35,612 nt of DNA from the NCBI GenBank assembly GCA_017416765.1, contig JAFQBE010000010.1, positions 1 through 35,612 on the forward strand, read 5' to 3'. Of this stretch, positions 1 to 35,612 are shown one piece after another. Under the pieces are notes generated by a model that made no database searches, had not been told where the DNA came from, and saw only the letters and a program-made list of their open reading frames with translations. How positions within the stretch are numbered: the stretch's first letter is position 1; each line of letters opens with the position of its first letter. The stretch is from Clostridia bacterium. Its GTDB lineage: Bacteria > Bacillota > Clostridia > Oscillospirales > Acutalibacteraceae. A program made the position numbers and the translations under genes.

Positions 1-75
1 AATAAAACCTAATAGATAATAATTGTCGGCGGGACACCTGTACCCGAATATAATTTAAGCAAAACGAAAAAGTAA

Positions 76-141
76 TGTCATTCTGAGCGTAAGCGAAGAA
101 TCTTAAACGCCAAAAGATCCTTCACTTCGTTCAGGATGACA
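76..141. repeat. Imperfect palindromic intergenic repeat (GTCATTCTGAGCG family)
   Basis: The left arm (76-104, beginning TGTCATTCTGAGCG) is an imperfect reverse complement of the right arm (114-141, ending CAGGATGACA), so the element could fold into a long hairpin. A related half copy lies at 20783-20811. Translating such elements gives HPERSEG-like peptides, an artefact often seen in databases. The rest of 1-306 holds a short heptamer repeat and the ybaK promoter, and no credible gene. Confidence 0.75.
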
Positions 142-185
142 ATCTGTAAGGTTGCATTTTGAAATCGGAGCGAAGCGCCCCTCCG

Positions 186-216
186 TTCTGCACTCTGCGT
201 TTTGCATTCTGCATTC
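186..216. repeat. Degenerate heptamer repeat (TTCTGCA units)
   Basis: Four consecutive 7-bp units are visible (TTCTGCA, CTCTGCG, TTTTGCA, TTCTGCA) plus a partial fifth. The array lies just upstream of the ybaK promoter. There are no spacers, so it is not CRISPR-like. Its function is unknown; it is probably a decayed intergenic element. Confidence 0.6.
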
Positions 217-242
217 AATCAGACAAACTGTTATTTCCTCTG

Positions 243-271
243 TTGCTAAAAACTTTATTTTACTGTATAAT
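243..271 (+). promoter_or_regulatory. Predicted sigma-A promoter for ybaK-birA
   Basis: A -35 box TTGCTA (243-248) and a -10 box TATAAT (266-271) are separated by 17 bp. The -10 box is 35 bp upstream of the ybaK ATG, and no other gene lies between. Confidence 0.7.
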
Positions 272-306
272 AAACCCAAATCTGAAAAAACAAGCGGTGA
301 ACAGTT

Positions 307-780
307 ATGGATGAGAAAACAAATGTAATGCGTATACTTGACCAAAAGAAGGTTAAATATATACCGCATACCTATGAAACACAGGTTGCGGCAAGCGGCA
401 CTCAGGCGGCGGATATTATCGGAGTTGAATACTGCCGCGTGTTTAAAACGCTTGTAACTGTGGGCAAAAGTGCAAATCACTATGTGTTTGTTATACCTGT
501 TGAACATGAGCTTGATTTGAAGAAAGCGGCAAAGGCTGTAGGTGAAAAATCGGTTGATATGATTAAGGCTAAAGATTTGCTGCCGCTTACGGGTTATGTT
601 CACGGCGGCTGTTCACCCGTCGGCATGAAAAAGTTTTTTCGTACTACTTTTCATACTACCGCCGCCGATTATGATTCGGTTATTTTCAGCGCAGGTAAAA
701 TCGGCAGACATGTTGAAATGAATATAAAAGAGCTTGAAAAGGTAATCCGCTTTACTTTTGCTGAATTGACGGTGGATTGA
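307..780 (+). CDS. ybaK: YbaK/EbsC-family Cys-tRNA(Pro) deacylase
   Basis: This 157-residue protein has the single-domain length and motifs of the YbaK/EbsC family of trans-acting editing enzymes, which hydrolyse Cys mischarged on tRNA-Pro. The conserved Lys (K47 in RVFKTLV) and the later glycine-rich segment with SPVG (about residues 100-108) fit the family. The start is the ATG at 307, preceded by an AAGCGGTG-type ribosome binding site. It is the first gene from the promoter at 243-271, and its stop is 4 bp before birA, so the two are probably co-transcribed. The family is clear; exact substrate preference (Cys-tRNA-Pro versus other mischarged tRNAs) cannot be read from sequence. Confidence 0.9.
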   Translation: MDEKTNVMRILDQKKVKYIPHTYETQVAASGTQAADIIGVEYCRVFKTLVTVGKSANHYVFVIPVEHELDLKKAAKAVGEKSVDMIKAKDLLPLTGYVHGGCSPVGMKKFFRTTFHTTAADYDSVIFSAGKIGRHVEMNIKELEKVIRFTFAELTVD

Positions 781-784
781 ATTT

Positions 785-1537
785 ATGAAAAACGATATTG
801 TTGAAAAACTTGATGATAAAAATATTAAGGTTGTGTGCTTTGATGAAATTGATTCTACAAGCACATTTTTAAAGCAACAGCTTAATTGCGGTGAAACCGG
901 TCATGTGCTTGCCGTTGCAAAAAAACAGACTGCGGGCAGAGGCAGAAACGGCAAAAGCTTTTATTCTCCCGAAAATACAGGACTATATATGTCTGTGTTG
1001 CTGCACCCAAATTGCCGCATTGCTGATGCTGTCGGTATTACAACCTGCGTTTCCGTTGTTGTTGCAAGGGCGATTGAAAAGGTTACAGGAAAAAGCGTCG
1101 GAATAAAATGGGTCAATGACCTGTATGCCGAAAACAAAAAGGTCTGCGGAATTCTTTGCGAAGCTGTTAACGACTATAAGCAGGGAACAACCAAAAGTGT
1201 TATCATAGGTGTCGGTATAAACCTTTCAACAACACAATTTCCTGAAGATATAAAATTGACGGCAGGTTCTTTGGGAGTTGAAGCTGAATGTACGGCAGCA
1301 CTTTGCGCAGAAATTGCAAACGCGTTGTTCAGCCTTGAATTCGGCGGCATACCTGAAAATGTGCTTGAAGAATACCGCAAAAAAAGTGTAGTTATCGGCA
1401 GGGATATTTCTTACTTTATAAACGGACAAAAATTTACCGCCCGCGCAATCTCAATTGATAACTCGGGCGGACTTGTAGTAGAAAGTAACGGCGAAATTAA
1501 AACGCTTAACAGCGGTGAAATAACCGTCAGATTTTGA
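785..1537 (+). CDS. birA: Biotin--[acetyl-CoA-carboxylase] ligase, no DNA-binding domain
   Basis: The 250-residue protein joins biotin through biotinyl-AMP to the lysine of biotin carboxyl carrier domains. The biotin/ATP-binding loop GRGRNGK is at residues 51-57 and the KWVND motif, with its catalytic-type lysine, at 108-112. A C-terminal SH3-like domain follows (about 200-250). The protein begins straight at the catalytic domain and lacks the N-terminal winged helix of bifunctional BirA, so it should be a monofunctional (group I) ligase that does not repress biotin genes. It sits 4 bp after ybaK. Its 3' end overlaps the 3' end of the convergent biotin transporter gene bioY by 11 bp, a functional pairing of uptake and use. 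Confidence 0.93.
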   Translation: MKNDIVEKLDDKNIKVVCFDEIDSTSTFLKQQLNCGETGHVLAVAKKQTAGRGRNGKSFYSPENTGLYMSVLLHPNCRIADAVGITTCVSVVVARAIEKVTGKSVGIKWVNDLYAENKKVCGILCEAVNDYKQGTTKSVIIGVGINLSTTQFPEDIKLTAGSLGVEAECTAALCAEIANALFSLEFGGIPENVLEEYRKKSVVIGRDISYFINGQKFTARAISIDNSGGLVVESNGEIKTLNSGEITVRF

Positions 1538-2060
1538 TTCTGATATGCTTTTTCAGCCTTTGGCTTAAAGCTACGGCAAGAATGATTTTTATAATGTCGG
1601 GTATTATAAACGGCACAACGCATGTAAGCATTACTGCGCGTAATCCGTTTGTGTTTCCCGCAACAAAAGTGTACCACAGCGTACCGCAGATATAGCAGGC
1701 GATTAAGCCGACAGACAGGGCGAGAGCTTTTGTCAGTGGCTTTTCGCCTGCCTTTTTTGTTATAAGCCAGTATATAAGCCCTGCAGGGATAAAGCCTAAT
1801 ATGTAGCCGCCGGTATTACCTGCAAGTATGCCTATGCCGCCTGTAAAACCGTGAAATACGGGTAAGCCTGCTGCACCGAGCAAAATATAAACTGCCGTTG
1901 CGGCTAAACCGTTTTTACCGCCTAAAAGGCAAAGCGACAGGAATACGGCGAAGGTCTGCAGCGTGAAGGGGATAGCCGATGGTATCTGAATCCATGAGCA
2001 TATTATAATCAGTACAGAAAAAAGAGCTGTTAATGTAAGATTAAAAGTTTTTTGTTTCAT
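1527..2060 (-). CDS. bioY: BioY biotin transporter substrate-binding subunit
   Basis: This is a 177-residue, strongly hydrophobic protein of the BioY family, the biotin-binding S component of ECF-type transporters. Several membrane helices are visible, and the glycine-rich GGIGILAGNTGGYILG segment characteristic of BioY lies in the middle. The start is taken as the ATG whose complement is at 2058-2060, because GGAGATT lies a few bases upstream on the minus strand. A longer reading frame to 2105 would run through a hairpin and has no good ribosome binding site. No EcfA/EcfT genes lie in the window, so BioY would work alone or with energising subunits encoded elsewhere. Confidence 0.92.
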   Translation of the reverse strand: MKQKTFNLTLTALFSVLIIICSWIQIPSAIPFTLQTFAVFLSLCLLGGKNGLAATAVYILLGAAGLPVFHGFTGGIGILAGNTGGYILGFIPAGLIYWLITKKAGEKPLTKALALSVGLIACYICGTLWYTFVAGNTNGLRAVMLTCVVPFIIPDIIKIILAVALSQRLKKHIRIKI

Positions 2061-2075
2061 ATAATCTCCATAATA

Positions 2076-2112
2076 AAGCGGATTGCTTCTATTATAAAGA
2101 AACAATCCGCTT
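2076..2112 (-). terminator. Hairpin between peptidase gene and bioY
   Basis: A 10-bp perfect stem, AAGCGGATTG (2076-2085) with CAATCCGCTT (2103-2112), extends inward by four more pairs after one mismatch. It begins 15 bp past the peptidase stop and ends about 15 bp before the bioY start. On the minus strand it is followed by TTTATTA, a weak U tract. The likely role is a terminator for the peptidase gene; an attenuator-like role for bioY is possible. Confidence 0.6.
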
Positions 2113-2126
2113 AAATCAAGGATTAT

Positions 2127-3080
2127 TTAATTGTACCACACTATTCTGTGAAGATACGGATAATCGGTAAAGAAATGTCCGAGATTTGTACGGGTTGATG
2201 ACCCGGGGTCGTTGATTTTGAATGCGGCGGGTGTCAGCGTATTGACACCGTATACACCCGTTACCACTACCCAGTGCTGGCTGCCGTTGGCCTTTTTTGC
2301 GCCTACAATTACGGGTTTGCCCTGACGCAGCAGATTATAAATTGTCTGCATATAGTTTGTAAAATTTGTTGTGTTGGAATAGTTGCTTGGCCAGTACAGC
2401 ATGCCGCTTGAAGAATAGGTGAGTTTTTTTGACATTGCATCGGGATAAATTGTCGTACCTGTGCGGTAGCTTTCGGTCATTGCAAGTGCCGTTGTAGTGC
2501 AGCCTATATCGCCGATAGTGTATTTCGTTGAGCCGATTCTTTTGTTTGCCCACCGCGAATCCGTCTGCTTATAGCTGCTTACTTTTAAACTTACAGCTTC
2601 ATAGCTTCCTACTGACAGATATTTGCTGCTGACATATCCTACGCTCGTTCCGTAGTAAATAATTCTGCTCCAGCCGTTGCTTTCGGAAATAACCGTGACT
2701 TTTGTGCCGCTTGCAAGCGAGTTTGTAATTTTACCGCCTGCACTGTTTCTTACATTCAGCCTGCCGTAGCTGGTTATAACCGTTGCGCCATAACTTGAGC
2801 TGACAGGTGATATATAGTCAGCTGAGCTGTAGCCATATTTGCCGGCGGCATATTCAACCCTGTACCAGCCGTCAGCTTTTGAAATAAGGTTTACATAGCT
2901 GCTTTTCGGCAGGGTGTATATAACGCTGCCGCCAATACTGCTTCGTACATTCAGGCTGTCCGAAGCGGTTGCAACTCTGCCCGCTTTCGGGTATGAAGTT
3001 GAAGCCGATGCCGAAAAACCGAAAACGCTTATTATAATTGCCGCACATAGTACGGCGATTATACATCGTCGTCTGAACAT
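2127..3080 (-). CDS. Secreted protein with two SH3b domains and a C39-like cysteine peptidase domain
   Basis: The 317-residue protein starts with a signal peptide (short Arg-rich start, hydrophobic core at 7-22, SASAS near 23-27). Two bacterial SH3 domains follow at about 33-90 and 98-155, each with the typical LNVRSS/LNVRNS core; such domains usually bind cell-wall peptides. The C-terminal part (about 168-315) matches the papain-like C39_2 fold, with candidate catalytic Cys194 (DIGCTTT), His269 (QHW) and Asp291 (INDPG). It is probably a cell-wall-associated peptidase or amidase; the substrate is unknown. On the minus strand a GGAAAGGA ribosome binding site precedes the ATG. Its promoter region carries one copy of the 37-bp repeat that brackets the neighbouring cassette. 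Confidence 0.88.
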   Translation of the reverse strand: MFRRRCIIAVLCAAIIISVFGFSASASTSYPKAGRVATASDSLNVRSSIGGSVIYTLPKSSYVNLISKADGWYRVEYAAGKYGYSSADYISPVSSSYGATVITSYGRLNVRNSAGGKITNSLASGTKVTVISESNGWSRIIYYGTSVGYVSSKYLSVGSYEAVSLKVSSYKQTDSRWANKRIGSTKYTIGDIGCTTTALAMTESYRTGTTIYPDAMSKKLTYSSSGMLYWPSNYSNTTNFTNYMQTIYNLLRQGKPVIVGAKKANGSQHWVVVTGVYGVNTLTPAAFKINDPGSSTRTNLGHFFTDYPYLHRIVWYN

Positions 3081-3141
3081 GAAAATGTATCCTTTCCTTT
3101 GGTTTGCCGAACAAAAAGTTTAAGTTGATTTTACCATATGC

Positions 3142-3178
3142 GTGTCCGTTTTTCATTCCACAAATATTGGTAAACTGT
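3142..3178. repeat. 37-bp direct repeat, left copy
   Basis: This segment matches 5400-5436 at 36 of 37 positions; the only difference is G3148 versus A5406. It lies upstream of the minus-strand peptidase gene, about where its -35 region should be. Together the two copies bracket the rhuM-like and araC-like genes (2258 bp from copy to copy). Confidence 0.92.
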
Positions 3179-3200
3179 GAATAATAGGTTTTATGTTTAC

Positions 3201-3229
3201 TTGTTTTTATGCCGTAAGTATGATATAAT
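3201..3229 (+). promoter_or_regulatory. Predicted promoter for the rhuM-like gene
   Basis: TTGTTT (3201-3206) and TATAAT (3224-3229) are separated by 17 bp, and a TG one base upstream of the -10 box makes it an extended -10 promoter. It lies 53 bp upstream of the start codon. Confidence 0.65.
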
Positions 3230-3282
3230 TTTTTTAATCTGACTATACTACATTCACTATAGTTAAAAATGAGGATAAGCTT

Positions 3283-4278
3283 ATGAACAAAGAAAATAGA
3301 ATGGTGATTTTTAAAACAGAAGATAATCAGATTTCTGTTGATGTCCGTTTTCATGGAGAATCCGTATGGCTTACATTAGAGCAGATGGCAACGCTTTTTG
3401 AAAGAGATAAATCTACCATTTCAAGACACATAAAAAAAGTTTTTGCCGAGGGAGAATTAATACAAGCGGCAACTGTTGCAAAATTTGCAACAGTTCAACT
3501 TGAAGGTGACAGAGAAGTTGAAAGAGAACTTGAATATTACAATCTTGATGTTATTATCTCAGTCGGTTACCGTGTGAAATCTCAGCGTGGAGTTCAGTTC
3601 AGACAGTGGGCTACCAGAAGGCTTAATGAATATATCCGCAAAGGCTTCACGATGGATGATGAACGACTTAAAGCTTTAGGTGGCGGTGGATATTTCAAAG
3701 AGCTTTTGGAAAGAATCCGTGATATCCGTGCTTCCGAAAAAGTTTTTTATCGTCAGATTTTGGATATCTATGCCACAAGCATTGATTATGACCCGAAAGC
3801 AGAAATTTCAATTGACTTTTTTAAAAAGGTGCAGAATAAAATTCATTATGCCGTTCACGGTCAAACAGCCGCAGAGGTTATATACAACCGTGCCGACAGC
3901 GAAAAAGAATTTATGGGACTTACTTCATTTAAAGGAAGCAGACCTCATTTAAGCGATGTAAAGATTGCCAAAAATTATCTTGATGAAAAAGAACTTCGCT
4001 CCCTCGGGCAGTTAGTTTCCGGTTATCTTGATTTTGCCGAAAGACAGGCTGAGCGTGAGCAGACAATGACAATGAAGGATTGGTCGGAGCATTTAGACAG
4101 AATTCTTACAATGTCAGGTGAACAGTTGCTCATAGGTGCGGGCAGTGTTTCACACGCTCAGGCAATTGACAAAGCCACTGAAGAATACAAAAAATATCAG
4201 CAAAAAACTTTAAGTCAGGTTGAGAAAGATTATCTTGATACCATAAAAATGATTGAAGAAAAAACCTCCGACATCTAA
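3283..4278 (+). CDS. RhuM-family protein
   Basis: This 331-residue protein has the features of the virulence-associated RhuM family, named after a gene of Salmonella pathogenicity island 3. The N-terminal 100 residues contain the family segments VWLTLEQMATLFERDKSTIS (resembling a helix-turn-helix) and YYNLDVIISVGYRV. The middle is helix-rich (FRQWATRRLNEYIRKGF), and the remainder resembles the usual C-terminal part. The biochemical activity of RhuM proteins is not established; they are typical accessory genes of islands and defence-rich regions. The gene has its own promoter. It is flanked, together with the AraC-type gene downstream, by a 37-bp direct repeat, which supports recent acquisition. 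Confidence 0.85.
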   Translation: MNKENRMVIFKTEDNQISVDVRFHGESVWLTLEQMATLFERDKSTISRHIKKVFAEGELIQAATVAKFATVQLEGDREVERELEYYNLDVIISVGYRVKSQRGVQFRQWATRRLNEYIRKGFTMDDERLKALGGGGYFKELLERIRDIRASEKVFYRQILDIYATSIDYDPKAEISIDFFKKVQNKIHYAVHGQTAAEVIYNRADSEKEFMGLTSFKGSRPHLSDVKIAKNYLDEKELRSLGQLVSGYLDFAERQAEREQTMTMKDWSEHLDRILTMSGEQLLIGAGSVSHAQAIDKATEEYKKYQQKTLSQVEKDYLDTIKMIEEKTSDI

Positions 4279-4436
4279 AGAATATTCGCTTTTATCTTTC
4301 ATGATAGCAGTTGTTTTGTTAAAATGTTTGTTATAAAGCGGCTTAACGCATTGTGAATCCGATTGTGATTAACTCAAAATATCGGGAAATCTTTTCTGCC
4401 TTCTGTTAGAATCAAGTCAGACAAGGAGGGATAACA

Positions 4437-5348
4437 ATGGATTGGATTATCGGAATACAACAGGCGATAGATTACATTGAAGATAATCTTACTGAAAAGA
4501 TTGATTATGACGAAGTAGCAAAGAAGTGTTATTCATCAAGTTATCATTTTCAGCGTGTGTTCAGTATTCTTTGTGGCTTCACTTTGGGTGAATATATCCG
4601 CAACCGCAGACTGACTCTTGCCGGCAGAGAACTTGCAACAACCAATGCAAAAGTTATTGATGTTGCACTGAAATACGGTTATGAAAGTCCTGACAGTTTT
4701 GCAAAAGCATTTCAGAAGTTTCACGGTATATTGCCTTCCCAAGCTCGAAGTAACGGCAGTAATCTTAAATCCTTTTCCCGTCTTGTACTGAATTTTTCTT
4801 TGGAAGGCGGTACAACTATGAACTATCGTATTGAAACAAAGCCTGCATTGACACTTCTCGGTTACAAAAAACGATTCAGCGGAACTCCTTATGATGAATC
4901 AAGGCAACAGCAGGAAAGTGATTTTTTCACTACAACAAGAGCACACCAGTGGATGCTTAAAGGAATGACCAATGACAAGCTGTCAGATTATTGCGTTCTT
5001 TCAAACTTCGATGATGACGGATATGATTTTTACATTTCAGTCACAACAGATGCTTATGAGCGTGATAATCTGTACAACAGCGAAGTTACGGGAATTGATT
5101 TTATGGATAAATTCAAATTTGAAGAAATCATCATCCCCGAAAGGACTTATCTTGTTTTTGAAACAGAAAAGACAAAGATGCCCACTCCCGAATACTTTGA
5201 ACTTCGCAAACAGATTGCAGCAGAGTGGTTGTCAAATGATGAATTTCAGATGATAAACGCTCCCGAACTTGCTGTTTATCATTGGGGAATTGTTGGAGGA
5301 TATAAAGGAAGAACAATCGAAATATGGATTCCGATTGAAAAGAAATAA
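4437..5348 (+). CDS. AraC-family regulator with GyrI-like effector-binding domain
   Basis: The 303-residue protein has an N-terminal AraC-type double helix-turn-helix (about 8-108), including FQRVFSILCGFTLGEYIRNRR and YESPDSFAKAFQKFHG. A GyrI-like/SOUL-type ligand-binding domain follows (about 127-301). This arrangement (Rob/SoxS-like DNA binding plus GyrI domain) is common in Firmicute regulators that respond to small hydrophobic or drug-like molecules. A strong AAGGAGG ribosome binding site (4423-4429) precedes the ATG. No transporter or enzyme target lies beside it; its only cassette partner is the rhuM-like gene 158 bp upstream. A strong terminator follows. Ligand and targets are unknown. 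Confidence 0.9.
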   Translation: MDWIIGIQQAIDYIEDNLTEKIDYDEVAKKCYSSSYHFQRVFSILCGFTLGEYIRNRRLTLAGRELATTNAKVIDVALKYGYESPDSFAKAFQKFHGILPSQARSNGSNLKSFSRLVLNFSLEGGTTMNYRIETKPALTLLGYKKRFSGTPYDESRQQQESDFFTTTRAHQWMLKGMTNDKLSDYCVLSNFDDDGYDFYISVTTDAYERDNLYNSEVTGIDFMDKFKFEEIIIPERTYLVFETEKTKMPTPEYFELRKQIAAEWLSNDEFQMINAPELAVYHWGIVGGYKGRTIEIWIPIEKK

Positions 5349-5354
5349 CTTTTT

Positions 5355-5384
5355 CTGCTCTCACATTCGTGAGGGCAGTTTTTG
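5355..5384 (+). terminator. Rho-independent terminator after the AraC-type gene
   Basis: The stem CTGCTCTCAC (5355-5364) pairs with GTGAGGGCAG (5369-5378), with one T-G wobble and an ATTC loop. It is followed by TTTTTG. It begins 6 bp after the stop codon. Confidence 0.85.
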
Positions 5385-5399
5385 TTTTCAATTCTTTTA

Positions 5400-5436
5400 G
5401 TGTCCATTTTTCATTCCACAAATATTGGTAAACTGT
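5400..5436. repeat. 37-bp direct repeat, right copy
   Basis: This is the second copy of the segment at 3142-3178. It ends 2 bp before the -35 box of the addB promoter, so it occupies the upstream side of that promoter. Confidence 0.92.
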
Positions 5437-5438
5437 AA

Positions 5439-5467
5439 TTGAACAAACAAAAGAAATATGTTATAAT
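5439..5467 (+). promoter_or_regulatory. Predicted sigma-A promoter for addBA
   Basis: TTGAAC (5439-5444) and a perfect TATAAT (5462-5467) are separated by 17 bp. The -10 box is 30 bp upstream of the addB ATG. Confidence 0.78.
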
Positions 5468-5497
5468 TACTTCAATTAAAATAGGGAGATATGCGTT

Positions 5498-8400
5498 ATG
5501 CTGAAACTCATTCTCGGCAGAATCAACAGCGGTAAAACAACGCTTGTTCAGAATAGAATAAAAGCTCTTGTTGAAAGCGATAAGGAAAATATATTCCTTA
5601 TCGTGCCTGACCAGTTTTCTTTTGTCAGCGAAAAAAGCATAATAACACTGCTTGGCGAAAAACAGGCATTAAAGGTTGAGGTTTGCGGCTTTTCGCGTCT
5701 TGCAGAAAACGCTGTGGGTGAAGCAAAGGGTGTGCGCCGTCTTGATGATGCGGGCAGAGTTGCCCTTATGAGTGTTGCGCTTGAACAGGTGTCGGACAAG
5801 CTGACTGTATACGGCCGCTTTGCGCGCAGTACTGCGGTTGTGTCTGAAATGCTCAAAATTTCCGATGAACTTAAAAAATGCGCAATCTTACCCGAAGACC
5901 TTGAAAAAACAGCACACAAATTACCCGACGGCATGCTGCGCAAAAAGCTTATGGATTTATCCCTTGTTACGGCAGCTTTTGATGCACTTGTTGCACAGCA
6001 GTTTACCGATGACAGAGATACGCTTACTCTTTTTGCCAAAAAACTTGAACAAGAGCATATGTTCAGCGGTGCAACCGTATTTATTGACGGCTTCAAAGGC
6101 TTTACTGCGCAGGAAACCGATGTTATTTCGCGTATGATTGCCCAGAGCGAAAATGTATATATAACCCTTTGTACCGATAAGGTTTATACCGACGAATTTG
6201 ATGTTTCTGCCTTTGCCTGCGTGCGCGATACGGCGAGAAAGCTGATTGATATTGCAAAGAAAAACGGTGTTTCCGCGGGCTTTGAAGCTCCGCCTGAATA
6301 TAATGGCAGATACGTGTCAAAAGCACTTGAAACGCTTGAAAATTCGCTTTATTCATCAGCACCGCAGGTGTATAAGGAAAAGGCGGATGAAGTTTGTATT
6401 TTCAATGCAAGAACAGCTTATGAAGAATGTGAATTTGTTGCAATAAATGTAAAGCGTCTGCTCCGTGAAGAAAACTACCGTTGCCGTGATATTGCAATTA
6501 TTTCGCGCAGCGAAGATGAGTATTCAAAGGCTCTGCGTTCATCGCTAAAAAAACACGGTGTGCCCGTGTTTGAGGATAAACGCAAACCGTTGAGCATTTA
6601 TCCGCCCGTGGTTTTTGTGCGTGCTGCGGTGGAAATTGCTTCAAAGGGATACAGCACCGATGCGATATTCAGGCTGCTTAAAACTCAGCTCACATCACTT
6701 TCGGTAGAAGAAACAAGCGAACTTGAAGAATATGTATATCTTTGGCAGATTGATGGCAGAAAATGGCTCAAAGATTGGACTTTCAATCCTTCGGGTATGG
6801 GTAATGCTGAAAGTGAAAAGGACAGAGAAAAGCTTGCACATATAAACTCTCTGCGCAGCCGTGTTATTGAACCTCTCAGCCGTATGTGCGAACGCATTAA
6901 AAAAGCTGTTACGGCAGAAGAAAAAATTACAGTTGTTTATAAGTATCTTGTTGAAATTAAGGTTCCCGAAAACCTGAAAAAGCTTGCACAAAGGCTTGAT
7001 AAGGGCGGCGAAACCGCAGAAGCTGTCGAGCTTGGCAGGGTATGGGATAAGCTCATGGAAATATTTGACCAGCTTGCCTTATCGCTCGGTGAAACGGCGG
7101 TGTCTGCTTCGCGCCTTGCAGAGCTTTTTAACCTTGTTTTAGGGGTACAGGATATGGGCATAATACCCGGCGGAATAGATGAAATAACAATTGGCTCAGC
7201 CGACAGAATAAGAGTAAACCGTCCGCGCGCTGTTTTTGTTGTCGGTGCAAACGACGGTGTGTTTCCTAAAAAACCAAGCCAGGGCAGGGTGTTGGGCGAT
7301 GCCGACCGACGCACCCTTACTGAAATGGGTCTGCGTGTTACCGAGCCTTCACAATATACTTTTCTTGAAGAAAGGCATCTTGCCTATAATGCACTCTGTT
7401 GTGCAAGTGAGCGGCTGTGGATAACCTGCTGTAAAACCGATTTTGGCGGCAATGAATGTGCACCGTCTGAACTTATTACAAAGGTGCGTAATTGTCTGCC
7501 AAACTGTAGATTTACCGATATTACGGATTATTCGCCGCTTGACATGATTGAAAGTGAATCGTCTGCCTTTGAGCTTGCCGCAAAGGGCTGGAACACCCAA
7601 AGTGTTCTTGAAAGCACATTGAAATTCTGCTTTGATGAAAGAGAGGGTTATGCCGAGCGTATAGCTGCGCTGGAACGCACAGGTAAGCCCGAAGCGTTGG
7701 TGATTAACGATAAGGAAACAGCTTACAGGCTGTTTGGTAACAATATTCATATATCCGCAACAAGGGTTGAAGAATTCAACAAATGCCCGTTTCTGTTTTT
7801 CTGCCGTTACGGTTTAAAGCTTAATGAGCGCAGAAAAGCCGAAATTGACAGTATGCTCGGCGGTACGGTTGTACACTTCGTACTTGAAAACCTTGTCGCA
7901 AGCTACGGTAAAAAGCTGATTGAGCTTGAAAAAGAACAGCTTATTGATGAAATAAAAGCTCTGCTCGATAAATTCCTTGCCGAAAATATGGGCGGTGCTG
8001 AAGAAAAGGATGAGCGTTTTGTATTTCTGTATAACAGGCTTTGCGATTCGCTTTATGTTGTTGCGCAGCGACTTATTAATGAAATGAAGCTGAGCGATTT
8101 TGAGCCTGCCGATTTTGAGCTTCAGATTGGCGGCAGCGAACCGCAGGTGCCTGCATTTGAGCTTGAATTACCCGACGGAAATAAAATGATACTCAGCGGT
8201 AAGGTTGACCGTGTTGATGTGCTTAAAACCGATGAAGAAACCTTTGTGCGCGTAATGGACTATAAAACAGGTACTAAAAAATTCAACCTTAACGATGTTA
8301 TGCACGGACTCAATATGCAGATGCTCCTTTACCTTTTTGCTATCCGCGCAAACGGTAAAGAACGCTACGGCAAGGTTGTTCCTGCGGGTGTGCTTTATGT

Positions 8401-8836
8401 GCCTGCAAAAAGCAAGGATGAAAAGCTAAACCGCAATACCGAGGAGGAAGAAATAAAACTTAATATAATAAAAGACGGCAGAATGTCCGGTCTTGTGCTT
8501 GATGACGACCGCGTAATTCATTCAACCGACAGGGATTGTACCGGTACGGTAATTGCAGGCAGAAGCGGTATGAGTGACAGCCTTATTACCCTTGAACAGC
8601 TCGGTCAGCTTGAAAAAAATGTTTGCGACAGTGTCCGGGAAATGGGCGAAAAACTGCATGAGGGTAAAATTTCACCCAAGCCCAATTTCGGCGGTTCGTA
8701 TAAGATTCCGTGTGAGTACTGCGCGTATTCGCAGGTTTGCCTGCATGAAGGTGATTCGCAGGAAAACGAATACGGCAGCATGAGCCATAAGGACTGCCTT
8801 GCAAGGCTTACAAAGGACGGTGAAGAAGATGCCTGA
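5498..8836 (+). CDS. addB: AddB subunit of the AddAB helicase-nuclease
   Basis: This 1112-residue protein is the AddB subunit of the heterodimer that processes DNA double-strand ends for homologous recombination and recognises Chi in Firmicutes. It begins with a P-loop (GRINSGKT, residues 7-14), which has a structural role in AddB. The C-terminal nuclease domain has the MDYKTG motif (about 920-925). The iron-sulphur cluster ligands typical of AddB are present: one Cys in FNKCPFLFFC (about 762) and three in CEYCAYSQVC (from 1072). Length is within the family range (about 1100-1170). It is translated from ATG 5498 with a GGGAG site, and its stop overlaps the addA start by 8 bp, consistent with coupled synthesis of the two subunits. 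Confidence 0.95.
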   Translation: MLKLILGRINSGKTTLVQNRIKALVESDKENIFLIVPDQFSFVSEKSIITLLGEKQALKVEVCGFSRLAENAVGEAKGVRRLDDAGRVALMSVALEQVSDKLTVYGRFARSTAVVSEMLKISDELKKCAILPEDLEKTAHKLPDGMLRKKLMDLSLVTAAFDALVAQQFTDDRDTLTLFAKKLEQEHMFSGATVFIDGFKGFTAQETDVISRMIAQSENVYITLCTDKVYTDEFDVSAFACVRDTARKLIDIAKKNGVSAGFEAPPEYNGRYVSKALETLENSLYSSAPQVYKEKADEVCIFNARTAYEECEFVAINVKRLLREENYRCRDIAIISRSEDEYSKALRSSLKKHGVPVFEDKRKPLSIYPPVVFVRAAVEIASKGYSTDAIFRLLKTQLTSLSVEETSELEEYVYLWQIDGRKWLKDWTFNPSGMGNAESEKDREKLAHINSLRSRVIEPLSRMCERIKKAVTAEEKITVVYKYLVEIKVPENLKKLAQRLDKGGETAEAVELGRVWDKLMEIFDQLALSLGETAVSASRLAELFNLVLGVQDMGIIPGGIDEITIGSADRIRVNRPRAVFVVGANDGVFPKKPSQGRVLGDADRRTLTEMGLRVTEPSQYTFLEERHLAYNALCCASERLWITCCKTDFGGNECAPSELITKVRNCLPNCRFTDITDYSPLDMIESESSAFELAAKGWNTQSVLESTLKFCFDEREGYAERIAALERTGKPEALVINDKETAYRLFGNNIHISATRVEEFNKCPFLFFCRYGLKLNERRKAEIDSMLGGTVVHFVLENLVASYGKKLIELEKEQLIDEIKALLDKFLAENMGGAEEKDERFVFLYNRLCDSLYVVAQRLINEMKLSDFEPADFELQIGGSEPQVPAFELELPDGNKMILSGKVDRVDVLKTDEETFVRVMDYKTGTKKFNLNDVMHGLNMQMLLYLFAIRANGKERYGKVVPAGVLYVPAKSKDEKLNRNTEEEEIKLNIIKDGRMSGLVLDDDRVIHSTDRDCTGTVIAGRSGMSDSLITLEQLGQLEKNVCDSVREMGEKLHEGKISPKPNFGGSYKIPCEYCAYSQVCLHEGDSQENEYGSMSHKDCLARLTKDGEEDA

Positions 8837-11800
8837 ATGGACAAAAGAACAAAAGCTTGCCATTGACGGTCGGGACGGTTCTCTGCTTGTCAGTGCTGCG
8901 GCAGGCTCGGGTAAAACAACCGTGCTGGTCGAACGCGTTATTCAGCGTCTTACCGATACCGTAAACCGCTGCCCTGCGGATAAATTGGTAATAGTTACTT
9001 TTACAAGGGCAGCTGCCGCACAGATGAAGGAGCGAATTGAAGCAGCACTGGAAAAGCGTATTGCACAGGGTGCTGACCCTTGGCTTATGCAACAGCAGCT
9101 TTTGCTGCAGTCTGCCAAGATAAGTACTATTGACAGCTTTTGTGCCGACCTTGTGCGTGAAAATTTTCAGAGCCTTGGTATCAGCGCAGATTTTTCCGTT
9201 TCGGACGATGGCGAAAAGGCCCGCTTTTCAGAACAGGCAATAAGAGAAGTCTATGCCGAAATGTATTCTTCCGGCAGGGCTGATTTCCGTTTGCTATCCG
9301 ATACACTCTCAACCGGCGGAAACGATGCAGGTCTTACCGACGCGGTAAAAACAATTTATCAGACCGTTTCTTCCTATCCGTTTCCTGCTGACGAAACGGA
9401 CAGGCTTATTGCACCTTATTTTTCCGATGAACCTGTTGAAAACAGCGTGTGGGGCAACTTTATGCTTGATGAAGCCGTACAAAGGCTTGAGTATTGCCTT
9501 GCACTTATGTCCGATGCAGAAAAATTGATAACCGATATAAATGCTGACCCTGATACTGTAGCCGCAGTTGATGAATTAGTTGCGGAAGAAAAGCAGATGT
9601 ATACCACACTGCTCGAAATTGCTTCTGCTAAAAAATGGGATGAGCTTTATTTTGCGTTGCATTCTTTATCTTTTGCACCTTTTACACGAAAACGCAAGCT
9701 TGATGTTGAACTTAAAAATGCGGTTAAATTAAGACGCGATAAGGCAAAGGATACCGTAATTGATTTGGCAGAAAAAGTTTGCTGTACTTCTGCTGCTTTT
9801 GAAGCGGACAGAGCTGCCTTGCGCCCTGTTGCGGCTGCTTTTTCCGATTGTGTTAAGCTGTATATACAAAAGCTTTTTGAAATAAAAAAGCAGGAAGAAA
9901 AATTTGATTTTAACGATATTGAGCATTTAGCCCTTGAGCTGCTTGTTGAAAAGGATGCCGATGGTAAAATCCGCAAAACTCCGTTGGCACAGCTGCTTTC
10001 TTCTTCCTACGCCGAAATTATGGTTGACGAATATCAGGATACCAATGAATTGCAGGATATGATTTTTTCTGCGGTGTCAGATGACGAAAGGAATCTGTTT
10101 TTTGTCGGCGATGTTAAGCAGAGCATTTACCGCTTCAGACAGGCAATGCCCGAAATCTTTTTAAAGCGCCGTGACAGAGTACCCGAGTTTGACGGCGAAA
10201 AATATCCTGCAAAAGTAACATTAGGTGCAAACTTCAGAAGCAGAAACAGCATAACCAACGCAGTCAATTTCCTGTTTGAGCGGCTTATGTCCGAGAGAAC
10301 AGGTGAAATTCGCTACAATGAAAATGAGCGGCTCAACGCAAAAGCAAGTTATCCGGAAGGCACAGGACCGGATATTGAGTTTTGTTTAAGACCCGACAGC
10401 AGGGGAGCAACCGAGCCTGAATTTGTAGCGTCTTATGTTAAAAATCTGCTTGAAAGCGGCAGACTTATTAAGGACGGCGATATTCAGCGCCCGATTCGCC
10501 CCGGCGATATATGCATACTTACGCGTTTTAATAAGCGTATGTGCCGTTATGCTCAGGCACTTGAAAATATCGGCATTCCTGCTATGAGTGTTATTGACGG
10601 TCAGCTTGGTACATCTGCCGAGGTGCGCGTTATGGTTTCTCTGCTTACCGTGCTTGATAATCCCTTGCAGGATATTCCGCTGACTGCTGTTATGATGTCG
10701 CCCGTGTTCGGCTTTACGGCGGATGAGCTTGCGTCAATACGCGTTGGTGTAAAGGGAAGCGTACCGGTTTATCGCAGTGTTATTGCTGCTGCAGAAAACG
10801 GCAACGAAAAATGCCGCCGTTTTCTTGAACGCATCGACATGATACGCCTTATTTCAATCGGCAGCGGTGCGGCAGAATTTCTGCGCCGTTTGTATAGCGA
10901 AACCGATATTCTATCCGTTGCACAGGCTATGGACAATCCCGAACAGCGTGTCGCAAACCTCTGGTCTCTGCTTGACAAGGCAACCGCCTTTGATTCTTCG
11001 GGCGGCTGCGGACTTTCTGCATTCCTGCGCTTTCTCAATAAAGGCGATAATAGCGGTACTCAGGTTGATATTTCCGACGGAGCTGATGCGGTTAAGGTTA
11101 TGACCGTTCATAAAAGTAAAGGTCTGGAATTCGGTGTGTGTATACTTGTCGAACTGTCCGAGAATCTGCGCCATGTACAAAAGGGCAATATGTCTTTCAG
11201 CAGAAGCTACGGTATGGGCTTTACTCTGCGCGATAAATTAAGCGGCAAATCGTTCAAAACCCTGCCGTATATAGCCTGCGGGCTTGAAACCTCGCTTAAA
11301 GAGCTTTCTGAAGAAGTGCGCGTGCTTTATGTTGCACTTACACGCGCTAAAGAACAGCTTGTGTTTATAGGCTCATGTTCAAAGCCGGAAGAAAAGCTGA
11401 AAGCAATTCCTCTGGCATTTCCTTCGGACGATTCATGCATGGATTACGGCTATACCTCATCATCTTCAACAAACCTTGATTTTCTTCTGCCCGTATACGG
11501 CAGGCATATGCAGGCCTGCGAATTTTATTCACGCATAGGTGTATATCCCGATAGCTTTATTTTAAAGCCCGATTTTGATTTGAAGGCTGTTTTGTGCGAT
11601 GAAAGTGATAATGAAGAAGTTACGGAGGATTTATCGGAAGAAATATACGAATCATTTGCACCCGATGAAGATTTAGCTTTACAAATAAAAGCGCGAATGG
11701 ACTATGAATATCCTTATGCCGCATTGAGCAGTGCCGTTTCCAAAAAGCAGGCATCAGGTTTCCTTGATGAGCGGTTTGATGAAAGCTTTTTTGCCTCCTC

Positions 11801-12335
11801 ACGCCCTGCTTTTATGAATAAGGGCGGACTTACAGCGGCACAAAAGGGTACGCTGACACATAAATTCATGCAGCTTTGCGATTTGAAAAACAGCGATGTA
11901 AAGTCGCAGCTTGCCGCTATGGTGGCTGACGGCAGCTTTACAGCGGAAGAAGCAAAAGAACTAAAAACAGACGAGGTGGAAGCTTTCTATTCTTCAGAAC
12001 TTTGTAAACGCATAAACGCTTCTTCAAACATCATGCGTGAAAAAAAGTTTGCCATGCTTATGTCCGTTACAGAAGTGTACCCAGAATTGCCCGAAACCTT
12101 TGCTGATGAAACAATAGTTGTTCAGGGTATGCTTGACCTTGCCTTTGAAGAAAACGGAGAAATAGTTATAGTTGACTATAAGACTGACAGGGGAGTGGGC
12201 GAGGACGAATTGCGCGAGCGGCATTTTGAACAGCTCCAGGTGTATTCCAAGGCAATTGAACGCTGCACCGATTACCGCGTAAAGGCGGCATATGTGTATT
12301 CGCTTGCACTTAAAAAAGAGATAAAAATGCTGTGA
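8829..12335 (+). CDS. addA: AddA subunit of the AddAB helicase-nuclease
   Basis: The 1168-residue protein is a UvrD-like superfamily 1 helicase fused to a RecB-type nuclease. The Walker A motif SAAAGSGKTT is near residues 20-29, the helicase motif VDEYQDTNE near 399-407, and the nuclease motif VDYKTD near 1115-1120. The start is placed at the ATG at 8829, because the family begins with a short lead into WTKEQKLAI and AAAGGACGG lies upstream within addB. A frame extending to 8799 would add ten residues not typical of the family. The start overlaps addB by 8 bp. AddA unwinds DNA with its 3'-5' motor and cuts the 3'-ended strand; AddB cuts the other strand. Confidence 0.95.
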   Translation: MPEWTKEQKLAIDGRDGSLLVSAAAGSGKTTVLVERVIQRLTDTVNRCPADKLVIVTFTRAAAAQMKERIEAALEKRIAQGADPWLMQQQLLLQSAKISTIDSFCADLVRENFQSLGISADFSVSDDGEKARFSEQAIREVYAEMYSSGRADFRLLSDTLSTGGNDAGLTDAVKTIYQTVSSYPFPADETDRLIAPYFSDEPVENSVWGNFMLDEAVQRLEYCLALMSDAEKLITDINADPDTVAAVDELVAEEKQMYTTLLEIASAKKWDELYFALHSLSFAPFTRKRKLDVELKNAVKLRRDKAKDTVIDLAEKVCCTSAAFEADRAALRPVAAAFSDCVKLYIQKLFEIKKQEEKFDFNDIEHLALELLVEKDADGKIRKTPLAQLLSSSYAEIMVDEYQDTNELQDMIFSAVSDDERNLFFVGDVKQSIYRFRQAMPEIFLKRRDRVPEFDGEKYPAKVTLGANFRSRNSITNAVNFLFERLMSERTGEIRYNENERLNAKASYPEGTGPDIEFCLRPDSRGATEPEFVASYVKNLLESGRLIKDGDIQRPIRPGDICILTRFNKRMCRYAQALENIGIPAMSVIDGQLGTSAEVRVMVSLLTVLDNPLQDIPLTAVMMSPVFGFTADELASIRVGVKGSVPVYRSVIAAAENGNEKCRRFLERIDMIRLISIGSGAAEFLRRLYSETDILSVAQAMDNPEQRVANLWSLLDKATAFDSSGGCGLSAFLRFLNKGDNSGTQVDISDGADAVKVMTVHKSKGLEFGVCILVELSENLRHVQKGNMSFSRSYGMGFTLRDKLSGKSFKTLPYIACGLETSLKELSEEVRVLYVALTRAKEQLVFIGSCSKPEEKLKAIPLAFPSDDSCMDYGYTSSSSTNLDFLLPVYGRHMQACEFYSRIGVYPDSFILKPDFDLKAVLCDESDNEEVTEDLSEEIYESFAPDEDLALQIKARMDYEYPYAALSSAVSKKQASGFLDERFDESFFASSRPAFMNKGGLTAAQKGTLTHKFMQLCDLKNSDVKSQLAAMVADGSFTAEEAKELKTDEVEAFYSSELCKRINASSNIMREKKFAMLMSVTEVYPELPETFADETIVVQGMLDLAFEENGEIVIVDYKTDRGVGEDELRERHFEQLQVYSKAIERCTDYRVKAAYVYSLALKKEIKML

Positions 12336-12366
12336 TAAAAAATTTTTAAAAAATTGAAAAATTTAC

Positions 12367-12395
12367 TTGCATTTTTTGTAATAGTGTGATATCAT
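12367..12395 (+). promoter_or_regulatory. Predicted promoter for rpmE
   Basis: TTGCAT (12367-12372) and TATCAT (12390-12395) are separated by 17 bp. TG at -14/-15 gives an extended -10 promoter. It lies in the gap between addA and rpmE. Confidence 0.65.
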
Positions 12396-12441
12396 TCATT
12401 CGTTATGTAATCTTGATATAACCCGAGAGAGGTGAAAAGAA

Positions 12442-12648
12442 ATGAAACAGGGTATCCATCCCAAGTACGAAAAGACCGAAATCCGCTGCGCTTGCGGTGC
12501 TGTTTTTGAGACTTCCTCAACAAAGCCCAATATGCGTGTTGATATCTGCTCCAAGTGCCACCCCTTCTTCACAGGTAAGCAGAAGCTTGTTGATACAGGC
12601 GGACGTGTTGACAGATTTAAGAAGAGATTTAATCTCGAAAGCAAATAA
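12442..12648 (+). CDS. rpmE: Ribosomal protein bL31 (zinc-binding type)
   Basis: This 68-residue protein has the normal length and sequence of bL31, a protein of the large ribosomal subunit that bridges to the small subunit near the central protuberance. Four zinc-binding cysteines are present (C16, C18, C36, C39; CACG and CSKC), so this is the C+ form that also stores zinc. A GAGAGGTG ribosome binding site precedes the ATG. The gene has its own extended -10 promoter and a perfect terminator, so it is mostly an independent transcript between addA and yigZ. Its codon choice (AAG, ATC, TCC) fits high expression. Confidence 0.96.
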
Positions 12649-12660
12649 TTTGCCGGTTAC

Positions 12661-12689
12661 AAGGCGGTGCTGCGGCACCGCCTTAAATT
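12661..12689 (+). terminator. Rho-independent terminator after rpmE
   Basis: A perfect 10-bp stem, AAGGCGGTGC (12661-12670) with GCACCGCCTT (12675-12684), closes a TGCG loop. It is followed by AAATTTTCT. It lies between the rpmE stop and the yigZ ribosome binding site. Confidence 0.88.
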
Positions 12690-12711
12690 TTCTCTGAAGG
12701 AGCTTTATTTC

Positions 12712-13335
12712 ATGCAGGAATATCTCACTCTCGGAAAAGAAAATAATGATGAATTTACCGTAAAGCATTCGCGCTTTATCGGTTATGCAAAGCCTGTGCA
12801 GACGCAGGAGGATGCGGTTGCTTTTATTAATGAAATAAAAGCAAAGCATTGGGATGCAAAGCACAATGTTTATGCCTACATACTGCGTGACGGTCAGATT
12901 AAACGCTATTCGGACGACGGTGAACCGCAGGGTACTGCGGGGATACCCGTGCTTGATGTTCTTCAGAAAGAAGGGCTTACCGATTGCGTTGTTGTGGTTA
13001 CGCGCTATTTTGGCGGCATACTTCTCGGCGGCGGCGGTCTTGTTCGTGCGTATTCTCATGCGGCAAAGCTTGCTGTTGATGCAGGCGGAGTAATTAAAAT
13101 GTCGCTTTGTGTCCGCGCGGAATGTGAGTGTGATTACGGCTTTTACGGCAAACTCGCTTCCCTTATTCCCGAATGCGGCGGAACTGTAGAAAACAGCGAT
13201 TTTACCGATATAGTCAAGGTTACTTTTACCATGCCGAAAAATTTGTTTGAACCTTTCTGTGCAAAGCTTGTAGATACCAGCTTCGGAAAGGTCGAAGCAA
13301 AGGCAATTGACGAACTTTTTGCACAAATAAGCTAA
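12712..13335 (+). CDS. yigZ: YigZ/IMPACT-family protein
   Basis: The 207-residue protein belongs to the YigZ/UPF0029 IMPACT family. The N-terminal half holds the signature region with SDDGEPQGTAG (about 67-77) and RYFGG followed by GGGGLVRAYSHAA (about 99-121). The C-terminal half is the usual ferredoxin-like domain. The exact role is unsettled: eukaryotic IMPACT modulates GCN2, and bacterial members have been linked to nucleic acid or translation-related functions. The start is the ATG at 12712 with GAAGGAGC upstream; a longer frame to 12667 would run through the rpmE terminator stem and is rejected. Confidence 0.92.
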   Translation: MQEYLTLGKENNDEFTVKHSRFIGYAKPVQTQEDAVAFINEIKAKHWDAKHNVYAYILRDGQIKRYSDDGEPQGTAGIPVLDVLQKEGLTDCVVVVTRYFGGILLGGGGLVRAYSHAAKLAVDAGGVIKMSLCVRAECECDYGFYGKLASLIPECGGTVENSDFTDIVKVTFTMPKNLFEPFCAKLVDTSFGKVEAKAIDELFAQIS

Positions 13336-13414
13336 TTTTAAAAAATAAAAAGGGTATTTTGAAATTTTATTGTATAATAAATAAAAGTGATTTTTATGAA
13401 AGGCGGTGGGCTTT

Positions 13415-14419
13415 GTGGCAGATACAGTAAGAGAAATTACAGAAAAAAACGAACATCTTGTTTTTTCACCCAATGCTTGCTTTTCGGATTCTTCTTTGGG
13501 CAGAAAGCTGCCCGAAACTCCGTGCCAAATCCGTACCTGTTTTCAGCGCGACAGGGACAGGATTATACACTGTAATGCGTTCCGCCGCTTGAAGCACAAA
13601 ACCCAGGTTTTTCTATCACCCGAGGGCGACCATTACCGTACCCGCCTTACGCATACGCTTGAAGTGTCGCAGATTGCGCGCACCATTGCCGCAGGTCTGC
13701 GCCTTAACGAAAATCTTACCGAGGCAATAGCACTCGGACACGATTTGGGTCACACACCCTTCGGCCACGCGGGCGAACGCGCGCTGAACGATGTGCATCC
13801 CGGCGGTTACCGCCATTATGAGCAGAGTGTGCGTGTTTGCGAATACCTTGAAAATTCCGGCAAAGGTCTTAACCTTACAGCCGAAGTTATTGACGGCATT
13901 CGCTGCCATACAAGCGGCGTAGAAGCAAAAACGCTTGAAGGCAGAATAGTTCGCCTTGCAGATAAGGTTGCATATATAAATCACGATATTGACGATTCGG
14001 TAAGGGCGGGCGTAATGTGCGAAACCGATGTTCCGTCTGCTGTTCGCAAGGTTTTAGGTGAAACCAAATCGCAGCGCATAACTACCGTTATCCGTTCTGC
14101 AATAAGCAACAGCGGTGCGGATATCTGCCTTGACCCTGAAATTGCCGAAGCGGTAAAAGAGCTTCGCAGCTTTATGTTTGAGCGTGTATATACAAACCCC
14201 TACTGCAAAAGTGAAGAGAGCAAGGCTGACACCATGATAAAACAGCTTTATCACTATTTTGCGGAAAACCCGGAGGAAATGCCCAATTCATATGAAGAAA
14301 TCTGTTTTCGCGAGGGAGCAGACAGGGCGGCATGCGATTATATTTCCGGTATGACGGACAGGTTTGCCGTCAGCACATTTACGCGCCTTTTTGTTCCGGA
14401 TTCATGGGTAATCCGATAA
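13415..14419 (+). CDS. dgt: Deoxyguanosinetriphosphate triphosphohydrolase-like protein (HD domain)
   Basis: This 334-residue HD-domain protein belongs to the dGTPase family, which cleaves dNTPs to the deoxynucleoside and tripolyphosphate. Metal-binding motifs are visible: His80 in RTRLTHTLEV, then GHDLGHTPFGH from 108 with the HD pair at 109-110, and a later IDDSVRAG stretch. Length fits the short Firmicute type. Of two in-frame GTG codons, the one at 13415 is chosen because AGGCGG lies 8 bp upstream; the GTG at 13406 overlaps that site. The gene sits directly before dnaG, a common arrangement in Clostridia that links dNTP control with replication priming. The true substrate range (dGTP only or several dNTPs) is not readable from sequence. 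Confidence 0.92.
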   Translation: MADTVREITEKNEHLVFSPNACFSDSSLGRKLPETPCQIRTCFQRDRDRIIHCNAFRRLKHKTQVFLSPEGDHYRTRLTHTLEVSQIARTIAAGLRLNENLTEAIALGHDLGHTPFGHAGERALNDVHPGGYRHYEQSVRVCEYLENSGKGLNLTAEVIDGIRCHTSGVEAKTLEGRIVRLADKVAYINHDIDDSVRAGVMCETDVPSAVRKVLGETKSQRITTVIRSAISNSGADICLDPEIAEAVKELRSFMFERVYTNPYCKSEESKADTMIKQLYHYFAENPEEMPNSYEEICFREGADRAACDYISGMTDRFAVSTFTRLFVPDSWVIR

Positions 14420-14478
14420 TTATTATAAACAATATATAGTAACTGTGCTTTTTAGTAAGCACAATTTAGGAGTACGCA

Positions 14479-16236
14479 ATGGCAGTAAGCAGATTAAGTG
14501 AAGATTTTCTTCGCGAGCTTCGGGATAAGAATGAAATTTCCGAGGTTATAGGCAGCTATGTCAATCTGCGTCAGCGCGGTACTACAATGACGGGCTTGTG
14601 TCCGTTCCATAACGAAAAAACCCCGTCTTTTACCGTCTATCTCGAAACGCAGTCTTATTATTGCTTCGGCTGCGGTGCGGGCGGCGATGTTATAACCTTT
14701 GTGCGCAATATGGACAACCTCGGCTATATTGATGCTGTCAAGGTGCTTGCCCAGCGTGCAGGTATGGCTTTACCTGAGGATGGCTTTGACGATACCATTA
14801 GCAAACGCCGCCGCAGAATACTTGAAGCCAACAGGGAAGCGGCAAGGTTTTTCCATTCCACCCTTGTAAGTGATAAGGGTAAAACCTGCCTTGATTATTT
14901 CCTCGGCAGGGGATATTCTATGGCTACTATCCGCCGTTTTGGTATGGGCTACGCGCCCGATGAATGGCGCGGGCTTTATGATTATCTGCGGGCAAAGGGC
15001 TTTGCTTCGGGCGAGCTTGTTGATGCTAATCTCGTGCGCAAAAGCGAAAAGGACGGCAAAGTAAATTATTACGATAATTTCCGTAACCGCGCAATGGTAC
15101 CTATAATTGATGTGCGCGGCAATGTTGTAGCCTTCGGCGGCAGAGTGCTCGACGATTCAAAGCCGAAATACATCAATACCTCCGATACGCTTGTGTATAA
15201 GAAAGGTGCGGGTGTTTTTGCACTCAACCTTGCAAAGGACAGCGGCTCAAGAAGCCTTATTATAACGGAAGGGTATATGGATACAATCGCCCTTCATCAG
15301 GCAGGCTTTAAAAATACGATTGCTTGTTTGGGTACAGCCTTGCCGGACGAGCAGGTTAATTTAATCAGCCGCTATGCTGATGAAGTGCTTTTAGCTTACG
15401 ATTCTGATGAGGCAGGGCAGAAGGCTGTACGCAGAGCCATTCAGGCTTTTGAACGCACGGGGGTTAAGGTCCGTGTGCTTGCCTTAAAGGGTGGCAAAGA
15501 CCCCGATGAAATAATTAAAAAGTTCGGTCCCGAGCGTTTCAGAATGATAGTTGACGGCGCAGAGAACGATATTGAATACCGCCTTAATAATGTGCGCAGT
15601 CGCTATAATGTTATGAGTGATGACGGTAAAATCGGCTTTATGCGTGAAGCAGTCGGTGTGCTTGCCGCTATCGGTTCTGAAATTGAGCGCGATGTTTATA
15701 TTACCAAGCTTTCAAATGAACTGAATATAGCCAAGGAAGCCATAACCTCGCAGGTGAATTCTGTGCGCTATAAAAACCGCAGAAACAAAGAAAAGGCAGA
15801 ATTTCAGAAAATTCAGAGTTCTTCTTTTTCGCAGCAGGGCAGACCTGTACCTGTAAGCTCAATCGGCGCAATGAAAGCGGAAGAATCGCTGCTTGCAGCT
15901 CTGGCGCGTCAGCCGAATGTTTATAAAAAATTCTGCGATGTGCTTGATACGGATTTGTTTGTGTCCGATTTCGGTAGAGCCGCTTTCGGTGCGATGCTGC
16001 CGTTTTTGCAAAACGGCGAAGCTGCGGAGCTTACCCTGCTTTCGCAAAGCCTTGAGCAGGAGCATCTTGCCCGTATGGCAGGAATACTTGCAAAGGATAT
16101 TTTAACCGGCAATACCGCTGCCGTATGCAGCGATTGTATAAAACGCCTTCAGGAGGAAAAAGCTAAAACGGATGTGGCTGACCCTTCTGCTTTGAGCGAT
16201 GAAGATTTTATTAAGTTGTTTAAAAAAGATGTGTGA
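14479..16236 (+). CDS. dnaG: DNA primase
   Basis: The 585-residue protein synthesises RNA primers at the replication fork. The N-terminal CHC2 zinc finger has [11 protein letters not shown] (from Cys41) and CFGCGAGGD (from about 62). The TOPRIM catalytic core has the conserved Glu264 in TEGYMD and the acidic AYDSDEAG motif (about 309-316). The C-terminal part (about 450-585) would bind the replicative helicase. Length is normal. A TTAGGAG site precedes the ATG. A small stem (GTGCTT 14445-14450 with AAGCAC 14457-14462) lies just upstream, between dgt and dnaG. The next gene is rpoD, the classic dnaG-rpoD pair. Confidence 0.97.
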
Positions 16237-16253
16237 TAAAGGAGAAAGATAAA

Positions 16254-17351
16254 ATGGAAGCAACCGAAAAAAAGAATGCCTTACGAATGCTTATTGAAAA
16301 AGGTAAGCAGACAGGTAAGCTCAGTACGCAGGATATTGACGCTGCAATTGAGGAAATGGACCTTGACCTGGAAGAGCTTGACGAGCTTTATGAAAGCATT
16401 GAGGGTCAGAATATCAAAATTATTGACGACCTTGGCGATTTATCGCTTGACCTTAATTTTGAAACCGAAACTTCCGCAAAGGGCGGCAGCGATGCTGCTT
16501 CGGCAGAGCTTAAAAACGCCGCAATGGACGACCCGGTTAAGGTTTACCTTAAAGAAATCGGCCATGTTCCGCTGCTTACTCCCGAAGAAGAAATTGACCT
16601 TGCTATCCGTATAACAAATGACGATGAAGCTGCAAAGAGCAGACTTGCTGAAGCTAATCTTCGCCTTGTTGTCAGTATTGCAAAACGCTATGTCGGCAGA
16701 GGCATGCAGTTCCTTGATCTTATTCAGGAGGGTAACCTCGGTCTTATTAAGGCTGTTGATAAGTTCGACTATACAAAGGGCTTTAAGTTCTCTACCTACG
16801 CTACATGGTGGATAAGACAGGCTATTACAAGGGCTATTGCCGACCAGGCAAGAACTATCCGTATTCCTGTTCACATGGTTGAAACTATTAATAAGGTAAA
16901 GAAAACAAACAGCCAGCTGCTCCACAAAATAGGCAGAGACCCCAGCGCAGAAGAAATTGCGCAGGAGCTTGATATGCCTGTTGATAAAGTCCGCGAAATT
17001 CTCCGCGTTGCACAGGAACCCGTTTCTCTTGAAACACCCATCGGCGAGGAAGAAGACAGCCATCTTGGCGATTTTATTCCCGATGACGATGCACTTGCAC
17101 CGGCAGATGCAGCTTCCAATATTCTTCTCAAGGAATCTCTTGACGATGTTCTCAAAACCCTTACTCCAAGAGAAGAAAAGGTTATTATGCTTCGTTTCGG
17201 TCTGGCAGACGGTCATCCCCGTACCCTTGAAGAAGTAGGCAAGGAGTTTAACGTTACCCGCGAGCGTATCCGTCAGATTGAAGCAAAGGCTCTGCGCAAA
17301 CTCAGACACCCCAGCAGAAGTAAAAAGCTCCGCGATTTCCTTGATTCATAA
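16254..17351 (+). CDS. rpoD: Primary sigma factor RpoD/SigA
   Basis: This 365-residue housekeeping sigma factor directs RNA polymerase to promoters of the TTGACA/TATAAT type seen throughout this window. A short acidic region 1.1 comes first, then region 1.2 ([21 protein letters not shown]), region 2 ([20 protein letters not shown]), region 3, and region 4 with the helix-turn-helix [21 protein letters not shown] and the terminal LRDFLDS. The start is the ATG at 16254, which has AAAGGAG 9 bp upstream; a GTG frame to 16233 overlapping the dnaG stop is less likely. It follows dnaG by 17 bp and ends in a strong terminator. Confidence 0.97.
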
Positions 17352-17401
17352 TTCTATTTTGTAAATATTTTGTTAATTTTTCAAAAAAAGAATTATACTT
17401 T

Positions 17402-17429
17402 AGCCGAAGCGCATGCTTCGGCTTTTTTA
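17402..17429 (+). terminator. Rho-independent terminator after rpoD
   Basis: A perfect 9-bp stem, AGCCGAAGC (17402-17410) with GCTTCGGCT (17415-17423), closes a GCAT loop and is followed by a run of T. It ends the dnaG-rpoD transcript. Confidence 0.92.
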
Positions 17430-17485
17430 TGTGCGTTTTTTTAAGATAAAATTAAGGTAAACTGTTGATTTTTGCAAAAATTTCC

Positions 17486-17514
17486 TTGACTTATTAATAA
17501 TAATAAATTATACT
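17486..17514 (+). promoter_or_regulatory. Strong predicted sigma-A promoter for the surface protein-peptide operon
   Basis: TTGACT (17486-17491) and TATACT (17509-17514) are separated by 17 AT-rich bases. It lies 68 bp before the start codon, and AGGAG is at the ribosome binding position. Its strength fits the biased codon use of the gene. Confidence 0.75.
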
Positions 17515-17581
17515 ATACCATGAACAATATGCGTTATTATGCAATTCACGCATATGTAACATTTTAAGGAGATGAATTTCA

Positions 17582-20416
17582 GTGAAGTCCACAAAGCGCA
17601 TTCTTTCCGCAATCCTCGCGCTGTGCATGGTATTCGGCTGTTTCGCAGTCGGTTTCACAGCACAGGCAACAAGCGCTGACCTTCAGGCAGCTATCGATGC
17701 CAACTACGGCAAAGAGCTCGTCTGGAAGGGCGGCAACGTAACAGTTGATAAGACTATCGTTATCAATGGCGATATCGATATCGATTTCAACAACGCAGTT
17801 CTTACCGGTGCAGAAGGTATTTCCGTTCTTAATGTCAAGGGCGGCAAGGTCAACCTCTTCAACGGTACATTCATCGCAAACAGCAAGAGCTACAGCGGTG
17901 AAACAGGCTTTATCAAGAGCCTTATGGCTTACAAACCCGCAGTTAGCGTTAACGGCGGCGATGTAACATTCGATTGCATCACAGCAGTCGGCTCACTCAT
18001 CCGTATCCCCAACAGCGGTACAATCGAAGTAACATCCGGTAACGGTATCAACGCTAACGCCGGTATTGTTACAATCAAGGATTCTATCGCTATCGGTATG
18101 AAGGCTCTCGACAACACAAAGGCTACTGTTGTTATCGAAGATGCTCTCTTCGTAGGTATCTACAAGGCTATCAACGATGTTAAGAAGGTTACATACGCTG
18201 ACGGTTACGAGCAGTACGAAACAATCGATTTCGTTAAGGCTCTCCTTGCAGACGGTGTTACTCTTTCACCCGGCGAAGAAAAGTACGGCGCAGCTCTTAC
18301 AAACAGCCAGGGCGATTTCTCCTTCGGTAGCGTAATTGCAAGCGTTAAGGCTCCCGAGTTTGCTCCTCTTGCTTCCGAATATGCAGATGGCGAGCTTACC
18401 CTTACAGCAGCTACAGGCGCAGCAGACGAAGATAAGGCAGGCGTTCCCAACAGATACTCCTACGATTATCTCCCCGTTTCCGCAACTGTTGACGGCGAAA
18501 AGGTTGCATTTGAAAATGTTGACGGCGTTTACACAGCAAAGGTTGCTGCAAAGGCTAACACAACATACAATGTTGAAACAGAATACAAGCTTTCCCTCAA
18601 GCTCGGCAAGCAGCAGAAGGAAGTAGTTGAAAACGCACTTGATACTGTTGCTAAGTACGCAGATAAGGCTCCCGAACTCCTCTACAGATTCGTTAAGGAT
18701 TTCGAAGCTCTCCGCGATACAGCAATGACTTATGTAACAACTTTCTACAATGCTAAATATGAAGATGTCACAAAGAATTATTTCAGCGGCGAAGCAATGA
18801 ACAGACTTTACGGTATTATTCTTGCTCTCGTTGGTGAAAACTTTAAGGGTCTTGAAGACGGTTCCATGGTTTCTGAAAGCAGAACTGACCTTTGGTACAG
18901 ACAGTCTCCGATTTTCAAGAAAGCATATGACAAAGGTGATTTCGCAACTGCTTATGAAATCGCTGAACAGTTTGATGTTGCTGAATTTGGCAGCTTCTTT
19001 AACGGTTCTCTCTATTACAAGAGAAATGCTGAAGGTGCAGGTGTTGGTCTCATTGAACAGTTCAATGAGTACTATGCAAATGCAATGGAATACATCTACG
19101 GTGGCAGCACAACAGAATTTGCTGATCCCGCAGCTGCAGCAGCATACCTTGCAGAAAATTGGGAAGATATCTACGCAATGGTAGAAGCAGCTATCGTTCT
19201 TGTTGACGAAGCTACAGTTCTTCTTGAAGATCAGGAACTTGTTAACGACCTTAAAGCTATCCTTGGTGGCAGCAGACTTGATACAGTTCTTAGTTATGTC
19301 AATACAGGCAAGAAGTACCTTGATAAGGTTACAAGCAGACTTGATAAGGAACAGATTGCCGCATTCGCAGGTAAGTACGGCGATAAGCTTCCCAAGAAGT
19401 GTGCTGAATATGTAAACAAGTTTATGGATATCGCTTACAACCCCGGCAAGTATTTCGATATTGATGTTAACGGCGATTTCGTAAACCTCATCAGCTTCAC
19501 AGAAACACAGGAAATCATAACACCTGCTGAAAAGCCTGTTATTATTGAAGTTACAGTAAGTGACGGCGGTTCCGTTGATTTCAACGGTGATGTTTTCTCA
19601 ACTGAAACAAGCAAGTACTTTGATTACAACGAAGCAATCAGCATCGTTCCCGCAGCAGCACCCGGCTACAAGTTCAGCCGTATTGTTGTTAACGCAGGTG
19701 GCGCTGTAACAGTTGTTGACGGCGAAACATACACAGCAAAGGCTGCTACAAACACAAAGATCGAAGTTATCTTCGTTCCCGAAGTTACAACAGCAGATTC
19801 CGAAGTTGAAATCGTATTTATGACCGATAAGACTCTCGGCTTCAAGTACCTCGGTTCTGAAACAATCACAGCAGCTCAGTTCGCTATAAGAGGCGAAATG
19901 ATTCTTGATGACTACAATACTGATGCACCCGTATTCAAGGGTACAGAATATCTTGGTCTTGATAAGGATGTAGCAGCTATTTCCGCTGAAATCGAAGCAG
20001 GCGAAGATGTAATCTTTGTATCTGCTCAGTATAAGGCTGACGAAACTGTTAATCGTCCCGCACAGGATGAAGCTATCAAGATGACAGATGCTACCAAGGA
20101 AAACGGCAAGGTATACTTTGAAGCAACGATTTCTGTTCCCGACGGCTACAAGGCTATTGAAGCTGGTATCATGGCTACAAAGAAGGCTGACCTTGCAACA
20201 AAGGACAACATGACAACAGCTCTTTCCGGTACATCCGGTGTTGTCTTTGGTCGTGTTGATGCAAAGGACGACAATGGTTATGTAAAGACCAATGTTGTTT
20301 ATACACTTGGTGTAAAAGCAACAGGTACTGTATATGCTCGTGGTTACATCGTTCTTGTTGACGATGCAGGCAACACAACAATTGAGTACACAGAAATTGT
20401 TAATGTTACTCTTTAA
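17582..20416 (+). CDS. Large secreted protein, probable beta-helix and InlB-type repeat domain
   Basis: This 944-residue protein starts at a GTG with AAGGAGATG upstream. It has a clear signal peptide (hydrophobic core 9-24, then FTAQATSA). Residues about 35-215 show short repeated beta strands with turn glycines and asparagines, typical of a right-handed beta-helix of the pectate-lyase type. Residues about 345-635 look mostly helical and are not recognised. About 645-735 (VTVSDGGSVDFNG to IEVIFVP) resembles an InlB B-repeat-like module. The last 200 residues form beta-rich domains. No LPXTG, dockerin, SLH or catalytic motif was seen. Codon choice (AAC, ATC, TTC, AAG, GTT) is far more biased than in neighbours, suggesting very high expression. 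The function is unknown; it may be a structural or adhesion protein. Confidence 0.82.
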   Translation: MKSTKRILSAILALCMVFGCFAVGFTAQATSADLQAAIDANYGKELVWKGGNVTVDKTIVINGDIDIDFNNAVLTGAEGISVLNVKGGKVNLFNGTFIANSKSYSGETGFIKSLMAYKPAVSVNGGDVTFDCITAVGSLIRIPNSGTIEVTSGNGINANAGIVTIKDSIAIGMKALDNTKATVVIEDALFVGIYKAINDVKKVTYADGYEQYETIDFVKALLADGVTLSPGEEKYGAALTNSQGDFSFGSVIASVKAPEFAPLASEYADGELTLTAATGAADEDKAGVPNRYSYDYLPVSATVDGEKVAFENVDGVYTAKVAAKANTTYNVETEYKLSLKLGKQQKEVVENALDTVAKYADKAPELLYRFVKDFEALRDTAMTYVTTFYNAKYEDVTKNYFSGEAMNRLYGIILALVGENFKGLEDGSMVSESRTDLWYRQSPIFKKAYDKGDFATAYEIAEQFDVAEFGSFFNGSLYYKRNAEGAGVGLIEQFNEYYANAMEYIYGGSTTEFADPAAAAAYLAENWEDIYAMVEAAIVLVDEATVLLEDQELVNDLKAILGGSRLDTVLSYVNTGKKYLDKVTSRLDKEQIAAFAGKYGDKLPKKCAEYVNKFMDIAYNPGKYFDIDVNGDFVNLISFTETQEIITPAEKPVIIEVTVSDGGSVDFNGDVFSTETSKYFDYNEAISIVPAAAPGYKFSRIVVNAGGAVTVVDGETYTAKAATNTKIEVIFVPEVTTADSEVEIVFMTDKTLGFKYLGSETITAAQFAIRGEMILDDYNTDAPVFKGTEYLGLDKDVAAISAEIEAGEDVIFVSAQYKADETVNRPAQDEAIKMTDATKENGKVYFEATISVPDGYKAIEAGIMATKKADLATKDNMTTALSGTSGVVFGRVDAKDDNGYVKTNVVYTLGVKATGTVYARGYIVLVDDAGNTTIEYTEIVNVTL

Positions 20417-20440
20417 TTAAAATTAGGAGGTAATTTTCTA

Positions 20441-20611
20441 ATGAAGCTTTATAACAAGCCCGAACTCAATGTTGAAGCATTTGATATTGAAGATGTTATC
20501 ACAACATCAGGCGGCGATAATTATGTTACCGACAATGACGATGCAGAACTTAACAGCGTTTCCGCAGGCATGGAATTCAGCATCGCAGCTAACGGCAACG
20601 ACGAGTTCTAA
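20441..20611 (+). CDS. 56-residue acidic peptide, candidate RiPP precursor
   Basis: This short gene lies 24 bp after the surface protein gene, has a near-perfect AGGAGG site (20425-20430), and shares its strongly biased codon use, so it is very likely translated. The peptide has 13 Asp/Glu, two Lys and no Cys. Its N-terminus holds Y4-x-x-P7-x-L9, the motif by which lasso-peptide leaders bind their PqqD-like partner protein. Next come EDVITT (17-22) and S23-G24-G25, a possible double-glycine type boundary. That would leave a leader of about 25 and an acidic tail of about 31 residues. Genes for a PqqD-like protein, an HPr-kinase-like protein, an exporter and an S26 peptidase start 340 bp downstream. 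The role as substrate of those proteins is inference. Confidence 0.82.
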   Translation: MKLYNKPELNVEAFDIEDVITTSGGDNYVTDNDDAELNSVSAGMEFSIAANGNDEF

Positions 20612-20639
20612 TTAAAAACTTTACTGCAAAATCTCTTTT

Positions 20640-20670
20640 ACGGGCAGGCAGCCAACTGCCTGCCCGTTTT
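20640..20670 (+). terminator. Rho-independent terminator after the peptide gene
   Basis: A perfect 12-bp GC-rich stem, ACGGGCAGGCAG (20640-20651) with CTGCCTGCCCGT (20656-20667), closes a CCAA loop and is followed by a short T run. It separates the surface protein-peptide transcript from the kinase-exporter operon. Confidence 0.92.
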
Positions 20671-20705
20671 CCCTATGCAGTGTTTATTTAATTGTGTCGC
20701 ATTTT

Positions 20706-20730
20706 GTAGGGTCAATTCATGAATTGACCG
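20706..20730. repeat. Palindromic intergenic element (TGTAGGG type, copy 1)
   Basis: GGTCAATTCATGAATTGACC (20710-20729) is a perfect 20-bp palindrome preceded by TGTAG. The layout TGTAGGG, arm, CAT, arm, CG recurs at 20843-20867 with different arms. The gene-free gap 20612-20952 otherwise holds the terminator, an ATGACAAT/ATTGTCAT inverted pair and a degenerate repeat; no convincing promoter for the next operon was found. Confidence 0.6.
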
Positions 20731-20760
20731 AAAAACCAAAGCTATTGCTTTTTTATATTT

Positions 20761-20811
20761 ATGACAATCTTAAATAATTTATTGTCATTCTGAACGAATG
20801 CGAAGAAGCTT
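20761..20811. repeat. Degenerate GTCATTCTGA-type repeat
   Basis: TGTCATTCTGAACG (from 20783) followed by a GAAGAAGCTT end is a diverged half copy of the element at 76-141. An inverted pair, ATGACAAT (20761-20768) and ATTGTCAT (20781-20788), forms its left side. Confidence 0.55.
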
Positions 20812-20842
20812 AAATATTTTACCGCTATCGGTTTATAGAATC

Positions 20843-20867
20843 TGTAGGGGCGCCATCGGGCGTTCGC
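20843..20867. repeat. Palindromic intergenic element (TGTAGGG type, copy 2)
   Basis: TGTAGGGGCGCCATCGGGCG is a second short element with the same TGTAGGG...CAT...CG layout as 20706-20730 but GC-rich arms. Such elements are scattered in clostridial intergenic regions; function unknown. Confidence 0.5.
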
Positions 20868-20952
20868 TAAATCCTCGCGAATCATATTAATTTTTTATTA
20901 GATGTCGGTGTCCTCGACGACTCTTTATAAAAATATTTTTTCCGGAGTAATG

Positions 20953-21663
20953 ATGAAATTCTATTCTATCGCCGGCGTTACCGTCGGTTTTGAAACAAAA
21001 TATGAATTGACTGAAAAACGCAGCCGCCCGTATCTTTGTAAGGAATCGGGCTTTGCTGATTTTATTATAAAACTTGATTACAATAATATTGAAAAAAAGG
21101 CTCTTGAAACTCCGCTTATGACGGAGCAGGACTGGGAATATATGCAAATGGGCTCGAATTTTTACCGCGCCCTGCTCGAATTCGGCGGCTTTATGCTGCA
21201 CGCTTCTGCCGTTGTTGTTGACGGACAGGCTTATTGCTTTTCTGCCCACAGCGGTACGGGCAAATCTACCCACACCTCCCTTTGGCTTGAATTGTTTAAG
21301 GATAGGGGAGCGTTTTTGATTAACGATGATAAGCCCGCTATAAAGCTTGAAAACGGTCGATTTATGGCTTACGGCACACCTTTCAGCGGAAAGCATGATT
21401 TAAATAAAAATACATCTGTTCCTCTTAAAGCAATCTGCTTTATTGAACGCGCCGAAACAAATTCAATTACCCGCTTAAAGCCTGCGGAGGTTTTTTCGCT
21501 TCTGCTTAATCAGACTATCCGCCCTGCAGAGGAAGCAAAGCTCGATAAACTTTGTGAATTAATTGATAAGCTGCTGACTGATATACCTGTTTATAAGCTC
21601 AAGTGTAATATAAGTCTTGATGCTGCGCAGTTAGCCTACAATGAAATGAGTGGTTCAAACTGA
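20953..21663 (+). CDS. HPr kinase-like protein (HprK-related, RiPP/lasso-cluster type)
   Basis: The 236-residue protein has the C-terminal HPr-kinase fold without the HprK regulatory N-terminal domain. The P-loop SAHSGTGKSTHT lies at 97-108, preceded by LHASAV (82-87); the acidic INDDKPAI segment is at 123-130, then GTPFSGK at 141-147. Proteins of this type occur beside lasso-peptide genes, where some phosphorylate the precursor peptide. The ATG at 20953 is chosen because GGAG is five bases upstream; an adjacent ATG (20950) and a longer frame to 20902 are less likely. It opens a compact operon, and its stop overlaps the exporter start. True HprK is unlikely because of length and context. The substrate could be the 56-residue peptide (Thr/Ser), which is inference. 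Confidence 0.85.
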   Translation: MKFYSIAGVTVGFETKYELTEKRSRPYLCKESGFADFIIKLDYNNIEKKALETPLMTEQDWEYMQMGSNFYRALLEFGGFMLHASAVVVDGQAYCFSAHSGTGKSTHTSLWLELFKDRGAFLINDDKPAIKLENGRFMAYGTPFSGKHDLNKNTSVPLKAICFIERAETNSITRLKPAEVFSLLLNQTIRPAEEAKLDKLCELIDKLLTDIPVYKLKCNISLDAAQLAYNEMSGSN

Positions 21664-23369
21664 AATTTCTGAATAAATTCAAAAGCGATAATAAGGATGT
21701 TTTTCCGTGGCTTAAAGCCCGCGTTAAACCTTACCGCGGCAGAATAGCGCTGCTTATTATTGCAAACGCTGTTATGTCGTTGCTTGTCGGTGTAAATGCC
21801 TATGTTTCAAAGGATTTGATGGACTCTGCTACCTCCGGCAACCGTGACAGACTTATAAAAGTAAGCATAGCTGTGCTTGCACTGATTGTTTTTCAGCTTG
21901 GTTTAAGGCTTATTCAGAGCCTTGTTGACAGCAAGCTGCGAATTGATATGGAAGCGGATTTTCGCAACTATTTTGTGCGCAATCTTTTTGATAAGGATTA
22001 TCTTAAAATCACTTCTTACCACAGCGGCGACCTTATGACTCGTATGACTAACGATACTAACTGTATTATCGACGGTCTTGTTTCTATAATTCCCGGCGCT
22101 GTCGGTCTTGTGCTTCGAATTGTGGTGGCTTTCCTTGCGCTGTTTTTGCTCAATAAACAGCTTGCGGTTATCTTTTTTGTTATCGGTCTTTTTATTTCGC
22201 TGGGTACCCGCCTTGTAAGAAAGTTTCTTAAAGGCATGTACCATAAAATCCAGAAATCTGAAAGTGCGGTTCGTTCTTTTTCCCAGGAAATTATCGAAAA
22301 TCTGCTTGTTGTAAGCGTTTTTGATGCCGCAGAAGATGTTTCCAAAAAACAGAAAGAGCTGCTTGAAACCCATGCGAATAACCGTTGGTACCGCACCAAA
22401 TTCTATTCGGGTGTAAGTGCCGTGCTGTCGCTTGGTATGCGCGGCGCATATATGCTTGTTTGCATTCTCTGTGCATTTCAACTGCTTGAAAATACCATTA
22501 CCTATGGTTCAATTACTGCTATACTTCAGCTTGTAAATCAGCTTCAGTCACCGTTTAAAAATTTATCGGGCATTTTTCCGGTATACTATCAGATGCTTGC
22601 TTCAACCGAACGCATTTTGGAAATTATTGATATCAGCGGTGAGGGTGAAAGCGAAAAGTGTGATGTTGAAAAGTTTTATTCATCGCTTGATACCTTTGAG
22701 TTCAAAAATGTTACCTTCAGCTATGGCAATGATGATGTGCTTGAAGATACATCACTTTCGCTTAAAAAAGGCGATTTTGCGGCAATTACAGGCATTTCAG
22801 GCATCGGCAAAAGCACAATGATGAAAATGATGCTCGGCGTTCTCAAGCCGCAAAACGGCGAAGTTTTCTTTAATACTGAAAACGGCTGCTTTAAACCCGG
22901 AAAAGCCTACAGAAATATGTTTTCTTATGTTCCGCAGGGCAATATGCTGCTTTCAGGCACTATTTATGATAATATTACCTTTATGAATCCCGATAAATCT
23001 CCCGATGATGTTCAGAAAGCCATTAAACTCAGCTGTTCCGATGATTTCATTGCCGAACTGCCTGACGGGCTTGATACTGTTATCGGTGAGCGCGGCAGAG
23101 GTCTTTCGGAAGGTCAGGTACAGCGCCTTGCAATTGCGCGTGCAATTCTTCATAATGCGCCCGTTGTTCTGCTTGATGAAGCAACTTCCGCACTCGATGA
23201 AGCTACGGAAGAACGCGTGCTGAATAACCTTAAAACCCTTGAAAATGTAACTTGTATTATTATTTCGCATAAAAAAGCGGCACTTAATGTCTGCAATAAA
23301 GAAATACGAATAGAAAATAAAAAATTCAACAGTTTTGATTTGAAACAGGAGTTAACCAATGAAAATTAA
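21660..23369 (+). CDS. ABC exporter, fused membrane and ATPase domains, probable CTG start
   Basis: This 569-residue type I exporter half-transporter has six membrane helices (about 25-305) followed by an ATPase domain with Walker A GISGIGKST, signature LSEGQ and Walker B VVLLDEATSALDE. No C39 peptidase domain is attached. The first ATG (21774) falls inside the first membrane helix and would truncate the protein. The open frame reaches back to a stop at 21642-21644, and the only start-like codon before the N-terminal amphipathic segment is CTG at 21660, overlapping the kinase stop as CTGA. This suggests translational coupling from a rare CTG start. By context it should export the peptide product; multidrug or lipid export cannot be excluded. 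Confidence 0.85.
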   Translation: MKFLNKFKSDNKDVFPWLKARVKPYRGRIALLIIANAVMSLLVGVNAYVSKDLMDSATSGNRDRLIKVSIAVLALIVFQLGLRLIQSLVDSKLRIDMEADFRNYFVRNLFDKDYLKITSYHSGDLMTRMTNDTNCIIDGLVSIIPGAVGLVLRIVVAFLALFLLNKQLAVIFFVIGLFISLGTRLVRKFLKGMYHKIQKSESAVRSFSQEIIENLLVVSVFDAAEDVSKKQKELLETHANNRWYRTKFYSGVSAVLSLGMRGAYMLVCILCAFQLLENTITYGSITAILQLVNQLQSPFKNLSGIFPVYYQMLASTERILEIIDISGEGESEKCDVEKFYSSLDTFEFKNVTFSYGNDDVLEDTSLSLKKGDFAAITGISGIGKSTMMKMMLGVLKPQNGEVFFNTENGCFKPGKAYRNMFSYVPQGNMLLSGTIYDNITFMNPDKSPDDVQKAIKLSCSDDFIAELPDGLDTVIGERGRGLSEGQVQRLAIARAILHNAPVVLLDEATSALDEATEERVLNNLKTLENVTCIIISHKKAALNVCNKEIRIENKKFNSFDLKQELTNEN

Positions 23370-23625
23370 AGCCGGATACAAAATCAGAAAAATGTGCGGC
23401 AGCAGTATTGTGATTGCCGTAGGTAAGCAAGCAGAGGAATTCAACGGTATGATTACCCTTAATGACAGCGCAGAGCTGCTGTGGTGCAAGCTTGCTGAGG
23501 GTGCAGAAAGGCAGGAGCTTATTGACCTTCTTTGCGCTGAATACGGTATTGACGAAGCTACAGCTGCAGCAGATGTTGATGAATTTATTAAAACGGCTGA
23601 AGGAGCAGGTTTGCTTGAGCAGTAA
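23359..23625 (+). CDS. PqqD-family protein (RiPP recognition element)
   Basis: The 88-residue protein has the small winged-helix PqqD fold pattern: a basic N-terminal beta part (KAGYKIRKMCG), ITLNDSAELLW in the middle, and a helical end with VDEFIKTAEGAGLLEQ. PqqD-like proteins bind leader peptides and deliver precursors to modifying enzymes; the lasso B1 protein is of this class. It starts at an ATG with AGGAG upstream. It overlaps the exporter end by 11 bp and the peptidase start by 11 bp, so expression is tightly coupled. The YxxPxL motif of the peptide at 20441-20611 is the expected kind of ligand. The modifying enzyme it would serve is not in the window, unless it is the kinase. Confidence 0.88.
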   Translation: MKIKAGYKIRKMCGSSIVIAVGKQAEEFNGMITLNDSAELLWCKLAEGAERQELIDLLCAEYGIDEATAAADVDEFIKTAEGAGLLEQ

Positions 23626-24070
23626 TAACAGTCTTGAAAAGGTTGTGCCTGAAATAAGGCGTTGCCTTGATGCAGGTAAGCTTGCCGAGTTTGAAACACA
23701 CGGTTTCAGCATGATTCCGCTGCTGCACGATGGCGGAGATAGGGTAGTGCTGAAAAAGGCTGAAAGCGCACTTAATGTGAATGATGTTGCCTTTTGCAAA
23801 ACTGATGACGGCAGGTATGTTCTGCACCGCGTTATCGAAAAAAAGAACGGCGGCTATGTTTTGAAGGGCGATAATTGCTATACCTGCGAATTTTGTAAAG
23901 GTGATGAAGATGTTATCGGCGTTGCTGTCTGCTTTATCCGCCGCGGAAAACGCATCGATATTACAAGTCCTTGCTATAAGTTCTATGTCCGTTTCAGAAA
24001 ACAGGCTTTGAAGCTGTGGCTGCTTTTCTGGCGGGTTGCTGACAGGGTGGTTAAATTACGCAGAAAATAA
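23615..24070 (+). CDS. S24/S26-family serine peptidase (SipW-like)
   Basis: This 151-residue protein carries signal-peptidase motifs: Ser32 in GFSMIP, the HRV box with His71, and KGDN with Asp86. These fit the SipW/ER-type Ser-His arrangement rather than the Ser-Lys pair of ordinary signal peptidase I. There is no N-terminal membrane anchor; a C-terminal hydrophobic stretch (LKLWLLFW, about 132-139) could attach it to the membrane. The start is the TTG at 23615, with AGGAG nine bases upstream inside pqqD; no in-frame ATG lies near. In this setting it is the best candidate for removing the leader peptide. It might also process the neighbouring surface protein. Confidence 0.85.
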   Translation: MSSNNSLEKVVPEIRRCLDAGKLAEFETHGFSMIPLLHDGGDRVVLKKAESALNVNDVAFCKTDDGRYVLHRVIEKKNGGYVLKGDNCYTCEFCKGDEDVIGVAVCFIRRGKRIDITSPCYKFYVRFRKQALKLWLLFWRVADRVVKLRRK

Positions 24071-24090
24071 ACGGGTCAGGGGTGTAAACG

Positions 24091-25104
24091 GTGGCTAAAA
24101 GGGTCACAGTAATTATACTTACTGTAATTTATTGCTTTACGTTTTGGCTGAATGTATATTCAGCCAATATTGTTATTGACGGCATTGCGAAGGAGCGCGA
24201 CTGGGTGGATTCCTTTGGTGAGGTTGCTGTTTCTTCAAAGGATATTTCAAACTGTGCGGTTGAGTTTGCAAGTGTAGCATCCGTAGTCGATTACAGCAAT
24301 AATATTATTTATTTTTGCTTTAATGTTATTGTTGACGGCATTGTTGATGAAACCACTCCGCACGGTGTTTCTGTATCGGTCAATAGTGCTGAACCTGTGC
24401 GGATTTCAAGGGATTCTGTTTCAGAATATGATACCGTTCTTTACAGCTATACTGCGGCAGTTTATGAACACAGCAGTACCGATTTCAGCGTTGAAGCGGC
24501 ATTGGGAATAAAGCACGGTATTGATACTGTTTATGAGATTGAGGTTCAGTTTATTGACGGTAACGGCGATTATTCCAACGCTCATTCTGTTACTTTGCCT
24601 GAACCGCCAACACAGGAAACCACAACGGCATATTACCCTGAAAACACTACATTACCTGCCGACGGTTATACCGAAAGTAATGTAGCTGAAAAATCAACAA
24701 CAGTAAAAGAAACAACTAAAAAGCATACTACAACAAAGAAAGAAACTACTGTTCGTACCACTGTTCCAAAAACTGAAAAACTTACTTTTGAACCTGATAA
24801 TATAACTGAAAAGCAGAGCGAAACCACAAAATTGCAAGATGAAACAACGGTAAAAATAGTAACGGTTTATGTTCCTGTTACAGATAAATCGCCGACTGAA
24901 AGCGTTACGGAAAATGTGCAAGCAGAAGTTACTGCTTCAAGTGATAATGCCGAAAACGGAAACAGTGTAAGCGATAATTCAACCTTTAAAATCCGTAAAG
25001 AAATTGCTTATGTAGGTATAGCGGTTCTGTTTATAGTTACCTTCGGTATGTGCGTGATTATCAATATGAATTACGATAAAAACAACGGTAACGGCAGTAA
25101 GTAA
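24091..25104 (+). CDS. Membrane-anchored surface protein with Thr-rich stalk
   Basis: This 337-residue protein starts at a GTG with AGGGGTG upstream, 20 bp after the peptidase gene. A signal peptide (2-25) is followed by an extracellular domain (about 26-170) that opens with IVIDGIAKERDW, resembling the IDGxxxExxW start of CBM9-like/DOMON beta-sandwich domains. A long Thr/Glu/Lys-rich stalk with repeated ETT and TTK follows (about 170-295). Near the C-terminus is one membrane helix (IAYVGIAVLFIVTFGMCVII) and a short positive cytoplasmic tail. Operon position suggests a cell-surface partner of the exported product, for example a receptor or immunity-type protein; this is inference. A terminator follows. 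Confidence 0.8.
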   Translation: MAKRVTVIILTVIYCFTFWLNVYSANIVIDGIAKERDWVDSFGEVAVSSKDISNCAVEFASVASVVDYSNNIIYFCFNVIVDGIVDETTPHGVSVSVNSAEPVRISRDSVSEYDTVLYSYTAAVYEHSSTDFSVEAALGIKHGIDTVYEIEVQFIDGNGDYSNAHSVTLPEPPTQETTTAYYPENTTLPADGYTESNVAEKSTTVKETTKKHTTTKKETTVRTTVPKTEKLTFEPDNITEKQSETTKLQDETTVKIVTVYVPVTDKSPTESVTENVQAEVTASSDNAENGNSVSDNSTFKIRKEIAYVGIAVLFIVTFGMCVIINMNYDKNNGNGSK

Positions 25105-25113
25105 ATACTTTTT

Positions 25114-25152
25114 AAAGCATCTGTGATTTATATTACAGGTGCTTTTATTTTT
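25114..25152 (+). terminator. Rho-independent terminator after the surface protein
   Basis: AAAGCATCTGT (25114-25124) pairs with ACAGGTGCTTT (25135-25145), with one T-G wobble, and is followed by TTATTTTTG. It closes the kinase-exporter operon. Confidence 0.82.
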
Positions 25153-25207
25153 GTAAAATTGAATAAAAAAGCATTGTTATTTTTGTGAGCCTTTTAATAA
25201 ATATTTG

Positions 25208-25236
25208 TTGAAAATATATAGCGCGTATGTTAAAAT
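25208..25236 (+). promoter_or_regulatory. Predicted promoter for the sugar oxidoreductase-glucosidase operon
   Basis: TTGAAA (25208-25213) and TAAAAT (25231-25236) are separated by 17 bp, with a TG extended -10. It is 41 bp upstream of the first gene. No other convincing promoter or T-tailed terminator was seen until 33896. Confidence 0.65.
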
Positions 25237-25276
25237 TAAACAAAATAAGTATTATATTTTAGGAGGACTTATTATT

Positions 25277-26098
25277 ATGGCACTTCCCGTAGCATTACAG
25301 CTTTATACGGTTCGTGATGAAATGGCTGCCGATTTTGAAGGTACGCTTAAAAAGGTTAAGGAAATGGGCTATGCAGGTGTTGAATTTGCCGGTCTTTTCG
25401 ACAAAACAGCTGCCCAGGTAAAGGCACTTTGTGAAGAGAACGGTCTTGTTCCCATTTCGGCTCATGTTCCGCTTGACGATATGGCAGCTGACCCTCAGGG
25501 TGTTCTTTCGGTGTATGCTGAAATCGGCTGCAAATTTGTTGTTGTACCTTATCTTACCGAAGAACGCAGACCCGGTGCAGACGGCTGGGAAAAAACCATT
25601 GCCGATATCCGCGTTTGCTGCGAAAAAGCAAAGGAACTCGGTATGACCATGCTTTACCATAATCACGATTTTGAATTTGTAAAGCTTGATGGCGAATACG
25701 CTCTTGATATCCTTTACAACACAATCCCTGCTGACCTTCTTCAGACAGAACTTGACACCTGCTGGGTAAATGTCGGCGGTGAAAATCCCGCAGATTATGT
25801 CAGAAAGTATACAGGTCGTGCTCCCGTTGTTCATCTTAAAGACTTTGTTATGAAGGGTAAGGGCGGCAAGCTCTATGAGCTTATCGGTATTGAAGATGAA
25901 GGCGATACCGCTGAGGAAGATGCATTCAGCTTTGCTCCCGTAGGTAGCGGCTGTCAGGATATGCCCGCAATTCTCGATGCAAGCATAGCTGCAGGTGCGC
26001 AGTGGGTTGTTGTTGAGCAGGACAGACCTGCAAAGGGTCACACCCCCATGCAGTCAGCAGAAATGGGTAGAGAGTACCTTAAAACTCTCGGTTGGTAA
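25277..26098 (+). CDS. Sugar phosphate isomerase/epimerase family protein (TIM barrel), copy 1
   Basis: The 273-residue protein has the xylose-isomerase-like TIM barrel (AP endonuclease 2 family) shared by IolE, IolI and related epimerases. Metal-ligand segments are in order: YHNHDFEF, ELDTCW, VHLKDF and VVVEQD. The start is the ATG at 25277 with AGGAGG upstream; a longer frame to 25205 runs into the promoter. It is followed by a Gfo/Idh/MocA gene, and the same gene pair is repeated just downstream. Some members of this fold act on 3-keto sugars or glycosides made by Gfo/Idh/MocA enzymes, including C-glycoside and alternative glycosidase pathways. The precise reaction here is unknown. Confidence 0.88.
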   Translation: MALPVALQLYTVRDEMAADFEGTLKKVKEMGYAGVEFAGLFDKTAAQVKALCEENGLVPISAHVPLDDMAADPQGVLSVYAEIGCKFVVVPYLTEERRPGADGWEKTIADIRVCCEKAKELGMTMLYHNHDFEFVKLDGEYALDILYNTIPADLLQTELDTCWVNVGGENPADYVRKYTGRAPVVHLKDFVMKGKGGKLYELIGIEDEGDTAEEDAFSFAPVGSGCQDMPAILDASIAAGAQWVVVEQDRPAKGHTPMQSAEMGREYLKTLGW

Positions 26099-26115
26099 AT
26101 TAAGGTTAAATCCGG

Positions 26116-26129
26116 TTTAACCGGTTGAA
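26116..26129. promoter_or_regulatory. Possible LacI-type operator-like palindrome
   Basis: TTTAACCGGTTGAA has a perfect AACCGGTT core with nearly symmetric flanks, and TCCGGTTTAA abuts it. The centre-CG layout resembles LacI/GalR-family sites. It lies between the first epimerase and the first oxidoreductase gene. No LacI regulator is in the window, so this is weak. Confidence 0.3.
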
Positions 26130-26163
26130 TTAAATATTATTATTTGAAAGGATTGATTATCCA

Positions 26164-27318
26164 ATGGCAAGTATTCTTGATAAATTCAAGGAAGAAATTA
26201 CAGAAGAAAAGAATTATGACACCGGCAAAAAGATTAAGGTCGGTATTATCGGTACAGGTTGGATTGCTGAAGCTCACTTAAAGGCTTATCAGCAGTGTCC
26301 CGATGTTCAGTTTGTCGGTATGGCAGACCTTGTTCCGGGTAAGGCAGAGGCTTTCTGCGACCAGTTCGGTGTTGATAAAACAGGCATCAACTTCTATAAC
26401 AGCCACAAAGAACTTATTGATAACGAAGAGCTTGACTGTGTCAGCGTTTGTACATACAACGCAACCCATGCAGAGTGTACAATTTACGCTCTTGAACACG
26501 GCGTAAACGTACTCCTTGAAAAGCCCATGTGCGTTACGCTTGAAGAAGCTATTGCTATCTGCAAGGCAGAAAAGGCAAGCGGCAAGATTCTTTCAATCGG
26601 CTTCCAGCCCAGATTTGACCCCAATATGCAGATGGTCAAGAAGATTGTTGAATCAGGCGAACTCGGCGAAATCTACTATATCCAGACAGGTGGCGGCCGC
26701 CGCAGAGGTATTCCGACCCCGTTCGGTACTTCCTTCATCGAAAAGGAAACAGCAGGTATCGGTGCACTTGGTGATATCGGTTGCTATTCACTTGATATGG
26801 TTCTCAACGCTATCGGTTATCCTAAGCCCCTTACAGTTTCGGGCTACAAATCCGATTTCTTCGGCAAGAGCACAAAGTACTCCAATAAGCCCGAATATGC
26901 TGATATTTTCGGCGTTGATGACTTTGCAGCAGGCTTTATCCGTCTTGAAGGCGGCATAATTCTCGACTTCAGAATTGCATGGGCTATGCACCTTGATACA
27001 TCAGGCGATACAATTATTCTCGGTAAGCACGGCGGTCTTCGCATTCCTTCAACAGAGTGCTGGAACGGCTCAATTGGCGGTCCGATGACCATTTATCACG
27101 ATGTAGCAGGCAAGCAGGTTGAAACTGTTATTCCCGAGCTTGACAATCCGTACGATAACTTCTATCTCAAGATTCGTTCCTTCCTTGATGCTTCAATGAA
27201 TGGCGGCGAACCTCCCGTACCCTCAAGCCAGATTATCTACAATCAGGCTATTATTGACGGTATTGCCAAATCTGCAGAACTCGGCAGAGAAATTGAAATT
27301 GAAATTCCCGAAATCTAA
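26164..27318 (+). CDS. Gfo/Idh/MocA-family oxidoreductase, copy 1
   Basis: This 384-residue NAD(P)-dependent sugar dehydrogenase-type protein has a Rossmann domain with GIIGTGWIAEAH (about 28-38) and the family EKP motif (Lys120). The C-terminal substrate domain includes GALGDIGCYSLDM, where a Tyr replaces the more usual His. A 24-residue N-terminal extension precedes the Rossmann fold. The family oxidises or reduces sugar hydroxyls, often at C3, with bound or free NAD. Codon use is strongly biased towards C-ending codons, more than in copy 2, suggesting higher expression. It is paired with the TIM-barrel gene upstream (65-bp gap). The substrate cannot be told from sequence. Confidence 0.9.
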   Translation: MASILDKFKEEITEEKNYDTGKKIKVGIIGTGWIAEAHLKAYQQCPDVQFVGMADLVPGKAEAFCDQFGVDKTGINFYNSHKELIDNEELDCVSVCTYNATHAECTIYALEHGVNVLLEKPMCVTLEEAIAICKAEKASGKILSIGFQPRFDPNMQMVKKIVESGELGEIYYIQTGGGRRRGIPTPFGTSFIEKETAGIGALGDIGCYSLDMVLNAIGYPKPLTVSGYKSDFFGKSTKYSNKPEYADIFGVDDFAAGFIRLEGGIILDFRIAWAMHLDTSGDTIILGKHGGLRIPSTECWNGSIGGPMTIYHDVAGKQVETVIPELDNPYDNFYLKIRSFLDASMNGGEPPVPSSQIIYNQAIIDGIAKSAELGREIEIEIPEI

Positions 27319-27338
27319 AGTGTTTTTTGCTTTGTCTT

Positions 27339-27360
27339 GGTGCGTCGTTATCGGCGCACC
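27339..27360 (+). other. Intergenic hairpin between the two oxidoreductase/epimerase modules
   Basis: GGTGCGTCG (27339-27347) pairs with CGGCGCACC (27352-27360), with one T-G wobble, around a TTAT loop. No T run follows, so it is not a standard terminator. It may stabilise the upstream mRNA segment, matching the higher codon bias of the first module. Confidence 0.5.
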
Positions 27361-27430
27361 GGGACTATGCCTTTAATGCAAAGTTTCGGTTTTGTGTTAA
27401 AGGGATAGTAATTTCTGGGAGGATTATTTA

Positions 27431-28219
27431 ATGGGTAATATTAAAGTAGGTGTACAGCTTTTTACGCTGCGCGACCATATAAAAAATTATGAAGATACGG
27501 ACAAAACCTTTGCCTGGCTAAAAAATGAACTTGGTGTTGACACGGTTCAGATTTCCGCTATAGGCAATTTTCCTGCCGAGCAGCACGCTGAGCTTGTAAA
27601 AAAATACGGCTTTGATGTCTGCGTTACGCATAAACCGTGGGACAGAATGTTGAATGACCTTGATAAGCTGATTGATGAGCATATCGCACTTGGTTGTGAC
27701 CAGATTGGTCTTGGCTGTATGCCCGATGAATTCCGTACGGATTTGGCGGCTGTGCGTAGGTTTGTCGCAATGGCAAATGAAATCGGCAGAAAAATGAAGA
27801 ACAGGGGACTTACCTTTGGCTATCACAACCATGCCATTGAATTTGCAAAGCTTGAGGATGGCAGAACAATTATGGATGTTCTGATTGAAGAAACCGATCC
27901 CGAAGTTTTCTTCTTTATTCCCGATACCTATTGGATTCATATGGGCGGTGTGAATGAAGCCGAATACCTTAAAAAGCTCAAGGGCAGAGTAAAGGTTTGC
28001 CACTTCAAGGATTGGGCTGTAAAGCTCGGCGAAAATGTCGGCTCAATTACAGAACTCGGCTGCGGTATGCTTGATTTTGATGCCTGCTATAAAGCTTGCG
28101 AAGAAATCGGTGCAAGCTATATAGTTTATGAGCAGGATAATAATTACGCATCAAGTCCGCTTGAATCAACAGCTATAAGCTATAAAAACCTTGCAGCAAT
28201 ACACGAAAGAAACAAATAA
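27431..28219 (+). CDS. Sugar phosphate isomerase/epimerase family protein (TIM barrel), copy 2
   Basis: The 262-residue protein is a second xylose-isomerase-like TIM barrel. Its metal-ligand segments parallel those of copy 1: YHNHAIEF, IPDTYW, CHFKDW and YEQDN. Sequence similarity to copy 1 is clear (GVQLFTLRD versus ALQLYTVRD at the start) but far from identical, so the two probably act on different intermediates. TGGGAGG precedes the ATG. It pairs with the Gfo/Idh/MocA gene 41 bp downstream. Roles such as 3-keto-glycoside lyase or hydrolase or 2-keto epimerase are possible, but none is proven by the sequence. Confidence 0.88.
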   Translation: MGNIKVGVQLFTLRDHIKNYEDTDKTFAWLKNELGVDTVQISAIGNFPAEQHAELVKKYGFDVCVTHKPWDRMLNDLDKLIDEHIALGCDQIGLGCMPDEFRTDLAAVRRFVAMANEIGRKMKNRGLTFGYHNHAIEFAKLEDGRTIMDVLIEETDPEVFFFIPDTYWIHMGGVNEAEYLKKLKGRVKVCHFKDWAVKLGENVGSITELGCGMLDFDACYKACEEIGASYIVYEQDNNYASSPLESTAISYKNLAAIHERNK

Positions 28220-28260
28220 TTGCCAAATGTTTTAAATCTCTTGGTAAGGAGGCGTGAATT

Positions 28261-29331
28261 ATGAAATATGCATTGATAGGCTGCGGTCGTGTTTCGCCTA
28301 ACCATATTGTTGCCGCAACAAAGAACAATCTTGAGCTTGTCGGTCTTTGCGATGTTTCCAAGAATGCCGTGTATGAGCTTAAGGAAAAATATCCGCTTAT
28401 CAAAAATGTAAAGTTCTATAAGGACTATAAAAAACTGCTTGAAGAGCAGAAGCCCGAGCTTGTTGCAATAGCTACCGAAAGCGGTAAACACGCCGATATT
28501 GCGGTAGACTGTATAAACGCAGGCTGTAATGTTATTATTGAAAAACCGATAGCTTTATCAATTGCAGATGCACAGAAAATTATTGATGCAGCTGAAAAAA
28601 TGAATGTGAAGGTTGCCGCAAACCATCAGAACAGATTCAATGCATCCATTCAGAAAATACGCAGTGCGGTTGAGCAGGGGAGATTTGGAAGAATTTTCCA
28701 TGCAACAACTCAAATTCGTTGGAGCCGTTCGGAAAGCTACTATAAGCAGGCTGACTGGCGGGGCACTTGGGAGATGGACGGCGGTGCACTGATGAATCAG
28801 TGTATACATAATATTGACTTGCTCAACTGGATGCTCGGCGAAGAGCCTGCTGAAGTTATCGCAATGACGGATAACCTTAACCATAGCTATATTGAGTGTG
28901 AAGATGTCGGTCTTGCCATAGTTCGTTATAAGAACGGTGCGTACGGCGTTGTTGAGGGCACAGTCAATATTTTCGGCGGAGATATGGAAGAGGCACTTTG
29001 TATCTTTGGCGAAAACGGTACGGTTAAGGCTGACGGTACAATAAATAACATTATCGAGAACTGGCGATTTGCTGATGAGCTTGATGATGAGGAAGAAGTA
29101 AAGTCAGCGTTTTCTGCTCCTGTTGAACATATCTACGGCAAAGGTCATACAGCACTGTATGCTGATATGGTTGAAGCGATTGAGCAGGACAGAAAGCCTT
29201 ATGTTGACATGTATGCGGGCAAAAAAGCACTTGAGCTTGTGCTCGCAATCTATCAGGCAGCGGCTATGGGAAAGAGCGTTAAATTCCCGACAGATAATAT
29301 TTCTACACTTGATTTCAAAGGAAGATTTTAA
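28261..29331 (+). CDS. Gfo/Idh/MocA-family oxidoreductase, copy 2
   Basis: The 356-residue protein has a Rossmann fold starting at residue 4 (LIGCGRVSPNH), the IIEKP motif with Lys95, and the substrate-domain segment GGALMNQCIHNIDLLNWMLG, which includes the conserved His. This last motif is closer to the canonical family than in copy 1, supporting distinct substrates. It resembles UDP-sugar and inositol dehydrogenase-like members in overall layout, but no specific subfamily can be named. AAGGAGG lies upstream of the ATG. The gene continues directly into the GH13 gene (24-bp gap). Confidence 0.9.
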   Translation: MKYALIGCGRVSPNHIVAATKNNLELVGLCDVSKNAVYELKEKYPLIKNVKFYKDYKKLLEEQKPELVAIATESGKHADIAVDCINAGCNVIIEKPIALSIADAQKIIDAAEKMNVKVAANHQNRFNASIQKIRSAVEQGRFGRIFHATTQIRWSRSESYYKQADWRGTWEMDGGALMNQCIHNIDLLNWMLGEEPAEVIAMTDNLNHSYIECEDVGLAIVRYKNGAYGVVEGTVNIFGGDMEEALCIFGENGTVKADGTINNIIENWRFADELDDEEEVKSAFSAPVEHIYGKGHTALYADMVEAIEQDRKPYVDMYAGKKALELVLAIYQAAAMGKSVKFPTDNISTLDFKGRF

Positions 29332-29355
29332 TTAAATTACGGAGGATATAATATA

Positions 29356-31038
29356 ATGGCAGAAATCAAAAAAGCCTGGTATAAGGAAATGTCCGTTTAC
29401 CAGATATGGACCCGCAGCTTTTGCGACGGCAACGGCGACGGTATAGGCGACCTTAAAGGTGTGCTTTCAAAGCTCGATTACATAAAAAGTCTCGGTGTTG
29501 ATGCTATATGGTTTTCACCTATTTATAAATCACCGCAGAAGGACTACGGCTACGATATTTCCGATTACCGTGAAATAGCCCCCGAATACGGAACTATGGA
29601 AGATTTCAAGGCTGTGCTTGACGGTGCGCATGAGCGCGGACTCAAGGTTATTATGGACCTTGTTGTCAACCACACATCAGACCAGCATAAATGGTTTCAG
29701 GAAAGCCTGAAGGGTGAAGACAACCCCTACCACGATTATTATATCTGGCGCAAAGGTAAGGGTAAAAATCCGCCCAACAACTGGAAGGCTACCTTCCCCG
29801 GTCCTGCTTGGGAATATAACGAAGCGCTTGACAAATACTATCTTCACCTTTTCGCAGTAGAGCAGTGCGACCTTAATATGGATAATCCTGCTGTGCGTAA
29901 TGAGGTTAAGGATATTATGCGTTTCTGGCTTGATATGGGTGTTGACGGCTTCCGTGAAGATGTTATTACCTATATTTCAAAGCGTGAAGGTCTGCCCAAC
30001 GGTTTCCCGCTCCCTGTTGCCTGCGGTATGGAGCATTTTACAAACGGACCGCACCTTCACGAATATCTTTCCGAATTCAATGATGAAGTTCTCAGCAAGT
30101 ACGACTGTATGACCGTCGGCGAAGCCCCGATGATGACCCCAGATGTTGCTTTGCAGTTTATTGATGAAAGTGAGGGCAAAAAGCCCGTTCTCAATATGAT
30201 GTTCAACTTCCAGCATATGGAAGCGGACTGTCTTATCACAAACTTTATTGTAACAAAATTCAACCTTAAAAAGCTCAAAAAGGTAATGACCAACTGGCAG
30301 ACAAAGCTCTACGGCAAGGGCTGGAATGCACTCTACCTTGAAAATCATGACCAGCCCCGTATTATCAGCCGTTTCGGCAACGAAAAATACCGTGTTGAAT
30401 CGGGTAAAATGCTCGCTACTATGTATATCTGCCAGAGCGGTACCCCCTTCATTTATCAGGGTCAGGAAATCGGTATGACAAGTATCCGTCTGCCTGAGCT
30501 TTCCATGTATCAGGATGTCGCTACACACAATACCTACAAAATTTTCAAAAAGTTCGGCTTCCCGCACGATAATATTATGAAGCGTGCCATGTATGCTTCA
30601 CGCGATAACGGCAGAACACCCGTTCAGTGGTCGGATGAAAAGAATGCAGGCTTCACAACAGCGGATAAGCCCTGGTTCTATATCAATCCGAATTATACTG
30701 AAATAAATGTAGCCGATGCGGAAAAAGATCCTGACTCAATCCTTAACTATTACCGTAAGCTTCTCAAATTCCGTAAAGAAAACGAAATTGTTATTTACGG
30801 CGATTTCAAGGAGCATTACCATGAAAGCGATAAGCTCTATGTTTATGAGCGTAATTATGAAGGTAAGCGCATGCTTGTTGTCTGCTCATTCAGTGACAGA
30901 ATGGAACGCTTTACCGCGCCCAAGGGCTTCGACCTTGCTAAGGCAAGGGTTGCAATAGGCAACTATGACGAATACAATTCAGGCTTTGATTCGTTTAATT
31001 TAAGACCCTACGAAACAAAAGTATTCATGTTTGATTAA
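29356..31038 (+). CDS. malL: GH13 alpha-glucosidase (oligo-1,6-glucosidase type)
   Basis: This 560-residue cytoplasmic enzyme (no signal peptide) is a GH13 alpha-glucosidase of the MalL/DexB group, which releases glucose from the ends of isomalto- or malto-oligosaccharides. Conserved regions are VVNHTSDQHKWF, GVDGFREDV with nucleophile Asp202, TVGEAP with acid/base Glu256, and LENHDQPR with Asp332. Length matches the usual 550-560 residues. A GGAGGATA site precedes the ATG. Bond preference (alpha-1,6 or alpha-1,4) cannot be settled here, so the symbol is a family-level label. In the operon it could supply free glucose from glucosides while the oxidoreductase pairs handle other linkages. Confidence 0.93.
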   Translation: MAEIKKAWYKEMSVYQIWTRSFCDGNGDGIGDLKGVLSKLDYIKSLGVDAIWFSPIYKSPQKDYGYDISDYREIAPEYGTMEDFKAVLDGAHERGLKVIMDLVVNHTSDQHKWFQESLKGEDNPYHDYYIWRKGKGKNPPNNWKATFPGPAWEYNEALDKYYLHLFAVEQCDLNMDNPAVRNEVKDIMRFWLDMGVDGFREDVITYISKREGLPNGFPLPVACGMEHFTNGPHLHEYLSEFNDEVLSKYDCMTVGEAPMMTPDVALQFIDESEGKKPVLNMMFNFQHMEADCLITNFIVTKFNLKKLKKVMTNWQTKLYGKGWNALYLENHDQPRIISRFGNEKYRVESGKMLATMYICQSGTPFIYQGQEIGMTSIRLPELSMYQDVATHNTYKIFKKFGFPHDNIMKRAMYASRDNGRTPVQWSDEKNAGFTTADKPWFYINPNYTEINVADAEKDPDSILNYYRKLLKFRKENEIVIYGDFKEHYHESDKLYVYERNYEGKRMLVVCSFSDRMERFTAPKGFDLAKARVAIGNYDEYNSGFDSFNLRPYETKVFMFD

Positions 31039-31053
31039 TTGAGGAGAGCTGTT

Positions 31054-31395
31054 ATGCCTTACATCAGCACAAAAACAAATATAACCGTTTCAAAAGAGCA
31101 GGAAATTGCCCTTAAAACAGCATTCGGCAAAGCTATTGAGCTTGTTCCCGGTAAAAGTGAACGCTGGCTTATGCTCGATTTTTCCGATAATCGCAGGCTG
31201 TGGTTTGTCGGTGACGATGCTCCCGCCGCAATGCTGGAGGTTGAAATTTTCGGCGCAGCCTCTGCTTCGGCTTATGATGCACTTACCGCAGAGCTTACCG
31301 ATAAAGTTTCGGAAACCCTCGGCATACCTGCATCAAGAATATATGTAAAGTACGAAGAAATAGGAAACTGGGGCTGGAACGGCTCAAACTTCTGA
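31054..31395 (+). CDS. MIF-like tautomerase
   Basis: The 113-residue protein is a bacterial homologue of macrophage migration inhibitory factor. After removal of Met it would start with the catalytic Pro (MPYIST), and the end NWGWNGSNF matches the conserved MIF C-terminus. MIF proteins are trimers with keto-enol (phenylpyruvate or dopachrome) tautomerase activity. The ATG at 31054 is chosen because GAGGAGAG lies upstream and the Pro must follow the start; an upstream in-frame codon would bury it. It lacks the CXXC motif of mammalian MIF. In this operon it may tautomerise keto-enol forms of oxidised sugars, but this is inference. Confidence 0.9.
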   Translation: MPYISTKTNITVSKEQEIALKTAFGKAIELVPGKSERWLMLDFSDNRRLWFVGDDAPAAMLEVEIFGAASASAYDALTAELTDKVSETLGIPASRIYVKYEEIGNWGWNGSNF

Positions 31396-31413
31396 TTTTC
31401 GGGAGGAATACTT

Positions 31414-32379
31414 ATGTTTAAGTTTCTTATAGCTATTGTAGCAATTGCTCTGATTATTGCAATCGGCTTTGGCATTATTACGGTTGTTGCAGTCAAGGAA
31501 AGTGTAATCCGCCCCAAAAACACAACGGTTGATTATGATTCGTTAAGCGAAAAGCATAAAATACGCTATAAACTGCGGCAACGCAATAATCAGCACCTTT
31601 ACGATTTAAAGCCGGAAGATTTAAGCCTTACCGACAAATCGGGCAATGAGCTAAAAGCGTGGTTTGTACCTGTAGAGGGCAGTAAAAAATTTGTTATTGC
31701 AGTACACGGCTATAAATGCAACGGTCCGGATGAATGCAGCCATCTTCTTCCGTTTTATAACGAAACACTCGGTTTCAATTATCTTTTGCCCGACCATGTT
31801 GCACATGGCAGAAGCGAAGGTAAATACATAAGCTTCGGTGCAGTAGAATCCGAAAACTTACTTCTTTGGGTGGATTATCTTGTTGAGCGCTTCGGCGAAG
31901 ATATTGAAATCGTTCTTCACGGTATTTCAATGGGTGCAGCTACAGTAATGCTTGCAAACTGCAGCAATCCGCCCAAACAGGTTAAAGCAGTGGTGGAGGA
32001 TTGCGGCTATACAAGCGCTTTTGACATTATAAGATTTAATATGAAAAAAATGACAGGCTTGGATATGCCTCACCTTGCAAAGTCTGTAATATTGTTCTGC
32101 CGCGTATTTTTTGGGTATGATATGAATACGGCGGATTGTCTGGGCAGAATGAAGGATGCTAAAAATCCCATTCTGTTTGTTCACGGAACAAAAGACCCGA
32201 CCGTTCCTTTTGAAATGGGCGAAAAGCTCTACGAAGCCTGTACCTCAGTTGAAAAGGATAAGCTTTTTGTAAAGGGTGCAATTCATGCTTACTGCTATTA
32301 TGATGAAAAGCAGGCGTATGAAGAAAAAATGATTGAGTTTTATTCAAAGCATCTCACCGATTTTTCGGTTGTTAAATAA
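31414..32379 (+). CDS. Membrane-anchored alpha/beta hydrolase
   Basis: This 321-residue protein has an N-terminal membrane helix (about 3-26) and an alpha/beta hydrolase domain. The nucleophile elbow HGISMGAA contains Ser172; Asp261 (GTKDPTVPF) and His291 (GAIHAYC) complete the triad. It resembles the Firmicute YqkD-like group of uncharacterised hydrolases, which often have one N-terminal anchor. AGGAATA precedes the ATG, and the gap from the tautomerase gene is 18 bp. An esterase acting on acylated sugars would fit the operon but is not shown by the sequence. Confidence 0.88.
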   Translation: MFKFLIAIVAIALIIAIGFGIITVVAVKESVIRPKNTTVDYDSLSEKHKIRYKLRQRNNQHLYDLKPEDLSLTDKSGNELKAWFVPVEGSKKFVIAVHGYKCNGPDECSHLLPFYNETLGFNYLLPDHVAHGRSEGKYISFGAVESENLLLWVDYLVERFGEDIEIVLHGISMGAATVMLANCSNPPKQVKAVVEDCGYTSAFDIIRFNMKKMTGLDMPHLAKSVILFCRVFFGYDMNTADCLGRMKDAKNPILFVHGTKDPTVPFEMGEKLYEACTSVEKDKLFVKGAIHAYCYYDEKQAYEEKMIEFYSKHLTDFSVVK

Positions 32380-32397
32380 TTTGCGGAGGTGTGCGAA

Positions 32398-33360
32398 ATG
32401 GCATTGTATTTAGGTATTGATGGCGGTACTGTTAAAACAACAGCTATTGCCGCAAACGATCAGGGTAAAATTCTTGCCAAAACAGTCGGCGGCTCAATCG
32501 ATTATAAAAATATCGGTCTGTCGCAGGCGAGAAAAAACCTTAAAATGATAGTGAATCAGCTGCTAATGAAAACAGAGGAAAAGTATTTCAGCTGTGTATG
32601 CATAGGTTCATCTTCGTTGAATTCCCGCGCTACAACGCGCGAAACAGAAAACCTTATCAGCGGAATTATTGATACCGACCATGCAATTCTGGACAGCAGT
32701 ATTTTTACAGCTATGCAGTGCATGACGGAAAGCGGTCCTTGTGCGCTTGTAATCAGCGGTATTAATTCAATGGTAGCCGCCCGCAATGAAAAGGGTAAAA
32801 TTACAAAGGCTGGCGGCTGGGGTCATATGTTCGGCGATGAAGGCAGCGGCTTTATAATTGCAATGGAAGCTATACGCTACTGTATACGCGCCTTTGAAGG
32901 CAGCGAACCGCCTACAACCATGCTTGAAGATATGCTTGAATTTTTTGATATCTATTCTCCGCAGGAATTGCCGGACAGAATTTTTGATATCGAAACTCAA
33001 AAAAGTAAAATTTCTTCCTTTGCAGGCAGAGTATTCTCCTGTGCCAGTGCAGGCGATGTCGCCGCTAAAGAAATAATTAAAAAGCAGGCATATTTGCTTG
33101 CAGGGACAACAAAGGCATTGATAAAGGATTTACCGAAAGATTTGGCTGTAGGTCTCTGGGGCGGTGTTTTCGTAAATAACCGCCGTTTCAGAAACAAGTT
33201 TTCCGAAGCTATGTCTGAACTCAGCCCCGATTACCGTATCGAAGTGCTGAATTATCCCGCAGAATGCGGTGCGCTTTTTGCAGCCTTTAAACATGACGGT
33301 ATAGAAATAACCGATGTTGTAACCAAAAATATAGACCTCTACCGCGGTGTGAGAGTATAA
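32398..33360 (+). CDS. BadF/BadG-type ATPase, N-acetylglucosamine kinase-like
   Basis: The 320-residue protein belongs to the ASKHA fold family that includes BadF-type ATPases and N-acetylglucosamine kinase. The first phosphate motif is LGIDGGTVKTT at 4-14, and GGWGHMFGDEGSG in the centre is the family hallmark. The second phosphate motif reads ISGINS where kinases usually have GTGS, so catalysis may be altered. The start is the ATG at 32398 with GGAGG eight bases upstream; a GTG at 32389 overlaps that site. It is the likely sugar kinase of the operon, taking glucose, GlcNAc or a product of the upstream enzymes. Confidence 0.85.
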   Translation: MALYLGIDGGTVKTTAIAANDQGKILAKTVGGSIDYKNIGLSQARKNLKMIVNQLLMKTEEKYFSCVCIGSSSLNSRATTRETENLISGIIDTDHAILDSSIFTAMQCMTESGPCALVISGINSMVAARNEKGKITKAGGWGHMFGDEGSGFIIAMEAIRYCIRAFEGSEPPTTMLEDMLEFFDIYSPQELPDRIFDIETQKSKISSFAGRVFSCASAGDVAAKEIIKKQAYLLAGTTKALIKDLPKDLAVGLWGGVFVNNRRFRNKFSEAMSELSPDYRIEVLNYPAECGALFAAFKHDGIEITDVVTKNIDLYRGVRV

Positions 33361-33364
33361 GGCC

Positions 33365-33892
33365 ATGCGTTTGTTTCATGTCAGCGAAGAATGTGATATT
33401 GAGGTATTCAAGCCCAGAATACCGGACAGGGCAGATATGGACAAATCCGTTGGCTTGGTATGGGCAATCGACGAAGAAAGACTTCCCAATTTTCTGACGC
33501 CGAGAAACTGTCCGAGAGTGACGTACCATATCGGTAATAATACCACAAAAGCGGATATACAAAATTTTTTCACTTCATCTCAATCCAATCACTGTATTGT
33601 AATCGAAAATTCATGGTTCAATGCAATGCGTTCAACAACACTGTATCTTTATGAATTTGATACAGCTGATTTTGAATTGCAGGATGATATTGCCGGGTAT
33701 TATGTATCTAAAACGGCACAGAAGCCGATTGCAAAATATACGGTAACAGATTTGTTTTCTGAATTATTCAAACGCAATGTTGAAATCAGAATGGTTGAAA
33801 ATCTGTGGGATATCGCAGATAAAGTGAAAAATTCAACGCTTAATTGGTCACTGTGCCGAATGGGTTATGCACAGCCAAAAACAAGCAAATAA
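33365..33892 (+). CDS. Uncharacterised protein, DUF6886-like
   Basis: The 175-residue soluble protein starts MRLFHVSEE and has segments such as GLVWAIDEERLPNFLTPRNC and RVTYHIG that I associate, without certainty, with the uncharacterised DUF6886 family of Firmicutes. No catalytic motif, membrane segment or signal peptide is visible. It begins 4 bp after the kinase-like gene and is followed by a terminator, so it is probably the last gene of the operon, although an independent later addition is possible. No function is proposed. Confidence 0.75.
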   Translation: MRLFHVSEECDIEVFKPRIPDRADMDKSVGLVWAIDEERLPNFLTPRNCPRVTYHIGNNTTKADIQNFFTSSQSNHCIVIENSWFNAMRSTTLYLYEFDTADFELQDDIAGYYVSKTAQKPIAKYTVTDLFSELFKRNVEIRMVENLWDIADKVKNSTLNWSLCRMGYAQPKTSK

Positions 33893-33895
33893 AAT

Positions 33896-33946
33896 AAAGT
33901 GAGTTATGCAGTGCTTTAACTGTACAACTCACTTTTTACTTTTTTG
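33896..33946. terminator. Bidirectional terminator between the operon and the XRE gene
   Basis: AAAGTGAGTT (33896-33905) pairs with AACTCACTTT (33926-33935) around a 20-base loop. It is followed by TTACTTTTTT on the + strand. The right arm overlaps the stop codon of the minus-strand XRE gene, and A-rich sequence on the left would give a U tract on the minus strand. Confidence 0.75.
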
Positions 33947-34153
33947 GGGATAGGGATTTTTTTCATCAGTTAAATCTAAGAGGTAATCAATGTTGGTGTT
34001 ATAAAATTTAGCTAAAATCATTAGATTTTCAGTAGTTGGTAAAAGCTCTCCGGTTTCATATTTTGAAATTATGCTTTGAGGAATACCGGTTTCCATTTGA
34101 ACTTTTATTTGCGTATAGTCATTAATTACTCGAATAAGCTTTATATTCTTCAT
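33929..34153 (-). CDS. XRE-family transcriptional regulator
   Basis: This 74-residue protein is almost entirely a Cro/C1-type helix-turn-helix domain (TQIKVQMETGIPQSIISKYE in the first 40 residues). It ends with the conserved FYNTNIDYLLDLT and a basic tail. On the minus strand GAGGTGG precedes the ATG at 34153; a GTG nine bases further upstream overlaps that site and is less likely. It is divergent from the zinc-ribbon membrane protein gene. The 140-bp gap contains a consensus promoter and short palindromes that suit a small XRE dimer, so it probably controls itself and its neighbour. Confidence 0.9.
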   Translation of the reverse strand: MKNIKLIRVINDYTQIKVQMETGIPQSIISKYETGELLPTTENLMILAKFYNTNIDYLLDLTDEKNPYPQKSKK

Positions 34154-34178
34154 GATTGCCACCTCATATATTCAATTA

Positions 34179-34195
34179 AATCATAAAATATGATT
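34179..34195. promoter_or_regulatory. Putative XRE operator 1
   Basis: AATCATAAAATATGATT is a perfect inverted repeat with 7-bp arms and a 3-bp centre. It touches the -35 box of the rightward promoter and lies 26 bp from the XRE start. No binding site for this protein is known. Confidence 0.5.
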
Positions 34196-34222
34196 GACAT
34201 TTATAATTTGTTTGAATATAAT
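34194..34222 (+). promoter_or_regulatory. Consensus promoter for the zinc-ribbon/DUF5067-like gene
   Basis: TTGACA (34194-34199) and TATAAT (34217-34222) are separated by exactly 17 bp, a full sigma-A consensus. Such strong promoters usually need repression, which fits the overlapping palindromes. Confidence 0.85.
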
Positions 34223-34239
34223 ATTCATAGAATGAATAT
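34221..34239. promoter_or_regulatory. Putative XRE operator 2
   Basis: ATATTCATAGAATGAATAT is an inverted repeat with 8-bp arms and a 3-bp centre. It overlaps the end of the -10 box and the expected transcription start, a typical repressor position. A smaller palindrome, GAATATAATATTC (34214-34226), overlaps the -10 box. Confidence 0.5.
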
Positions 34240-34293
34240 AGCTTGACGTTTGGCAACTTATTCATCTATATCTTAATTTGCGGAGGCATAAAA

Positions 34294-34893
34294 ATGAGTT
34301 CAAAAATGGTGAAGTGTAAATCATGCGGTAATGAAATTGCAGCAAATGCAAAATCTTGCCCTAGCTGCGGTGCAAAAAACAGTAAACCGATATTTAAAAA
34401 ATGGTGGTTTTGGCTGGTTGTAGTGGTCATTGTAGTTGCGTTGATAGGAAGTTTGGGTGGCGACGAGTCAACAACTGATAATAACAATGACAATCAAAAC
34501 GGTGTTGCTGAAACTACAGTACACAGTGATACGAAATTAGGCAGATATGAGATTGAAATTAAGAATGCACGTCTTACAACAAACTATGAGGGAAAACCGG
34601 TAGTAGTTGTAACTTACGGGTTTACAAACAATTCGAGTGAACCGGCAGCATTTTTCCTTTCTGTAGAAGATGGTGCTTATCAAAACGGTGTAGGTTTGGA
34701 AAAGGCATATGTGCTTAATGATAATGATCCATATGATGAAGCAAACCAGAATAAGGAAATTAAGACAGGTGTTACTATTGATGTTGATGTAGCATATTTG
34801 CTTAATGATACTGAAACAGATGTTGATATTGAAGTTAAAGAATTTATGAGTTTTTCTGATGATATGATTACCAAATCTTTCTCAATTAAATAA
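34294..34893 (+). CDS. Zinc-ribbon membrane protein with DUF5067-like domain
   Basis: The 199-residue protein begins with a double-CxxC zinc ribbon (CKSCG and CPSCG, about 8-24), followed by one membrane helix (WWFWLVVVVIVVALIG, about 33-48) and an acidic Asn-rich linker. A C-terminal beta-sandwich domain (about 75-199) resembles DUF5067, found in clostridial and streptococcal surface proteins. The ribbon should face the cytoplasm and the DUF5067-like domain the outside. The ATG at 34294 has CGGAGG upstream; a longer frame to 34243 runs into the leader. It has a full-consensus promoter and is divergent from an XRE regulator. Function is unknown. Confidence 0.85.
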   Translation: MSSKMVKCKSCGNEIAANAKSCPSCGAKNSKPIFKKWWFWLVVVVIVVALIGSLGGDESTTDNNNDNQNGVAETTVHSDTKLGRYEIEIKNARLTTNYEGKPVVVVTYGFTNNSSEPAAFFLSVEDGAYQNGVGLEKAYVLNDNDPYDEANQNKEIKTGVTIDVDVAYLLNDTETDVDIEVKEFMSFSDDMITKSFSIK

Positions 34894-34947
34894 CATACAA
34901 TACGGCTACCTCTTTGGTAAAAAGAGATAGCCGTATTGTATGTTATT
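34889..34947. terminator. Long bidirectional terminator hairpin holding two stop codons
   Basis: The 27-bp arms 34889-34915 and 34921-34947 pair with a single mismatch around a GGTAA loop. The left arm contains the TAA of the DUF5067-like gene (34891-34893), and the right arm ends within the TAA complement of the convergent tspO gene (34946-34948). Confidence 0.88.
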
Positions 34948-35413
34948 ACCTATTCAACAAATATATCCCTAAATTAAGATATCCCGCAAAGGTTACCCAA
35001 ATAAGGTAGGGGATTTGCAGTAGTGCTGCGGGTTTATCGTATTTCCAAAACATTTTTATCATCACTATTATCAGCGCCCACAAAAGCAGCAGCCATATGA
35101 ACGCAAAAAGGAAATATCTGCCGTTGAAGAAAATAATACTCCAGAGAAAATTGACTATAAGCTGAACTGCATAAACAGTCAGTGAGGTGTTCCATTCGTA
35201 GCCGTTTGCTATGTATACCCTTGCCGCGCTTATACCCATCAGCGTGAACAGAATGGTCCACACAATGGGGAAAACAATTCCGGGCGGTGATAGTGGCGGC
35301 GATTCAACCGTTGAATATATGTCCATACTGCCGCTTGTAAGTAAAGCCGATACCGACCCCGTCAGCAATGCCGCAGCAACGCTGATTACATAAACCCATA
35401 CCTTTTTTATCAT
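34946..35413 (-). CDS. tspO: TspO/MBR-family membrane protein
   Basis: The 155-residue protein has the five membrane helices of the TspO/translocator protein family, with the conserved SPPLSPPGIVFPIVWTILF segment (about 38-56), then VNFLWSIIFF and LLQIPYLIWVTFAGYLN near the end. TspO proteins bind porphyrins and other tetrapyrroles and can degrade protoporphyrin IX; in bacteria they are linked to stress and redox control. The start complement is at 35411-35413, with AAGGAG seven bases upstream on the minus strand; a frame to 35473 lacks a ribosome binding site. No haem genes lie nearby. Confidence 0.93.
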   Translation of the reverse strand: MIKKVWVYVISVAAALLTGSVSALLTSGSMDIYSTVESPPLSPPGIVFPIVWTILFTLMGISAARVYIANGYEWNTSLTVYAVQLIVNFLWSIIFFNGRYFLFAFIWLLLLWALIIVMIKMFWKYDKPAALLQIPYLIWVTFAGYLNLGIYLLNR

Positions 35414-35496
35414 ATCATCACTCCTTGGTAAATGATATGCGAACGAGTAAAGAATATGAGTTGTGGAAGACAAATTACAGTTTGTCGAGATGTTTA

Positions 35497-35612
35497 CACC
35501 TCATCCACCGCCATTCGGCGGTCCCCCTTCCCCTCAAGGGGAAGGCAAGAAAAGTTACTGCTTTATCTGAAGGCTTCCCCTGCGAGGGGAAGCTGTCACC
35601 GCAGGTGACTGA
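35497..35612. repeat. Hairpin-rich intergenic repeat, cut by the window end
   Basis: It starts CACCTCATCCACCGCC and contains four small inverted repeats in a row: ACCGCC/GGCGGT, CCTTCCCCTCAAGGGGAAGG, GCTTCCCC/GGGGAAGC and GTCACC/GGTGAC. The end GGTGACTGA appears about to continue into the complement of the CACCTCATC start, so the whole unit is probably a MITE-like element with terminal inverted repeats of the kind common in gut Clostridia. No gene was seen in 35414-35612. Confidence 0.75.

Follow-up and report, generated by a model that had tools for sequence, protein, structure and literature searches.

What would be produced by a gene set that holds an HprK-like kinase, a stand-alone PqqD-like protein, an ABC exporter and an S26 peptidase, and lacks a lasso cyclase? 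Such a set lies at positions 20441-25104 of the stretch of clostridial DNA analysed here (the window, 35,612 nucleotides). The original prediction read it as an unclassified RiPP-like system, and all the parts that it named were found: each of its six ORFs lies intact on the + strand. We consider it likely that the locus encodes a clostridial phosphopeptide (RiPP) pathway working like that of the linear polyphosphorylated peptides (LPP), a family of Bacilli demonstrated experimentally in Paenibacillus (Popov et al. 2026, PMC13381572). Among the products foreseen, a secreted phosphopeptide comes closest to this reading, and the same logic has been shown for LPP. The reading is based on gene content, conserved motifs, co-occurrence and synteny, from which we infer phosphorylation, cut site, export and partnership. 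The features of the locus are as follows.

17582..20416, + strand: large secreted protein, 944 aa, with signal peptide; no Pfam match reaches the cut-off
20441..20611, + strand: precursor peptide, 56 aa, with an AGGAGG ribosome site; one of the 18 precursors of the leader profile
20640..20667, + strand: predicted 12-bp hairpin followed by a short T tract, possible terminator (fold z-score -6.85; terminator-like site 20647-20664)
20950..21663, + strand: HprK/PEPCK-fold kinase (LppK-like); probable start ATG 20950 or 20953
21774..23369, + strand: MsbA-like ABC exporter ORF without peptidase domain (Pfam ABC_membrane 7e-27, ABC_tran 2e-26)
23359..23625, + strand: stand-alone PqqD/RRE (Pfam PqqD 7.9e-15)
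23615..24070, + strand: S26/SipW-like peptidase, 151 aa, TTG start at 23615; Ser32-His71-Asp86
24091..25104, + strand: secreted protein with Thr-rich stalk and C-terminal membrane helix; no Pfam family

Enzymes of the cluster

The exporter, PqqD and S26 peptidase genes overlap or nearly so, and the kinase gene lies close ahead of them. The true start of the exporter is probably upstream of 21774, since a homologue from the same genus has 565 aa, compared with 531 aa here. Because the hairpin and its T tract sit 3′ of the precursor gene, between it and the kinase gene, the upstream secreted protein and the precursor may share one transcript and the enzymes another. The protein encoded at 24091-25104 has a counterpart in the same position at a locus of the same genus (L036). 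Downstream of the cluster (25205-29331) two sugar-isomerase-like TIM barrels alternate with two GFO/IDH/MocA-type oxidoreductase ORFs; this segment resembles an ordinary sugar/inositol-type operon.

Pfam named the PqqD protein and the exporter, gave a weak match for the S26 peptidase and none for the kinase. As a PDB sequence search with the kinase was likewise empty at E-values up to 1, we ran a fold search with an AF2 model, built with an alignment of 15 Bacilli kinases as input (pLDDT 74, pTM 0.72; residues 1-62 poor). The best PDB folds were PEPCK (5e-6) and HprK/P (1kkl, 1e-5), with modest TM-scores. The Walker A motif and an Asp were invariant in an alignment of 16 kinases, and Walker A was conserved in both the clostridial and the Bacilli LPP groups. 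The best curated match (NCBIfam) was ScmC, with an E-value of 1.2e-9 and a score of 38 bits where the cut-off is 125.

The window PqqD matched the lasso RRE TbiB1 in the PDB (2.2e-6); LppB (9x8z/9x90) was not among the matches of this sequence search. Its best curated model was lasso_PqqD_Strm (3.2e-8, below cut-off). The suggestion that a SipW-like S26 peptidase takes the place of the lasso B2 protease agrees with an intact catalytic triad: the Ser32, His71 and Asp86 columns were invariant in the window enzyme and 11 Bacilli LPP peptidases. In NCBIfam this peptidase matched sigpep_I_arch (1.8e-5, below its cut-off).

The predicted absence of lasso enzymes was borne out. Neither B2 nor cyclase was found in the window, and the 98%-complete genome gave no match to B2 (PF13471) and only three fragmentary matches to the cyclase model PF00733, each covering about 40-75 of its 354 positions and none full-length.

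The gene set recurs in relatives. Of 200 family genomes, 99 contain a kinase homologue, which in 80 belongs to the kinase group of the window (E < 1e-29). We examined 40 of the 43 loci that ranked highest after the window (three were skipped), which with the window made 41. Near the kinase gene, 31 of these loci have an S26 peptidase gene, 21 a PqqD gene, 13 an exporter gene and eight an NTP-transferase gene. The kinase in 99 of 200 genomes and the recurring neighbours in the 41 loci make the recurrence more than chance. For the 20 loci with no local PqqD, 19 genomes had a PqqD match elsewhere; some of these matches fall within long proteins, probably enzymes of another kind. Several loci (L040, L041, L042, L047, L053 and others) contain kinase-S26 pairs beside housekeeping genes, with neither PqqD nor exporter.

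Precursors and secreted partners

The leader of the window precursor carries YxxP and a DVIT-T-S junction, and its core is acidic. A leader profile was built from 18 kinase-adjacent precursors, which were found at 13 of the 42 loci examined; the window precursor, itself a seed, was the best match in its own genome (5e-14). The E-values of the profile left a clean gap (3.3e-9 or better versus 0.98 or worse). Loci with PqqD carried a precursor more often than loci without it (11/21 versus 2/20, p = 0.006).

Searched over the 200 family genomes at E 0.01, the profile found 108 places in 51 genomes, with up to eight per genome. Of 40 additional precursor neighbourhoods, taken mostly from the top of the ranking, 34 had no kinase or S26 gene within the fetched stretch. 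The kinase was present in 50 of the 51 leader-positive and 49 of the 149 leader-negative genomes. When the 13 seed genomes were excluded, the numbers were 37/38 versus 49/149 (p = 4e-14, a value that is too small, as the genomes share ancestry and kinship was left uncorrected). One leader-positive genome (G164) had no kinase match, two others had only the radical-SAM-linked kinase group, and 32 of the 80 genomes with the kinase group of the window had no leader match.

We aligned 64 precursors from 53 loci to the profile that 18 of them had built. The fixed columns held Tyr in 62, Pro in 60, Phe in 52, Asp in 49, Thr or Ala in 48 and the junction Ser in 53 of the 64 peptides. The junction pattern, [VI]-[IL]-[TA]-x-S, would fit cleavage of the signal-peptidase type after Thr/Ala, with the Ser as putative phosphate acceptor. 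The cores are acidic (D+E 19%, K+R 1.8%) and contain three Cys in 1581 residues. The same genome encodes a second leader peptide of this type on contig C28 (1.6e-4). This peptide has neither a junction Ser nor a secreted partner encoded directly upstream; a locus of the same genus (L188) encodes what appears to be its orthologue. On the same contig (L003), a PqqD-like domain starts a longer protein whose gene adjoins a radical SAM gene; this is a different system.

The original prediction missed that the peptide is one of a leader family whose members are scattered over genomes, and that it is paired with the secreted protein encoded at 17582-20416, outside the segment that it covered. The gene of this 944-aa protein ends 24 nt ahead of the precursor gene. 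We defined a partner as an ORF of at least 300 aa with a signal-peptide-like start within 330 nt upstream, calling signal peptides by a crude hydropathy rule alone, and used other ORFs of the same loci as controls. We set aside 13 precursors with a partner extending beyond the stretch, as well as nine controls of the same kind. A partner was found directly upstream of 30 of 51 evaluable precursors and 22 of 202 control ORFs (p = 4e-12, again too small a value for genomes of shared ancestry); the other 21 precursors had none. The gaps are typically 2-70 nt, often 12-16. The association of the genes is well supported; that the two products act as a pair we infer from it.

Some of the partners checked with Pfam have domains of adhesin type (InlB-type repeats, BspA LRR, Big_2, MAM, DUF285) and one is a subtilase with LRR; others, including that of the window, match nothing. 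Two C-terminal domain families were found among 43 collected upstream proteins, one with nine members (including the window protein, in which the domain spans residues 782-944) and one with 14. An LPXTG motif or C-terminal membrane helix was found in none of 39 partners. We draw no support from this, since only 4 of 51 other secreted proteins in the loci have one (p = 0.13). At locus L209 the core of the precursor encoded at 2686-2802 ends in GWSDWWTPEF and the upstream secreted protein (2841-3902) in GWSDWWTPEY, as if peptide core and protein C-terminus might stand in for each other; L175 is a weaker case. As a general rule this likeness was rejected: only these two of 763 comparisons exceeded the best of 19,606 random ones.

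Relation to LPP and alternative readings

The LPP cluster consists of a precursor, an HprK-like kinase, an RRE, a SipW-like peptidase, an MsbA-like exporter and an NTP-transferase; the kinase places several phosphates onto one Ser, and the peptidase together with the RRE removes the leader by a cut after Thr, with the Ser at +3 (PMC13381572). By analogy, the PqqD/RRE of the window would bind the YxxP part of the short leader, and the HprK-like kinase would phosphorylate the conserved Ser just past it (Ser23 here). With help from the RRE, the S26 peptidase would cut near Ile20/Thr21/Thr22, perhaps after Thr21 given the preference of signal peptidases for small residues, and the MsbA-like exporter would send the acidic core out. 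The same module probably also serves the precursors encoded elsewhere in family genomes. As most evaluable precursor genes directly follow the gene of a secreted protein, the exported peptide probably acts together with, or upon, the large surface protein encoded upstream.

The window could also be an ordinary LPP cluster throughout, its differences being divergence and the pairing with secreted proteins having no function; we regard this as possible, at clearly less than even chance. The two systems share the YxxP leader start, the HprK-like kinase, the stand-alone RRE, the SipW-like S26 peptidase with its Ser-His-Asp triad, the MsbA-like exporter and the lack of a cyclase. One to three precursors are reported near an LPP cluster, from a precursor search covering 5 kb around it (PMC13381572). 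We collected 32 Bacilli loci by the published LPP leader motif (P. alginolyticus was not among them); kinase, PqqD and S26 occurred together in 20, the rest being partly cut by the 8-kb stretch.

Phylogeny, however, separates the two. In the kinase tree (102 rows) the 24 Bacilli LPP rows fell on one side of a branch with support 92/95, the 62 clostridial and radical-SAM-linked rows were grouped with 99/91 and the 16 presumed lasso kinases with 100/99; the program warns that the long branches of LPP and lasso meet. The 'presumed lasso' rows come from LPP genomes, from neighbouring PqqD and kinase genes with a longer kinase and no S26 gene, and are called lasso by these marks alone. In the RRE tree (85 rows), which rests on a short alignment of few columns and has no row for the prototype LppB, LPP (26 rows) had support 96/77, presumed lasso (21 rows) 100/98 and the clostridial and radical-SAM rows (38) 96/96. 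The partner pairing differs too: a signal-peptide partner preceded 30 of 51 family precursors but only 1 of 25 evaluable Bacilli LPP precursors, and that one was an ABC transporter. Moreover, the leader of the window has YxxP and the junction Ser but not the HQxIxFET part of the LPP consensus YxxPxVLxHQxIxFETxxS, its RRE has a longer N-terminal loop, its family precursors are dispersed, and it has no NTP-transferase (LppN), a gene present in eight of the 41 related loci and in a cluster on contig C8 of the same genome.

Because the kinase and RRE clades, the leader after YxxP and the NTP-transferase differ, we do not file the window as LPP; judged by these sequence characters, the set is a parallel lineage and not LPP in the strict sense. 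The original interpretation holds for the most part but has been overtaken by the work on LPP: the word 'unclassified' is not fully apt any more, as the logic has been published for Paenibacillus (PMC13381572). The kinase and RRE of the window fall outside the LPP clades. What is new here is a clostridial lineage with dispersed, partner-linked precursors. The main text of that paper contains none of the words clostrid-, surface, secreted, radical SAM or orphan. For the logic of the gene set it was the only source found, together with a report on lasso clusters from the rumen that carry HPr kinase and PqqD (PMC7533575), and dispersed precursors or secreted partners were not found in print, in a search that reached few subscription papers and preprints. 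According to PMC13381572, LPP and paeninodin have no known role, and the tight pairing with a secreted surface protein in this family offers a concrete partner candidate for such peptides. In the family most non-seed leader places examined lie away from the enzymes, and precursor searches confined to the enzyme cluster miss many substrates.

The phosphopeptide reading can be extended to a general surface-peptide system, in which one kinase/RRE/peptidase/export module would serve many dispersed peptides, each encoded next to a large secreted protein of its own; once exported, the phosphopeptide would bind the C-terminal domain of that protein and hold or assemble it at the envelope in place of a sortase-type anchor. 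We think this extension unlikely.

It is somewhat more doubtful still that the peptide stays in the cytosol as a kinase-regulated helper of the translation or secretion of the secreted protein. Precursor genes that follow secreted-protein genes at 2-70 nt at many loci would be placed as translationally coupled helpers, and an exporter adjoins only 13 of 41 kinase loci; yet the window encodes a leader peptidase and an exporter, in keeping with a product that leaves the cell, and RiPP pathways typically combine a stand-alone RRE with a leader peptidase (PMC13381572).

A decayed lasso cluster is very improbable: paeninodin-type clusters share the HprK-like kinase, the PqqD-like B1, the ABC exporter and a YxxP/WxxP leader with the window, and its PqqD has the lasso matches given above, but the window lacks the B2 protease and the cyclase, its kinase and RRE stand apart from the presumed lasso rows, the genome has no B2 match, the cyclase-less set recurs in relatives and the S26 triad is intact.

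A related cluster with a radical SAM enzyme

The original prediction also stated that the window holds no radical SAM or YcaO enzyme, and it proposed a genome search for these and for unlinked B2 and cyclase genes. No radical SAM gene is among the genes of the window cluster, and the 98%-complete genome gave no Pfam match to YcaO. The search for B2 was likewise empty and that for the cyclase yielded the fragments described; a radical SAM enzyme, absent from the cluster, was found elsewhere in the genome, in a related cluster on contig C8 inside an exopolysaccharide locus (L005, G000:C8:26000-45000, 9678-15538). This cluster encodes an exporter, PqqD, the radical SAM enzyme, a 93-aa peptide with two Cys, a kinase, an S26 peptidase and an NTP-transferase (PF14907, 1.6e-40). 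We set its radical SAM enzyme aside as a modifier of the window peptide, as the C8 cluster comes with a peptide, PqqD, kinase and S26 peptidase of its own. A modifying enzyme encoded elsewhere, the other option of the original prediction, is not needed.

The C8 peptide and two homologues (L111, L128) start with Y-x-A-P-E-S and have an I-A-x-S junction; these two elements point to a leader logic shared with the window. In the C8-type kinase group a radical SAM gene was linked in 20 of 21 loci and PqqD in 16 of 21.

A kinase and a PqqD protein also occur together in the SynChlorMet cassette (NCBIfam TIGR04249-51). ScmC is the best curated match of the window kinase, far below cut-off; the window cluster differs from the cassette in having no radical SAM gene, and the C8 cluster is nearer to it in gene content.

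The kinases of the second group (L111-L130 and L005) are 29-38% identical to the window kinase over part of its length, and their genes often lie beside those of giant secreted proteins of about 1400-2400 aa.
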